Source: Draconibacterium sp.
GTDB taxonomy: Bacteria; Bacteroidota; Bacteroidia; Bacteroidales; Prolixibacteraceae
Direction: 5' to 3'
Length of the DNA stretch: 64,000 nt
Assembly: GCA_011620585.1 (NCBI GenBank)
Contig: WOYV01000040.1
Location: forward strand, 51,581-115,580
Below the pieces are notes generated by a model that was given only the letters and a program-made list of their open reading frames with translations, did no database searches and was not told the origin of the DNA. The position numbers and the translations under genes are program-made. Position 1 is the stretch's first letter, and each line of letters opens with the position of its first letter. Positions 1 through 64,000 of the stretch are shown piece after piece.

Positions 1-1
1 C

Positions 2-202
2 GATTTTTACAGGATCACGAATTGCGACGACAAGGTTTTTGACGAAGTAAAAGGCGATGCCGATACTTTGGCCGGGCTGATCCTCGAACTGCGGGGAGAA
101 ATACCCAAACTAAACGAAGAAATCAAATGTAAACAATTTGTGTTCACCATTAAACAAGTCGATAACCGACGGATCAAAGAAATAAAGGTCAACATCAAAT
201 AA
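2..202 (+). CDS. gldE: GldE-like / CorC-HlyC transporter-associated domain protein, C-terminal end (truncated by window edge)
   Basis: Open frame from base 2 reads DFYRITNCDDKVFDEVKGDADTLAGLILELRGEIPKLNEEIKCKQFVFTIKQVDNRRIKEIKVNIK*, matching the CorC_HlyC pattern (DTLAGLILE..G.IPK...F.F.V...RRI). It lies directly upstream of gldD, the usual gldE position. Confidence 0.75.
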   Translation, partial: DFYRITNCDDKVFDEVKGDADTLAGLILELRGEIPKLNEEIKCKQFVFTIKQVDNRRIKEIKVNIK

Positions 203-241
203 ATAACCGGCACCGCTCGTTAAAAGCCAAAACAGTTCAGT

Positions 242-826
242 ATGCAAACCTGGAAGATCTTACTTTTTTTTATGCTGTTTACAGGGTGTCGCGAACACTA
301 CACACCCAAGCCACGCGGTTATTTTCGCATAAATTTTCCTGAAAAAACTTATAGCACTTTGAAAGGCGATTATCCGTATTCGTTTGACGTGCCCGATTAT
401 GCATACGTTCAAAAAGACAATAAAAACCCCGACGAACCATACTGGATTAATTTGGAAGTTCCGGCAAATAAAGCCGAATTACACATTTCGTATTATAATT
501 TAAAGAACGGCCCGAAATCCAAAAATCAATTACTGTACGAATTGATGGAAGAAACACGCAGCCTGGCTTACAAACATTCGATAAAAGCAGATGCTATCGA
601 CGAACAAATTTTTGTAAACCCCGGGGCAAAAGTTTTCGGAACGATATACAATATTAAAGGAAACGCGGCTTCGCCCATGCAATTTTTCCTTACCGACAGT
701 ACAGCGCATTTTTTACGCGGAGCCCTGTATATACGGGAAGTCCCCGACATTGATTCGCTTCGCCCGGTAATCAACTTCCTCGAACCCGACATTGTGCGCC
801 TCATCGAAACTACACACTGGAAATAA
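242..826 (+). CDS. gldD: Gliding motility lipoprotein GldD
   Basis: ORF with lipoprotein-type signal (FMLFTGC) and GldD-like PKPRGYFRINFPEKTY motif. Confidence 0.85.
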   Translation: MQTWKILLFFMLFTGCREHYTPKPRGYFRINFPEKTYSTLKGDYPYSFDVPDYAYVQKDNKNPDEPYWINLEVPANKAELHISYYNLKNGPKSKNQLLYELMEETRSLAYKHSIKADAIDEQIFVNPGAKVFGTIYNIKGNAASPMQFFLTDSTAHFLRGALYIREVPDIDSLRPVINFLEPDIVRLIETTHWK

Positions 827-1458
827 TGCCCTTTTTCAGAACCATAAAAGTCCGCGACGGAATTATCGGAACCTGGCATCTGACAGAAGAACCGTACGAA
901 TTTTTGAACGAGATCACATTAAGTATTGCCGACCGCGAACGATTTGACAAAATTAAATCAGATAAACGAAGAGTCGAATTTTTGGCTGCTCGATGCTTAC
1001 TAAATAAAGTTATGAGTGATGAGCCTCAGGTCAGTTATTCCGATTTAGGGAAACCTTTTCTGGAAAATCACTCGCTGAATATCAGTATTTCACATTCGTC
1101 CGATTTTGTTGGAGTGTTCCTTTCTGAGAAAAATATTGGAATTGATATTGAACGTACCGACCGAATGATTGACAAAGTGGCCGATCGTTTTTTGCATCCT
1201 GACGAGAAAGTTCATATCAAACAACTGAATAACCAACAACTGGCAAAAATTGTGTACTGGTCGGCAAAAGAAGCCATTTTTAAAAGCTCCGAATCCCAGG
1301 GAATTCAATTCAACAATCAAATTTATATCGTGCCTTTTAATCCCGAACTGACGACAAACTTTTTCGCTCAACTTAGAATGGATAACAAAACCTTCAGATA
1401 CCGGCTTTCTTTCCAAAATTTCGAAAACAATGTGCTGGTATATTGTGTTCAAGAATAA
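826..1458 (+). CDS. 4'-phosphopantetheinyl transferase superfamily protein
   Basis: Motifs GIDIERTD and YWSAKEAIFKS; overlaps the gldD stop (TAATG). Confidence 0.85.
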   Translation: MPFFRTIKVRDGIIGTWHLTEEPYEFLNEITLSIADRERFDKIKSDKRRVEFLAARCLLNKVMSDEPQVSYSDLGKPFLENHSLNISISHSSDFVGVFLSEKNIGIDIERTDRMIDKVADRFLHPDEKVHIKQLNNQQLAKIVYWSAKEAIFKSSESQGIQFNNQIYIVPFNPELTTNFFAQLRMDNKTFRYRLSFQNFENNVLVYCVQE

Positions 1459-1470
1459 AATCAAAACGAA

Positions 1471-2964
1471 ATGAATCGAGCTCAAAGTCAAATCCTGATA
1501 ATTTTTGGTGCTTCGGGCGACCTTACCAAACGAAAACTACTCCCCGCGCTTTTTGAATTGTATAAAGAAAAACTTCTTCCCGATAAATTTGCGGTTTTAG
1601 GTGCTTCGCGCTCCGATTTATCAGACGATGATTTCCGCAACAGGGCTGACGAATTTCTACCTGAACACGCGTTGCTCAGCGAATTCAAAAAGAACTTATT
1701 TTACCAACAGGTGAATACGGACAATGCGGAAGATTTTGTGCCACTGAAGAAGCGGTTAAACGAACTTTCGACATCCCTCCAAATCAAAAAGAATTATATA
1801 TTTTATCTTTCTACTCCCCCATCTCTTTATTCACTTATACCCAGGTTTTTAAACGAAAACGGGTTGTCGGAATCACACAAGTATTTCCGACGGCTGATTG
1901 TTGAGAAACCATTTGGAACGAGTTTGGAAACTGCTCGTAACCTGAATGTTGAGCTGTTGCATTACTTTTCGGAAGAACAGATCTATCGAATCGATCATTA
2001 TTTGGGCAAGGAAACCGTTCAAAACATGTTGGTTACGCGTTTCGCAAACGGAATTTTCGAACCACTCTGGAACCGCCGGTACATCGAGCGCGTGGAAATT
2101 ACGTCTGCCGAAAATCTGGGAGTGGAAGGCAGGGGTGGATATTACGATCATACAGGAGCGCTGCGCGACATGATCCAGAATCATCTTTTACAGGTAACCG
2201 GTTTTGTTGCCATGGAACCGCCGGTAGTTATTGAAGCAGATGCCATCAGAAATGAAATTTTAAAAGTTTTTCAATCTCTTCGCCCAATTCGCGAAAACGA
2301 AGTATTCTTACACGTAATTCGCGGACAATACACCACTTCAAAAATCAACGGCCAAACTGTTCCCGGTTACCGGGAAGAGAAAGGTGTCGACTATCTCTCG
2401 CGTACCGAAACCTTTGTAGCGCTTAAGTTTTTTATTGATAACTGGCGTTGGGCCGGTGTCCCGTTTTTGGTTCGAACCGGGAAAAAACTGCCGACCCGTG
2501 TTACCGAAATTGTCATTACTTTCAAAAAAGTGCCCCACCATCTTTTTGGAACTTCGGGCGAACAAGGCCACAACCAATTGATCATCAGAATTCAACCCGA
2601 CGAAGGAATTTTATTAAAATTTGGGATGAAAACACCGGGCGCCGGATTTAAAGTTCAGAGTGTAAATATGGATTTTCATTATTCCGATCTGGCGGCTGAT
2701 AAGGTCCCGGCAGCCTACGAACGTCTTCTGCACGATTGTATGACCGGCGATGCTACTTTGTATGCACGCGGCGATGCAGTGGAAAAAGCATGGGAATTTG
2801 TTCAGCCAATTATTAATGCCTGGCAAAGTAATCCGGATATCCCGATATACGGTTACCCGGCCGGAACATGGGGACCCGAAGAAGCCGAACGACTGATTAT
2901 TAACGGAAACTGGCGTTACCCATGCAAAAATTTAACCAACGACGGTTTGTATTGTGAACTTTAA
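1471..2964 (+). CDS. zwf: Glucose-6-phosphate 1-dehydrogenase
   Basis: IFGASGDLTKRKLLPAL and RIDHYLGKETVQN motifs, full length. Confidence 0.96.
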   Translation: MNRAQSQILIIFGASGDLTKRKLLPALFELYKEKLLPDKFAVLGASRSDLSDDDFRNRADEFLPEHALLSEFKKNLFYQQVNTDNAEDFVPLKKRLNELSTSLQIKKNYIFYLSTPPSLYSLIPRFLNENGLSESHKYFRRLIVEKPFGTSLETARNLNVELLHYFSEEQIYRIDHYLGKETVQNMLVTRFANGIFEPLWNRRYIERVEITSAENLGVEGRGGYYDHTGALRDMIQNHLLQVTGFVAMEPPVVIEADAIRNEILKVFQSLRPIRENEVFLHVIRGQYTTSKINGQTVPGYREEKGVDYLSRTETFVALKFFIDNWRWAGVPFLVRTGKKLPTRVTEIVITFKKVPHHLFGTSGEQGHNQLIIRIQPDEGILLKFGMKTPGAGFKVQSVNMDFHYSDLAADKVPAAYERLLHDCMTGDATLYARGDAVEKAWEFVQPIINAWQSNPDIPIYGYPAGTWGPEEAERLIINGNWRYPCKNLTNDGLYCEL

Positions 2965-3003
2965 TCTTTATATCTTAACAATAAGTTTTATTTATTAGAG
3001 TAT

Positions 3004-3735
3004 ATGGAACATATTACAGAGGTTAGAATTTATAAGAACCCGAAAAAAGTTTACAATGCGATTGCCAAAAGCATTGTTCAACTCACCCAGGATTCGAACC
3101 AGAAAATTTTTAACATTGCGCTTTCAGGAGGAAATTCCCCGAAAGGACTTTTCGAAAAAATGAGTAAGAAGTACCACGATAAAATTCCGTGGGAAAAAAT
3201 TCACTTTTGGTGGGGCGACGAACGTTGTGTTCCTCCCAGCGACGAACAGAGCAACTACAAAATGGCAGTTGATAATTTATTTTCGCAAATTGAAATCCCG
3301 AAAAAGAATTTACACCGGATTCGTGGTGAAGAAGACCCGGAAGGAGAAGCCAGGCGATATTCTGCTGATTTGAATGAAAATCTCAATTCCCGTGGGAATA
3401 ATCCGGTTTTCGACCTTATTATCCTTGGCCTTGGAGACGATGGGCACACAGCCTCAATTTTTCCCGATCAGTTGGAATTGTTAGAATATCCCGAAAACTG
3501 TGCAGTAGCCGAGCATCCTTTAAGCGGGCAAAAACGAATTACCGTTACCGGAACTGTTTTGAATAATGCAACCCGCATTTTCTTCCTGGTTATTGGCGAA
3601 AGCAAAGCCATGCGCGTTTCCGAAATTATGAACGATAGCGAAGCTGCCAAGTTATTGCCAGCTTACTATATCGCACCAACTAATGGCGAGTTAACCTGGT
3701 TCCTTGATGAAGAAGCAGCTAGTATGATTTCGTAA
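3004..3735 (+). CDS. pgl: 6-phosphogluconolactonase (DevB/NagB-like)
   Basis: ALSGGNSPKGLFE, WWGDERCVPPSDEQSN, LGLGDDGHTASIFP; directly follows zwf. Confidence 0.95.
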   Translation: MEHITEVRIYKNPKKVYNAIAKSIVQLTQDSNQKIFNIALSGGNSPKGLFEKMSKKYHDKIPWEKIHFWWGDERCVPPSDEQSNYKMAVDNLFSQIEIPKKNLHRIRGEEDPEGEARRYSADLNENLNSRGNNPVFDLIILGLGDDGHTASIFPDQLELLEYPENCAVAEHPLSGQKRITVTGTVLNNATRIFFLVIGESKAMRVSEIMNDSEAAKLLPAYYIAPTNGELTWFLDEEAASMIS

Positions 3736-3767
3736 TCGTTGTCAGAATTTCTTTATTTCACCCCTCT

Positions 3768-3838
3768 GTCAGCCATAAAAGCTGACATCTCCCCTCGCCA
3801 GGCGAGAAATAGCAGAACCCCGCGACAAAGCCGCGGGG
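3768..3838. repeat. Run of three inverted repeats (REP-like or terminator region) between pgl and hydrolase
   Basis: GTCAGC-N7-GCTGAC (3768-3786), CTCGCCAGGCGAG (3794-3806), CCCCGCG-N7-CGCGGGG (3818-3838). Confidence 0.7.
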
Positions 3839-3871
3839 AATTCTTCAGATTAACTGGCGAATTGGCTGTTC

Positions 3872-4888
3872 TTATTGAACAGCATTCAACCCAAGTATAT
3901 TTTCACCAAATTTTATGGTTTCCGCAATTACTTCATCCACGCAACCCGAAGTAAGTCCGCAAGCAATTGGATGCTCCCCTGCTTCAGGAAATGCAATTTT
4001 TACCTTCTGATCAGAAACCGTACCCAGTTGATCAAACATTTTCATCATGGCATCCACCCGGACAGTTTGATCCTGATGTTCCTCGTCCTTATAATAATAA
4101 CCCAGAAAAACAGGCGCCGTTACATTTTCAAAGGTGTTCTTATCCATGGTGGCCTCTACTAGTTGCTGCAAATAAACCACAGCTTCAAGTCGGTATTTAC
4201 AATTCCAGTACTCGCACTCTTTCGAACCAGAATCTTCATTGGTTACACGGTATTTACCACCCATTACTTTTCTGGCAATCTGCAAACCCCAGGGTTTAGA
4301 AAGTAAAAACGCGGTGTTGTTGTTGATGCGAATATTGGGCGAATACAAAATTAGCGCTTCAACATATTCAGGGAAATCAGCGGCCAGTTTCAGACTGAGT
4401 GTCCCGCCTGTTGAAGTACTCATTATGATTACCTTTTTTCCCAGGGTTCGAGCAAACATTAAGGCTTCTTTAGCTGATTCCCATAATTTATCAGGAGTCA
4501 TATCCAAGAGGGCATCTTCGGTAACCAAACCATGATCGTATAAACGAGGTACGTACAAATTGAAGCCGAATTTTTTAGAGAATGCTTCGTGTGCCGGGTG
4601 GCCTTCGTACCACGAAGCTGAAAATCCATGCAAATACAAAAGACAATATTCTGTACGTTCGTGTACCGAATCGTTGGCCCAAATTATCCGCGCTTCGTTA
4701 TCGGGTTTGATAGTAAAGGCGGCTTCCTTTTTCTGAACGTATTCATCGGCTGAGTTTATGGTAGTAGTGATAGAAGGGAGATCCTTATTCAATTCAGGCG
4801 TTGGAGGCTTTGGCCCCAACAAATAAGCCACAATGAGCAATATGATGAAAACAAGAAAAAAGCGTTTGATACGTTTCATAACTTTCAA
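3872..4888 (-). CDS. Membrane-anchored alpha/beta hydrolase
   Basis: N-terminal TM segment, LYLHGFSASWYEGHP oxyanion region, STSTGG elbow, C-terminal GEHPIA. Confidence 0.8.
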   Translation of the reverse strand: MKVMKRIKRFFLVFIILLIVAYLLGPKPPTPELNKDLPSITTTINSADEYVQKKEAAFTIKPDNEARIIWANDSVHERTEYCLLYLHGFSASWYEGHPAHEAFSKKFGFNLYVPRLYDHGLVTEDALLDMTPDKLWESAKEALMFARTLGKKVIIMSTSTGGTLSLKLAADFPEYVEALILYSPNIRINNNTAFLLSKPWGLQIARKVMGGKYRVTNEDSGSKECEYWNCKYRLEAVVYLQQLVEATMDKNTFENVTAPVFLGYYYKDEEHQDQTVRVDAMMKMFDQLGTVSDQKVKIAFPEAGEHPIACGLTSGCVDEVIAETIKFGENILGLNAVQ

Positions 4889-4956
4889 TTTAGTTTATGG
4901 AAAGATACGAGAGATTGATGAGAATTTCCAAGCCTTCGAATGATTTTCTTTACATC

Positions 4957-6045
4957 TTAAAACTCAATCAATAGTTGAACAGCTTGCCTGGCGGGCTCTT
5001 CGTGCAAGAAATTGGAGAGAGTGAGACCTAACAAACGAATTCCTTTGGCAAAACCTCCTTCTGCTTTTAGTAGTTTTTTACTTTCCTCTAAAAATCGTAT
5101 TTCCGAATCGAACCAGGGTTCCAGCGTTTTACTCCGGGTATGTTGCTCAAAATCGGCATATTTAAATTTTAGTGTAAGCGTTTTTGCTTTCACCTGATCT
5201 TTTAGTGCGCGTTCCCATACTTTAGCCGCTATTTTCATCAATTCAGATTCTAATTCTTCCTCGCGGTAAATGTCGTGTAAAAAGGTATCTTCCGCTCCAA
5301 CCGATTTACGTTCGCGCGAGGGTTCAACTGCCCTGTTGTCTTCTCCACGGCAAATTTCGTAATAATAATTCCCTGCTTTACCAAACATCCGGGTCAGTTC
5401 GAGTCGATCAATCTGTCGGAGATCGCGACCAAACCAAACGCCAATTTTATTGAGTTTCGCAGCAGTTACTTTGCCAATCCCAAAGAATTTTCGTACTTCC
5501 ATCTGGTCGATAAAAGCTTGTGCTTCATCGGGTTTTACTACAAATATTCCGTTGGGTTTATTCACATCAGAAGCAACTTTTGCCAGAAATTTATTGTATG
5601 AAACCCCAGCAGATGCAGTTAATCCGGTTTCTTCGAATATTTGTTTTTTAATGGCTTTGGCAATCAGTGTAGCCGACGGCAATCCTTTTTTGGCGTAGGT
5701 TACGTCGAGATAAGCTTCATCCAAAGAAAGAGGTTCGACCAAATCGGCATATTCATAGAAAACCGATCTAATTTGTTCAGAGATTTCTTTATATCTGTCG
5801 AACCTTGGTTTTACAAATATCAGATCCTGGCATTTTCTTTTTGCTACTTTCGATGACATAGCCGAACGAATGCCAAACTTTCGAGCCTCGTAACTGGCAG
5901 CCGCAATCACGCCGCGTTCGCCACTTCCTCCTACAACAACCGGTTTTCCTTTTAATTCCGGTCGGTCGTGTTGTTCAACCGATGCAAAAAAAGCATCCAT
6001 ATCAATATGAATGATTTTTCGGATATTTTGATTGCGATCAGACAT
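4957..6045 (-). CDS. dinB: DNA polymerase IV (Y-family)
   Basis: IIHIDMDAFFASVEQ, EPLSLDEAYLDVT, ASAGVSYNKFLAKVASDVNKPNG. Confidence 0.96.
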   Translation of the reverse strand: MSDRNQNIRKIIHIDMDAFFASVEQHDRPELKGKPVVVGGSGERGVIAAASYEARKFGIRSAMSSKVAKRKCQDLIFVKPRFDRYKEISEQIRSVFYEYADLVEPLSLDEAYLDVTYAKKGLPSATLIAKAIKKQIFEETGLTASAGVSYNKFLAKVASDVNKPNGIFVVKPDEAQAFIDQMEVRKFFGIGKVTAAKLNKIGVWFGRDLRQIDRLELTRMFGKAGNYYYEICRGEDNRAVEPSRERKSVGAEDTFLHDIYREEELESELMKIAAKVWERALKDQVKAKTLTLKFKYADFEQHTRSKTLEPWFDSEIRFLEESKKLLKAEGGFAKGIRLLGLTLSNFLHEEPARQAVQLLIEF

Positions 6046-6059
6046 GGCATAAAAGTATA

Positions 6060-6091
6060 AAAAAAGCTGCCCGAAACCGGGCAGCTTTTTT
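6060..6091 (-). terminator. Intrinsic (potentially bidirectional) terminator downstream of the OmpA-like gene
   Basis: AAAAAAGCTGCCCG-AAAC-CGGGCAGCTTTTTT perfect stem with T tract. Confidence 0.85.
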
Positions 6092-6111
6092 GCGCAAAGT
6101 ATTGAATTGTA

Positions 6112-7653
6112 TTAATTCAATTCTAAAATTTTAAACTCGGTTCGGCGATTCTGACGATGTTCTTCTTCGGAACATGGTACACCATCGTCACATTTATTAA
6201 CCAATTCGGTTTCGCCATAACCTTTCGCAATTATTCTGTCAGAAGAAATGCCCTTGCTCACAATGTATGATACTGCCGAGTCAGAACGTTTCTGACTTAA
6301 CACCAGGTTGTAAGGATCGCTACCCCTACAGTCGGTGTGCGAACCAAGTTCTACTTTCCAACCCGGATTGTCTTGCATTACTTTAACCAATTTATCCAGT
6401 TCGATAGCCGATTCAGGCAAAATATCCCATTTATCAAAATCGTAATAAATATTCTCCATGACGAATTTCTGTCCAACTACGACTTTTTCAACCCAAAGAG
6501 TATCACGAATAACACCAAATGGTTTACCTACAGTTGAAATTGTTTTTGAATCATTCATAAACCCGTCGATGTTGGTACTAACTGAGTATGTTTTGTCTTT
6601 TTCAAGCTCTTTCTTAAAAATAAGATCGCTTAAAACTGAAACGACACCTGCAAAAGAGATTCTTGCATTGGGTACATTTTGCATTGTTTTCCGGTCCATT
6701 ACTACCAGCTCGAGTTCGTATTTGCCAAGTTTTTCGAGGGTAACTTTATAAATATCGTCGCTACCCACGCCACCTGTTTTATTTGAGGTATAATAACCTA
6801 TCTCATCGCTTGGATGAATAACGAAAGCAAAATCATCCCCATCAGAATTCAGATCAGACAAAGCATTGGGTTCCATAATTTTATCTCCAAAAAAACCAGC
6901 AGCATACAAATCCAGATCTTCGCCATCCCCTCTACCGTTCGAAGCAAATACAAGAATTTTATCCTTATAAATAAAGGGGAACATTTCATTCCCGGCTGTA
7001 TTTATTTTATCTCCAAGGTTGATCATTTCGCCCCAAGCGCCATTTGTACGTACTGCCATATAAATATCGGTTCCCCCAATACTTCCCGGTTTATCTGAAG
7101 TAAAATAGAGTGTATCACCGGTTGATGTAACCGATGGATGCCCAACAGAGTATGTTGGATCGTTAAAAGGGAGATCGGCGACTTTGGTCCAAACACCTCC
7201 CTGTTTCTTAACAATAATTATCTCAAGTCTGATTTCAGCTTTCTGATAAACTTTGTTTCGTACTTCCGGATTTTCGAAGTTACTGAGCGTTACAAAGAGT
7301 TCTCCGGTTGCCGGACAATAAGAAACAGGGCCTGAGTGATACCCTTCACTGAGCGCATCCAGTTCAGCTACTTTCGAACCTGTTACATTTCCCTTTGCTC
7401 CTGTTTTCGCAGAAAAAAGATTATAGTAAATTTTCTTCTCATCACCACTGTTCAGCTTGACAATTTCCTCGTCGGTATACGCCGAGAACCAGAGCTCATT
7501 TCCGACAAAAGCGGGCCCGAAATCGCTTTGACTGGTGTTTAAACTGGTTTTTTCTGATTGCAGTTTAACCATTTTTTCGAAGTACATACATTTATTCTGA
7601 GCAGCCAACATCAATGGAACAATGCCCATAAAAAGAAGTAAAAATCTTTTCAT
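6112..7653 (-). CDS. OmpA family protein with PD40/WD40-like beta-propeller repeats
   Basis: Signal peptide; TLYFTSDKPGSIGGTDIYMA repeat; C-terminal LGSHTDCRGSDPYNLVLSQKRSDSAVSYIVSKGI. Confidence 0.92.
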   Translation of the reverse strand: MKRFLLLFMGIVPLMLAAQNKCMYFEKMVKLQSEKTSLNTSQSDFGPAFVGNELWFSAYTDEEIVKLNSGDEKKIYYNLFSAKTGAKGNVTGSKVAELDALSEGYHSGPVSYCPATGELFVTLSNFENPEVRNKVYQKAEIRLEIIIVKKQGGVWTKVADLPFNDPTYSVGHPSVTSTGDTLYFTSDKPGSIGGTDIYMAVRTNGAWGEMINLGDKINTAGNEMFPFIYKDKILVFASNGRGDGEDLDLYAAGFFGDKIMEPNALSDLNSDGDDFAFVIHPSDEIGYYTSNKTGGVGSDDIYKVTLEKLGKYELELVVMDRKTMQNVPNARISFAGVVSVLSDLIFKKELEKDKTYSVSTNIDGFMNDSKTISTVGKPFGVIRDTLWVEKVVVGQKFVMENIYYDFDKWDILPESAIELDKLVKVMQDNPGWKVELGSHTDCRGSDPYNLVLSQKRSDSAVSYIVSKGISSDRIIAKGYGETELVNKCDDGVPCSEEEHRQNRRTEFKILELN

Positions 7654-7802
7654 AACTATTGAATTTAGGATTATATGAATCTACACTAGCATTATTAATA
7701 TTAAGGAAATTATCTAAATCCTTAATATGCCCCTTATTTTTAACTAAACAACAATTAAAAGTATATTTAGTTTCACCAAGTTAGGGTATTTTACTTAATA
7801 AA

Positions 7803-9212
7803 TCAAGCTTTGAGATTAAGCAGAACAACATTTTCAACATGATGGGTATGAGGAAACATGTCGACGGGTTGAATTTTCTCGATTTGGTAAAATTCATCCA
7901 TCAAAGCGAGGTCACGAGCTTGGGTTGCCGGGTTGCAACTCACATATATAATTCGTTTAGGTTTCATGGCAACAATGGCCTGAACCACACTGGCTTGCAT
8001 TCCCGCCCTGGGGGGATCTGTAATCAATACATCAGGCATGCCATGTTCGTTCATAAATTCGCTGGTTAAAAGATCTTTGATATCTCCGGCATAAAAGCGG
8101 GTATTTTTTATATGGTTAATCTCAGAATTTACCATTGCATCTTCTATGGCCTCGGGAACATATTCTATCCCAATAACTTTCTTTGCTTTACCAGCTACAA
8201 AATTAGCGATCGTACCTGTGCCAGTGTACAAGTCGTAAACTATCTCCGAACCATCAAGATTGGCAAAGTCGCGTACTACTCTATATAAATTATAAGCCTG
8301 CTCCGAGTTCGTCTGGTAAAAACTCTTGGGACCAATCTTAAACCTGAGGCCTTCCATTTCCTCCCTAATATAATCGCGCCCGCCAAAGAGTTCTATTTCC
8401 TGATCGGTAATCGAGTCGTTTCCTTTCGCGTTGATCACATACATAAAAGACGTGATTTGAGGAAAATTTTCAAGCACTGCCTTCATCAAACCCGTTCTTC
8501 TTTCCACATCTTCGTGATAAAATGAAAGAATAACCATCAATTCGCCAATTGAGGTCGTACGGATGATCATAGTCCTTAAAAATCCTCTTTGCTCCTTTAT
8601 ATCAAAAAACGGGAAATCATGCTCTATTGCATATTTATAAATGTAGTTCCGGATCTGGTTTGAAGGTTCAGGTTGCAGCCAGCACTTTTCTATATTGATG
8701 ACTTTGTCGAACATGCCTGGAACGTGGAAACCAAGGGCATCATTTCTGGTGATTTCGCTGCCTTCCTTTATTTCTTCAAATGTTAACCAACGCTTATTCG
8801 AAAACGTAAATTCAAGTTTATTGCGGTAAAATGTATTTTTTTCAGATCCAATTATGGGTTGAATTTCGCTCAATTGTACTTTACCGATCCTTTTAAGCTG
8901 ATCTTCAACCTGTTTCTGTTTATAGTAAAGTTGTTTCCCGTAAGGTAGCATTTGCCATTTACAACCACCACAGATGCCAAAGTGCGTGCAAAAAGCATCG
9001 ATACGATCGCTACTATATTCCTTAAATTCTCTTACAAAGGCTTCCTCGAAGCGTTTTCTTTTTTTTGTAACCTGCAAATCTACAACATCGCCCGGGACGG
9101 CAAGTTTGGTAAAAAGTACCTTCTCTCCTACCCTGGCAACAGCATTTCCTTCTGCCCCAATATCAGTTATAATTACATTCTCGTAGAACGGCTTTTTCTT
9201 ATTTCGTGACAC
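7803..9212 (-). CDS. rlmD: 23S rRNA (uracil(1939)-C(5))-methyltransferase RlmD/RumA family
   Basis: TRAM-like N-terminus, CTHFGICGGCKWQML, YDLYTGTGTIANFVA, TDPPRAGM, YVSCNPATQARDL. Confidence 0.92.
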   Translation of the reverse strand: MSRNKKKPFYENVIITDIGAEGNAVARVGEKVLFTKLAVPGDVVDLQVTKKRKRFEEAFVREFKEYSSDRIDAFCTHFGICGGCKWQMLPYGKQLYYKQKQVEDQLKRIGKVQLSEIQPIIGSEKNTFYRNKLEFTFSNKRWLTFEEIKEGSEITRNDALGFHVPGMFDKVINIEKCWLQPEPSNQIRNYIYKYAIEHDFPFFDIKEQRGFLRTMIIRTTSIGELMVILSFYHEDVERRTGLMKAVLENFPQITSFMYVINAKGNDSITDQEIELFGGRDYIREEMEGLRFKIGPKSFYQTNSEQAYNLYRVVRDFANLDGSEIVYDLYTGTGTIANFVAGKAKKVIGIEYVPEAIEDAMVNSEINHIKNTRFYAGDIKDLLTSEFMNEHGMPDVLITDPPRAGMQASVVQAIVAMKPKRIIYVSCNPATQARDLALMDEFYQIEKIQPVDMFPHTHHVENVVLLNLKA

Positions 9213-9385
9213 CTGTTAAAAATTTTGCTGCAAATATAATCTAATAATACAGATGGCATTATCATTGTTAGAAGATGCAATTCCCAAATAAAAATATTTA
9301 TTCCCACATTGGGAAAACGAACACGTTTAATTGACACAAAAGCATTTTTATGTTTCATTTAGATAGGCTGTTATAATGAATTAAT

Positions 9386-9393
9386 TATATTTG
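9386..9393 (+). promoter_or_regulatory. Candidate Bacteroidota -7 box (TAnnTTTG)
   Basis: TATATTTG at 9386-9393; no clear -33 TTG was seen, so weak. Confidence 0.35.
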
Positions 9394-9439
9394 CTATTGA
9401 TTTAATGGTTGGTTTTATTTTCAATAAGTAAAACTAAAT

Positions 9440-9557
9440 AGGGGAAAGCGACTTCTGTATTTATGATTGGTTTTGTGTTTAGGGGTTTGTAAATTATCAA
9501 TCATCTTCAAAAAGCGTCCATAGTGCTTTCCCCTTCCTTTTTTTACCCGAAAGGGTA
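9440..9557 (+). ncRNA. Candidate structured RNA or leader upstream of the ABC-F gene, ending in a short terminator-like hairpin
   Basis: AGGGGAAAGC (9440-9449) pairs with GCTTTCCCCT (9525-9534); inner ATGATTG (9463-9469) pairs with CAATCAT (9498-9504); then TACCC-GAAA-GGGTA (9544-9557) followed by a T tract. Confidence 0.45.
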
Positions 9558-9566
9558 TTTTTTTTG
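9544..9566 (+). terminator. Putative intrinsic terminator/attenuator ahead of the ABC-F ORF
   Basis: TACCCGAAAGGGTA followed by TTTTTTTT; short 5 bp stem. Confidence 0.5.
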
Positions 9567-9629
9567 CCCTTAACTCATCTTTCGAGTTCCTTCATTAATC
9601 TTATCTTTGCGCCAATTCAGAAAGAAAAT

Positions 9630-11576
9630 ATGATATCGTTAGACAAGATAAACCTGAGTTTCGGTGGCTTCGAATTATTTAAGGAAATCAGTTTCCTGAT
9701 TAATCCGAAAGATCGGATAGGACTGGTTGGAAAGAATGGAGCCGGTAAAACCACCCTGTTGAAACTTATCAGTGGAACCGACAATCCAACATCAGGCAGT
9801 ATAGGAATTCCCAAAGATGTTAGCATTGGTTACTTGCCGCAGGAAATGAAACTGAAGGATACGCGAAGCCTGAAGGAAGAAGCGAAACTTGCTTTTGACG
9901 AAGTGCTTCATCTTCAAAGAAGAATTGCTGCATTGACCTCCGAAATTGGGGAAAATGCGGATTATCATTCCGAAGCTTACTTAAAAAAACTAGACAGTCT
10001 AAGTGAACTTAGCGAGCGTTACCAAATGATAGGAGGAGATAATTACGAAGCAGAACTTGAAAAAACGTTACTGGGGCTGGGCTTTGAAAGAACCGATTTC
10101 GATCGGCCAACGTCTGAATTTAGCGGAGGATGGAGAATGCGTGTTGAATTGGCAAAACTACTTCTCCGAAAACCCGATGTTTTTCTGCTCGACGAACCTA
10201 CCAACCACCTCGACATTGAATCAATTCAATGGCTGGAAGATTTTCTGAAAGATTATAAAGGTGCCGTTGTTTTGGTTTCGCACGATAAAACTTTTTTAAA
10301 TGCTGTTTGTAACCGCACTATCGAAATTTCGCTTGGGAAAATTCTTGATCAGAAGATGAATTATTCATCTTTTGTTCAATGGAAAGAAGAACAACGTGAA
10401 ATTACCCTGGCGGCCTACCGCAATCAACAAAAAATGATTGATGAAACAGAAAAGTTTATTGAACGTTTCCGATACAAAGCAACCAAGGCAGTTCAGGTTC
10501 AATCCCGAATCAAGCATCTGGACAAAATCGACCGAATAGAGATCGAAGAGGAAGATACATCGGCTTTAAAACTTAACTTCCCTCCTGCTCCCCGATCAGG
10601 CAGAGTAGTAGTTGATGCTAAAAATATCAGCAAGGCATATTCCGAAAACCTGGTTTTGAATAACATCGACATTAAAATTGAACAGGGTGAAAAAGTTGCT
10701 TTTGTTGGGAGAAATGGTGAAGGAAAAACAACACTGGCCCGTATAATTATGAGCGAACTGCCATTCGAGGGAGAACTTACCTTGGGACACAATGTAAAAG
10801 TGGGGTATTTTGCTCAAAACCAGGCACAACTATTGAATGGTGAATTAACCGTTCTCGAAACCATCGATGAAATTGCGGTGGGCGACATCCGAACAAAAAT
10901 CAGGGATATTTTGGCAGCCTTTCTTTTTCGTGGAGATGAAATTGATAAAAAAGTAAAAGTACTTAGTGGCGGCGAAAAGTCGCGACTTGCCATGATTCGG
11001 TTGATGCTTGAACCCGTTAATTTTCTGATACTCGACGAACCCACCAACCACCTGGATATGCGTTCGAAGGAAATCCTCAAAAATGCCTTGATTAATTTTA
11101 CGGGAACAGTCCTTTTGGTTTCGCACGACCGTGATTTTCTCGATGGCCTGGCCAATTGCATTTATGAATTCAGAAATAAAAAGGTAAAACAGCATTTGGG
11201 TGGAATTTTTGAATTTCTTCAACGAAAGAAAATGGAGTCACTCAGAGAGCTCGAAACAAAGTCGAATTTAGCACAAAACAAAGTTGAAACGAAAAAAGAC
11301 AAAAATGCGGCTGAGTTAAGTTTCGAAGAAAAGAAAGAAATAAATAAAAATATCGCCCGCCTGGAAAAGAAAGTGAACAATACAGAAGAACAGATTGCGG
11401 AGATTGAAGCAAAAATCAGCGAAATGGATAAACTACTTTCTTCTCCTGACAAACTTGAAGATCATTCGGTTTTTGAACAATACGAACGAATGAAACATAA
11501 ATTGGAGCAAGTCATGTACGAATGGGAATTGACCCACGAAGAACTTGAACAGTGGCAAAACCAGAAAAACTGGTAA
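9630..11576 (+). CDS. ABC-F family ATP-binding cassette protein
   Basis: Two ABC cassettes (GLVGKNGAGKTTLLKL, VAFVGRNGEGKTTLARI), no TM segments, C-terminal coiled coil; ATG at 9630 preferred over 9564. Confidence 0.93.
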   Translation: MISLDKINLSFGGFELFKEISFLINPKDRIGLVGKNGAGKTTLLKLISGTDNPTSGSIGIPKDVSIGYLPQEMKLKDTRSLKEEAKLAFDEVLHLQRRIAALTSEIGENADYHSEAYLKKLDSLSELSERYQMIGGDNYEAELEKTLLGLGFERTDFDRPTSEFSGGWRMRVELAKLLLRKPDVFLLDEPTNHLDIESIQWLEDFLKDYKGAVVLVSHDKTFLNAVCNRTIEISLGKILDQKMNYSSFVQWKEEQREITLAAYRNQQKMIDETEKFIERFRYKATKAVQVQSRIKHLDKIDRIEIEEEDTSALKLNFPPAPRSGRVVVDAKNISKAYSENLVLNNIDIKIEQGEKVAFVGRNGEGKTTLARIIMSELPFEGELTLGHNVKVGYFAQNQAQLLNGELTVLETIDEIAVGDIRTKIRDILAAFLFRGDEIDKKVKVLSGGEKSRLAMIRLMLEPVNFLILDEPTNHLDMRSKEILKNALINFTGTVLLVSHDRDFLDGLANCIYEFRNKKVKQHLGGIFEFLQRKKMESLRELETKSNLAQNKVETKKDKNAAELSFEEKKEINKNIARLEKKVNNTEEQIAEIEAKISEMDKLLSSPDKLEDHSVFEQYERMKHKLEQVMYEWELTHEELEQWQNQKNW

Positions 11577-11633
11577 ATATTATCGATACCACAACTAAAT
11601 GATACATAAATATTTATTCTTAAATTTATTGGT

Positions 11634-12368
11634 GTGAACGACGAAGATTTTGTTTTTGGAACCCGTGCTGTGATCGAAGCGATCAGAAACGGGAAGACTG
11701 TAGATAAAGTACTGATAAAAAAAGGTCTAAAAAACGAGTTGTTTTCCGAACTGAATCAATTGATTCGTGAAAACGGTATCGCATCACAATATGTTCCGGT
11801 TGAAAAGATCAACCGCATCACCAGGAAAAACCACCAGGGCGTACTCGCATTTATTTCTCCCATCGAATTTGACAATCTCGACACTGTTTTACCTGGAATT
11901 TTCGAATCAGGGAAAACTCCACTTCTTCTTGTTCTGGACCAGATTACCGATGTTCGAAATTTTGGCGCTATTGTTCGGTCGGCTGAATGTGCAGGAGTTC
12001 AAACAGTTATTATTCCGGAAAAAGGAATGGCACGAATTGGCGCTGACGCAGTGAAAACTTCAGCCGGAGCTATTCATCATTTACCGATTTGTAAAGTACG
12101 AAACCTTGAACACACGGTTCGTTACCTAAAAGAATCGGGATTGAGCATAGTTGCTGCCACCGAAAAAGGGGACAAAGTTTATACAGACGCTGACTTTAGC
12201 GGGCCTGTGGCAATTATAATGGGATCAGAGGATGTGGGAATTTCTGATAATTTACTCCAACTTGCCGATCAGCAATTAAAAATACCCATCATGGGCCAAA
12301 TCGAATCACTGAATGTATCAGTGTCGGCGGCATTGATGATTTACGAAGCGGTTAGACAGCGAAATTAA
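11634..12368 (+). CDS. rlmB: 23S rRNA (guanosine(2251)-2'-O)-methyltransferase RlmB (SpoU/TrmH family), GTG start
   Basis: FGTRAVIEAIRNGKTVDKVLIKKG, DQITDVRNFGAIVRSAE, IMGSEDVGIS, IPIMGQIESLNVSVSAALMIYE. Confidence 0.9.
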   Translation: MNDEDFVFGTRAVIEAIRNGKTVDKVLIKKGLKNELFSELNQLIRENGIASQYVPVEKINRITRKNHQGVLAFISPIEFDNLDTVLPGIFESGKTPLLLVLDQITDVRNFGAIVRSAECAGVQTVIIPEKGMARIGADAVKTSAGAIHHLPICKVRNLEHTVRYLKESGLSIVAATEKGDKVYTDADFSGPVAIIMGSEDVGISDNLLQLADQQLKIPIMGQIESLNVSVSAALMIYEAVRQRN

Positions 12369-12832
12369 GCATTTACCGGAATAGTTCTCTTGAATGATTC
12401 TTCGAGTGAAATAAATGTTTCGGTACTTGCAACTCCGGTAATTTTTTGGATCTGTCCGCTTAAAATTGCTTTTAGGTGCTCGTTGTCTTTGGCATAAACT
12501 TTAATGAAAATTGCATACTGTCCGGTTGTATAATGACATTCTACTATTTCAGGAATCTCTTCCAGCTTTTTTACAACTTCTGTAAAAAGCCCGCCCTTTT
12601 CGAGAAAAATACCAATATATGTACATGTCTTAAAGTCCACCTTTTTAGGATCGATGTGATAACCTGAACCCACAATTACCTCCAGGTCCAACATCCGGTT
12701 TACACGTTGATGCACCGCAGCTCTCGAAATACCAACTTCCTTGGCCACATCCTTAAATGGGATCCGGGCATTTTTTGTGATAATATCTAAAATCTTCAAA
12801 TCCCAATCATCTAATGAACTCCTCAATGTCAT
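12365..12832 (-). CDS. Lrp/AsnC family transcriptional regulator
   Basis: LDIITKNARIPFKDVAKEVGISRAAVHQRVNRM HTH and RAM domain. Confidence 0.92.
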   Translation of the reverse strand: MTLRSSLDDWDLKILDIITKNARIPFKDVAKEVGISRAAVHQRVNRMLDLEVIVGSGYHIDPKKVDFKTCTYIGIFLEKGGLFTEVVKKLEEIPEIVECHYTTGQYAIFIKVYAKDNEHLKAILSGQIQKITGVASTETFISLEESFKRTIPVNA

Positions 12833-13167
12833 GTCTTACAATTTTCTACCAAAAATACCTAAAACCGAACATTAATCCAACAATTTTATTCGACCTGCCC
12901 GGAATAGTAACAAAATGAAAACATTTTAAACTTTCCTTACGACATTTACATAAATATTATCACCTTGTTAAGAATAATGATATTTAAATTTCAATTTTCT
13001 ATAAGAATGACATTTTTTATTCTAAATAAATATATTTACCCCTGGTTTATAACAAACCGACAACAGAGCTTGGCTTTTTTAAACAGACAATTCAGTAAAT
13101 GAGTGCGGACTTCATTGCTTATCAATGGCTTTCCGCAATATCATGCTGAAATAAAAACTTCAGAAAA

Positions 13168-14499
13168 ATGAGAAATACAGTAAGTTGGTGGCTGATTTTA
13201 AGCCTACTTATAATTGTTGCGCTTTTAGGGGTGATTATTCCCGGTGGATTGGGTGAACAAGATCGGTCGAATATAAATGCCGGAGATACCGCATGGATGC
13301 TGACAGCAACCGGGCTGGTACTTCTGATGACCCCTGGGCTGGCCCTCTTTTATGGAGGGATGATCCAATCGAAAAATATTATTTCAACTATGCTCCAGAG
13401 CTTTATAGCGATGGGGATTGTGAGTGTGATATGGGTGATTGTTGGGTTTAGTATTGCCTTTGGCGATAGTGTTGGTTGGGAAGGCTTTGGGCTCTTTGGC
13501 AATCCAGCTACTTACTTCATGTTCCGCGGAGTTGGTGGTGGAACCAATCCCGATTTCGCACCCACGTTTCCATTCGCAATATTTGCGATGTTCCAGCTTA
13601 AGTTTGCAATCATCACTCCTGCACTCATTACCGGATCGTTTGCCGGAAGAGTACGTTTCAGATCATACATGCTATTCATGACCCTATTTATTATTTTCAT
13701 TTATGCGCCACTGGCTCACTGGACCTGGCACCCGAATGGTTTTCTGCGAAACTGGGGTGTCCTTGATTTTGCCGGTGGAACCGTGGTTCATATGTCGGCT
13801 GGCTTTGCAGCCCTTGCGGGGGCTCTGTTTTTAGGGCGTAGAAAAGATGCAAATAAAGAGTTTAAGCCAGCCAACATTCCTTACATTTTACTAGGCGCAG
13901 GTATGCTTTGGTTTGGTTGGTTTGGATTCAACGCCGGCTCGGCTCTGGCAGCTAACGATGTTGCAGCTTCGGCATTGGTTAATACCAACACAGCATCGGC
14001 TGCGGCGATGCTAACCTGGATATTTTTCGATGCAGCTCAAGGGAAAAAGCCATCAGCGATGGGAGCATCAATCGGGCTGGTTGTTGGACTGGTTGCCATA
14101 ACACCAGCAGCGGGTTTTGTTACCGTAGGGGCAAGTATTTTCATAGGTGTTATTGCTGCTATAATCAGCAACTATGCGATTACACTACGCACAAAATCGA
14201 AACTTGACGATACGCTGGACGTTTTTCCGGCACATGGAATGGGAGGGATTACCGGAATGGTACTAACCGCTGTTTTTGCCAACGATGTGGGTTTAATTCA
14301 CGGCGAGATAACCACCTTTCTTTATCACCTGCTCGCCCTGGTAATTGTAGGAGTCTTTACTTTTGGAGGATCGATGTTGATTTACAAAATTACCGATATG
14401 ATCGTTCCGATGCGGATTTCGCCCCATGGCGAGCGTATTGGGCTTGACATTAGCCAACACGATGAATCTTACAATTTTGTGTATTCTGATGAAAAATAA
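13168..14499 (+). CDS. amt: Ammonium transporter (Amt/MEP family)
   Basis: AWMLTATGLVLLMTPGLALFYGGMIQSKN, FAGGTVVHMSAGFAALAGALFLG, DVFPAHGMGGITG. Confidence 0.96.
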   Translation: MRNTVSWWLILSLLIIVALLGVIIPGGLGEQDRSNINAGDTAWMLTATGLVLLMTPGLALFYGGMIQSKNIISTMLQSFIAMGIVSVIWVIVGFSIAFGDSVGWEGFGLFGNPATYFMFRGVGGGTNPDFAPTFPFAIFAMFQLKFAIITPALITGSFAGRVRFRSYMLFMTLFIIFIYAPLAHWTWHPNGFLRNWGVLDFAGGTVVHMSAGFAALAGALFLGRRKDANKEFKPANIPYILLGAGMLWFGWFGFNAGSALAANDVAASALVNTNTASAAAMLTWIFFDAAQGKKPSAMGASIGLVVGLVAITPAAGFVTVGASIFIGVIAAIISNYAITLRTKSKLDDTLDVFPAHGMGGITGMVLTAVFANDVGLIHGEITTFLYHLLALVIVGVFTFGGSMLIYKITDMIVPMRISPHGERIGLDISQHDESYNFVYSDEK

Positions 14500-14516
14500 A
14501 TTGGAATTACCTGTAA

Positions 14517-14546
14517 GAAAAAAGGCCTTTAAAAGGCCTTTTTTTA
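14517..14546. terminator. Bidirectional intrinsic terminator between convergent amt and Lrp genes
   Basis: AAAAAAGGCCTTTAAAAGGCCTTTTTTT. Confidence 0.85.
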
Positions 14547-15038
14547 TTTGATCGGAACTTGTCGTTTAAAGTCCATTTCGAGCGAGATAAAAGTTTCTGT
14601 TCGTGCAATCCCTTCAATATTCTGAAGTTCTTCGTCGATCAGTTGTTTCAAATGCCTGTTTGTTTTAGTTTGAATCTTCACAAAAATGGCATAGGCACCG
14701 GTGGTATAATGGCATTCCACAATCTCAGGTATTTTCCGCAGTTCTTCGGCAACCTGTGTGTGAAACCTGGCTTTATCAAGATAAATTCCCATATAAGCAC
14801 AGGTATTGTAACCCAATTTCTGAGGATTCACAATAAACTCGCTGCCATGCACCACTTCAATATTCAGCAAACGTTGAACACGCTGATGAATGGCTGCCCC
14901 CGATACGCCACATTCGCGTGCTACTTCCAAAAATGGAATACGGGCATTCTTAGTAATGAGTTTTAATATTTTTTCATCCAGCTCGTCAATTTCAGCTGCC
15001 CTTTCTTCAAAAAAATCATTCGATTTCATCTTTTTCAA
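14544..15038 (-). CDS. Lrp/AsnC family transcriptional regulator (paralogue of 12365-12832)
   Basis: LKLITKNARIPFLEVARECGVSGAAIHQRVQRLLNIEVVHGSEF; closely similar to the other Lrp in this window. Confidence 0.92.
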   Translation of the reverse strand: MKKMKSNDFFEERAAEIDELDEKILKLITKNARIPFLEVARECGVSGAAIHQRVQRLLNIEVVHGSEFIVNPQKLGYNTCAYMGIYLDKARFHTQVAEELRKIPEIVECHYTTGAYAIFVKIQTKTNRHLKQLIDEELQNIEGIARTETFISLEMDFKRQVPIK

Positions 15039-15278
15039 AATTGATTGTTTATTGAGGTTGATAATGATAAAACATCCAAGGTAAAATTGAAATTCAGTTG
15101 TTAGATTTCAATTTAAGAACAAATGCTTTCCTCATTGTTTCACACTTCCGTTAGTTTCAAATTAAAGCACAAATGTATCTAAATATAACAAATTTTAAGA
15201 TGAGGTGCTAAATAACATGTCGATTTTTACAAATCGTTAGTTGAGCCGAATTTATTCACTGAAATCAGATTTTACTTT

Positions 15279-16601
15279 TTATCTGTATTTCCCCGCAATC
15301 CGGCTAATATCGGTCCCTGAAAGTTGCTGAAATACACGCAATTCAAATTCAGGAATAACCGCCATAACATGATCAAAAATATCAGCCTGAACGGCTTCGT
15401 ATTTTGCCCATTCCTGCTGGTTTGAAAAAACATATATCTCAATGGGCAACCCTTCGGAAGTTGGTTGCAATTGCCGGACCAGGAACGTCATGTCCTGATG
15501 AACATTTGGATGCTGCCTCAAATACACCTCAAGGTACTTTCTGAAAATACCGACATTGGTTTGATGACGACCACTAATTTTATCTTCATCAGAAAGATTT
15601 TTACCCTTGTTATATTCGCGCAATTCTTTTTCCTTTTCTCTGACATACCCACGAATAAGATCAAACTTTTCGAACCTGCCCAACATTTCCTCATCACAAA
15701 ATTTAATCGTATTCACATCGATCAATACCGAACGCTTGATCCTTCGTCCTCCCGACTCTTCCATGCCTTTCCAGTTACTAAACGATTCTGAAACCAATGC
15801 ATAAGTTGGGATTGTGGCAATTGTTTTATCCCAGTTCTGAACTTTTACGGTGTTCAAGGTAATATCAATTACGGTCCCATCGGCATTGTGTTTGGGTACA
15901 GTAACCCAATCGCCAAGTTTAACCATGTTATTGGCCGATAATTGGATAGATGCTACTAATCCAAGAATCGTATCTTTAAAAATTAACAGCAACACAGCCG
16001 CCATGGTACCTAACCCAATAACTAAATCCCAGGGATCTTTTTTAAAGAGATAAGCAATTACTAAAATACCCGCCATTCCGTAAATGAAAATCTTTATCAA
16101 CTGGATGTAACCTTTTATAGGCCGGGTTGCAGCATATTGCGTGGTATTGTAAATTTCCATCAACGAATTCAGCAAGGCGTTCACCATGTGGACCCCGATC
16201 CCGATGAGATAGAGTTTTGATAAACGGATCAGGATATCATCAAGATACAGGTAAAAATCTCGTGAAAGAATTTCTATTGCATGTGCATCCAAATTTTCTA
16301 TTTTAATAGAATTGTCGGGGCCTGCAAAATTGGCAGCATAAAAGAAGATCAAAGCCGGGACCAGGTTTGCAATACTCTGAAAAACATGATTTTCCACCAA
16401 AATATCGTCCCACTTTGTTTCGGTTTTAGTTGCCATGCGATGAACCACATACAACATAAACCTGCGTGCAACAAAATATGCCAGGTACGATAAAATCGCG
16501 ATAACAATAAAAGCAACCAGGGCTGCCAGCGGTTTGGCAAATGCTTCCATTCCATCCAGCATCCTGAATTCCTTCAATAAAAATCGATAGAAAAATTGCA
16601 T
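15279..16601 (-). CDS. Mechanosensitive ion channel, MscS family
   Basis: Several TM segments then LGDWVTVPKHNADGTVIDITLNTVKVQNWDKTIATIPTYALVSESFSNW. Confidence 0.9.
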   Translation of the reverse strand: MQFFYRFLLKEFRMLDGMEAFAKPLAALVAFIVIAILSYLAYFVARRFMLYVVHRMATKTETKWDDILVENHVFQSIANLVPALIFFYAANFAGPDNSIKIENLDAHAIEILSRDFYLYLDDILIRLSKLYLIGIGVHMVNALLNSLMEIYNTTQYAATRPIKGYIQLIKIFIYGMAGILVIAYLFKKDPWDLVIGLGTMAAVLLLIFKDTILGLVASIQLSANNMVKLGDWVTVPKHNADGTVIDITLNTVKVQNWDKTIATIPTYALVSESFSNWKGMEESGGRRIKRSVLIDVNTIKFCDEEMLGRFEKFDLIRGYVREKEKELREYNKGKNLSDEDKISGRHQTNVGIFRKYLEVYLRQHPNVHQDMTFLVRQLQPTSEGLPIEIYVFSNQQEWAKYEAVQADIFDHVMAVIPEFELRVFQQLSGTDISRIAGKYR

Positions 16602-16645
16602 GACGTTTAATTTACATTTGATACATTAGCTCACAAATTTATAAA

Positions 16646-17929
16646 ATGCCGGCTATGAATAGGGTATTTACCGCGGTTTTTCTCCTCTTCCCGATTTTGT
16701 TAAGTGCACAAATCGATTACAATAACTTTTTCAGAAACAAATCGTTCCGTTTTGATTTCCTTTTAGGAGGAAACAACGAGGAAGTGGTTGTCTATCCTCA
16801 GCAAATGAAAGAAGAACCATTTTGGGCAGGCAATAAATCAAATTTGGTGGACACATTTAATTATGGAAGCTATCGTTATCGCGTCTACGATGTGAAATCG
16901 GACAGCCTTATTTTTTCAAAAGGATTTAGCACACTGTTTCAGGAATGGCAAACCACTGCTGAAGCCAAACAAATAAGCCGTACTTTTTATCAGGCCGCCA
17001 TTTTTCCATATCCCCAAAAAGACGTTCGGCTCGAAATCGATGCCCGGCAATGGGACGGAAGCTTTAAGACCATTTATCAAACTACCATCGATCCGAAAAG
17101 TTATTTTATCCTGAAAGAACCGACACCCGCATACGAAACCCTGGATATACTTGAAAACGGAAAACCTGGGCATAAGGTCGACATTGTTGTGCTTGCCGAA
17201 GGTTATCTGAATAGCGAACAGAATAAATTCGTGGAAGACGTAAAACGGGTAACCAGTTATTTATTCGAAGAAGAACCTTTTCGTTCAGAAAAAGAGAAAT
17301 TTAATGTGCGTGCAGTGTTTACGCCATCTGTCGATCAGGGCACCGATGTTCCGGGCGAACACATTTATCGTAATACTGCTTATAATTCCAGCTTTTACAC
17401 ATTCGATCTTCCGCGCTACCTCACCACCACCGATATGAAAAGTGTATACGATGCGGCAGCTGTTGTACCGTACGATCAAATCTATGTTTTAGTGAATACG
17501 GAACGTTATGGTGGGGGTGGTTTTTACAACTTTATAACGGTTTGCACTGCCGATAACGAATTGACAAAAGAAGTTTTTGTACACGAATTCGGGCATAGCT
17601 TTGCCGGTTTGGGCGACGAATATTATACTTCGACAGTGGCTTACGAAGATTTTTACAACCTCGAAGCAGAACCCTGGGAACCCAACCTGACTACGCTGAT
17701 TGATTTTGATAAAAAATGGAAAAATATGGTTGCTGCCGACACTCCTGTCCCTACTCCGCGTAAAGAGAAATTCAGTAAAACCATTGGGGTATTCGAAGGA
17801 GGAGGATACATGGACAAAGGCATTTATTCTCCTTTTATGGATTGCCGGATGAAAAGTAATGAATCAAAAGGATTTTGTCCGGTTTGCGGGGAAGCGATCC
17901 GAAAAGTGATCAGGGCACAAACTGAATAA
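16646..17929 (+). CDS. Secreted M64 (IgA peptidase-like) metallopeptidase
   Basis: Signal peptide; VDIVVLAEGYLNSEQNKFVEDV; zinc motif VHEFGHSFAGLGDEYY. Confidence 0.9.
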   Translation: MPAMNRVFTAVFLLFPILLSAQIDYNNFFRNKSFRFDFLLGGNNEEVVVYPQQMKEEPFWAGNKSNLVDTFNYGSYRYRVYDVKSDSLIFSKGFSTLFQEWQTTAEAKQISRTFYQAAIFPYPQKDVRLEIDARQWDGSFKTIYQTTIDPKSYFILKEPTPAYETLDILENGKPGHKVDIVVLAEGYLNSEQNKFVEDVKRVTSYLFEEEPFRSEKEKFNVRAVFTPSVDQGTDVPGEHIYRNTAYNSSFYTFDLPRYLTTTDMKSVYDAAAVVPYDQIYVLVNTERYGGGGFYNFITVCTADNELTKEVFVHEFGHSFAGLGDEYYTSTVAYEDFYNLEAEPWEPNLTTLIDFDKKWKNMVAADTPVPTPRKEKFSKTIGVFEGGGYMDKGIYSPFMDCRMKSNESKGFCPVCGEAIRKVIRAQTE

Positions 17930-18187
17930 AAACAAGTCGCCTGCACACGAAGCAAGAAATGCAGAAAGCGCCATTTTTACTACCGTCTTATCAATTTCTT
18001 TTGAATGCAGATAGAAATACCCTCCAATCCAAACCATTATAAAGGGTTTGAAAATAGGATCTAACAACGGTAGTTGAAGATATTCCCCGGCGAGATCACC
18101 CACAACAATAATGATAAAAAGAAAATGGAGCAGGATTTTTTTAATGATCGGTTTTATTCCCGATAAAATTAATATTTTCCCGCAAAT
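17930..18187 (-). pseudogene. Truncated YhhN/TMEM86-like (lysoplasmalogenase family) remnant
   Basis: Minus-strand frame reads LSGIKPIIKKILLHFLFIIIVVGDLAGEYLQLPLLDPIFKPFIMVWIGGYFYLHSKEIDKTVVKMALSAFLASCAGDLFLF (GDL..E/KP.IM/GDLFLF pattern), then becomes antisense to the M64 3' end. Confidence 0.5.
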
Positions 18188-18230
18188 TCAGAAAGAACCA
18201 GAAAATAGTAATATTGAAGCAACAATGGGG

Positions 18231-19196
18231 TTAGTAACAAACCTCCGTTTTCAGAAACTGATTAACATACCGATCAACTCCATCTTCAAGCTCGGTGAAT
18301 GATTTTTTGTAACCCGTGTTGCGTAATTTATTGATTTCGGCTTCGGTATAATACTGGTAGCGGCCACGTAAATCCACGGGAGTATCGATAAAAGAAATAT
18401 TAGGCTGAACTTTCAGGCTGTTAAAAACCGAAGTGGTAAGGTCGTAAAACGAGCGTGCCTTCCCGGTGCCCACATTATAAATCCCCGAGTTATCCTGGTT
18501 TTCCATAAAAAACATCATCACGTCGGCAATGTCTTCCACATAAACAAAATCGCGGCTTTGTTCGCCATCTCTATAGGCTTTGTGATGCGAGCGGAAAAGC
18601 TGCATTTTACCCGTTTCGGCAATCGTTTTATAGGCATGCAAAACCACCGATGCCATTCTTCCCTTATGATATTCGTTAGGCCCGTAAACATTAAAGAATT
18701 TCATGCCAGCCCAAAACGGAGGCGTGCGGAATTGTTTGAGTGCCCAAACATCGAAATCATGTTTCGACCACCCGTATAAATTTAACGGACGCAAATCTCG
18801 TATCTTTACATGCGAATCCGAGAAACCTTCTTCTCCGTTACCATAAGTAGCAGCCGAAGAAGCATACAAAAGCGGAACCTGAATTTCGGAACAGATATTC
18901 CAAAGGCGCTGAGAATAAATAAGATTAAGTTGCTGATAGAGTTCGGGCTCCTGACCAACCGTGTCGGTTCGTGCTCCAAGATGGAAAATAAAATCTACAT
19001 CTTGCTGATGTTTGATCAGCCATTTAAAAAAGTCATCACGATCGATGAACTTTCGATATTTTTTTTGAAGAAGATTGAGATCTTTCCAGGGGTCATCGAA
19101 CTTGTCAACAAGAATAAGATCTTCGTATCCTGCTTTGTTGAGCTTCCCAACCAAGTAACTTCCGATAAATCCGGCTGCGCCTGTTACTACAATCAT
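18231..19196 (-). CDS. hldD: ADP-L-glycero-D-manno-heptose-6-epimerase
   Basis: VVTGAAGFIGSYLVGKLN, LYASSAATYGNGEEGF, LNLYGWSKHDFD, FNVYGPNEYHKGRMASV. Confidence 0.92.
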   Translation of the reverse strand: MIVVTGAAGFIGSYLVGKLNKAGYEDLILVDKFDDPWKDLNLLQKKYRKFIDRDDFFKWLIKHQQDVDFIFHLGARTDTVGQEPELYQQLNLIYSQRLWNICSEIQVPLLYASSAATYGNGEEGFSDSHVKIRDLRPLNLYGWSKHDFDVWALKQFRTPPFWAGMKFFNVYGPNEYHKGRMASVVLHAYKTIAETGKMQLFRSHHKAYRDGEQSRDFVYVEDIADVMMFFMENQDNSGIYNVGTGKARSFYDLTTSVFNSLKVQPNISFIDTPVDLRGRYQYYTEAEINKLRNTGYKKSFTELEDGVDRYVNQFLKTEVCY

Positions 19197-19312
19197 TTAT
19201 CAGCGATTTTGTGAGTACAGTAAAAAACACTGTTTCCTGAAATTTTGCTTTTACCTAAAACTGTTCATTATGTTTTTTATTGTACAAGAGCACAAAATAA
19301 AATTAACTTTTT

Positions 19313-20143
19313 TTAATACACAAAAATATCGTCGGGAATAGCAGAAATAATGCCATTTTTGGTAGCTTCTTCATATAATGTTTTTATTGCGCGCTTGCCT
19401 TCCTCCCCTAATTCGAGACTAAAATCGTTAACGTATAACGATATATGGCTTCGCATCACCTCTTCCTCCATCTCCTGTGCATACTGTTTTACAAAGTTGT
19501 AGCTCGATTCGGGGTGATCAAATGCGAACTGGAGGCTACGTTTTAATACACGATTTACTTTCTGCTGGATTTCATTATTGTATTTTCTGTGGATCACAAT
19601 TCCACCAAGCGGAATCGGACTTTTTGTTTCTGCCTCCCACTTCTCGCCAAGGTCAACGATCTTATGTAAACCTCTTTTCTGGTAAGTAAAACGATTCTCG
19701 TGAATAATGACACCGGCATCTACTTTACCATCAAGAATTGCATCTTCGATGTCCGAAAAAAGGTACTCGGGTTTATCATTGATTTCAGGATAGAATATAC
19801 TAAATAGAAGATTCCCGGTTGTGTTCTTCCCGGGGATAGCCACCCTCATGTTCTTTACATCAATGGGGTTGATTTCCTTTTTACTGATCAGCAAAGGACC
19901 ATTTCCACGCCCCAGTGCACTACCTGAAGTCAACAGCCGGTAAGTACCAGCAATATAAGCGTAAGCGTGGTAACTGAGTTTGGTAATGTCGATAGAACCT
20001 GCAATAGCGCCGCGGTTGAGTTCTTCCACATCAGCCATTACGACTTCAAATTCCAAACCATCGGTGTCGATTTTCCCATGAACCATCGCATCGAAAATAA
20101 AAGTATCGTTGGGGCAGGTAGAAAATCCTAAAGTAAGTTTCAT
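19313..20143 (-). CDS. mqnD: 1,4-dihydroxy-6-naphthoate synthase (futalosine menaquinone pathway)
   Basis: LGFSTCPNDTFIFDAMVHGKID, GSALGRGNGPLLISK, VAIPGKNTTGNLL; start at internal ATG 20143. Confidence 0.92.
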   Translation of the reverse strand: MKLTLGFSTCPNDTFIFDAMVHGKIDTDGLEFEVVMADVEELNRGAIAGSIDITKLSYHAYAYIAGTYRLLTSGSALGRGNGPLLISKKEINPIDVKNMRVAIPGKNTTGNLLFSIFYPEINDKPEYLFSDIEDAILDGKVDAGVIIHENRFTYQKRGLHKIVDLGEKWEAETKSPIPLGGIVIHRKYNNEIQQKVNRVLKRSLQFAFDHPESSYNFVKQYAQEMEEEVMRSHISLYVNDFSLELGEEGKRAIKTLYEEATKNGIISAIPDDIFVY

Positions 20144-20244
20144 TTTATAAATTATCTTGAAATATATAAACAAACAAGTAGTTGAGCAAGCTTGTCGGCG
20201 TGTGAATCAAAACATTTTTTGTGGATTCAAATTTAGAAAAATCA

Positions 20245-20934
20245 CTAAACCGACACGCTTACATTTCGAAGAAGCATCAGAAGGCTTTCTTTCAAATTTT
20301 CGAGGGCAAGCGGAATATTCCATTTCGATGAGTCGCGGGGTTCCACATAATTCGAGATCGAACGTATCTGGAAACAATCAACTCCCATCCATTTACACAC
20401 ATAAAAAACCGCTGCACCTTCCATCGACTCGGTATGAGCCGGGTATTTGCTGAGTAAGTGTACAATGCTGCTCTGGCTTCCGTGGCTTCGGTTGGTAGTA
20501 ATTCCGCGTACTTTTTTCAGGTCGATCCAGCCGTTTGAGTGTGTGGCTTTCAAAACTCCGTTCTCAAAAGGATATTCATTGATATTCATAAAACCGGCTT
20601 CAAAAAGCGTAAGAAATTCATTTTGTGTTTCGATACCCAAATCGGCAAATTCGTCGAAAACGACATTTACAACTTCCCCAATTTTAAGTTCGCGGGTCAG
20701 GCTCCCTGCAATGCCAATATTGATAACCTTGTTGTATTTTTTCTCCTTCAAAGTATTTGTAAGATGAAAAGTGGTAAAAGTAGGGCCAATTCCTGCTATC
20801 AGAATATCTACGTTGATATCGCCCAGACAATATTCTTTAAATAAATGACTCCTCTCACCTGTTTTTTCCAGCTCGTCGACCAGCAGATTTACCTCCATCC
20901 AAGTGGCTGCAACTAATAAAATATTCATATCCAC
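20245..20934 (-). CDS. mqnB: Futalosine hydrolase
   Basis: Nucleoside phosphorylase fold (LIAGIGPTFTTFHL, NIGIAGSL, MESMEGAAVFYVC); next to mqnD. Confidence 0.87.
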   Translation of the reverse strand: MDMNILLVAATWMEVNLLVDELEKTGERSHLFKEYCLGDINVDILIAGIGPTFTTFHLTNTLKEKKYNKVINIGIAGSLTRELKIGEVVNVVFDEFADLGIETQNEFLTLFEAGFMNINEYPFENGVLKATHSNGWIDLKKVRGITTNRSHGSQSSIVHLLSKYPAHTESMEGAAVFYVCKWMGVDCFQIRSISNYVEPRDSSKWNIPLALENLKESLLMLLRNVSVSV

Positions 20935-21033
20935 AAGATTGCCAAATTTGTTTGAATTTATGAAAGCGTTTATGCATTCATACTGGTTTTCTCAAAAAAA
21001 GTTAATCTTTGTACTAAATTTAATTACAAAATT

Positions 21034-21657
21034 ATGTGTTCCATACCATCTGACGACCAAAACGGTTACGAAAGAGTAGATCTTTTTAACGAAGAAGCTA
21101 CGCGTCGGCTATCCCATCACTACGAGAATATTTTGAAAATCATTGGTGAAGACACTTCACGCGATGGATTGAATAAAACTCCCGAACGTGTTGCCAAAGC
21201 TATGCAGTTTTTATTGCAGGGTTACGAAATGGATCCCGTGGAGATTTTGAAGTCGGCCATGTTTAAAGAAGATTACAGGCAGATGGTTATTGTTAAAGAC
21301 ATTGAAATTTACTCGATGTGCGAGCACCACCTGCTTCCGTTTTTTGGCAAAGCGCATGTTGCTTATATTCCAAACGGAACCATTACCGGCTTAAGCAAAA
21401 TTGCCCGCGTTGTTGATGTATTTGCGCGCCGTCTTCAGGTCCAGGAAAGGTTAACTATGCAAATAAAAGAATGCATTCAGGATACCTTAAAACCATTAGG
21501 TGTTGCAGTGGTTATCGAAGCACAACACTTGTGTATGCAAATGCGCGGTATCCAAAAACAACATTCGATTACCACCACTTCAGATTTTACCGGTGCTTTC
21601 GAGAAAACGGCTACCCGCGAAGAGTTTATTAGGCTAATTAGTTCGAAATTGAGCTAG
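21034..21657 (+). CDS. folE: GTP cyclohydrolase I
   Basis: [62 protein letters not shown]. Confidence 0.97.
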
Positions 21658-22769
21658 TAGAATTCAACGCAAACCGGCGCCGGAAGTTTGATTTGTTTCC
21701 CGCTGAACAGGATGCTTCCATCGTTGGTATTTACTTTAAAAACCGTAATATTTCCGCTCCTTTGATTGGCAACCAACAACCATTTCCCGTCGGGGGTTAT
21801 GCCAAAGTTGCGTGGCCAGTTGCCTTCCACGCCAACGGTTCCGAGCATTTCAAGCGTTTGGTCTTTCTCGTCTACTTTGAAAATAGCAATTGAATTGTGT
21901 CCACGGTTCGAACCGTAAAGAAATTTCCCGTCTTTCGAAAGATGAATATCAGCGCAAAAACTTTCACCTTTAAAATTCCCGGGCAAAGTTGAAATACTCT
22001 GACCAGCTTCCCAGACATTTTTAATTTTGTGTAAAACAGTAATGGTCGAGTTCAATTCGTTGATCACAAACATGGCTTTCCCCTTCGGATGAAAGTCGAA
22101 GTGACGCGGGCCCGAACCTGCCGGCAATTGAACAAAAGCCTGGCCTTGCTGCACCATCGTTCCGCCTTCTAAATGCACGATATTAACATGGTCGGTTCCA
22201 AGATCGGCGTTGAAGATTTCATCCGAAAAAGGCGAAAATTTTGCCGAGTGTGCATGCGGGCCTTCCTGACGGTCTTTGTTTGGACCACTGCCCAGGTTTT
22301 GGATCGTCTTCACTGCTGGTGCCAGGCTTCCATCAGCATTAACGGAAAAAAGCGAATATGTACCACTGGTATAATTCGAAACCAAAACGTTTTTACCATC
22401 AGGCGATACATCGACATGACAGGGATTATCTCCCTTCGATTCCTGTGAATTGATCAGTGTAAGGTCGCCATTCTGTTCCACTTTATAAGCATGAACGTAA
22501 CCGGTTTTTCCATCGTTTTTGGCCGTTTCCGAAACAACGTACAAATATTCACGATCGGGAGATAACCGTACAAACGATGGATTGGCAACTCCTTCGAAAG
22601 TACTCACCGGTTTAATCTCTCCGGTTTCGGTGTCAAGCGTACACAGATAAATGCCTTTTGCACCTTCCGAAGTATAAGCGCCAACATAAAACTTTTGTAA
22701 GTTGGCATTCTGTCCAAAAACTAAATTTCCCATAAAAAAGCTCAGTAAAACCAAAACAATTCGCTTCAT
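21654..22769 (-). CDS. Secreted seven-bladed lactonase family protein
   Basis: Signal peptide; [68 protein letters not shown]. Confidence 0.9.
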
Positions 22770-22816
22770 GTTTGTTAATTTAGAAAGAATATTTTACGAA
22801 TATAAAACGAATAAAA

Positions 22817-23053
22817 ATGAATAAGCCTGTTATTGCTCAAAAAGCTCCGAAAATGCTAACACTCGAAGCAGGAGCCTATTACTGGTGTGCGTGTGGCCGA
22901 AGCCAAAACCAACCTTTTTGCGATGGTTCGCACAAAGTTACCGAATTTAAGCCACTGGCTTTTACACTTGCCGAAAAGAAAGATGTGTGGCTTTGCCAGT
23001 GCAAACATTCGGGGAACAAACCTTATTGTGACGGCACACATCGAACACTTTAA
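22817..23053 (+). CDS. CDGSH iron-sulfur domain protein (two motifs)
   Basis: YWCACGRSQNQPFCDGSHK and WLCQCKHSGNKPYCDGTH. Confidence 0.93.
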   Translation: MNKPVIAQKAPKMLTLEAGAYYWCACGRSQNQPFCDGSHKVTEFKPLAFTLAEKKDVWLCQCKHSGNKPYCDGTHRTL

Positions 23054-23063
23054 AATCAAGCGA

Positions 23064-23804
23064 TCACGATTCTTTAAAATATTCTTTCCCGGCATTGCAA
23101 ATCGGGCATTTGTAATCATCCGGTAAATCTTCAAAAGGTGTGCCGGGTGGAATTCCCATGCTCGGATCACCCTCTTCAGGATCGTACTGAAAACCACAGA
23201 TCGTACAAATATGTACGGCGCCTGGTGATGATGACGAAGAACTCTTTTCTTCCAGCACTTCTACTTCGGGACCCGGCTCAGCTTCCAACTTTTCCTGCTC
23301 AATATAAGTTGGGGCATTTTTAGGGGCAAACATCTTGTATTTCCTGTGGTAATAATCATAGGTCAGCACCTCTTCATTCGAGATGATATCGCTTTCTACC
23401 ACCTCTCCAATAATTAAGATGTGAGTTCCCACATCGACCGTATCAACAAGTTTACAGTCGAACCAGGCCACACATGAATCGAGCACAATCGGGGCCCCGG
23501 TTTGCGCAGTTATGGTTTCAACTCCCTGAAACTTATCCATGTCTTCTCCCGACATAAATCCAAATTTCCCAATCAACGAGGTTTCCACTTCCTTTTTTAA
23601 AACCGAAATCGAAAATTTTTTACTATCGATGATCTTCTGTGTCGAAAAATTGTCTTTATGTGAACTGATGGCAACTTTCGATGGATGCGATGTAATCTGA
23701 AATGCGGTATTGCCTACATATCCGTATTTTTTGCCTGCGCTCTCAGTGGCAATTATATATAATCCGTACGATAATTTATGAAATGCTCTGTAATTCATTT
23801 TCAC
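23064..23804 (-). CDS. Flavin reductase domain fused to C-terminal rubredoxin (high-molecular-weight rubredoxin type)
   Basis: N-terminal flavin reductase ([10 protein letters not shown]...); C-terminal [41 protein letters not shown]. Confidence 0.92.
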
Positions 23805-24006
23805 TCTTTTTAGTTTGAGATTTTGCTTATTAATTCTCCTAAATTTAAGAATTGATTTTTACTTTTAACTGTCGTATGCCGACAAGCTGTTATTTTTATT
23901 AAAACAATCACGATTTCGGGAAATTACAAAAGTCGTCTTGATGAACATTAAATGAAACGTAAACCAGACTGAATTTGTACCTGACAAATCCATTAAACTA
24001 CAAATT

Positions 24007-25083
24007 ATGAAGAAAATAATGCCTTTCGTTCTGCTGTTATTGTTTTGTGCAGGAAACGTTCTTTCTCAAACAAACGAGTTTAAAGAAGAACTGGATAAGA
24101 TCAAGGGAAGCCAGGAAAACCTCGATCACAGGCTGGATCAACTGGCCAAAATGATTGACGATGTGTTGTGGTACCAAAAGCTGGGAGACATTGCGCATGT
24201 CGATAAACTTTATATTTACGGGCCCCAAAAATGGAAAGAAGAAAATCCTACTGCCAAAGGAGCAGGAAATCCTGTGAAATTCTGGACCTACGTTTTTATC
24301 CCTTCCGATATCGATATCTCAAAAAAATACCCGTTAATTGTTTTGCCACACGGCGGTGTGCATGCCGATTTCACTACCTATTATACCCATATTGTGCGCG
24401 AACTGATTAGCCAGGGTTATGTGGTTGTGGCACCTGAATATCGTGGAAGCACCGGCTATGGAAAAGGTTTTTATAAAACCATCGATTATGGCGGTTTGGA
24501 AACTGAAGATGTGTTTTACAGCCGCAACTATATGATCGAAAATTACTCGTTTATCGACAAAAACCGGGTTGGGATTATGGGCTGGAGCCACGGTGGCCTA
24601 ATCACGTTGATGAATATTTTTGATCATCCAAAAGAATACCAGGTTGCTTTTGCCGGCGTACCGGTTAGTGATCTGATTGCCCGAATGGGGTACCACGGAC
24701 AAAGCTATCGCGACCTTTATGAGGCTGAGTATCATATTGGGAAAAGTGCCAACGACGATGTACAGGAATACCGGAGAAGATCGCCAGCCTGGAATACTGA
24801 AAAATTTGATGGTACTCCCTTGCTTATCCACACCAATACAATCGACGAAGATGTGAACGTTCTCGAGGTTGAACACCTGATAAAATCGCTGAAAGCAGAA
24901 GGAAAACCATTTGAATACGAGATATTTACAAACATACCGGGTGGTCATTCGTTCGATCGAATGGATACCAAAACAGCAAAAGAAATCAGGTTGAAAATAT
25001 ACGCCCACCTGGCAAAATATCTAAAACCACAAACTCCAATCCGAAACCTTGAGGATCTGCAAAAAGCTGCCTATAAATATTAA
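24007..25083 (+). CDS. Secreted S9-like alpha/beta hydrolase (prolyl oligopeptidase family)
   Basis: Signal peptide; PLIVLPHGGVHADF, VVVAPEYRGSTGYGKGFY, GIMGWSHGGLIT, PGGHSFDRM. Confidence 0.88.
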   Translation: MKKIMPFVLLLLFCAGNVLSQTNEFKEELDKIKGSQENLDHRLDQLAKMIDDVLWYQKLGDIAHVDKLYIYGPQKWKEENPTAKGAGNPVKFWTYVFIPSDIDISKKYPLIVLPHGGVHADFTTYYTHIVRELISQGYVVVAPEYRGSTGYGKGFYKTIDYGGLETEDVFYSRNYMIENYSFIDKNRVGIMGWSHGGLITLMNIFDHPKEYQVAFAGVPVSDLIARMGYHGQSYRDLYEAEYHIGKSANDDVQEYRRRSPAWNTEKFDGTPLLIHTNTIDEDVNVLEVEHLIKSLKAEGKPFEYEIFTNIPGGHSFDRMDTKTAKEIRLKIYAHLAKYLKPQTPIRNLEDLQKAAYKY

Positions 25084-25213
25084 GCAAAAGCGATCTCGCT
25101 GGGGAATTTATTTTAGATATGGGAAAGAAAATAACATTTTTTCCACATATAGGACAAAACTATTGCTTGATGCCTGGCTTTTGTTTACTTTTAATCGTTT
25201 TAAATACTAACAC

Positions 25214-26572
25214 ATGCCAAGCCAAAAATTAAAAAGTCAATACAAGGTGTACATTGTTGAAGATAACGAATTGTATGCCCGCGTACTAAAGAAACAGCTC
25301 ACCGACGAAAAGCTCCAGGTTAAAGTATTCCACAACGGAACCGATTTCATAAATTCCATGCAGGACAAGCCCGATATCGTTACACTCGACTACACGCTTC
25401 CTGACATGACCGGTAGAGAAGTATTGAAAAAAATACAAGAGGTTTTGCCTGACACACACGTTATTGTTATTTCTGCGCAGGACAGCATCGACACAGCGAT
25501 TGAGTTGATGAAAAACGGAGCCTACGACTATATAATGAAGGCTCCCGATACCCGCGAAAAACTAATCCACGTTATCAGCAATATTTATAAAGTCGACCAA
25601 CTTCAGAGCGAGAACCTGATTTTGAAGGACGCAGTTGCCGAAAAATTCAATTTCAAGAACCTGATAAAAGGAAACAGCCGCGAAATCGATCATGTTTTCG
25701 AACTGATGAACAAGGCCATCCAAACCAATATCTCGGTTTCCATATCGGGAGAAACAGGAACAGGTAAGGAACTGGTTGCCAAAGGAATCCACTATAATTC
25801 ACGACGAAGCAACAAACCTTTTGTAGCCGTTAATGTTTCGGCAATCCCCGATGGTTTGATCGAAAGCGAATTATTCGGCCATGAAAAGGGAGCATTTACA
25901 GGAGCCGACTTCAAAAAGATCGGGAAATTTGAGCTGGCCAACGGCGGCACACTTTTTCTGGATGAAATTGCCGACCTGAACCTTAATCTTCAGGCTAAAT
26001 TGCTGCGTGTGATACAGGAACGGGAACTGGTTCGTTTAGGCGGAAATGAAACAATTCCACTTGACGTACGCATTATTACGGCTACACATAAAAACCTGGC
26101 AACACTGGCAGCCGAAGACAAATTCAGACAAGACCTGTATTATCGCCTGCTGGGTTTGCCAATAGAAATTCCGCCGCTTCGCCAGCGCGGTAACGACAAA
26201 ATATTACTTGCGAAATTCTTTGTGGATGATTTCTGCAAAGACAACGATATGGATCCCAAAAGCATTTCAGACGAGGCAAGGCAGATGCTCCTCACCTACC
26301 ATTACCCCGGTAACATTCGCGAGTTAAAAGCCATCATGGAACTGGCCTGCGTTATGTGCACCCGCGACGTAATCAAACCCAGCCATTTGAATATGAATGT
26401 GGATGAAAACGTTCAGAACTTGCTGGCAAGCGAAAAAACGCTGGAAGAATACAACAACGAAATTGTAAAATTCTTTTTGAATAAATACAATCAGAACGTT
26501 CGGCTGGTGGCTACAAAACTGGGGATCGGGAAATCGACGATTTACCGCATGCTCCAAAAATCGATGAATTAA
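25214..26572 (+). CDS. Sigma-54-dependent response regulator (NtrC family)
   Basis: Receiver (VEDNELYARVL...LDYTLPDMTG), AAA+ (GETGTGKELVAKGIH, ESELFGHEKGAFTGA), C-terminal Fis-type HTH. Confidence 0.95.
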   Translation: MPSQKLKSQYKVYIVEDNELYARVLKKQLTDEKLQVKVFHNGTDFINSMQDKPDIVTLDYTLPDMTGREVLKKIQEVLPDTHVIVISAQDSIDTAIELMKNGAYDYIMKAPDTREKLIHVISNIYKVDQLQSENLILKDAVAEKFNFKNLIKGNSREIDHVFELMNKAIQTNISVSISGETGTGKELVAKGIHYNSRRSNKPFVAVNVSAIPDGLIESELFGHEKGAFTGADFKKIGKFELANGGTLFLDEIADLNLNLQAKLLRVIQERELVRLGGNETIPLDVRIITATHKNLATLAAEDKFRQDLYYRLLGLPIEIPPLRQRGNDKILLAKFFVDDFCKDNDMDPKSISDEARQMLLTYHYPGNIRELKAIMELACVMCTRDVIKPSHLNMNVDENVQNLLASEKTLEEYNNEIVKFFLNKYNQNVRLVATKLGIGKSTIYRMLQKSMN

Positions 26573-26616
26573 TAGCCTCCCCCACCCCCTCCTTTGGCAG
26601 CTTAAGCTTAGGAGGG

Positions 26617-27504
26617 TTATCCTTCGTAGGAATTTACACCCGAGGTTTGAACACTGCGGTCGACTTTCATAATCAAGCCTTGCAATACTTTTCCAGGACC
26701 AACTTCAGTGAATGAAGTCGCACCACCGGCAATCATATTCTGAACAATCTGCGTCCATTTTACAGGTGCTGTCAACTGCGCAATCAGGTTCTCCTTGATC
26801 TCCTCTGGATCTGAAACTGGCAGTGCATTTACATTTTGATAAACCGGACAAGTCGGTGTACTAAAGGTTGTTGCTTTAATTGCCGCGGCCAGTTCTTCGC
26901 GGGCAGGTTCCATAAATGGCGAGTGGAAAGCGCCTCCAACCACTAGTTTCAACGCGCGTTTAGCGCCTTTTTCGGTTAACAGTGCACAGGCTTTTTCGAT
27001 GCCCGCTTCCGAACCCGAAATTACCAGTTGGCCAGGGCAATTGTAGTTGGCCGGAACTACCACATCGTCGATTGCAGCACAAACTTCTTCCACAACAGCG
27101 TCGTCCAAACCTACGATAGCGGCCATTGTTGAAGGCGCCATTTCGCAAGCTTTTTGCATGGCCTGGGCACGCTGCGATACCAATCTCAATCCATCTTCGA
27201 AAGTAAGCGTTCCGTTGGCAACCAGCGCAGAAAATTCACCTAACGAATGACCTGCCACCATGTCGGGAGCAAAGTCTTTGAGGGTTTTTGCCAGCAACAC
27301 CGAGTGCAGAAAAATGGCTGGTTGAGTTACTTTGGTTTGTTTAAGGTCTTCCACATCGCCTTCGAACATGATTTTGGTAATGTCGAAACCCAGGATATCG
27401 TTTGCTCTTTCGAACAAAGCCTTTGCTTCAGCAGAATTTTCGTACAAGTCTTTTCCCATTCCGGGGAACTGTGCTCCCTGACCGGGAAATACAAATGCCT
27501 TCAT
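26617..27504 (-). CDS. fabD: Malonyl-CoA:ACP S-malonyltransferase
   Basis: KAFVFPGQGAQFPGMGKDLYE, VAGHSLGEFSALVANG; start at internal ATG 27504. Confidence 0.94.
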   Translation of the reverse strand: MKAFVFPGQGAQFPGMGKDLYENSAEAKALFERANDILGFDITKIMFEGDVEDLKQTKVTQPAIFLHSVLLAKTLKDFAPDMVAGHSLGEFSALVANGTLTFEDGLRLVSQRAQAMQKACEMAPSTMAAIVGLDDAVVEEVCAAIDDVVVPANYNCPGQLVISGSEAGIEKACALLTEKGAKRALKLVVGGAFHSPFMEPAREELAAAIKATTFSTPTCPVYQNVNALPVSDPEEIKENLIAQLTAPVKWTQIVQNMIAGGATSFTEVGPGKVLQGLIMKVDRSVQTSGVNSYEG

Positions 27505-27645
27505 ATTTTTTGAGTTTTGAAATTCGCGACAAAAATAATCGAAATTCAAAACATGGGCTTTAAATCGCTTTCTTTCGATCAGATTTGGTAAAATTTAAGA
27601 TTCAGATTTCGAAATTTGTAGCGAATGGTTCGATTTTAAAAAAGA

Positions 27646-29484
27646 CTACTCTACGGTCACACTTTTCGCCAAATTCCTTGGCTGATCGACATTACAACCT
27701 TTTAACAATGCAATGTGATAAGCCAGCAACTGCAATGGAATGACAGCCAGCAACGGCGCAAGTGCCGGGTGCGATTTTGGAATTTCGATTACATCGTTAG
27801 CCAATTCTTTTAAGCCGGTGTCGCCCTCGGTTACGATGGCAATTACATTTCCTTTTCGGGCTTTTACTTCCTGGATGTTGCTCACCACTTTTTCGTAATA
27901 AGCATCCTGCGGGGCAACTACCACAACGGGTAGGTTGTCATCCACCAGCGCAATCGGACCGTGTTTCATTTCACCGGCGGCGTATCCTTCGGCATGTACA
28001 TACGAAATCTCTTTAAGTTTCAGCGCGCCTTCCAATGCCACCGGGAACAAATATCCGCGGCCAAGATACAGCGCGTTGGTTGCCTCGTAATACTTTTCAG
28101 CAATCTGTTTGATTTTTTCATTGCTTTCCAGAATCAGCCTTCCTTTTTCAGGAATTTCCGATAATTCCTTTACCAAAGTCTCATATTCTTTTAAATCGAT
28201 GGTCCCCTTTTGTTTGGCCAGTTTAAGTGCGATCATGGTCAGCACCGTAACTTGTGCGGTAAACGCTTTGGTTGAAGCCACGCCAATTTCGACGCCTGCG
28301 TGCGTATAAACACCGGCATCGGTTTCGCGTGCCAGCGACGAGCCTACCACATTGCAAATTCCCAGCACAGTAGCGCCTTTCGATTTTGCAAGATGAAGTG
28401 CGGCCAGGGTGTCGGCGGTTTCACCGCTCTGACTGATCAGGATCACCACATCTTTAGATCGAATGATCGGTTTTCGGTAACGGAACTCTGAAGCATACTC
28501 CACTTCCACCGGTACCTGTGCATATTCTTCAATCAGGTACTCGCCAATCAAACCGGCGTGCCACGACGTTCCGCAGCCAATGATAATGATACGCTCCGCT
28601 GCTTCCAGTTTCGGAAAAATATCGAGCAGGCCCCCCAGAACAATTTCGGAGTAATCATTCTGTAGTCGTCCACGAAAAGTTTCTTCAATGGTAAGAGGCT
28701 GTTCGTAAATTTCCTTTAGCATAAAATAGTCGAAATCGCCTTTGTCGAGGTTCCCGATTTCCAGATCGATGTTTGATATTTTTAGCGAAACCGGATTGTT
28801 CTGAACATTTTTCAGGGTAAAACCATCGTGCTGTAAAATAGCAATATCTTCGTCGTTCAGATAAATAACCTGGCTGGTATATCCTGCAATTGGCGACGCA
28901 TCGCTTGCAATAAAATATTCGTTGTTTCCAAGTCCAACCACTAACGGACTTCCTTTACGTGCAACCACAATTTTATCATTCTCACGTTTGCAAAGAACCG
29001 CTATTCCGTAAGCACCTACCACCTTTGAAAGCGCTAATTGAACAGCAGCTTCCGAGGTCATTTCCTCGTTTTGCAGGTAAAAATATTCGATCAGGTTGGC
29101 AAGAACTTCGGTATCGGTTTCGCTGTAAAACCGGTAACCGTGTTTGCTCAAGTCGTTTTTCAAACGCGCATAATTCTCAATAATTCCGTTATGAACCACC
29201 GAAAAAACTCCATTCATCGAGGTGTGCGGATGTGCATTTCCGTCGCTGGGTTCGCCGTGGGTTGCCCAACGTGTATGACCGATCCCGATATTTCCACCGT
29301 GGTTTTTACCCGCAACAAACGCTTCGAGATCCGACACTTTTCCTTTCTTTTTAAAATTCTCGAGCGAGCCGTTAAAAAGCGCTACTCCAGCCGAATCGTA
29401 ACCCCGGTATTCGAGACGTTTTAATCCGTTAATCAAAATCGGGTAAGCTTCTCTGTTTCCAATGTATCCAACTATTCCACACAT
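27646..29484 (-). CDS. glmS: Glutamine--fructose-6-phosphate aminotransferase (isomerizing)
   Basis: MCGIVGYIGNREA, LEYRGYDSAGVAL, GHTRWATHG, SIS domains, C-terminal QPRNLAKSVTVE. Confidence 0.97.
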   Translation of the reverse strand: MCGIVGYIGNREAYPILINGLKRLEYRGYDSAGVALFNGSLENFKKKGKVSDLEAFVAGKNHGGNIGIGHTRWATHGEPSDGNAHPHTSMNGVFSVVHNGIIENYARLKNDLSKHGYRFYSETDTEVLANLIEYFYLQNEEMTSEAAVQLALSKVVGAYGIAVLCKRENDKIVVARKGSPLVVGLGNNEYFIASDASPIAGYTSQVIYLNDEDIAILQHDGFTLKNVQNNPVSLKISNIDLEIGNLDKGDFDYFMLKEIYEQPLTIEETFRGRLQNDYSEIVLGGLLDIFPKLEAAERIIIIGCGTSWHAGLIGEYLIEEYAQVPVEVEYASEFRYRKPIIRSKDVVILISQSGETADTLAALHLAKSKGATVLGICNVVGSSLARETDAGVYTHAGVEIGVASTKAFTAQVTVLTMIALKLAKQKGTIDLKEYETLVKELSEIPEKGRLILESNEKIKQIAEKYYEATNALYLGRGYLFPVALEGALKLKEISYVHAEGYAAGEMKHGPIALVDDNLPVVVVAPQDAYYEKVVSNIQEVKARKGNVIAIVTEGDTGLKELANDVIEIPKSHPALAPLLAVIPLQLLAYHIALLKGCNVDQPRNLAKSVTVE

Positions 29485-29590
29485 ATTTGTGAGATTAATA
29501 TTTCAAGGTTAATGTAAATCATTACGGGAACCTGTATTTGAGTATCAAGTTCTTCAAATTCAATCTTCTTCCTCTTCTCGAACTCAATTC

Positions 29591-31615
29591 TTACTCCATT
29601 TCAGAATTAACCGATGAAAGTCTTTTCATCATCGAAATGATTTCGTTGCCCAAAGCTTCTTTCTTTTTCATATGCCGGTGGATAACCTGAACGGTGTCGT
29701 TGCTTTCGAACTCACCACGCACCTCGGCAAAATCCAACTCACGTGCACCGTTCTGTCCGTCAATTCCAAATCCCGTCATTTTTGCCATCGAAAATTCCTT
29801 TTTCGCATCGTCGTGCAAATACTGATCGATGCCCAGCACACTCTTTTTCCATTTCTCCACTATCGAAATAATGTCTTCCGGTTCAAGCTGTTCGATTGCT
29901 TTTCCGTAAAATTCCTGAAGTGTATCCACGGCCCAGGTCCACTCGAAGTTGTAATAGTTTTTGTGGAGCATGGCCAGGCCTGCGTTTACTTCCTCGAGCG
30001 ATTGAATACTGCCATTCTCAATCGATTTCAACAAGAAATCGAGCGCTTCATAAGGACAGAGCATTCCCGAGAGATCGACCCAGTAGCCTTTTCCAAACGG
30101 AGTATCGGGTTGAAGTGCATTTTTTATTTCTTCGCTATTTTGGATTTCACGCCCCTGCAACCGCGTGATTACCGAATTACCCAGAAATTTCCAGATGGCC
30201 ATTTCATACAATTCGATGCCGCGATCGAGTGCCCGCTTTTCAATTTTCATTTTATTAAAACTATATGCCTCGGCACTTTCTCCCGACGATTTCCGCAGAG
30301 CGTACAGTTTCCCGAGACCCGTAATCATTTTATGAACGGTGTACGGGCTAAGCAGGTTGAAATTAATAAAATCGAGCAGGTTTGAATCCGTGCGTTTATC
30401 GCGGCGGGGCCATTTTTGTGTATCGCGAATGGTACCTATACTTTTTAGGTTGATGCCCGGCACCAGGATACTTTCGTCCTTGCTTTCAATCAGGTACGAA
30501 AACGGGAAATCGGTGGTATCACAGTGTTTGTAGTGCCGCCCCATTACCAGCGAAAAAGCGCCGATGTGCGATGGCCAAAGCAGGTACGAATCGCTCGTGG
30601 TTTTTGCTCCACGCTCCAAAATCCCTTGATGGATCGGGCCCAGCTTATACATGTGGTTACTTTGGTTCGAACCACTGCCGGCATTTAAAAATGAGAACAT
30701 TCCGGCAATCAGCAAAGTACTTTTATGATGTGTAACGGTGTAAGGCCCCGCAAAAATCGAGCAGGCTTCACCATGAAATCCCTGGCAATTGGCAAAAAAC
30801 AGCGAATTCTCGGCCGAGTAATGTTTATCGAGCACACAACCCTGGCCCACAAAACATTTCGAAACCAGTGTGGCATCTGCAATCCTCGACCCTGAACTCA
30901 CTATAAAATCGTCCATGATTACCCCTTCGCCAATATGAACAGGCGCTTCAAAATTACTGTTGATGCTGCCGTTCTTTAATTTCTTGGCGCCATCAATAGT
31001 GGTGGCCGGGCCGGTTTTTACATTCAGTATAGTAGTGGTATTTAATATCCTGGAGTTTGCGCCGATCACGCCCTGTTCGCTGCTTACAAAATCAGTATAA
31101 TCCTGTACCATTCTTTTTAACGAGCTCACTAACTGCGGGCGGTGGCGATACAGCGCCATCATATAAGCCACGTGCGCCGACAAATAATCGTAGATCGGAA
31201 TATCGCGGCCGCCACCTTCATTAATCGCTTCAACGTGTGTACCATTACCAAACGAACTCTTTCCATCAACGGCAAGGGTGGTAATATTATGGATCACTAC
31301 ATTTTCTTCGACACGGTAATTGGCGATGTAACTTCGAACATTATAAATAAGCGCATTTTTCCCTACTTCGCAATTGTGCAGCCAGGCATTGTAAATACCA
31401 GTTTTAAAGGTGATCCCGCCTACAAGGTTCACTGTTCCGCTAAAACCGTTCAGTCGGATAAATCCGGTAAATTTGGTGTTTTCAATACTATCGGGAATAA
31501 AATCGTGCGATACTTTTACAAGATTCCAATCGGTGGAAGTACATCCCTGGTGGACCAGTTGGCCAATTTCAACATCGAGTAAATCGCGGTACTGAGAGTT
31601 GGTATTCTGAGACAT
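29591..31615 (-). CDS. DUF4954-type protein with left-handed beta-helix-like repeats
   Basis: 674 aa; LVHQGCTSTDWNLVKV, hexapeptide-like VRSYIANYRVEENVVIHNI and GEGVIMDDFIVSSGSRIADATLVSKC. Confidence 0.75.
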   Translation of the reverse strand: MSQNTNSQYRDLLDVEIGQLVHQGCTSTDWNLVKVSHDFIPDSIENTKFTGFIRLNGFSGTVNLVGGITFKTGIYNAWLHNCEVGKNALIYNVRSYIANYRVEENVVIHNITTLAVDGKSSFGNGTHVEAINEGGGRDIPIYDYLSAHVAYMMALYRHRPQLVSSLKRMVQDYTDFVSSEQGVIGANSRILNTTTILNVKTGPATTIDGAKKLKNGSINSNFEAPVHIGEGVIMDDFIVSSGSRIADATLVSKCFVGQGCVLDKHYSAENSLFFANCQGFHGEACSIFAGPYTVTHHKSTLLIAGMFSFLNAGSGSNQSNHMYKLGPIHQGILERGAKTTSDSYLLWPSHIGAFSLVMGRHYKHCDTTDFPFSYLIESKDESILVPGINLKSIGTIRDTQKWPRRDKRTDSNLLDFINFNLLSPYTVHKMITGLGKLYALRKSSGESAEAYSFNKMKIEKRALDRGIELYEMAIWKFLGNSVITRLQGREIQNSEEIKNALQPDTPFGKGYWVDLSGMLCPYEALDFLLKSIENGSIQSLEEVNAGLAMLHKNYYNFEWTWAVDTLQEFYGKAIEQLEPEDIISIVEKWKKSVLGIDQYLHDDAKKEFSMAKMTGFGIDGQNGARELDFAEVRGEFESNDTVQVIHRHMKKKEALGNEIISMMKRLSSVNSEME

Positions 31616-31798
31616 TCTCTTGTTCTAATTTCGAACAAAGATACATCTTAAATTCACAAGGCTTGTCCAAATACCTAACAACAGCCAAACCAACCAAACT
31701 ACAAACCAAACATATAAACATTTATTTTACTGTATATATGCCATTTAACACGTTACTAAAACCTAACATTATTTTTGAAAAACAAAGAGCACACCTAA

Positions 31799-32791
31799 TC
31801 AAACCTGGGCCAAATAAGCCGACAATCGTGAATTCCCCGTGATTTTAAGTTTTTTTCGAAGCCGAACTCTCGCAATCTCCACGCTTTTAGGGGTGTTATT
31901 GATCAGGCCCGCAATTTCCTTGCTCGACAGCCCCAGCCGAATGTAAGTACACAGCCTGACATCTTTGGATGAAATAGCCGGATGTCGTTTTTGCAAACGA
32001 TCAAGAAACCCGGGGTGAATTTTTTCCAATTGATTCCCGATCATGCCCCATTCGATAACGGGTTCGTGCTGATCAAACAAAGCAGAAAGTTGTTCGAGTA
32101 ATTTTTTTTGCTGAACAGCGGAGGTAAAACCACCTTGTTTAAGCATATTTTCAGCCTTTGTTAACAGCTCATTTTTCTGCGATAACTGCAAGAGAAACGA
32201 CACCAGTTCACGGTCTTTCAATTCGAGCTGGTTTTGAAGGCGTTGCTTGTTTCGTTGTTCAAATTCTTTTCCTTTCTCCAGTTCGGAGATGTGCCCCATG
32301 GCCCGTTTTAATCGACTGATGTCGTGCACCGAGGCCCGCACGCCAAGGTATTTTCCGTGCTGATCGTAAACTCCTCGAACGTTTAATACACACCAGCGAA
32401 GCTGTTTTGTTCGGGTTAATATCCGAAATTCGAGCGATTGGTTAACGAGCGACTGTTTTAGGGAGCCTTGCAAAAAATCGTTGAATTTTGTTTTATCAAC
32501 TTCGTAAACCAGCAGGGGTTCGATGCCGGGCGCCAAAATAATTTCGTTCGACGTAAAACCTGTAAGATCATAACACGAGGGCGAACAATATTTAATGTTT
32601 CCACCCGGGTCAAACCAAAGTTCCCAGGCAAAAGCAAATTCGGCAATCAACTGGTAAAAGCGACGCTGCTGCTGCTGCTCCTCCAAAATCGACCTTGTTT
32701 CGTCCAACTCGAATTTGAGTTCCGAAATCCGGCTTTCCAGACTTCTGATTTTTTCGATGAGTTCCCTGTTATCGCCCGAATTGGACATCAA
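31799..32791 (-). CDS. PAS domain protein with C-terminal LuxR-type HTH
   Basis: PAS/PAC (YCSPSCYDLTGFTSNEI, VRASVHDISRL); SSKDVRLCTYIRLGLSSKEIAGLINNTPKSVEIARVRLRKKL. Confidence 0.85.
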   Translation of the reverse strand: MMSNSGDNRELIEKIRSLESRISELKFELDETRSILEEQQQQRRFYQLIAEFAFAWELWFDPGGNIKYCSPSCYDLTGFTSNEIILAPGIEPLLVYEVDKTKFNDFLQGSLKQSLVNQSLEFRILTRTKQLRWCVLNVRGVYDQHGKYLGVRASVHDISRLKRAMGHISELEKGKEFEQRNKQRLQNQLELKDRELVSFLLQLSQKNELLTKAENMLKQGGFTSAVQQKKLLEQLSALFDQHEPVIEWGMIGNQLEKIHPGFLDRLQKRHPAISSKDVRLCTYIRLGLSSKEIAGLINNTPKSVEIARVRLRKKLKITGNSRLSAYLAQV

Positions 32792-32799
32792 TTTTTACT

Positions 32800-33276
32800 T
32801 CAATATTCTGTTTTATCCATTTTAGCTTTCCACTTCTCAAAAAGCGGTAGTCCTTCGTCGCGGATCAGGTTGACGAATTCTATCTTACGATCTTCGATTT
32901 TCAGGTCAAGTTCATCGTAAATAAACTGGTCGTCGAAACTTGCGGCGGCGGCATCTTCCCGGTGGCAGGCATAATATACTTTTTTAGGGCGAGCCCAGTA
33001 AATGGCCCCCAAACACATCGGGCAGGGTTCGCAGGAAGTATAAATCTCGCAATCGTCAAGCTGAAAAGTGCCAAGTTTTTTGCAGGCTTCACGAATGGCA
33101 ATTATCTCGGCGTGAGCAGTAGGATCGTTATCCGAAGTAACCCGGTTAAAACCTTCTGCTATGATTTCGCCATTTTTTACCACCACTGCTCCGAAAGGCC
33201 CACCAGAATTGGTTTCCATTCCTTTTTCTGCCAACCGAATGGCAGCGCGCATATGTCTTTTATTTGATTCGGTCAT
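32800..33276 (-). CDS. Nucleoside/guanine deaminase (CMP/dCMP deaminase fold)
   Basis: PTAHAEIIAIREACKKLGTF and YTSCEPCPMCLGAIYWA; start at internal ATG 33276. Confidence 0.9.
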   Translation of the reverse strand: MTESNKRHMRAAIRLAEKGMETNSGGPFGAVVVKNGEIIAEGFNRVTSDNDPTAHAEIIAIREACKKLGTFQLDDCEIYTSCEPCPMCLGAIYWARPKKVYYACHREDAAAASFDDQFIYDELDLKIEDRKIEFVNLIRDEGLPLFEKWKAKMDKTEY

Positions 33277-33363
33277 AAATATTGCTCCACATAAACAAAA
33301 ACCTTCAAAAGTAACATTCGGACAATGAAATAACAAATACAACGAAATCCTTCTGTATAAAAC

Positions 33364-34656
33364 TTATTTTTCGGAATGGCCCTTTTTAACTGCCGGGCGA
33401 AGAATCAGCCTCAGCGACTGGTCGTAAGTCATATAATTCCATAACCAGTTGATAAAAATTACCAGCCTGTTTTTCACGCCAACTATCGACATGAGGTGAA
33501 CAAACATCCAAACCAGCCAAGCCGGAAAGCCTGCAAATTTTAAGTATGGCAGATCGACCACCGCTCGGTTTCTACCTACGGTTGCCATCGAACCTTTGTC
33601 GGAATAAACAAAAGGGTTCAGTTCTTGCTTCTGCTCAATTCTGAAAAGATTCAGGGCCAGGTTATCGGCCATTTGCAAGGCCACCTGAGCCACCTGTGGG
33701 TGACCGTGCGGATATTTTTCGGTTTCCATATAAGCAATGTCGCCAATAGCATAAATATTGGTAAAGCCATCAATACGATTAAAACGGTTCACCCGAAGCC
33801 GATTGCCACGAACCACACAACCCGGATTCAATCCCCCGGGCATTTGACCTTTTACACCGGCAGCCCAAATCAAGGTACTGGTTTCAAAATTCCCTCGGTC
33901 TTCGAGCCCCACTTCGCGGCCATCGTAATGCGTTACTTTGTGTTCGAGTTTTACATCAACTCCCAGCTTACTCAGGTATCGAAAAGCCTTTTCCCCGGCC
34001 TCGCGGCTCATCCCGTGCAATAGCTGTTGATTGGCTTCCACCAGCGTAATACTCATATGATTAAAATCAAGCTCGGGATAATCTTTCGGCAGCACAAATT
34101 TGCGCATTTCAGCCAGAGCGCCGCACACTTCTACACCGGTTGGTCCGCCACCCACTACCACGATATTCAGCAATCGTCGCTTTTCCTGTTCATCCCGCAG
34201 CGTTACCGCTTTTTCAAAATTTTCGAGCAAAGTATTTCGTAGATACAAGGCTTCAGGAACCGACTTCATTGGAATACTATTTTTCTCAAAACTATCCATT
34301 CCAAAAAAATTGGTAGTCGCACCCGTGGCAATCACCAGGTAGTTGTAGCGTACGGTTCCCAACGAAGTTTCGATGTGCTTTTTATCAACGTCTATTTTTT
34401 CAACCTCTGCAATACGGATAAATACATTTTTTACTTTCTGAAAGACCTTACGCAATGGAAATGAAATGGAACTTGGTTCGAGACCGGCGGTGGCCACCTG
34501 GTAAAAAAGAGGTTGAAACTGGTGATAGTTATTACGGTCGATCAGAACAATCTGAAAATCTTGTTTGTAAAGTTTTCGGGCCAGTTTTAATCCGGCAAAA
34601 CCTGCCCCGATAATCACTACTCTGGGTTGCTTTGTTTCAGGTATATTTACGGGCAT
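33364..34656 (-). CDS. Type II NADH dehydrogenase-like NAD(P)/FAD oxidoreductase
   Basis: VVIIGAGFAGLKLARKL, NIVVVGGGPTGVEVCGALAEM, IYAIGDIAYM. Confidence 0.92.
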   Translation of the reverse strand: MPVNIPETKQPRVVIIGAGFAGLKLARKLYKQDFQIVLIDRNNYHQFQPLFYQVATAGLEPSSISFPLRKVFQKVKNVFIRIAEVEKIDVDKKHIETSLGTVRYNYLVIATGATTNFFGMDSFEKNSIPMKSVPEALYLRNTLLENFEKAVTLRDEQEKRRLLNIVVVGGGPTGVEVCGALAEMRKFVLPKDYPELDFNHMSITLVEANQQLLHGMSREAGEKAFRYLSKLGVDVKLEHKVTHYDGREVGLEDRGNFETSTLIWAAGVKGQMPGGLNPGCVVRGNRLRVNRFNRIDGFTNIYAIGDIAYMETEKYPHGHPQVAQVALQMADNLALNLFRIEQKQELNPFVYSDKGSMATVGRNRAVVDLPYLKFAGFPAWLVWMFVHLMSIVGVKNRLVIFINWLWNYMTYDQSLRLILRPAVKKGHSEK

Positions 34657-34738
34657 TATTCATTATTTTATCTCACGAACAACGCAGGTGCCCGAAAGTT
34701 TGAGAAACAACTACGGTTTAACAATCATTTAAGAAAGA

Positions 34739-35225
34739 TTAATTTTCCGAGGTGCTGAGAAGCCAATTTAGTGCATTGACTACCAGATGATTTTGCATTT
34801 CGTTTTTAAAGGTGAACGAAAGTTCACGGTTCGTTCCGCTGTCGTAATCAATATCGTTATGTCCCATGTTTATGTAGATCATCCTGTAATTGAGATTGGC
34901 CCACACAACAGGATAATAACCTTCGTACCAGGTTTCGTGCGGTTTGGGTCCGGTTCCCAAAGGAAAGCTTGAGGAATCGATCGAAACCAGGATTTTAATA
35001 TCCTGATTTTGACGAAGATCATGCTCCCAGCGATACCATTCGTTTGGCGAAGAATTAAAAGTTTCGGGTAAGTTTTTCGCCACCGGATGCTCTCTGTCTT
35101 CCACTTTCAGAACAGCAGAAGTTGGGTTCCAGGTGTTGCTTACATACTGTCCCGAGCCGAGAAAAGTATCGTGGTACCAATTCCAGTCTTGTGGAAAAGT
35201 GGACGGTGATAGTGCAAAGGCACAA
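34739..35225 (-). pseudogene. N-terminally truncated ThuA-like domain remnant
   Basis: Frame extends upstream of the listed GTG and reads HFCAFALSPSTFPQDWNWYHDTFLGSGQYVSNTWNPTSAVLKVEDREHPVAKNLPETFNSSPNEWYRWE...; the N-terminal part is absent and the frame runs into the permease 3' end. Confidence 0.55.
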
Positions 35226-35232
35226 AAATGAA

Positions 35233-38200
35233 TTATTCGTCGCGAAGTTCAGCAACCAGTGTTTTCTTTTGAAGCGAAAACCAACTCAGCGCCGTAATCC
35301 AGATAATCCCGTTCAGTACAATTAAGGCAACCGACCAAAGAACCGTTGAAATTGAAACATCGGTATTTGTCGACAAAAACGATGGCAAAGTTGCCAAAAC
35401 AGCGGTTACAAAACCGATCAAAACGCCACTCAACAAAAGAATGATGTATTCGCCCGCCAATGTTTTAAAAAGAGTATTTATCCTAAATCCAACAGCCTGC
35501 ATCAATGCGACCTCACGTTTTCGTTCAAGCAAGGTACGCGCTAAAATTACAGCCAGCCCTATGGTCCCGAGGATTAAACCAAGAGTTCCCAAAGCCAAAA
35601 AAATCGAAAGATAGGTGTTGGTTACCGAATAGAATTCCACCAGTCGTTTGGCTGCCAGTTCCATTTCCCAGCCGTAATCGCGGAAAGCAGACTGCAATTC
35701 ATCTCCAATCGCCTGTTCATTTTCCGATGCCCCTTCCACAAGAAAAAGGTTGGAACCACTGCTGCCCGGGTAATTTTTCAGAAAGTTTTTATTCGATATA
35801 ATTACGTATCCCTGGAAAATCGACGGTGCCGTACCAGCCATTAGTTTTAGTTTCAAGGTGTCGCCCTGTTCATTTTGGTATAACAGCACATCGCCTATTT
35901 TTTTCTCAAGTCCCCACTGGATCACGGTTTGATCGGCAATTGCGGGTATAGTTCCGTCGGCTGGCTCCTGTTCCAACAAAGTCCATGGATCACCTTCAAA
36001 GCCCTTTGTTTTTGCTGCAAACGAAAACCGTCCTTTCAAAGCTTCAGGGTCGACCCCCAAAATAGCAGGTTGCGCAATCCGGTTCAGGTTGAGGCAACTG
36101 GCATTGTCGCCATCGAGTTTTCGGAACTGGACCACTTCGAAATTTTCGGTCAACCCTTCCTCAGCCCTTTTTACCGGATCGTTGATATCGAATAAAACCG
36201 GCATCGTAGTTTCGGCAAAATATAAAAACCCGCCGGTACCACTGTTTTTATTTTGTGCGTTGGCAAACAGGTCGAGTTTATTCGAGCCCGTAGAAACCGT
36301 GATAAAAGTTCCCAAAGCAAACAATATAACGATCGTAAGCGAACGCCTGATATTCCGTGTAAGATTTAGCCGGGCAAGTTTTGCAGTGTTAAACTGCGCG
36401 CGCTTTCCATTTTCCTGGTGTAACAAGAGTTTGCGGGTGAGCAATAAAAATCCAATCAGCAACAAGCCTCCTGAAGTAAAAAACATCGACTGATCTTGTT
36501 TCGGGCCTGTAAACTGCCAGCCCAAAATGCCTAAAGCGGCCACCATCGAAATCCAGAGTATTGCGTTATACAGGATTTCGATTTTTTTGTTTCTGTTTGT
36601 TTCCAGCGACTTTTGCAATTCAGAAATTTGCTTTTTCTGAAACCTGCGAACCGCTAAATAAATTGCCACCAGCGAAACCAACACGCTGATTGCAAAACCT
36701 AACGCAACGGTTGCGGGCAGAATACTGATTCCGAGCACATTGGTGCGCACGATATCGTACCAAAGTGTGTTTAGCACCCGAAACACGAGTTGTGTGTAAA
36801 ATACCGAAATCACGGTACCAAGAACTGCTCCGAGAAGAGCCGTTGCAAGTCCTTCAGACAGATAAAAACGGCGAATTTGTTTTTGCTGAAAACCAAGAGC
36901 AGCCAGCAAACCAATTTGAGATGAACGGGTTTCCAGGTTAAGCCGGAACAGTAGCGCTGTAAGAACAATTGCTGCTATCAGTATAAAGAAACTCAGCCCA
37001 ATAAATAAGCCGCTAAAATCGGTTCCGTTTTGAGCAGATTCAACACCTTGCTCCCGTATGGGTTCCACCAGCATTCCCAAATCCGCAGCACGAATATTTT
37101 CGGCAAAAACGGCTTTGTATTGCTCCTTATCGAAAGATGCTGCCGGATAACGAACGGCAGTGTAATTCCCAAATCGGTTCGACCACAATTTTAAAGCAGT
37201 ATTTACTGAAACAAAAGCTTTTGGAGTTCCTTTGTAATCGTCCCAGTACTTTTCATCTTTATCACGGATGGCGTCCAAATCGATTGGGACACCAGCTTCC
37301 CACTCGCGGCAATGCCCGGCGTCTGAAAGCCCGGGTAGGTTTGGCACGCGCCCGGGGTCGCACAGTGGCGACGACATCGGAATTATTTCCTTTAAAACAA
37401 AACCAGCTTCCTTTACACGCAATTGTCTAAGTGGGCCAATTTCAAAATATTTCATTTGGATCGAATCGCCAACCGAAGCCTTCAGATCACTGGCTGCCCA
37501 ACGATTCAGTACAATTTCATTTCCAGACAAGCCTGAATCAATTGTTGAGACGAATGAATAAGGAATTGATCGTGATTGATGGAGATTGATGGAGAATGAC
37601 CGAGATTGATTGTCTGTTACGCCCGAGGCTTGTAGCTCATGGCTTGTGGTTTCTTCGGAAATCTCGTTTACGAAGTAGGTCAACACCGGTTCTGCCCCGG
37701 GCAATTTCTGCAAGGTCACGGCCACTTTATCTTCCATAAAAACACGTTCGGTTGAAACCTCCACTTCGCCGGTCCGTTCAATATTTTTTAGCTGAAGCCC
37801 GGCATCTTCCGGAGTCAGACAAGAATTTACGGTTTGAAGAATATCGTTGTTTTGAAGTTGGCCCACCACCAGAATCTGGTTGGCTTTTCTTTCAAATCCC
37901 ATCAAACGGTTTAGCCGGTCGATGGAAATAAAAATATTGTATGGAGCAGTTTGTGAGTTCTTTAGATTGAACCGGCCAAGTTCGTCTTTTGTTGCAATCT
38001 TTTTGATAGTGGCACGCACGGTTACGCTTGTTTCTTCAGCCGAAACAAACGGTGCGTTCATCGGAATCAGGCTGGCTTTTTTTATCCTCACCAGGAGGTT
38101 ATCGTTTTCTGTCACCTGAAGTTTTTCAGCAAGGTTCTCACTAATTGCGATTTCGTTTTGCTGCAAATTGGCAAACCAGGCTGCATCCGAAACTTTTTCA

Positions 38201-38547
38201 AAATCTTTGTCTACCCCAATTACCTGCACTTTGTTCACACGTTGCTGTCCTCCGTCGGCTACCGCCATTCCTTCGAGTAACAAAACCGAAGTAGCTTTAA
38301 TTTCCGGATTTTTAGCTTCCATTTCGGCAGCCATTTCCTGTCTGAAATAACGTTCCTTCACCGTAACCAGATGAGTGGTTTCGCCCAATCGATAAAAGGT
38401 AGCTTGCGTGAGGCTGTGCCGCACCGAGTCGCCGATAATCAGCGATCCGGTGAGAACCATTGTACTTACAGCCACTCCAAGTGCCACCAGCAGGTTGGCT
38501 TTAAAATAGTGTAAAAAAGATTTAAGTATAAATTGTAGTCGTGTCAT
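35233..38547 (-). CDS. ABC transporter permease, FtsX-like family (about 1100 aa)
   Basis: Two FtsX-like TM regions (FFILIAAIVLTALLFRLNLETRSSQIGLLAALGF; LAVILARTLLERKREVALMQAVGF); start MTRLQFILKSF, since upstream MSEGQRG comes from a repeat. Confidence 0.88.
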   Translation of the reverse strand: MTRLQFILKSFLHYFKANLLVALGVAVSTMVLTGSLIIGDSVRHSLTQATFYRLGETTHLVTVKERYFRQEMAAEMEAKNPEIKATSVLLLEGMAVADGGQQRVNKVQVIGVDKDFEKVSDAAWFANLQQNEIAISENLAEKLQVTENDNLLVRIKKASLIPMNAPFVSAEETSVTVRATIKKIATKDELGRFNLKNSQTAPYNIFISIDRLNRLMGFERKANQILVVGQLQNNDILQTVNSCLTPEDAGLQLKNIERTGEVEVSTERVFMEDKVAVTLQKLPGAEPVLTYFVNEISEETTSHELQASGVTDNQSRSFSINLHQSRSIPYSFVSTIDSGLSGNEIVLNRWAASDLKASVGDSIQMKYFEIGPLRQLRVKEAGFVLKEIIPMSSPLCDPGRVPNLPGLSDAGHCREWEAGVPIDLDAIRDKDEKYWDDYKGTPKAFVSVNTALKLWSNRFGNYTAVRYPAASFDKEQYKAVFAENIRAADLGMLVEPIREQGVESAQNGTDFSGLFIGLSFFILIAAIVLTALLFRLNLETRSSQIGLLAALGFQQKQIRRFYLSEGLATALLGAVLGTVISVFYTQLVFRVLNTLWYDIVRTNVLGISILPATVALGFAISVLVSLVAIYLAVRRFQKKQISELQKSLETNRNKKIEILYNAILWISMVAALGILGWQFTGPKQDQSMFFTSGGLLLIGFLLLTRKLLLHQENGKRAQFNTAKLARLNLTRNIRRSLTIVILFALGTFITVSTGSNKLDLFANAQNKNSGTGGFLYFAETTMPVLFDINDPVKRAEEGLTENFEVVQFRKLDGDNASCLNLNRIAQPAILGVDPEALKGRFSFAAKTKGFEGDPWTLLEQEPADGTIPAIADQTVIQWGLEKKIGDVLLYQNEQGDTLKLKLMAGTAPSIFQGYVIISNKNFLKNYPGSSGSNLFLVEGASENEQAIGDELQSAFRDYGWEMELAAKRLVEFYSVTNTYLSIFLALGTLGLILGTIGLAVILARTLLERKREVALMQAVGFRINTLFKTLAGEYIILLLSGVLIGFVTAVLATLPSFLSTNTDVSISTVLWSVALIVLNGIIWITALSWFSLQKKTLVAELRDE
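37563..37612. repeat. Five tandem 10-nt units inside the permease CDS
   Basis: AATTGATCGT GATTGATGGA GATTGATGGA GAATGACCGA GATTGATTGT. Confidence 0.85.
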
Positions 38548-38555
38548 ACCCCTTT

Positions 38556-38584
38556 GTCCTTCGGACATCTCCCCCGTGGGGAGA
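38556..38584. repeat. Short palindromic (REP-like) element at the 5' end of the permease gene
   Basis: GTCC-TTC-GGAC and TCTCCCC-CGT-GGGGAGA. Confidence 0.65.
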
Positions 38585-38622
38585 GTTTTCTTATTTTAAT
38601 TCTTTTCTGTTATTCCCGCCTC

Positions 38623-39297
38623 TTATCTAACCAGTTGCCCGTTCTTTAAAATTAGCTTATAATCCATTTTATCAGCCATTTCAGCCGAGTGAGTCACAGT
38701 TACCAAGGTTACATTTTCCTCTTCACCCAGTTTGATCAGTAATTCGGTTAATGACGTGGCGTTGGCTTCGTCAAGCGCACCAGTAGGCTCGTCTGCCAAA
38801 ATCAGTTCAGGTTTGTTAATCAGAGCACGAACAACGGCTGTGCGCTGGCATTCTCCCCCCGACAGTTCCGCAGGTTTTTGGTTGCGTTGATCCCAAATAC
38901 CAACCTTTCGAATCAGGTATTGGGCCCACTCGCTGGTTTCCTTGTTTATTTTTCCTTGTGGTAAAACCGGCAAAAGCACATTCTCCCAGAGTGTGAGTTG
39001 TGGCATCAAATGGTGCATTTGAAACACAAAACCAAGATGACGGTTTCTGAAATCAGCCAGTTGTGTTTTCGAATAGCTGGTGATATTCTTTCCATCAAAA
39101 ATAACATCGCCGGAATCGGGCAGATCAAGAGCGCCAATAAGGTTGAGTAAGGTAGTTTTTCCTGAACCGCTCGGTCCAATAATAGCCAATTTGCTTCCCC
39201 GTTCTATTTTCAGATTTAGCTTTTCGAGCACGGGCCGGTAACTGTGTGTTCCGGGCTCGCCGTATCCTTTTGTTATGTTTTTTAGTTGTAATAACAT
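38623..39297 (-). CDS. ABC transporter ATP-binding protein (LolD/MacB-like)
   Basis: LAIIGPSGSGKTTLLNLIGALD, ELSGGECQRTAVVRALINKPELILADEPTGALD. Confidence 0.95.
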   Translation of the reverse strand: MLLQLKNITKGYGEPGTHSYRPVLEKLNLKIERGSKLAIIGPSGSGKTTLLNLIGALDLPDSGDVIFDGKNITSYSKTQLADFRNRHLGFVFQMHHLMPQLTLWENVLLPVLPQGKINKETSEWAQYLIRKVGIWDQRNQKPAELSGGECQRTAVVRALINKPELILADEPTGALDEANATSLTELLIKLGEEENVTLVTVTHSAEMADKMDYKLILKNGQLVR

Positions 39298-39318
39298 TTT
39301 TTCTTTTGTTCCTCTGCA

Positions 39319-39378
39319 TCTCCTCGGTGTGCTTTGTGGTTAAAAAAGTCTTAAACCACAGAGAACACGGAGATTTCT
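39319..39378. repeat. Dispersed inverted repeat of the AACCACAGAGAACACGGAG type
   Basis: TCTCCTCGGTGTGCTTTGTGGTTAA...TTAAACCACAGAGAACACGGAGA. Confidence 0.65.
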
Positions 39379-39384
39379 CAGAGA

Positions 39385-40671
39385 TTAATTTCTCAGACTT
39401 TCGTATAAAGTTATAATTTCTTTGGTGTGACTGTGAATATTAAACTTTTTGCGTGTGCCTTCATAACCGGCCTGGCTTAGTATTTCGAGTTGATCCTGAT
39501 CACTTAACAATCCGGCCCAGGTTTCAGCCAGTTTCTGTGGGGTATTAGGCATATAGGTTACACCTCCTCCTGAAATTTCGATGATCTCGGGAAAGGCCCC
39601 CAACGCTGGCTGTACCACCGGAACTCCCGATGCCATTGCTTCGAGCAAATACATTCCAAAAGCCTCGCCAATGCGCACCGGCACTGAAACCAGTTGTACC
39701 TTTTTAAAGAAATCGTTTACTTCTTTTCCTTCAAAATCGGGCAAAATTTCGAAAGCGTCCTGTAGGTTGTTTTCTTTCAGTTTACGTTTTTGTTCTTTAT
39801 TGAATTTAGCATCATCGCCGGTTGAACCGCCTGTTGCAATCAGTTTTACATCTTCAAAACCGGGTTTCTTTTTCATTTCTATAAAAGCATCCACCACAAT
39901 GTCGAATCCATCTTTATGGCACATACGTGAGATATAGCCCACATTTCTTGGCTTTTCACGAACCGATACGAACTCGTAATCTTCAACATCCACCCCCAGA
40001 TGAATGGTTTTCAACTGTTCGTCCTGCAAATTCATCCGTTCCTTCATCACCCCGGCAAAAAAGTCGCTCACCGAAACCAGCTTATCCACATCTTTGGCAC
40101 GTTCGTGCATCAGGTCCCAAATGCGTTTCTGGAACTGAGGTTTCATGGGGTCGATCCACACATCTTCATCTTGCAACGTGCATAATACCGGAACCCCGAT
40201 CCGTTCTTTTAAGCGTCGGGCCAATCCAAGCAATAAGGCATTCGAAATGTGAATAATATCAGGGTTGCAATGTTCGGCAATCCAGTTTACCATGTGATCG
40301 AGCTCGTCTTTCTGCTCTCCTTCCTCGCCCAGCAACATCGAAACCGTCATGTCTTCCAAGCCTTTTGCATTTGTTGAACCAGCCATCGAAGCTGCCATTT
40401 TTATCATGGGTTTCGAGTTGAGCAAACGATCGAACCACGGCGGCGCCTTTCTAAAAATTGGGTACAGTTGTTTCAGATAAGTACTGATGGCGCCATAGAA
40501 AATCGGTATCTCTGAAATATCGTGTTCGTCGGCAAATAAAGGCAGGTACATCGGAATTTTGGTCACCTGATGACCCTCTGCGCGCAATGCATTAAAATAT
40601 TTGCTGTCGCGTAAACAGTTTCCGCAGTAAAAACTACCACCCGATCCGGGTATAATTTGAATGATGTTCAT
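39385..40671 (-). CDS. Glycosyltransferase family 4
   Basis: PGSGGSFYCGNCLRDSKYFNALRAEGH; C-terminal IGEAFGMYLLEAMASGVPVVQPALGAFPEIIE. Confidence 0.9.
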   Translation of the reverse strand: MNIIQIIPGSGGSFYCGNCLRDSKYFNALRAEGHQVTKIPMYLPLFADEHDISEIPIFYGAISTYLKQLYPIFRKAPPWFDRLLNSKPMIKMAASMAGSTNAKGLEDMTVSMLLGEEGEQKDELDHMVNWIAEHCNPDIIHISNALLLGLARRLKERIGVPVLCTLQDEDVWIDPMKPQFQKRIWDLMHERAKDVDKLVSVSDFFAGVMKERMNLQDEQLKTIHLGVDVEDYEFVSVREKPRNVGYISRMCHKDGFDIVVDAFIEMKKKPGFEDVKLIATGGSTGDDAKFNKEQKRKLKENNLQDAFEILPDFEGKEVNDFFKKVQLVSVPVRIGEAFGMYLLEAMASGVPVVQPALGAFPEIIEISGGGVTYMPNTPQKLAETWAGLLSDQDQLEILSQAGYEGTRKKFNIHSHTKEIITLYESLRN

Positions 40672-40675
40672 AATG

Positions 40676-40700
40676 TCCCCTCCAACTCCCCAATGGGGAG
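40676..40700. repeat. Short palindromic element
   Basis: CTCCCC-AAT-GGGGAG at 40686-40700. Confidence 0.5.
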
Positions 40701-40768
40701 AGATTAGCTGTATTTTCGTTTATAATTTCTCAAAAAGGAGCACCTTCTGTTTCTCCCCTTTACGGAGA

Positions 40769-41884
40769 TTAAAGAGGGGCTCCAAAACAATACACATTTC
40801 CATCGTAGGCGCCCACAAATATTTTCCCATCGGCTACGGCAGGATTATTAATGATTTGCCCACCAAGTTCATAAGTCCAAACGGGTTTTCCGTCCGAAAG
40901 GTTCACGATGGCTAAATCGCCACGCATGTTTGCCACAAGTACCCTATCTTTTACAACCACCGGCGAAGCTTCCACATGCTTGCCGGTATTGTATTCCCAA
41001 AGCTTTTCGCCTGTATTTTTATTAAAACAGTACAGAAATTTATTGTGATTGGCGGTCAGTACCATGTTCCCGATTAACGCAGGTGAGGCGATAAACTGCA
41101 ACTTCGTTTTGTCGTCCTGCCACACCCAGGTGGTTTTATCAGTTTTAAGATCAACCTGGAAAAAACGCCCGTCGTAATCGCCAATGTAAGCTTTGTCTTT
41201 TTCTACTGCCACTGAACCGGCTACATATGTTGCGACATTAATTTTTTTCACCAGTTTACCGGTAGCTATGTCAACCAGGTGAAGAAACCCGTCGCAACCG
41301 CCAAACATCGCCATGCCATCTTCGCAGGCAGCTGCTCCGTTTATAAAATTGTTTGATTCGTATTTCCAGAGGCCTTTCCCGGTTTTGGCATCCACGCAGT
41401 GCAGGTAGTAATCGTAACTTCCCACTACAATGTGTGTTTTATCGCCCACTTTCCACCAGTTCGCCGAACCAATAATCTGGTTTTCGCACTCGTATTCCCA
41501 GAGTTTTTCCCCTGAATTTAATTCGAGGGCGTACAATGAACCATTCAGATTGCCAATGTAAACCACATTTTCATGGATCAGCGCCGACGCTTCTATCGAG
41601 TTCGAAGTCTCGAATTTCCACAACAGTTTACCATTTGTATCGGTACAATAAACATAGCCATCTGTCGATCCGATTACCACTTTGCCATTGGCCACCACCG
41701 GGGCCGATTTTATGTTATCTCCGGTTTGAAAGGTCCATAATAATTTTGGCTTGTCGGGTAAAGTTGTTCCTGAAATCCCGGTCAGATGCTGGTCGCCACG
41801 AAAGATGGTCCAGGAGGAAGTTGGCTGGGCAATTACATTGAGTGTCAGTAAAACCAAAAATGATATTGACAGTATATTTTTCAT
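40769..41884 (-). CDS. Secreted PQQ-binding-like beta-propeller protein (propeller 1)
   Basis: Signal peptide; repeats VDAKTGKGLWKYE, FNKNTGEKLWEYN, TNGKLLWKFE. Confidence 0.9.
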   Translation of the reverse strand: MKNILSISFLVLLTLNVIAQPTSSWTIFRGDQHLTGISGTTLPDKPKLLWTFQTGDNIKSAPVVANGKVVIGSTDGYVYCTDTNGKLLWKFETSNSIEASALIHENVVYIGNLNGSLYALELNSGEKLWEYECENQIIGSANWWKVGDKTHIVVGSYDYYLHCVDAKTGKGLWKYESNNFINGAAACEDGMAMFGGCDGFLHLVDIATGKLVKKINVATYVAGSVAVEKDKAYIGDYDGRFFQVDLKTDKTTWVWQDDKTKLQFIASPALIGNMVLTANHNKFLYCFNKNTGEKLWEYNTGKHVEASPVVVKDRVLVANMRGDLAIVNLSDGKPVWTYELGGQIINNPAVADGKIFVGAYDGNVYCFGAPL

Positions 41885-41904
41885 ATTTCTAAACGTCTTT
41901 GAAC

Positions 41905-41971
41905 CTTGTCATTCTGAATGAAGTGAAGGATCTGTTACACATTTCTCTGTCGTTCCTCCATCGAAATGACA
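41905..41971. repeat. 67-bp MITE-like repeat with 8-bp terminal inverted repeats
   Basis: TTGTCATT (41905-41912) ... AATGACAA (41964-41971). Confidence 0.6.
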
Positions 41972-41977
41972 ATTGAG

Positions 41978-43525
41978 TTATTCTTTTAAACTTATAGCCC
42001 CCGTTGGGCAGCTTTTCGCCACTTTTACTGCTGTGCCGGTAAGTCCTTTTTCCAGGGCTTCTTCAAAAGGAACACCCACTACCACATCAAATCCACGTCC
42101 AATATACGTAAAACCAAAACGTTCGGTGTATTTTTCTGTCAGGCGAACACAGATGCCGCATTTGATGCACTTTTGAGGTTCGTACACTACCGAACCGTGG
42201 CTGACTTGCTTGGTTATACTTCTTCGTGCACCGGTATTAAACCGTTTCTGATCGGCTTGATAATAGGTTGAATATTCGCGCAATTTGCAATCGTCGATGG
42301 CGCGGCAATCGCAATGCAGACATCTTTTCGCCTCGGCAACCGCTTCATCCCTGGTAAAGCCTGACTGAACTCCTGATTTTGGGAGCGTCCTTTTTGTATC
42401 GATAGATTCTTTTAAATATTCTGCATATTCGTTGGCAACTAACCTTCCAAAACGGGAGTTGAACAAACGCGGTTCGCCGAGAACCTTTTGTTTATTTAGA
42501 AATTGCAGAACAGAATGGGCCACTTCCTTTCCCTGCCCCACCGAGCGCACGGCCAGACGAGATGAACGCAGCACATTCCCGATTGCAAACACTTTTTCAT
42601 CAGAAGTTTGATAAGTTGATTTATCAGCTTCAATGCCTTTCGGGTTGGCTTTCAAACCAAAAACTTCGGCGTTTTCAGCAAGTGCACCTGTAGCTAAAAC
42701 CACAGCATCATATCCACTTTTTATTTCGGCATATTTTTCTGCCGAAATTGCCTTTCCTCCTTCAAACAGAACCCCGGTTTTCAGGATAGCCGCTATTTCC
42801 CTGTCGAGTACTTCTTTGGGCAAAATCTCATCGTTAATGGCGGTGCGCAACAAACCTCCGGCTTTTTCATTTTTATCGAAAAGCGTTACCTGAATTCCTT
42901 TTAACTGAAGATAATAAGCTGCGGCCAAACCGGCAGGGCCAGCACCGATCACGGCTACTTTCTTTCCTGTTTTTTCGATACCAGACAAATTAGGTTCTAC
43001 GCCATCGTCGCCAACAATTCGTTTTAAAAGACAAATCGAAACCGGTTCGTCCACCGTTTTACGATGACAAGCGCCTTCACACGGAGCCGGACAAATGCGT
43101 CCCAGAATTGCAGGAAGAGCAATGTCGTGTTTTACTACTTCCAGCGCTTCATCCAGTTTCCCGGCTGCAATCAGGCGGTTCATTTTGGGGATGTCCATGT
43201 GTGCCGGGCAAGCCACCTGGCAAGGCGCTTCGCAATCGCCCACATGTTCGCTCAAAAGCAGCTCGAGTGCGGTTTTTCTCGATTCTACAACTTCCTCGTC
43301 CTCGGTGAGAATTTGCATTCCCTCCACGGCTTTTACCGAACAGGATGGCAGCAATCTTCCGGTGCCACTATTTTTTACCATGCAGAGCATGCACGATGTA
43401 AAGTGCTCCAGTTCGTCGTTCCAGCACATATTTGGAATGTCAATTCCCATGGATTGAGCGGCTTTCATTACCGAAGTGCCATCTTCGACCTCGATTTCCG
43501 TGTTATTTATTTTTAGTTTGATCAT
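41978..43525 (-). CDS. FAD-dependent oxidoreductase with N-terminal NuoG-like 2Fe-2S/Fe-S module, GltD-like domain and C-terminal Fe-S cysteines (StnA/NfnB-like)
   Basis: MCWNDELEHFTSCMLCMV, GDCEAPCQVACPAHMDIPKM, GRICPAPCEGACHR, VAVIGAGPAGLAAAYYL, RCLHCDCRA, CIKCGIC; start at 43525. Confidence 0.85.
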   Translation of the reverse strand: MIKLKINNTEIEVEDGTSVMKAAQSMGIDIPNMCWNDELEHFTSCMLCMVKNSGTGRLLPSCSVKAVEGMQILTEDEEVVESRKTALELLLSEHVGDCEAPCQVACPAHMDIPKMNRLIAAGKLDEALEVVKHDIALPAILGRICPAPCEGACHRKTVDEPVSICLLKRIVGDDGVEPNLSGIEKTGKKVAVIGAGPAGLAAAYYLQLKGIQVTLFDKNEKAGGLLRTAINDEILPKEVLDREIAAILKTGVLFEGGKAISAEKYAEIKSGYDAVVLATGALAENAEVFGLKANPKGIEADKSTYQTSDEKVFAIGNVLRSSRLAVRSVGQGKEVAHSVLQFLNKQKVLGEPRLFNSRFGRLVANEYAEYLKESIDTKRTLPKSGVQSGFTRDEAVAEAKRCLHCDCRAIDDCKLREYSTYYQADQKRFNTGARRSITKQVSHGSVVYEPQKCIKCGICVRLTEKYTERFGFTYIGRGFDVVVGVPFEEALEKGLTGTAVKVAKSCPTGAISLKE

Positions 43526-43527
43526 CT

Positions 43528-43600
43528 TTCTAATGGTTGCAAGTTTCATGTTGCAGGTTACGAGTTTCATGCTACGGGTTACAGGTTACGGTTGGGTTCA
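43528..43600. repeat. Degenerate phrase repeats (GTTGCAAGTTTCATGTTGCAGGTTACGAGTTTC...)
   Basis: GTTTCATG/GTTACGAG/GGTTACAGGTTACGG repeated next to the four-helix-bundle gene. Confidence 0.6.
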
Positions 43601-43959
43601 TTCCAATGGCTTTTAACATACTCAATGAATGTATTGATTTTCATTCCCAAAATACCATATTCATTTAGCAGCTCTATTAAACCGTTCGATTCAAAATGAA
43701 TTTCATTGATCATTGTCAATTGTGAAATCGCTTCATCACACGATGAATGAGAATAAACGAGAAATCTGATAAATTCATTATTATACCTGTTTCTGCCATA
43801 TACTTCAACAATGTTATCCTTAATACTTTTTGTTGACCCGCGAAGCTGGCTACCTTGTTCATACGTTTCGTAAGAAGGAAGGGTGAATGTCATCTTATGA
43901 ACCTGAACTGCCAGATTGTAGGACAACTGATATATTTCAAGATCCCGATAACTTTTCAT
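43579..43959 (-). CDS. Four helix bundle protein (23S rRNA intervening-sequence protein family)
   Basis: YRDLEIYQLSYNLAVQVHKMTFTLPSYETYEQGSQLRGSTKSIKDNIVEVYGR. Confidence 0.9.
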   Translation of the reverse strand: MKSYRDLEIYQLSYNLAVQVHKMTFTLPSYETYEQGSQLRGSTKSIKDNIVEVYGRNRYNNEFIRFLVYSHSSCDEAISQLTMINEIHFESNGLIELLNEYGILGMKINTFIEYVKSHWNEPNRNL

Positions 43960-44012
43960 ATTCTTTTCATTTATTCAAAACATTCTTTAACACGAACCGT
44001 GCAACGCGCAAC

Positions 44013-46355
44013 TCATTTCACGTCAATTGCATCCACCGGGCAAGCTGCCCGACACGCGTCGCACTTGATACACAATTCGGTATCGATGCTGTGTTTTTCG
44101 TGCGGTGTGAACGGGATCGCATCTACCGGGCACTTTTGCACGCATTTGGTACAACCGATACAATTATCGTTTACCGAATATTTAATCAGGTGGCTGCATT
44201 TCCCGGTTGGGCAAACCCCGTTGATGTGAGCTTCGTATTCGTCTCTGAAATATTTCAATGTGCTCAAAACCGGGTTCGGCGCTGTTCTTCCCAGCCCGCA
44301 TAAACTCCCTTTTGCGGTCCACTCTGCTAATTTTTCGAGTTCTTGAATATCTCCCTGCTTGCCTTTTCCACTGGTAATGTTTTCCAGAATATCCAGCATT
44401 CTTCGGGTTCCAACTCTACAGAAGGTACATTTACCGCATGATTCTTCCTGTGTGAACGACAAGAAATATCGTGCAATATCCACCATGCAATCGGTTTCGT
44501 CGAGTACCACCAAACCACCGGAGCCCATCATTGCCCCCATTTCCTGTAGCGACTCGAAATTGATCGGTGTATCGGCAAATTCTGCCGGGATGCACCCACC
44601 GGAAGGGCCGCCTATCTGAACAGCCTTGAACTTTTTACCATTTGCAATTCCCCCGCCGATTTCTTCGATTACTTCGCGGATGGTGATTCCCATAGGAACT
44701 TCGATCAATCCGCCCCGAGCCACTTTTCCGGCCAATGCAAACACCTTGGTTCCTGTGCTGCGAGCTGTTCCAATCTCTGCGAATTTCTCCCAGCCTTCTC
44801 TTAAAATATATGCAATTTGTGCAAACGTTTCGGTGTTGTTCACCAGCGTTGGTTTTCCAAACAAGCCACTTTCGGCTGGAAACGGCGGCCTGATTCTCGG
44901 GAAGCCACGGTTACCCTCAATCGAAGCGATCAGCGCAGTTTCTTCTCCACAAACAAAAGCGCCTGCCCCTTCGTAAATCTGAAAGTCGAGATCGAATCCG
45001 GTTCCCAAAATATTTTTGCCAAGCAGATTATTTTCATGACAGATCTTCAAAGCTTCGCGAATACGTTTTACCGCCAGCGGATATTCCGCCCGAATGTAGA
45101 AATATCCGTGATGAATGCCGGTTGCGTAAGCTGCTATTGTCATTCCTTCGATAATACGGTACGGATAAGATTCAAGCAACATGCGATCCATGAATGCGCC
45201 GGGGTCACCCTCGTCGCCATTACAAATCAGGTATTTCACCTCGCTGTTTTGTTTACGTACCGCTTCCCATTTTATACCGGTGGGAAAACCGCCACCACCA
45301 CGACCGCGAATGCCGCTTTGTTTTATCTGATCGACAACTTCCTGCGGTGAGTAACTTTCGAAAACTTTCTGTAATGCAGAAAATCCGCCGCGTTTCTTGT
45401 ATTCGTTGATGTCGAGTGGATTAATCATCCCGCGGTATTCAGTAGCGATTGGCAGCTGATTTCCAAGAAACGAAGCGACCGGTTTTTCGCGCATGCTGAT
45501 CTCGTAGCGTTCCACTCCTTCCCAGTTACGGTCGGTTTGGATGGTTTCCACTGTGTGCATCAGCTTATTTTTAAGCTTGGCAAACAAGCCCGGAGCCTGA
45601 AAATGTGATTCCACTATGTTCTTCACATCTTCGGGTTTTACCTTAGCGTACAGTGTTGGTTCGCCTTCGTTCGGAACTACTTCGACCAACGGGACCTGGT
45701 GACACATTCCCACACAACCCACGTGTTTTAAACTCACCCGCAAGCCACTTTCGTTTACCACCGCTTCTACTTCTTCCTGAATTTCTTTGCTCCCGCTGGC
45801 CACACAACACGATCCTAAACCAATTCGAATTTCACCCTGGAGCTGTGTTCCGTCTGCCTTCCGGGCTTTGCCCGTATCTTTTTTCCCTTTAATACTTTCG
45901 AAATCCTCGATAATCTGTTCTACCTGGTCGGATGCCACATGCCCATATGTTGTTCCATCGATCTGAACGACCGGGGCCAGCGTGCAACAACCGAGGCAAG
46001 CTACTTTTTCGATGGTATATTTTCCAGCTTCGTCGGTATTTATTCCCTCCTTTAGTTTTAATTCGCGACGAAAAGCATCATAAACCTGTACTGCTCCTTT
46101 TACATGACAGGCAGTACCAATGCACACTTTTATCATGTGTTCGCCCACCGGATGCAAACGGAATTGAGAATAAAAGCTGGCCACCCCAATGATCTCGGCT
46201 GAGGTAATTTCCGACCGGTCGGCCAGGTAACGCAAAGCATCTTCAGGCAGGTAGTTGTATTTTTTTTGAATGGACTGCAAAATAGGAATCAGGCTCTTTT
46301 TTGTCGAACCTTTTTCGGCAATCAGTTGATCGATATATGTGAAATATTCTGACAT
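44013..46355 (-). CDS. NuoE-NuoF fusion with extra 2Fe-2S thioredoxin-like domain and C-terminal 2[4Fe-4S] (HydB/HydC- or StnB/StnC-like)
   Basis: CIGTACHVKG...CLGCC; second CCVAS...CVGMC; GIRGRGGGGFPTGIKWE; NGDEGDPGAFMDR; ESCGKCTFCRVGTRR; CIGCTKCVQKCP...CIKCDACRAACP. Confidence 0.93.
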   Translation of the reverse strand: MSEYFTYIDQLIAEKGSTKKSLIPILQSIQKKYNYLPEDALRYLADRSEITSAEIIGVASFYSQFRLHPVGEHMIKVCIGTACHVKGAVQVYDAFRRELKLKEGINTDEAGKYTIEKVACLGCCTLAPVVQIDGTTYGHVASDQVEQIIEDFESIKGKKDTGKARKADGTQLQGEIRIGLGSCCVASGSKEIQEEVEAVVNESGLRVSLKHVGCVGMCHQVPLVEVVPNEGEPTLYAKVKPEDVKNIVESHFQAPGLFAKLKNKLMHTVETIQTDRNWEGVERYEISMREKPVASFLGNQLPIATEYRGMINPLDINEYKKRGGFSALQKVFESYSPQEVVDQIKQSGIRGRGGGGFPTGIKWEAVRKQNSEVKYLICNGDEGDPGAFMDRMLLESYPYRIIEGMTIAAYATGIHHGYFYIRAEYPLAVKRIREALKICHENNLLGKNILGTGFDLDFQIYEGAGAFVCGEETALIASIEGNRGFPRIRPPFPAESGLFGKPTLVNNTETFAQIAYILREGWEKFAEIGTARSTGTKVFALAGKVARGGLIEVPMGITIREVIEEIGGGIANGKKFKAVQIGGPSGGCIPAEFADTPINFESLQEMGAMMGSGGLVVLDETDCMVDIARYFLSFTQEESCGKCTFCRVGTRRMLDILENITSGKGKQGDIQELEKLAEWTAKGSLCGLGRTAPNPVLSTLKYFRDEYEAHINGVCPTGKCSHLIKYSVNDNCIGCTKCVQKCPVDAIPFTPHEKHSIDTELCIKCDACRAACPVDAIDVK

Positions 46356-46388
46356 ATTATTTCTCGCAAAGGCGCTACGACGCTAAGT

Positions 46389-48251
46389 TTATTTTCCAAT
46401 ACAATACAAATTATTTTCTCCACGAATGTAGATCCGGCCATCGGCAAAAGCAGGTGTTGGGCCTGAGTGTTCTCCCAAATTATTTTCACTTATTTTTTTC
46501 AACACTTTACCCATTTCATACACATGCATAACACCGTTGTTATCCATTATAAACAACTTGCCATCCGCAGTAACCGGCGAAGCATACAAGGTAGTGCCCA
46601 CATCATCTTCCCAATACATTTCTCCCGATCTAGTATCGTAACACGCAATTACTCCGTAACTGGTGCAAATAACCAATAACCCATTGTGCGCCAACGGACT
46701 TGATGCTTCGGGCAGGTATTCGTCGTTTTCCCAAACGGGGGAAGCTGTTTTCGGATCGATGGCAACGAGCCGGGCATATTCGTTGGCAGCAAAAACAAGT
46801 CCGTCGCCATAAGCAACCGATGGTCCAACTTCACCCATCATACACTCAACCTTCCAAAGTTCATCACCAGTTTCGGCATCGTAGCCGGCAACAATAGGAT
46901 CGGCGGTAAGTAAAACCTGGTATTTCCCGTTAATTTCGGCGAGAACCGGACTGGCCCATGATATTTTTGATTCGCGTTTTTTGTCCCAAATGGTTTCGCC
47001 TGTTCCGGTACTAAGAGCGAGTAACCGTCCTCCGCTATTCGTATCGTACTGAACATAGAGCTTTCCAGCCCAGGTAATCAAAGACGACGAGTGCCCGTAA
47101 TGATTGTTTGGAACACCCAGATTTCGTGCCCACAATCGTTTCCCGTTCATATCGAAAGCAATTACATCGCCATCGGCAAATATGGCGTACACCGCTTTTC
47201 CATCAGTTGTCGTAGTTGGAGCAGAGAGTCCTGTATCGGGCGATACTTTTGGCTGACTCGCTGGCGAACCTGAAATATTATTAGCCACACCAGTCCAAAG
47301 CAATTTTCCGGTATTTCTATCGAAACAATACACTTCACGGGCATTATTATCGGCACCGGCCACAAAAACTTTATCTCCCCAAATAATGGGCGAGTTGAAC
47401 CCCAATTTTGGGATCGGCACTTTCCACAGCACGTTGGTACCGGCAGCTCCGTCCCATTCGGTCGGGATGTTTTTAGCATAACTTGCCCCCTGTCCAAAAG
47501 GCCCACGGAAAGAATTATAATTGGCTTTAATTGTGGCCAATGTCAAACCTGTTGCTGATGTAGTTGTTTTTGGCTGAGGATTTGCCCCGGCCACGGCAAC
47601 AACATTTTCAGGAGATGTTCCTTCCTGTGGAACTTCGGCTACTATCTCCTCTTCGACATTTTCTTCAGCCGAAGTTTGGGTCTCTGATACATTTCCCGGA
47701 GTTTGTCCAACTTCGATGACTTCAATTCCCTCATCTTGCGGGGCAACTTCGTTCCCGGCCACCATATTATTTGTATCGTAATACTCCAAATGATTAACGG
47801 TAGCATAACTTGCCAATACCGCGAGCGCCATCACCACCCCCCCAACTATCATAATTCCCTTTTGAGCAAGAATCCGGCTTGCAATTTCATTTTCCAGTTT
47901 TTTATCGGGCGCTTCAATTTTACTTTTTGCCGAATAATAAATACGAAGTGCGAACGCTAAAACCACGGCGCCAAAAAGCATTAAGTATGCGCCGGTTTTC
48001 ACCTGCCACTGACTGTTGAAATATGCTTTACGCGCCAGCAGGTCGAAGTTACGAATCTCTGTTTTTAGCTCTTCGTTGTTGGGTTCCTGCTTCAACCGCT
48101 GGACCAGCGCTTCGAGAGCCTTGCTTTCGATGGGATCGCTTTTTGAAATCTGCCAGAAATTCAGCAACAAAAGTATCGCAACGGCGGTACAGAAAATTCC
48201 TGCAATCAGTGCGATGTTCTGTGAAATTTTTAGTTTATCGTTATTGGTCAT
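46389..48251 (-). CDS. Membrane-anchored PQQ-binding-like beta-propeller protein (propeller 2)
   Basis: Apparently three N-terminal TM segments, low-complexity linker, then FDRNTGKLLWTG, LSTGTGETIWDK, YDAETGDELWKVE blades. Confidence 0.9.
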   Translation of the reverse strand: MTNNDKLKISQNIALIAGIFCTAVAILLLLNFWQISKSDPIESKALEALVQRLKQEPNNEELKTEIRNFDLLARKAYFNSQWQVKTGAYLMLFGAVVLAFALRIYYSAKSKIEAPDKKLENEIASRILAQKGIMIVGGVVMALAVLASYATVNHLEYYDTNNMVAGNEVAPQDEGIEVIEVGQTPGNVSETQTSAEENVEEEIVAEVPQEGTSPENVVAVAGANPQPKTTTSATGLTLATIKANYNSFRGPFGQGASYAKNIPTEWDGAAGTNVLWKVPIPKLGFNSPIIWGDKVFVAGADNNAREVYCFDRNTGKLLWTGVANNISGSPASQPKVSPDTGLSAPTTTTDGKAVYAIFADGDVIAFDMNGKRLWARNLGVPNNHYGHSSSLITWAGKLYVQYDTNSGGRLLALSTGTGETIWDKKRESKISWASPVLAEINGKYQVLLTADPIVAGYDAETGDELWKVECMMGEVGPSVAYGDGLVFAANEYARLVAIDPKTASPVWENDEYLPEASSPLAHNGLLVICTSYGVIACYDTRSGEMYWEDDVGTTLYASPVTADGKLFIMDNNGVMHVYEMGKVLKKISENNLGEHSGPTPAFADGRIYIRGENNLYCIGK

Positions 48252-48355
48252 ATACTTAAGTTTGAAGTCGGAAGCAGGAAGCCGGAAGAAAGTTTCCGAA
48301 AGTTAGCTGCTCATCATTCTTTTATTTGTTTTTCAATCTAACAATTTTGCATTTT

Positions 48356-49618
48356 TTACTTCTCTACCGGACAATAATCCACACAGCGGGCACAACTCAA
48401 ACAGTTTCCTTTGTGTGGTTCATAATCCTGACGTTTTCTGAAAACCACAGTGTTAAGTAGGGTCATTCCAATTACCAGCCCCAGGAAACCCCCGGCAATC
48501 ATACTTCCTGTGTAAAATTTATCACGAATGGCTTCGGCTTCCAATACCAGTTCGTCCATCGATTCTCCTGAAGCCCGGAATGTTTGTACGTCAATATTGT
48601 CAAGGTCGTCTTTAATTTCAGGCTTCGAGATCATCAGTTCGGCCAGGTAAACCGTTGGATTGGCTTTTGACAGGAAGGTGTGTGAACGATTCCCGACAAA
48701 AACGCCAAGCGCCACCCACAGCGGAATGATCAGCGCGTAAGTCACAAAACGTTTGGGCCCGAGCCCCGATTTTACCACTTCTTTTTCGTTGGTTGGAAAA
48801 TCAATCGCATCGAACGGACACGATGTTGTACAAAGCTTGCACTGAATACATTTTGACGGGGTGATGGCGAGGTGCCATTTAGAAAAGCGGGACATCCAGC
48901 TAAGCAGTACTCCGTACGGACACAAAAACCGGCAGTAGGGACGGGCTACAAACATACCCATCAACAGGAAGGCAACTCCCAGCACGATCATATGAAATTT
49001 GGCGTCCATCCTGAAAATTCCGACAAAAGGATCGTAGCGGCAAATGATAAAATCGGTGCCTGTGGCAGCAAACAATACCGCCAGCGCCAGATATATGTAA
49101 GGAATGAGTCCTAATGTTTTATTCAGCCATTTTGGAAGACTGATGGGTTTCATAATTACCAAGTCCTGAATCGCCCCGAGCGGGCAGGCCCCGGCACAAA
49201 AAACTCTGCCAAAGAACAAAGCAAATAAAAGCGGCAGAAGAAAAAACAGTAGCGTGGTTATCGAAACAGAATAGCCTGGATCGAAAAAGGATAGTACCAT
49301 ATTCTGGATCGACCCGATGCTGCAAATACATCCGTTTCGGTAAAACCCAAAATATGCAAGGGTAAATATTGAAAGCCATAAAATTCCCTGACGGGAACGG
49401 CTTTTAAGTGCCAAATATGTTGCTGCTGAAAGAACAAGCAATAACACAAGAACATCGAAATATTCGAGCGCCAAAGCCCTGGGTTCAGGCGTTACAGGCG
49501 ATGGTTGCGTGTATCCGCTGTCGAATTCGGGTTTTGGGAAACGCTGTTGCTGTGCTGACAAGGCAAAAGTTGAAAGGAAAAAGGCAAAAGTAAATAATAC
49601 GAACTTTGCGTATTTCAT
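48356..49618 (-). CDS. NapH/NosR-like polytopic 4Fe-4S membrane protein
   Basis: Multiple TM segments; FCAGACPLGAIQDLV, YCRFLCPYGVLLS, CIQCKLCTTSCPFDAIDFP, CLSCARCVDYCP; start MKYAKFVLF at 49618. Confidence 0.88.
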   Translation of the reverse strand: MKYAKFVLFTFAFFLSTFALSAQQQRFPKPEFDSGYTQPSPVTPEPRALALEYFDVLVLLLVLSAATYLALKSRSRQGILWLSIFTLAYFGFYRNGCICSIGSIQNMVLSFFDPGYSVSITTLLFFLLPLLFALFFGRVFCAGACPLGAIQDLVIMKPISLPKWLNKTLGLIPYIYLALAVLFAATGTDFIICRYDPFVGIFRMDAKFHMIVLGVAFLLMGMFVARPYCRFLCPYGVLLSWMSRFSKWHLAITPSKCIQCKLCTTSCPFDAIDFPTNEKEVVKSGLGPKRFVTYALIIPLWVALGVFVGNRSHTFLSKANPTVYLAELMISKPEIKDDLDNIDVQTFRASGESMDELVLEAEAIRDKFYTGSMIAGGFLGLVIGMTLLNTVVFRKRQDYEPHKGNCLSCARCVDYCPVEK

Positions 49619-49755
49619 AACTGCAAGTTTACAGTCCCAGTTTTCAGTATTCATTTTCGATAACAGATTACTGTTTACTAAAGGCTTGTGGCTATTAGCT
49701 TGCAGCTTGTAGCTTGATTCTATGTTGGTTTTTTGGTTCATTGGTTTCAATCAAT

Positions 49756-50328
49756 CTAAGTTGGATTCGTCCAGCTCCCTTTTACTTTGTATGCCTCGCT
49801 GGCCTGCACGCGGCTGATGGCATCGGACGGGCAAACCCGCGCTATGGAACATTCGTTGCAATTCACGCAAAGGTGATGCATAATTTGCAGGTGTAACGAT
49901 CCGTTCCCAAACGATGTACATCCTTTCACACATTTGGCACAACCAATACAGAGGTCTTCGTTGATATGATATTCGAAATAGGGTTCTTCAATAAATTTGC
50001 GTTCGATGGCAGCGGTAGGGCACAACTGGTTTTCGGCAGCCGTGCTTCGGGCGTTGGCATCGGGTTTCAGATATCCACCACACAAATCGCAGTAGCCACA
50101 CAAATCGAAAGCATGAATACATTTTACGGCCGACGGCGTCATCACGCACTCGGTGGCACAACGTCCGCACTGCGTACATTTAAAAGGATCGATTTGCCAA
50201 ACATAACCGTCGGTGGTTACCTTGCGCAATGCAGCCGCACTTACGGCCCCGAGCGATAAAAGCAAAGACAATCTCGCCCCGTTCCGGATGAATTTGCGTC
50301 GGCTTTGTGCTTTATTTTTCTTTTCCAT
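49756..50328 (-). CDS. NapG-like 4Fe-4S protein with twin-arginine-like signal
   Basis: SRRKFIRNGARLSLLLSLG; CTQCGRCATEC, CIGCAKCVKGC, CVNCNECSIARVCP. Confidence 0.88.
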   Translation of the reverse strand: MEKKNKAQSRRKFIRNGARLSLLLSLGAVSAAALRKVTTDGYVWQIDPFKCTQCGRCATECVMTPSAVKCIHAFDLCGYCDLCGGYLKPDANARSTAAENQLCPTAAIERKFIEEPYFEYHINEDLCIGCAKCVKGCTSFGNGSLHLQIMHHLCVNCNECSIARVCPSDAISRVQASEAYKVKGSWTNPT

Positions 50329-50335
50329 TTTTTGT

Positions 50336-50509
50336 CTACTCCGCCTGTGGTAATTGACACAATTCAAATTTCCCGCAATTTTTACATGTTGGTGATATCG
50401 AGCAGGTAGTTGTTACTTTTTTGTTCGCTACAAGGTAACCCGATGTAGCTGCCAGGCCGCCAAGTAATAGCAACCTGGCTCCGGTTTGTATAAATTTTTT
50501 GCGGTTCAT
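50336..50509 (-). CDS. 57-aa exported protein with four cysteines
   Basis: MNRKKFIQTGARLLLLGGLAATSGYLVANKKVTTTCSISPTCKNCGKFELCQLPQAE; N-terminus resembles the downstream NapG-like signal. Confidence 0.6.
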   Translation of the reverse strand: MNRKKFIQTGARLLLLGGLAATSGYLVANKKVTTTCSISPTCKNCGKFELCQLPQAE

Positions 50510-50563
50510 AATTTTAAGTTGGAAGACAGAAGCCCGAAGCATGGGGCCCAATCCTCCTTTTAT

Positions 50564-51529
50564 TTAGTTTTTCTCAAATACTCTCAGTACTTTACGATCA
50601 AAATCGAGTGCGTAAATATTTCCTTTATTATCGACTGCCACATCGGGCGCCTGGCCTTCAATTTTATCGTCGAATTTTGTTGGAGGCGCCACCACCCCGA
50701 GAAACTCGCCCGATGATTTGTATATTTTTATACGCACCAGGCCCTTTTCGCTGGTTACAAAACTCCCATCTTCCAAAAAACAGAAATGTGCCGGGTTACA
50801 GCAACCACTAAAATTCTCGGTTTGTGCGCCACTTGCCTGCCAGTGTTCGCGCAGGTTTCCGTTGTCGGTGTATTGTTCAAGTGAATGGATTCCAGGGTTT
50901 ACCGCCCACAAGTCGCCGTATTCGTTTACATCGATGTCGAAGTATGGACTTGGAATAATAAAACCATGCAGATCATCCGCATCGGCCTTTCCTTCGAAAG
51001 AATCAAGCAGATTTCCATTTTTTGTATAACGAAGGATTTTTCGGTTACCAGCATCGGCCACAAAAACAAAATCTTCTTTTCCGGAAATAGCAGTTACATA
51101 GGTATTTTCGCCTTCTATATTCCATTCATCCTGAATTTCTCCTGCTCTATTCAATACTTTCACAGACTTCCCGAATGCAAGATAAATATTCTCCCCTTCC
51201 ACTTCCACAGTGGTAGGTTTGTCTTGAAAATCGATTTCAAGCAGGAGTTGTCCGTCAATATCGATCGCTTTTAATTTCTGATCGCCAACCAAATAAATTG
51301 TGTCGCCTGAACTGGTAATGCCGGCCGGATTTTCGAATCCAACCCTGAAATTCTTAACTTCTTTGAAGAGTATTAATTCTTCAGGAACCTTTCGGAATTC
51401 TTCAATATTGTACTCAAATTTATTGGCCTCCATCCTGTCGGGACGTTTCGAGTACCAGTCGCCCACCATTACCGCAATGATAACGACAGCCAGTACAATT
51501 AAAAATATGACGATTCCTTTGTTTTTCAT
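50564..51529 (-). CDS. NHL/6-bladed beta-propeller protein with N-terminal TM anchor
   Basis: IFLIVLAVVIIAVMVGDW anchor; VFVADAGNRKILRYTKNGNLLDSF, DVAVDNKGNIYALDFDRKVLRVFEKN. Confidence 0.85.
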   Translation of the reverse strand: MKNKGIVIFLIVLAVVIIAVMVGDWYSKRPDRMEANKFEYNIEEFRKVPEELILFKEVKNFRVGFENPAGITSSGDTIYLVGDQKLKAIDIDGQLLLEIDFQDKPTTVEVEGENIYLAFGKSVKVLNRAGEIQDEWNIEGENTYVTAISGKEDFVFVADAGNRKILRYTKNGNLLDSFEGKADADDLHGFIIPSPYFDIDVNEYGDLWAVNPGIHSLEQYTDNGNLREHWQASGAQTENFSGCCNPAHFCFLEDGSFVTSEKGLVRIKIYKSSGEFLGVVAPPTKFDDKIEGQAPDVAVDNKGNIYALDFDRKVLRVFEKN

Positions 51530-51532
51530 TTC

Positions 51533-52954
51533 TCAAATGTTTAAGTCGATACACACCATTTTTTTCGAATCGCGCATAATCAGGTAACCATCGGCCAGTG
51601 CAAAAGGCGCCCAGGCATCGTGTGCGTCTTCAAAAACTTTAACCTGGTCGAGCAGAATAAATTCTTTTGTACCCGGGCGGGCTATAGTAAGTGTTGCATC
51701 ATCGTTCAGGATAAACATTTTATTATCGGCAATAAAGTAAGGCCCAAGTCCGAAACGCATGTCTTTCCCGCTCGACCACACCATTTTTTTAGTATCCGAT
51801 GGATCAACACAAACCAACTGGTTTCGAAGTGCGCCACCATCTTTTGGCAGAATCCCAAACAGGCGCCCATTCCAGTACAGTGGAGTCTGTTGTTCGCAGG
51901 CCAGCCCATCTTTCGGACTGTACTCGTCGATAGCTTCCACACTAAACTGTCCGTTGTTTTCCGAAAGCTTTAACATCATACTTCCTGCACCGTAGCCGGC
52001 TGTCAGGAATATTTTTCCATCGGGCATACAAAGCGGCGATGGCGCTACCACCGAGTGATTCCAAGCGTTGGTCGACCAAAGGACCGAGCCTGCATCGGGA
52101 CCGTCGGCAGCGACACCAACAATACCTCCGATTGCACTATACACATACATTTTCCGTCCTCCAAAAGTATAAGGCATCACCGACGAATGCGACATCTGCC
52201 ATCCGTTTGGATTGGGTGTTTCCCACAGTTTTTCACCGCTTTCACAATCCACGGCCACCATCATTTTCGAGCCGCCTACCCCAAGGATAGCCACTCCGTT
52301 ATCGATGAGCGGGCACTGCCCGGTGTACCAGAATGGAATTTCATTCCCGTATTCTTTTACGATATCAAGTCCCCAACGGAAATTTCCATTCTCACGGTCG
52401 AGGCACATCACGTGGCATTTTGGACCAATGGTAAGAATATAATCTTCGGTTACCGCAGGAATGGTCCGCGACATTCCGTGGTTTCGTTTAACGGCTACAT
52501 CGTAACCACGGCTCCACTGTTCCTTGCCATCCACCAGTGAGAAGCAACGCAATTTATCCGCCCGTTCCTCTTCGTTATAGTCGAGAATATAAGCCAGACC
52601 TTTGTAAATAGCTGCACCCGAATGTCCTTCGCCCAAATCGAGCGACCACACAATTTTCGGTCCTTCGGCGCCGAATTTATCGATCAGTTTTACCGGCGAT
52701 TTGGAAATATTATCGTGATCGGCGCCACGGAAATTTGGCCAGGTTTCGTTCATTGGTTGATAATCCGAAGAATATTCCTCGAAAAGCTCGCCAATGGTTA
52801 CGTCCTGCGCAGCAACTCCGGCTCCTCTGTTATCAGCTCCCTCCAGGTTAACCGTCATATCTTTGGTTGGGTCGGCACTCAACCACCAGAAAATTGACAC
52901 CAAGGCAATGGTGCTGACTACTATCGGAATGATATTTAAAGTTTTTTTCGTCAA
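51533..52954 (-). CDS. PQQ-binding-like beta-propeller protein (propeller 3)
   Basis: N-terminal TM; WPNFRGADHDNISKSPV, LDRENGNFRWGLD, VDCESGEKLWETP. Confidence 0.9.
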   Translation of the reverse strand: MTKKTLNIIPIVVSTIALVSIFWWLSADPTKDMTVNLEGADNRGAGVAAQDVTIGELFEEYSSDYQPMNETWPNFRGADHDNISKSPVKLIDKFGAEGPKIVWSLDLGEGHSGAAIYKGLAYILDYNEEERADKLRCFSLVDGKEQWSRGYDVAVKRNHGMSRTIPAVTEDYILTIGPKCHVMCLDRENGNFRWGLDIVKEYGNEIPFWYTGQCPLIDNGVAILGVGGSKMMVAVDCESGEKLWETPNPNGWQMSHSSVMPYTFGGRKMYVYSAIGGIVGVAADGPDAGSVLWSTNAWNHSVVAPSPLCMPDGKIFLTAGYGAGSMMLKLSENNGQFSVEAIDEYSPKDGLACEQQTPLYWNGRLFGILPKDGGALRNQLVCVDPSDTKKMVWSSGKDMRFGLGPYFIADNKMFILNDDATLTIARPGTKEFILLDQVKVFEDAHDAWAPFALADGYLIMRDSKKMVCIDLNI

Positions 52955-52962
52955 GTTTTATT

Positions 52963-54210
52963 TCAATTTTCAGCTTTTATATCAAAAATTTTCAACACTT
53001 CTCCGTGGCGGATAAATAATTTCCCGTCGGCAATAAAAGGGTGCGCCCAATGCGGCCCGGCTCCTTCTGTAATTTTGAATTCGCTCACGATGGAGAAAGC
53101 ATCGGGCGCCGGTTTTACCAACGCCACACTGCCTCTTTCGTTATAAACGTAAAGCATGTCCTCAGCCATGACGAGTGATCCTTTCGATCCCCAGGTTTCA
53201 TTGAAACCAATCTCGCCGCTGTCCCAGTTCATACAGGTCCAGTTTCCTTTATTGTTGTTTTCCCAGTTGGCGCCGTACACATAGCCATTGTATAAAATCA
53301 GTCCACCGTGGTGATTATCCAAAGTGCTGTTCTTGTATTTTACCGAAACCGACTTTCCGTTTTCTGCCATTTTCAACATCACGGCTTCGTAATCGTAACC
53401 CATCGAAATAAAGATCTCATCGTTATGGAAGATTGGCGTGTTAATCCATATCAAACCATTGTCCTGCCATTTCCAGACTTCAGGATTGAAATACCTGTAA
53501 TGCCATGCAATTTCCCCTGTTTCGGGAACCAGCGCTAAAATATCGGTTCCGATTACGGCCAGGATATACCTGAAATTCTTGTATTCATAAATAGTGGCTG
53601 AAGCATAGGCACGTGCCCCTCCCAGCGATTCGCTTTCCCAAACGGGTTCGCCGGTCATTTTATTCAGCGCAATTACACTGGTTTTGCTTCCTCCGGGCGA
53701 ACAGATCAGTTTATCATCCACAATCAAGGGAGTTTCTGAGTTTCCCCAAACATGATACTCACTTTCATACTTTTTATCCACTTCAACCGCCCAATTTTCT
53801 TTGCCCGTTTCACGATCGATACAAACCACCCGTCCTGTACCACTCTGCACATAAATACGGTTGTCTTCGATTACCGGTGAACAGCGTGTGTCGGGATACG
53901 ACTGGTTCCAGGAGCGACCGTAAGGAACCTGCCACAAAATTTTTCCCTGCATATCGACTGCTGAAAGATAATCGAGTGTGTCGATCATTCCAGTGATATA
54001 AATTTTCCCATCGGCAAAAATCGGGGACGACCACCCTTTTCCCAGTTTATCGACTTGCAGAATTTGTTTTGGCCCCTCCGCCGGCCATTCTTTTAATAAA
54101 CCCTTTTCGGTGAATTGCCCGTCGCGGTGAGGCCCGCGCCACTGGACAAATTGAGCTTGCGCACTAAATAAAAAGCTAAATAAAATTACTGCAAGCAGTG
54201 ATGTTCTCAT
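52963..54210 (-). CDS. Secreted PQQ-binding-like beta-propeller protein (propeller 4)
   Basis: Signal peptide; FVQWRGPHRDGQFTEKGLLKEWPAEGP, IDRETGKENWAVE, LNKMTGEPVWESE. Confidence 0.9.
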   Translation of the reverse strand: MRTSLLAVILFSFLFSAQAQFVQWRGPHRDGQFTEKGLLKEWPAEGPKQILQVDKLGKGWSSPIFADGKIYITGMIDTLDYLSAVDMQGKILWQVPYGRSWNQSYPDTRCSPVIEDNRIYVQSGTGRVVCIDRETGKENWAVEVDKKYESEYHVWGNSETPLIVDDKLICSPGGSKTSVIALNKMTGEPVWESESLGGARAYASATIYEYKNFRYILAVIGTDILALVPETGEIAWHYRYFNPEVWKWQDNGLIWINTPIFHNDEIFISMGYDYEAVMLKMAENGKSVSVKYKNSTLDNHHGGLILYNGYVYGANWENNNKGNWTCMNWDSGEIGFNETWGSKGSLVMAEDMLYVYNERGSVALVKPAPDAFSIVSEFKITEGAGPHWAHPFIADGKLFIRHGEVLKIFDIKAEN

Positions 54211-54231
54211 TGTTAGTTGATTTTTGGTTTT

Positions 54232-54978
54232 TTATTTATTTATAAATCCGTTGTATTCCAGTCGGTCAAAAACTGAGTCCTTGTAACTCGCCCCAATTGG
54301 AAATTCCTTATCCCCCAAAATTACGTTTACAGGACTAAAACTGGTAATGTATTTTGCTGAAATCAGAAATGAACGGTGAATCCTGATAAAATTCTTTTCC
54401 GGCAATACCTTTTCAATGGAAGAAATGGTATATCTGCTGCTGATAGTCCTCTTTTCGGTATGAACAATCAGGTTGTCGCCCATACTTTCCACGTAAATAA
54501 TTTCGGTTAAAGGAATTTTATGAATGATATTTTTTTCGCGCAGATAAATGTATTCTTCCATACTTCCCGGCTTGTGCAAGGTAACTTCATCTAACTGGTT
54601 GAATTGATGAAAGAATTTCTCGATGGTCTGCATAAACCTTTCAAAAGAAATAGGTTTTAAGAGATAATCGAGCACATTCAAGTCATATCCTTCCAGGGCA
54701 TATTGACGGTGCGCCGTAGTTAATACTACCGCTGGCGGGTTCTTCAGATTCTTGATCAGGTCGGTGCCTTTCATTTCGGGCATATGGATGTCCAAAAACA
54801 TCAGATCGACATCGTTTCTGTTTAAAAAATCAAAAGCTTCGATAGCATCGCCGGCAGTGCCGGCAATTTCGATCGAATCGATCTTGCCCAGGTGAGATTT
54901 CAGCACTTCCTGGGCGAGCGGTTCGTCATCAACAATCAAACATCTGGCCTTTGTTTCCATCTCCAATCCTATTTCCAA
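54232..54978 (-). CDS. LytTR-family response regulator
   Basis: Receiver (IVDDEPLAQEVLKSH, MFLDIHMPEMKG) and LytTR (YIYLREKNIIHKIPLTEIIYVESMGDNLIVHT). Confidence 0.94.
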   Translation of the reverse strand: MEIGLEMETKARCLIVDDEPLAQEVLKSHLGKIDSIEIAGTAGDAIEAFDFLNRNDVDLMFLDIHMPEMKGTDLIKNLKNPPAVVLTTAHRQYALEGYDLNVLDYLLKPISFERFMQTIEKFFHQFNQLDEVTLHKPGSMEEYIYLREKNIIHKIPLTEIIYVESMGDNLIVHTEKRTISSRYTISSIEKVLPEKNFIRIHRSFLISAKYITSFSPVNVILGDKEFPIGASYKDSVFDRLEYNGFINK

Positions 54979-56021
54979 AATATTTTTAACCTCACTTCAA
55001 ATTGCTTCTCACCCGGAATAATCTTCAAATCATGTTCTCCGGGATATATAAGCTCCAGCCTCCGTTTTACATTCTTTAACCCAATGCCACGTGCCACCGA
55101 ATCATCTTCAGTTTTATCGGAGGGAATTGTATTTATTACTTTTAATGTCAGAAATCCCGGATCAATTACCAATTCTATTCGGATTAACGGGTTTGTACGG
55201 TCTTTGCTGGCACCGTGTTTAAAACTATTTTCGATGAAAGGCAGCAGAATAAGCGGGGCAATCCTGTGTCCGTCAATTTCACCTTTGACCGTGAATTGAA
55301 GGTTGAGCCGTTCGTTGTAACGCATTTTCTCCAGTTCGATATAACCTTCCAGAATTTCGAGTTCTTTAGCCAACGAAACAAATTCTTCGTTGCTATTATA
55401 GATCATGTAATCGAGCAAATCCGATAATTTCAGAACGATATCAGGCGTTTTGTCCGACTTGATAAGCGTTAATGCGTAAAGATTATTCAGCGTATTAAAA
55501 AGGAAATGCGGATGAACCTGCGATTTTAGAAAACTGAGCTCAGCCGCCACTTTCTCTTCGGCTAGTTTTTTATTTTCCAATTCATCAAGATACCATTCTT
55601 TAAAGATAACGATAGCTGATGCCAACAATGGCAAGGCATAATCCGAAACCGCCTTAATAAGAATTTTTGGGAAGTTGAACAACGGGTGTGCACGGAAATC
55701 ATAAATTTCAGGAATTGGATTCGTAACATAATACGACACGTAGATCAAAAATCCATAACCCACAAAATGGATTAGCAGTAAAATTCCGAATAAGATGAAA
55801 TTTTTCTTTCTGGTTGCCTGTGGCAAAATCAGATAAATCATCAGGTAAGTACCAATAATTCTTGCCGGCAGAATAATCAGGTTCATGTAAAATTCCTGTA
55901 CATATCTATCCTGATAACCGGCCGAGATAAGCCAATAAACCACAAAAATGACTACCCAAAAAAGCAGGTGCCACCAAATGCGAAAACGGAAAAATACAGG
56001 AAGCTTATTTTCAGCCATCAA
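54969..56021 (-). CDS. LytS-type sensor histidine kinase (His_kinase family)
   Basis: TM segments; LKSQVHPHFLFNTLNNLYAL, PFIENSFKHG; overlaps LytTR gene by 10 bp. Confidence 0.93.
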   Translation of the reverse strand: MMAENKLPVFFRFRIWWHLLFWVVIFVVYWLISAGYQDRYVQEFYMNLIILPARIIGTYLMIYLILPQATRKKNFILFGILLLIHFVGYGFLIYVSYYVTNPIPEIYDFRAHPLFNFPKILIKAVSDYALPLLASAIVIFKEWYLDELENKKLAEEKVAAELSFLKSQVHPHFLFNTLNNLYALTLIKSDKTPDIVLKLSDLLDYMIYNSNEEFVSLAKELEILEGYIELEKMRYNERLNLQFTVKGEIDGHRIAPLILLPFIENSFKHGASKDRTNPLIRIELVIDPGFLTLKVINTIPSDKTEDDSVARGIGLKNVKRRLELIYPGEHDLKIIPGEKQFEVRLKIFWK

Positions 56022-56137
56022 TTTTTGATTTCTACAAACTTAACCATCGTTTCAACAACTTTCAAAGTTCCGGGATAAATACCCTTTTCAACAAGATGTT
56101 TAGCGACCTAAACACCTGTTTTTAATAAAACCCCGGT

Positions 56138-57343
56138 TTATTTAATTTTATATGCTACCAGCGCATTGCCGTGATGTACAAATAAACGTCCGTTATCGAT
56201 TACCGGATGCGCCCAATGCTGGGCCGAACCAAGTTCAACTTTGGTTTTGCCGGTTACTTTAAATTCTTTTGGATCCGCCTTCACGAGTGCCAGTTCACCG
56301 CGTTCGCTGTAGCAATACAACATTCCTTCGTCGGCGATTGCCACACCTTTCCCGATTTCTGCGGCAGCATAGCTTTCCCCGCCTGTTTTCCAGTTCACAC
56401 ACCGCCATTCCCTGCTCACGTCACCCGAACCATAAAGATATCCGTCTATTAAAACCATTCCACCCATCCGGCTGTCCAATTCAGCTTTTTTCCAAAGTAG
56501 CTGAACACTGCTTCCGTCCTCGCTCAGCTTCAACATTTCGCTACCTTGTCCCCAACCGCTAAAACAAAAAAGCCCGCCATCAGAATAGATGGGTGTATTG
56601 GCATGGACAGCCCACTGATTGGCATGTGGATACGACCACAATAATTTTCCGTTTTTGGCGTCCAGTCCGATAATGTGATTGGCAGTATGTGTAACCAATA
56701 AAGTACGCTCAGATAATTTCACCAGCGCTGGCGTGCAATACGCTGATAATTCCCCCACGCCGGGAGATGTCCAGATCAGCTCGCCGTTAAAACGATTCAA
56801 GGCAACCATGTTATTTTTCTTTCCTCCGGGGGTCAGATAAACAACATCGCCGTCAATCACTACTGTTTCGGTTACTCCCCACTGAATGTTTTTCCCATCA
56901 AAATCGGTGAACGCATTTTTCTTCCATTTTACACTGCCGTTGTTAGCATCCATGCACACCAGTTCTCCCAAACCACTGTACATATACATTAAACCGCCAG
57001 CCACCACTACTGATGAGCGTGCACCCGGGTAACTTTCGGTGAATTCCTTTCCGTAGTTTGCCTTCCATTTTAGCTTTCCATCCTGCGAAAGCACAAAAAT
57101 GTAACCTTCACCGTCGATCATGGTAGAAATATAAATCTGATTGTTGGCGAATGTTGGTGACGAATGTCCTTCGCCGAGCCCCTCAAAACTCCAGAGGATC
57201 TCGGGTCCGCCGGCGGGCCATTGTTTTAACAGTCCGGTTTCATGATAATTCCCATTATCCCCGCCCCTCCAAACGGTTGGCTCCTGAGCGTATAAAATGG
57301 GTGCGGAAATACATATAACGAGCGCTGTAATTAGTGTTTTCAT
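56138..57343 (-). CDS. Secreted PQQ-binding-like beta-propeller protein (propeller 5)
   Basis: Signal peptide MKTLITALVICISAPILYAQ; VWRGGDNGNYHETGLLKQWPAGGP, LDAKNGKLLWSYP; paralogous to propeller 4. Confidence 0.9.
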   Translation of the reverse strand: MKTLITALVICISAPILYAQEPTVWRGGDNGNYHETGLLKQWPAGGPEILWSFEGLGEGHSSPTFANNQIYISTMIDGEGYIFVLSQDGKLKWKANYGKEFTESYPGARSSVVVAGGLMYMYSGLGELVCMDANNGSVKWKKNAFTDFDGKNIQWGVTETVVIDGDVVYLTPGGKKNNMVALNRFNGELIWTSPGVGELSAYCTPALVKLSERTLLVTHTANHIIGLDAKNGKLLWSYPHANQWAVHANTPIYSDGGLFCFSGWGQGSEMLKLSEDGSSVQLLWKKAELDSRMGGMVLIDGYLYGSGDVSREWRCVNWKTGGESYAAAEIGKGVAIADEGMLYCYSERGELALVKADPKEFKVTGKTKVELGSAQHWAHPVIDNGRLFVHHGNALVAYKIK

Positions 57344-57500
57344 AGTCATGACTTTATCGTAATTTTTGGCTTTTAAAAATAGAATCAATTTGGCAGCTTG
57401 CCAACGCTGGCGCATAATTTATCATCGCTCTAAACAAGCCAATCCAATGCCTGCTGATGTGGATAAATTAAGAAATCTGAAACGTTAAATAAAGTTTCTA

Positions 57501-59282
57501 CTAATCAAGATATTTACGAACTGCTTCGAGATAAGCTGTGAGTGGATACATTTTTTCGTCGTACCACAGCGAAGCAAAATATAAACCAATTGGCGCCGAT
57601 GGCAATCCACTTTGCTGAAAGGTTTGGCCAAGCCAGTTGAACCCATTCCGGCAAACTTCTGAATGCCTTGTTTTTACCAATGCTGCCACTGCAAGGGCAG
57701 TTTCTTCCATGGTGCCGGAAATGTTTTTTGCCCCACCCCAGCTTCCATCTTCGTTTTGAGTCTCCACCAAATATTGTTCAGCTTTTACGATCATTAAACC
57801 GATTTTATTCAGAAGATTTTCATCTTGCAGAAAGGGGAGGGAATCCTGTAGATAATTGAGTACGCGCGCTGTTCCGTACACAGGGTTATCATGTTTCTCT
57901 ACTTGCTGGTTACCGAACCAAAGTGGCAACCACGAGCCATCCTTTTTCTGATGTTTTGCCAGAAAATGAACGGCACGAAAGATAGACCGGTATAATTTTT
58001 TCTGAAATACAATATTTTCAGCGGTAAAATTATTTGCAACGTTAGCGAGTGCCAGCACACAATGTCCGGTTAAATCGGCACAACTCTGATCGAACGGAAG
58101 TTTGCCCCAGCCTTTTGAAAAAGTTGGAAAACCTCCATCTGGGTTTTGAATTTGAAACAGCCAATTAGCCCCGGCAAGAATCTCTGCCCTAATCTTTCCG
58201 GGAGAATTTAGTTGTAGTAAAGCCAGCATTGCGCCGGGTGTATCGTCGCAATCGGGAACCGATCCCGGGTAATTGGTCCAGCCCCAGCCACCGGGCGAAG
58301 TTCCGTTAAACGGATGGATCTCCTTATTTTGAATTGCAAGGAAATGCCTGCTTAACTTCTCATTCTGGTTGTGATCCAGTACAATATCCAGTCGATTCCC
58401 GAGCGCTTTTATACTCAAGCTACTCACCCAGGTCGAAAGATCGACATCGATTGGCCAACCACCGTCGTTGCGCTGCGTCCTTTTCAGGAACCCGGTCCCT
58501 TTTTCCACCACATCCATGTTCCGGTAACCGGCGTTAATTAAACTCAATACAACAAAAGCGGTTAGCGGTATGGCTTCGAGAAAACCGCCGCTTTCGGGCA
58601 TTGATTTTTGTAATATTTTCAGGGCCCGTTTTTCAGCACCCTTTCTGATCCAACGGGAAAATTTTCCTGATTCTTTCTTTTTGAAAATGACAATCCCCAC
58701 CGCAATCAACGCCGGGATAGCATAACTGACCACACTCAAATTCAGCAAACGGTAAAACTTTTGCGGAAGCAAGGACAATTCAAAAGGTAGCTGTGGGATT
58801 TTTTGAAATGCTTTTTCCCCGGGAATTCCACACAAAGCGCTCATTGTCAATATTGGAACCGAAAAAGTGTAGTCCTTTTTGTAATGGGCTAAAATTGTGC
58901 CTGCAACATCGCCGCCCGATAAATCAATACTATTGGATTGAAGATAACCAGTCAGCGTGTTTTGAAGTTTCAGGATTTTTTCGTTTTCAGCCGAATAAAG
59001 ATTCAAGGCTGCATAAACCAGAAGCGAGGTGGAAATATTTGAAGGACTTTCCGGCGTATCGCCAAAACCACCATCAGGATTACTATTTTTCGTCAACCAT
59101 TCGAGCCCCTTTTCAATTTCGCTACGGTTTTCTTCTTTATTATGAAAATGGAGTGCTGTTACAGCCACGGCTACTCCAAGTGCGCTTGAAGACAAATGCC
59201 CGGTCCAGAACCCTTCAGGGTTCATCTCTTGAACCAGAATGTCGCTCAACTCTTTAAACCGTATTTCAAGTTCTTTCCTCAT
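57501..59282 (-). CDS. Squalene-hopene cyclase-like class II terpene cyclase family protein
   Basis: Repeated QW-like motifs (NPDGGFGDTP, RNDGGWPIDV, QNPDGGFPTFSKGWGKLPFDQSCADLTGH, QNEDGSWGG) and VPDCDDTPGAMLALLQL (DxDDT). Confidence 0.82.
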   Translation of the reverse strand: MRKELEIRFKELSDILVQEMNPEGFWTGHLSSSALGVAVAVTALHFHNKEENRSEIEKGLEWLTKNSNPDGGFGDTPESPSNISTSLLVYAALNLYSAENEKILKLQNTLTGYLQSNSIDLSGGDVAGTILAHYKKDYTFSVPILTMSALCGIPGEKAFQKIPQLPFELSLLPQKFYRLLNLSVVSYAIPALIAVGIVIFKKKESGKFSRWIRKGAEKRALKILQKSMPESGGFLEAIPLTAFVVLSLINAGYRNMDVVEKGTGFLKRTQRNDGGWPIDVDLSTWVSSLSIKALGNRLDIVLDHNQNEKLSRHFLAIQNKEIHPFNGTSPGGWGWTNYPGSVPDCDDTPGAMLALLQLNSPGKIRAEILAGANWLFQIQNPDGGFPTFSKGWGKLPFDQSCADLTGHCVLALANVANNFTAENIVFQKKLYRSIFRAVHFLAKHQKKDGSWLPLWFGNQQVEKHDNPVYGTARVLNYLQDSLPFLQDENLLNKIGLMIVKAEQYLVETQNEDGSWGGAKNISGTMEETALAVAALVKTRHSEVCRNGFNWLGQTFQQSGLPSAPIGLYFASLWYDEKMYPLTAYLEAVRKYLD

Positions 59283-59301
59283 TAATCCTTTATCCTGTTT
59301 C

Positions 59302-60138
59302 TTAATTTTTTACAAGGCTTCCCAGCGCTAACAAACCATAAAAAGTATATTCCAGGTCCCGTGTTTCATCCCCATCGCCCGAAAGAAAAGCGCCGTTACT
59401 GTAATTTTGTTGTATAAACCCAAGGTTAGCCGGCTTAAGTAAACGCAGATCGGTTTTGGTTTCCGCCAGGGCAAAAAGTGCAACTCCGGTCGAGAGCATG
59501 TCTCCGTTTTTCACAGGCTGAAAAGCCTTAAACCCTCCGCTTTTCAACGAGAATTCATAAAGCCGGGCTTGTGCTTTTCCGAATCTCAACCCCAGTTTTT
59601 TGCGTGCAAAAACAAACGCAGCCTGCAAACTACAAGGAAAATCGTTTTTTGTCCGGTAGAAAAGTAAAGCGATCCGGGCCAAAAAATAATACAGGCTTTT
59701 AGATTTTCCCACAGCATCTGCAACAAGCGTAAATAAAAAAAACCGGTATGATAAGTGGATGTTTTTCCCCTGCCTGAAAAGTAGCATGAGCAAACCAGGG
59801 ATCGATTGTTTACCAGTTGTTTCATCCAAATCCGAACGGATGAGTGTCAGCGCCATTTGTTCGACGACACCCAGTTTTTGGGGATTTTGTTTTTCGATGA
59901 ATGACTGTAAGCTTGCGAGTATGGAGCTTTGTCCGGTAGCCTGTGCCAGCCACGAGCCAAAAAGTGAATAGTACAAATCGGGAAAGGCAGCACGATCGAT
60001 AAAGCCGCCACCCGGTTCCTGCGATTCTTTTAAAAAAGAAACGATTTCCTCCTGTGTTTGCCGATCAAGAATTTCAAACCCGCTCTTCAAATAACTGATC
60101 AGCAACCGGTGTACCGGGATATTCTTTTCAATTGGCAT
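59302..60138 (-). CDS. Second terpenoid-cyclase/prenyltransferase alpha-toroid-like protein
   Basis: FLKESQEPGGGFIDRAAFPDLYYSLFGSWLAQATGQ, KSGGFKAFQPVKNGDMLSTGVALFALAETK, FIQQNYSNGAFLSGDGDETRDLEYTFYGLLALG. Confidence 0.65.
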   Translation of the reverse strand: MPIEKNIPVHRLLISYLKSGFEILDRQTQEEIVSFLKESQEPGGGFIDRAAFPDLYYSLFGSWLAQATGQSSILASLQSFIEKQNPQKLGVVEQMALTLIRSDLDETTGKQSIPGLLMLLFRQGKNIHLSYRFFLFTLVADAVGKSKSLYYFLARIALLFYRTKNDFPCSLQAAFVFARKKLGLRFGKAQARLYEFSLKSGGFKAFQPVKNGDMLSTGVALFALAETKTDLRLLKPANLGFIQQNYSNGAFLSGDGDETRDLEYTFYGLLALGSLVKN

Positions 60139-61690
60139 CGGCGGTTAACGGTTTGAAAATTTTCCCTAACACACCATATAAACTTAGCCTCAAACGTTCG
60201 TTGTTTAATTTATCCAGTTCGGCATAACAACTTTCAATATATTCATTTAAGATATGCCGGGCGCGTTTGTCAAGCTGCTTTTCAACAATTCTATCCCTAA
60301 AAATTTTCAGATCGTTTACTTTCTCTTTTTCTTCGGAATTGAGGAGCGCCACAAGAATTGGATAGTCCTCTATTTTTTCATCCACGCGGTCTTCGTTGAA
60401 TTCATTCAGATCGTCGCGGATTTGATACGAGATCCCAAAATAATCGGCGAAGTTCTCGAGTATTTTTATTTCCGATTCTTCCGCTTCACCCAAAATAGCC
60501 CCAAGCAACAAAGCCACTTTTATGGCTTCACCCGTTTTTAGTTGAAAGATTTTTAAAGTCTCGTCCAATCCCGGAATATTTTCGCCCGAATGGAAAAGAA
60601 TATCGGCGCCCTGCCCGCGAGTTAACTGTAAGTGCGAGTTGGAAACTCCCCGTAAAGCACGCGCAATCAGTTTTCCATCTACCGGCAAATCCGACAGCAA
60701 CTGGTAACCTTTCCCAATCAGGTAATCGCCGGCATTAATTGCTTGTGGGACACCGTATTTTTTATGAGCCGTCTCAGTATCATACCGAAAATTGGCATCA
60801 TCCTCAATATCGTCGTGAATGAGTGATGCTTTATGAAAGCATTCAATTATTAGTGAAAGCGAATATAAAACTTCAGAATTCACTTCCTTCGCGTAAGCCT
60901 GGTAACTCAACGCGGCAATCAACGGACGTATGCGCTGTCCTCCCAGTTGCAAATATTCCCTGCCAAGTTTTTCAGTTTTGTCCTTTTCCTGAAAATATTT
61001 ATCGAGTGTGCCATTGGCAAAAAATTCATTCAACTGGCCTTTCAAATTACTCGCCGGTAAGGGCTGCAAGCTATTGTTTGCCTTGAATGCACGTAATTCA
61101 TCGTACAACCACCTGGTATCGATTTTTGTGTTCTCGCATCCGTCGTACATTAACGGGAGCCCGATCACAGGCACTGCCGCGTTTTTTACTGCGTCGAACG
61201 AACGCTGAAGCACGGGCATGCAGCTCACTCCAATCACCGCATCAACCGCGCCCTCTTCCACCAGGCCAATGGCCACCGTAGTTCCTTCTGCTACCAAGGT
61301 AGAATAACCAAGTTTTTCAGCTTCATTCAGAATATCGTCGATCGGGCAAGCCTTGCAACCTGCACAAATCAATCCCAATTCATCGAAATCGGCCTGACAA
61401 CTGGTGGTATCTTTCAAACATTGGGGAAGCAACAGCAAGCGACGATTAAATGGTGTGGCTTCTACTGTTTTGCGCCAGGTTTCGTTGCCAATTAAAACAA
61501 TGGCAAAGTCGATGTATTCATCCGAAATCGCCAGTTCTTTTAACAGATCGATCGCCAGTTGTTCCATTACCTCAAAAGATGCAGGAGGCCGTAACCCGGC
61601 CTTGTTGACAAGCAGCCCTATTTCCTTGCGCAGTTTGTTGCGCAGGAACGATTCCTTTGGAACTTTTAATATGCGTTTCGTTCTGTTCAT
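60128..61690 (-). CDS. DUF116-like domain fused to polyprenyl diphosphate synthase
   Basis: N-terminal RLLLLPQCLKDTTSCQADFDELGLICAGCKACPIDDI and VIGVSCMPVLQRS; C-terminal LIHDDIEDDANFR (first Asp-rich motif) and QIRDDLNEFNED (second). Confidence 0.85.
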   Translation of the reverse strand: MNRTKRILKVPKESFLRNKLRKEIGLLVNKAGLRPPASFEVMEQLAIDLLKELAISDEYIDFAIVLIGNETWRKTVEATPFNRRLLLLPQCLKDTTSCQADFDELGLICAGCKACPIDDILNEAEKLGYSTLVAEGTTVAIGLVEEGAVDAVIGVSCMPVLQRSFDAVKNAAVPVIGLPLMYDGCENTKIDTRWLYDELRAFKANNSLQPLPASNLKGQLNEFFANGTLDKYFQEKDKTEKLGREYLQLGGQRIRPLIAALSYQAYAKEVNSEVLYSLSLIIECFHKASLIHDDIEDDANFRYDTETAHKKYGVPQAINAGDYLIGKGYQLLSDLPVDGKLIARALRGVSNSHLQLTRGQGADILFHSGENIPGLDETLKIFQLKTGEAIKVALLLGAILGEAEESEIKILENFADYFGISYQIRDDLNEFNEDRVDEKIEDYPILVALLNSEEKEKVNDLKIFRDRIVEKQLDKRARHILNEYIESCYAELDKLNNERLRLSLYGVLGKIFKPLTADAN

Positions 61691-61693
61691 TCT

Positions 61694-62869
61694 TTATCCA
61701 TAAGCGCCAAGGCCAAAAAAAGCGTGTTTCTTAGCAAAACGATAGGCCCAGCTTTTTTCGCGAACCGGTTCTGCTGAACCATGACTGGATATCGGCTCCA
61801 TTTCTTTCAAACGTGCTGCTTCGTTACCCCGTCCCGATGAATCCCGCGCCTCGTGTTTTTCTACATGGCCAACTAACCATTGTGGATTATCCATAACAAC
61901 ACAACCGCTTGTAAGTTTTGGTATATCGGTTTTAAATTCGGCCAGAAATTTCGAATTTTTATAAATATCCTGCAAATTTCCATCCCCCACATTATCCGTG
62001 GCAAACTGAATAACCGGGCAGGGCTCGATATCACCCGATGCATTTATATGATGACTTAATCCCGAAGCAGCCGGGCAAAGCCCTTTTCCATTCTCGTCCC
62101 AGTAAGCATCGATTATGGCAATTTTGTATTTCGTCCTGGCCTCTACCAGGAAATTTCGTACCTCTTGTATTTCTTCTTTTGACAGCGCTAATTCTACAGT
62201 GGCATCTTTTCCAACCGGCCGGTAAATATAGTACCACAGATATAAAACGCCCCGTTCGGCCAATGAGTTTATGAATTTTTCGGAAAAAGCGAGGTCGATA
62301 TTCGATTTACAAATGCTCATGGCAACACCAGTAATCAGTCCGGCTTTGGTGGAATGATCGATGGCGGCCTGTGCTTTTTGATATACATTCAGCCCTCCAC
62401 GTCGTATGTCGGCCACCTGCTCGTCGCCTTCGAAACTGATAAGTGGGGTAACATTACCCAGTTTACGCAGTTGTTCCGCCACCGGTTCGCTTAACAATGT
62501 TCCGTTGGTAAAAAGCTGGAAATAACAGTCGGAATGTTTTTTGAAAACCTCAAACAAAGGTTTATACATTAAAGGTTCACCCCCCAAAATTCCAAAAAAG
62601 TAAGATCCTTTTTCTTTTGATTGGGTGATAATCTTATCCAGCATTTCGGGCGACATTCGCGCGTTTTTCTTCTTGCCGGTTACCCAGCAGCCCTGGCAAT
62701 TCAGGTTGCAATCGTCGGTTACCGATATAAAATGAAAGGCCGGGAAGAACTCTCCTTTTTTCAGCCGCTTTTGAAAGCGATTTAACCCGATGGCCCCTTT
62801 AATGCCCATGTTGTACACAAATTTGTACAAACACTTTTTATCTGTATTTACCAGAAGTTGTTTTATCAT
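61694..62869 (-). CDS. Radical SAM protein
   Basis: SVTDDCNLNCQGCWVTG (CxxxCxxC), FGILGGEPLMYKPLF, SPASM-like CPAASGLSHHINASGDIEPCPV. Confidence 0.9.
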   Translation of the reverse strand: MIKQLLVNTDKKCLYKFVYNMGIKGAIGLNRFQKRLKKGEFFPAFHFISVTDDCNLNCQGCWVTGKKKNARMSPEMLDKIITQSKEKGSYFFGILGGEPLMYKPLFEVFKKHSDCYFQLFTNGTLLSEPVAEQLRKLGNVTPLISFEGDEQVADIRRGGLNVYQKAQAAIDHSTKAGLITGVAMSICKSNIDLAFSEKFINSLAERGVLYLWYYIYRPVGKDATVELALSKEEIQEVRNFLVEARTKYKIAIIDAYWDENGKGLCPAASGLSHHINASGDIEPCPVIQFATDNVGDGNLQDIYKNSKFLAEFKTDIPKLTSGCVVMDNPQWLVGHVEKHEARDSSGRGNEAARLKEMEPISSHGSAEPVREKSWAYRFAKKHAFFGLGAYG

Positions 62870-63636
62870 TTTTTTTCTCCTGCTCTTTTTTTCAATTCTT
62901 CGATGGCTTTGCGCTTTTCATCTTCGGCAAGCTGCACCATATCCTGTTTAAAAATGTTCCTGCGGCTGCTATTCCGTTCGTTTAGCATCACAAATAAACC
63001 ACCCTGGCCAGTTGTTGCGGTTTTGGTTTCATTAGTTCCGGGTTCGGCCCCACTGAGTACCGAATTTTCTTTTAAACGCGGGAAAATAATCGCTGAAGTT
63101 GCACAGGTTCTTCCACATGCAGGACAATTATTTTTGCAATTTAACGGCTCTACCACTTCGAGACTTTTCTTGCTGAATTTGTAGACTCCAAAAACGCAGA
63201 AACGGGCACATTTCGCGCAATAAATACAACGCGATTCGTCGATAACAGGATACCAGGCCGGAACTTCCAGGCTGTTTTTTATAACCGTGTAAGTGGAATT
63301 ACCAGTGTCTTCTGTTATTTCTGCATCGATCTCACTTCCAAGCTCTTCAGGATTTTTTTCACGAAAGTTTACCACCTCGTAATTTTCCATCTCAATTTTA
63401 TTCTGACGGAACATATTTGCGATGGCACGTGGATAGCAGGCAATGATCGTTTTCTGCTCGTAATGAGCATTAATTTCGGCCAGCTTTTCCTTTTCGTTAA
63501 GTGTAAATGCACACAGATCGTGCAGTTCTACCACATCGGTGTTAGACTTCTGCATCAACAGGGTAATATCGTTCTGTTTTTGTTCAGAAATAATTCCGGC
63601 TGAGCAACGACAATATACCAGGACTTTCTTTTTCAT
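62866..63636 (-). CDS. 4Fe-4S ferredoxin-type protein
   Basis: VYCRCSAGI; CIYCAKCARFCVFGVYKF; CKNNCPACGRTCA; ATG overlap with the radical SAM gene. Confidence 0.82.
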   Translation of the reverse strand: MKKKVLVYCRCSAGIISEQKQNDITLLMQKSNTDVVELHDLCAFTLNEKEKLAEINAHYEQKTIIACYPRAIANMFRQNKIEMENYEVVNFREKNPEELGSEIDAEITEDTGNSTYTVIKNSLEVPAWYPVIDESRCIYCAKCARFCVFGVYKFSKKSLEVVEPLNCKNNCPACGRTCATSAIIFPRLKENSVLSGAEPGTNETKTATTGQGGLFVMLNERNSSRRNIFKQDMVQLAEDEKRKAIEELKKRAGEKK

Positions 63637-63785
63637 GTTTAAAATTCTCTGTTTCCACATTCAACCACAATTCATCCTCCAATTTTCTGACAGACGCATT
63701 TTTTTAAAGGGAAGCTAATTAAGTGAAATTCTGTTCAAACTAAAAATATTCGGGTTAAATAAAGGTTTCAACGGGTTGAAAAAGC

Positions 63786-64000
63786 TTACTTTTTAAAATC
63801 ATTGGCCAAAGCAATATTTTTATGAACAAATGTATTGATGCCAATCGCAATCTTCGAAATGGGTTGATGGCCCAGGTCGAAGACAGGCGCTCCGAAAATG
63901 CCAAATTTCGACTGAAGTTCCGATAATAAATCTTTTCGGAAAGAAGCGATGACGATGGACTGGTTTTGGTTAATCAATTCGCTAAAGGCACTTGCCCAGC
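63786..64000 (-). CDS. C-terminal fragment of an unknown protein (possibly THEP1-like NTPase), truncated by window edge
   Basis: Frame open to the edge: WASAFSELINQNQSIVIASFRKDLLSELQSKFGIFGAPVFDLGHQPISKIAIGINTFVHKNIALANDFKK*. Confidence 0.4.
   Translation of the reverse strand, partial: WASAFSELINQNQSIVIASFRKDLLSELQSKFGIFGAPVFDLGHQPISKIAIGINTFVHKNIALANDFKK

Follow-up and report, generated by a model that had tools for sequence, protein, structure and literature searches.

A Co-conserved Five-Gene Cluster, Probably for a Polycyclic Isoprenoid Lipid Not Made via Squalene

The chief polycyclic isoprenoids found in membranes are hopanoids and sterols, which also serve as molecular fossils. The sesquarterpene pathway of Bacillus comprises heptaprenyl diphosphate, YtpB and SqhC. 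The locus described here has in common with the hopanoid pathway (hpnCDE, shc/hpnF, hpnH) a class II cyclase of the squalene-hopene cyclase (SHC) family and a radical SAM enzyme, and it would share with the Bacillus pathway an SHC homologue fed by a dedicated long prenyl diphosphate, with no squalene. Our analysis suggests that its five genes probably form an operon that makes a polycyclic isoprenoid lipid without passing through squalene, by the mechanism proposed below; this reading draws on sequence comparison.

The five genes and their distribution

The window (the whole 64,000-nucleotide stretch of Draconibacterium DNA that was analyzed) comes from a Bacteroidota assembly (3.9 Mb in 132 contigs), in which it forms the end of contig C84. 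The window ends where the contig ends, and therefore only 340 bp are visible upstream of the first gene, fer. On the minus strand, from 63660 to 57501, the order is fer, rSAM, DUF116-PPS, toroid and SHC-like cyclase:

62866..63660, minus strand: ferredoxin gene (fer), 264 amino acids
61694..62869, minus strand: radical SAM gene (rSAM), 391 amino acids
60128..61690, minus strand: DUF116-prenyl synthase fusion gene (DUF116-PPS), 520 amino acids
59302..60138, minus strand: toroid gene, 278 amino acids
57501..59282, minus strand: SHC-like cyclase gene, 593 amino acids
56138..57415, minus strand: PQQ-type beta-propeller gene (Pfam PQQ_2, 7.2e-27), an accessory neighbor and not a core gene

The fer and rSAM genes overlap by 4 bp, rSAM and DUF116-PPS are separated by 3 bp, DUF116-PPS and toroid overlap by 11 bp, and 19 bp lie between toroid and the cyclase gene; all five core genes overlap or sit less than 20 bp apart. 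The first-pass annotation had described five tightly packed or overlapping genes, and open reading frames and Pfam matches place all of them there, on the minus strand and with the domains it named. It also had a propeller gene following directly. That gene does start 85 bp past the cyclase gene, but it adjoins the set in only a minority of relatives (11 of 47 loci have propellers close to the core) and is missing from three loci of the same genus (L122-L124), which rules it out as a core gene.

A scan of a genome collection with the DUF116-PPS protein returned 246 relatives; the best 80 of these 246 were kept as loci, and iterated profiles of six proteins were run on their open frames. Among the matches listed, the closest cluster relatives are from Draconibacterium and Maribellus (Prolixibacteraceae). 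All five genes occur together in 32 of the 47 loci with enough flank, and in 22 of the 47 they keep the order fer-rSAM-PPS-toroid-SHC on one strand within 5.8-6.9 kb. Counted singly in the same 47 loci, a ferredoxin homologue is found in 43, rSAM in 38, the toroid in 38 and the cyclase in 39; some synthase-bearing loci have no cyclase or no toroid in the available flank. The five-gene set is found in Bacteroidota, Planctomycetota, Verrucomicrobiota, Lentisphaerota, Acidobacteriota and Spirochaetota. Two metagenome-assembled genomes (MAGs) labeled "Alphaproteobacteria" (L047) and "Kuenenia" (L110) are probably misbinned. In L122-L124 the bare five genes stand between unrelated neighbors, which defines the core; the gene preceding fer is unrelated and different in each.

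Are the genes inherited together? Of 61 related genomes, 31 carry synthase and cyclase together and 30 carry neither. Neither was found in a sample of 197 other Bacteroidota, so only a narrow group within the phylum has the operon. Pairwise distances of the five proteins correlate (r 0.71-0.92; 0 of 500 permutations as high), a correlation to which shared species history contributes. The cyclase and synthase trees give similar placements: in each, a 100/100 branch sets the Bacteroidota rows and the Spirochaete apart from the rest, a group that in the synthase tree also contains L047. Given the co-conservation across phyla, the five-gene arrangement is not due to chance. The synteny in six phyla and the identical presence of synthase and cyclase in the 61 relatives bear out the co-occurrence that had been set beforehand as a check, and they support a functional link between the predicted prenyl diphosphate synthase and the class II polycyclase.

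Several further genes accompany the core in some genomes. In the window, a second block on the minus strand, whose homologues are linked to the core in four phyla, consists of the following:

46389..54210, minus strand: second block as a whole
52963-54210, 51533-52954 and 46389-48251, minus strand: propeller genes
50564-51529, minus strand: NHL gene
49756-50367, minus strand: Tat-type Fe-S protein gene
48356-49750, minus strand: NapH-like polyferredoxin gene

Its homologues adjoin the core in L034 (Bacteroidota), L050 (Planctomycetota), L067 (Spirochaetota) and L098/L099 (Lentisphaerota). In the PVC and Acidobacteriota clusters three more proteins are encoded, each in 21 loci: a GcvH-like protein, whose lipoyl-type Lys is invariant (21/21), a cysteine desulfurase and a CobW-type GTPase. 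With the GcvH-like protein as a lipoyl carrier, these three additions fit a chemistry heavy in Fe-S and redox steps. A GcvH-like pair on contig C20 of the host was considered as the counterpart of the PVC lipoyl gene and set aside; it sits in an NrfD/Fe-S membrane cluster, and no link was seen.

The predicted cyclase, synthase and Fe-S proteins

The SHC-like protein matches SQHop_cyclase_C (5.5e-32) and SQHop_cyclase_N (5.2e-23) in Pfam. The acid motif DxDDT (D344-x-D346-D347-T348, read as DCDD) is present in 39 of 39 cyclase sequences. H407, W285, W335, F388, F397, W455, F569 and W573 are likewise invariant in the 39, and Y469 is kept in 36. The AlphaFold model (pLDDT 91.4) finds Alicyclobacillus SHC (1sqc) as its best solved match in Foldseek (E 5.7e-20, TM 0.75); drimenyl diphosphate synthase (1e-16), copalyl diphosphate synthases and MstE are also among the matches. 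The protein has the features of the class II terpene cyclase superfamily (SHC/OSC), namely the acid motif and, in the model, a two-barrel fold with an aromatic cavity. For the cyclase, the invariant acid motif also rules out a non-catalytic toroid of the TED/complement-like kind; the 278 amino acid toroid protein may be of that kind.

For the cavity, we took positions in Alicyclobacillus numbering together with a 1gsz alignment. About nine in ten of the aligned cavity aromatics stay aromatic in the window cyclase: W169 corresponds to Y187, Y267 to F243, W312 to W285, F365 to W335, Y420 to F388, F434 to F397, W489 to W455 and Y495 to Y469; F601 to F569 and F605 to W573 are less sure, since SHC Y609 falls in a gap of the C-terminal alignment. 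F129 is replaced by V126, which is not aromatic. A conserved segment (LPFELxxLP...VVSYAxPALIAxG) aligns with the membrane region of SHC. The acid and the cavity, singled out in advance as the features a cyclase should show, are thus both kept in the alignment and the predicted model.

We aligned the cluster cyclases with eight true hopene cyclases from carrier genomes. Mean identity between the two sets is 22.6%; among the cluster cyclases themselves it is 46.4%, and among the SHCs 49.9%. The window cyclase scores 90.9 bits against the hopene cyclase equivalog TIGR01507 (cut-off 431). Judged by this identity and a score far under the cut-off, the cluster cyclase is not a hopene cyclase. In the engineered Alicyclobacillus SHC, F605W improves tricyclization of geranylgeraniol (PMC11165016). 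The natural Trp at the F605 position, read through a gapped alignment, is with this a weak hint of a substrate other than squalene.

The presumed precursor maker, DUF116-PPS, combines polyprenyl_synt (1.3e-42) and DUF116 (1.5e-33) in one protein. Its synthase domain has the features of E-type isoprenyl diphosphate synthases (two aspartate-rich motifs, RxRP/KT): DDIED, RxRP and KT are invariant, and the second Asp-rich motif is DDxx[DE] or NDLxD. The first-pass proposal of a prenyl-diphosphate maker and a class II cyclase candidate thus holds at the level of motifs, in the synthase and in the DxDDT acid. The residue at -5 before the first motif is Ala; among the three prenyl synthases of the host, of which DUF116-PPS is one, Ala is also found there in the presumed long-chain enzyme (L115) and Phe in the presumed short-chain one (L114). 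The DUF116 domain has seven invariant Cys (C91/98/109/112/115/157/185).

The 278 amino acid toroid protein has a weak Prenyltrans match (0.006). Its model is all-helical and of the toroid type (single alpha-alpha; pLDDT 92.5), with no strong neighbor among solved structures. Profile comparison places it nearest the RabGGTase beta subunit (6e-11), then SHC (4e-5), and it is only remotely like the cluster cyclase. D54, D213, D261 and E263 are invariant; the conserved columns contain no DxDD and no recognizable catalytic motif. By eye, on diverged repeats, the Asp of the Zn ligands is kept and the Cys and His are not among the conserved columns.

The rSAM protein matches Radical_SAM (5e-16). C54/C58/C61, the CxxxCxxC cluster motif of the superfamily, and C265/C284/C323, a SPASM-like C-terminal set, are invariant in 29 sequences. 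Against the HpnH model it scores 40.2 bits (cut-off 225). An orthologue lies unlinked elsewhere in the genome in four Planctomycetota (G101, G106, G108, G109); none was found in the 2.9 Mb G110, a member of the same phylum with no linked rSAM. In the genomes of L050, L064 and L073, which have no rSAM match, a B12-type radical SAM protein occupies the same operon slot. With the unlinked orthologues and this replacement, radical SAM chemistry seems to be part of the pathway. Maturation of a ribosomally made peptide (RiPP) by the SPASM-like protein was considered and rejected, as the core has neither room for nor any sign of a conserved small open reading frame. A check for defense functions gave generic viperin-like radical SAM matches only.

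The ferredoxin protein fuses an HdrA_N-like [Fe-S] domain to a 2[4Fe-4S] ferredoxin whose two CxxCxxCxxxC-type clusters are nearly invariant. Its profile matches in the PDB are HdrA subunits, the N-terminal part aligning weakly; the Cys17/19/50/75 pattern is that of the HdrA N-terminus (a weak profile match). Clusters of PVC and Acidobacteriota often encode the HdrA_N-like domain on its own, as a small protein. It is probable, from these motifs, that the ferredoxin protein is the electron donor.

A proposed pathway and its alternatives

Can squalene be the precursor? We searched for PF00494, the family that comprises phytoene and squalene synthases as well as HpnC/HpnD. Of 31 carrier relatives, 11 lack it, and 8 of these are at 96-100% completeness, including the single-contig G008 and G032; it is also missing from 22 of a further 50 carriers, many of which are MAGs. 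The host has a single PF00494 gene, inside a carotenoid cluster on contig C107. Because the family is absent from eight near-complete carriers, squalene made by known routes is, as far as gene content tells, not the obligate substrate. The first-pass view that the set is neither a hopanoid (hpn) nor a carotenoid cluster agrees with these results: both equivalog cut-offs are failed, some carriers have no squalene synthase, and the host's carotenoid cluster sits elsewhere.

We propose that the synthase domain of DUF116-PPS makes a dedicated linear prenyl diphosphate. Between synthase and cyclase the diphosphate would be removed, reduced or transferred, most likely with the toroid partner and with DUF116, a Cys-rich domain that is joined to the synthase and presumably holds an Fe-S centre. 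The SHC-type enzyme would take a long, hydrophobic polyprenyl substrate: its DxDD aspartate would protonate the terminal double bond, and several rings would close in a cavity that is lined with aromatic residues and entered from the membrane. After or before cyclization, the radical SAM enzyme may modify the lipid by forming a C-C or C-X bond, and its electrons would presumably come from the HdrA_N-like/ferredoxin protein. We infer both the order of these steps and a membrane lipid as the product.

Alternatively, the cyclase may act directly on a C20-C35 prenyl diphosphate in the manner of copalyl and drimenyl diphosphate synthases, with the Fe-S proteins serving only in tailoring. Both enzymes are among the Foldseek matches and a synthase gene is in the same operon, yet the closest relative in fold and sequence is SHC, the membrane-channel-like segment suits a neutral lipid, and the DUF116-synthase fusion is left unexplained; we regard this scheme as unlikely. 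It is quite improbable that toroid and synthase prenylate another molecule (a protein, quinone, nucleoside or head group) and that the conjugate is then the substrate of the cyclase, in parallel with MstE and its prenylated benzoates: the toroid profile is closest to a RabGGTase beta subunit and MstE is among the fold matches of the cyclase, but the Zn-binding Cys and His of protein prenyltransferases are, judged by eye, not among the conserved columns of the toroid, and the tightly packed core has no conserved acceptor gene or small peptide. A diverged hopanoid pathway, in which SHC makes hopene from squalene and rSAM is an HpnH-like adenosyl transferase, is very improbable: the cyclase does belong to the SHC family, rSAM has a weak HpnH match and squalene-synthesis-family genes also occur in many Planctomycetota and Acidobacteriota carriers, but the hopene cyclase and HpnH cut-offs are missed by a wide margin, eight near-complete carriers have no PF00494 and the host only its carotenoid-cluster copy, and 10 of 16 tested genomes hold a true hopene cyclase in addition to that of the cluster.

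For the squalene-independent operon, a broader reading is tempting, and we advance it tentatively: a new class of polycyclic isoprenoid membrane lipids in at least six phyla, with a non-squalene precursor, an Fe-S-driven DUF116 step on the prenyl diphosphate, class II cyclization and radical SAM tailoring, which would need neither squalene nor O2 and be a third route beside hopanoids and sterols. If true, phyla common in soils and sediments would hold a lipid family that has gone unrecognized and may be an overlooked source of biomarkers, and the orphan DUF116 family would gain its first pathway context. Carriers among named strains (Maribellus, Sunxiuqinia, Mangrovibacterium, Planctomycetes bacterium Pan216) make the operon testable.

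Comparison with known systems

Our literature search found no earlier description of the gene set; the cyclase clade may have an earlier mention in triterpene cyclase phylogenies. Each part comes from a known superfamily, while the combination, the squalene independence and the spread are without counterpart in the literature searched. Unlike the hopanoid pathway, the operon needs no HpnC/D/E or other squalene synthase, and nothing in hpn corresponds to its DUF116-PPS, toroid or HdrA_N-ferredoxin. In contrast to the Bacillus sesquarterpene pathway, there is no YtpB-like gene among the annotated operon genes; Fe-S proteins and the toroid are in its place.

The sHdr-LbpA lipoyl system shares a GcvH-like lipoyl carrier with the conserved Lys, beside HdrA-like and radical SAM genes (PMC6067878). 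However, no HdrB/C was seen in the clusters described here, which are tied to isoprenoid enzymes and have the lipoyl gene only in the PVC/Acidobacteriota type. MstE and the drimenyl and copalyl diphosphate synthases have proton-initiated class II cyclization by DxDD in common with the cluster cyclase, but they are further from it than SHC in sequence and fold and occur in other gene contexts. The closest likeness is to Alicyclobacillus SHC, with which the cluster cyclase shares the fold, DxDDT, a D447/H451-like pair and most cavity aromatics; it differs in its 20% identity, in having W at the F365 and F605 positions, and in an insertion before the YGT motif, with the Y609 region lost.

Possible electron-transfer genes near the core and elsewhere in the host

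Close to the five-gene core lies a second block, a neighbourhood that recurs in Bacteroidota, Planctomycetota, Spirochaetota and Lentisphaerota, and it possibly encodes a linked electron chain in the membrane.

46389-54210, minus strand: second block, with genes for propellers, an NHL protein, a Tat-type Fe-S protein and a NapH-like polyferredoxin
41978-46355, minus strand: Nuo-like gene pair adjoining the propeller block, as read from sequence
L120 5851-10511, host contig C20: lipoyl-like cluster

The larger product predicted for the Nuo-like pair is a fusion of 780 amino acids that resembles NuoE/NuoF and carries ferredoxin domains; the smaller is a NuoG/GltD-like Fe-S protein of 530 amino acids. 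Elsewhere in the host, the L120 cluster is an unusual lipoyl-like respiratory cluster: an NrfD/Fe-S pair is flanked on either side by a membrane-anchored GcvH-like protein, one of the two being fused to a periplasmic binding-like domain.

Variation within the operon

At four loci (L050, 8296-9954; L064; L073; L079), a B12-type radical SAM protein fills the slot of the usual radical SAM protein, which has no match in three of the four genomes concerned. At two Planctomycetaceae loci (L093, L110) the genes run (gcvH-)fer-rSAM-SHC-PPS, a variant arrangement in which the toroid gene lies approximately 5 kb downstream, adjoining a thioesterase-like gene; a flavoprotein gene lies in between.

A split cyclase gene and insertions beside the cyclase gene

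The cyclase gene of one complete genome (G006:C1:1298949-1300729) consists of two overlapping frames, possibly reflecting a frameshift or decay. Small genes are inserted between the toroid and cyclase genes at loci L038 and L124, and the inserted pair in L124 (9370-10061) resembles an HTH/toxin-antitoxin pair.
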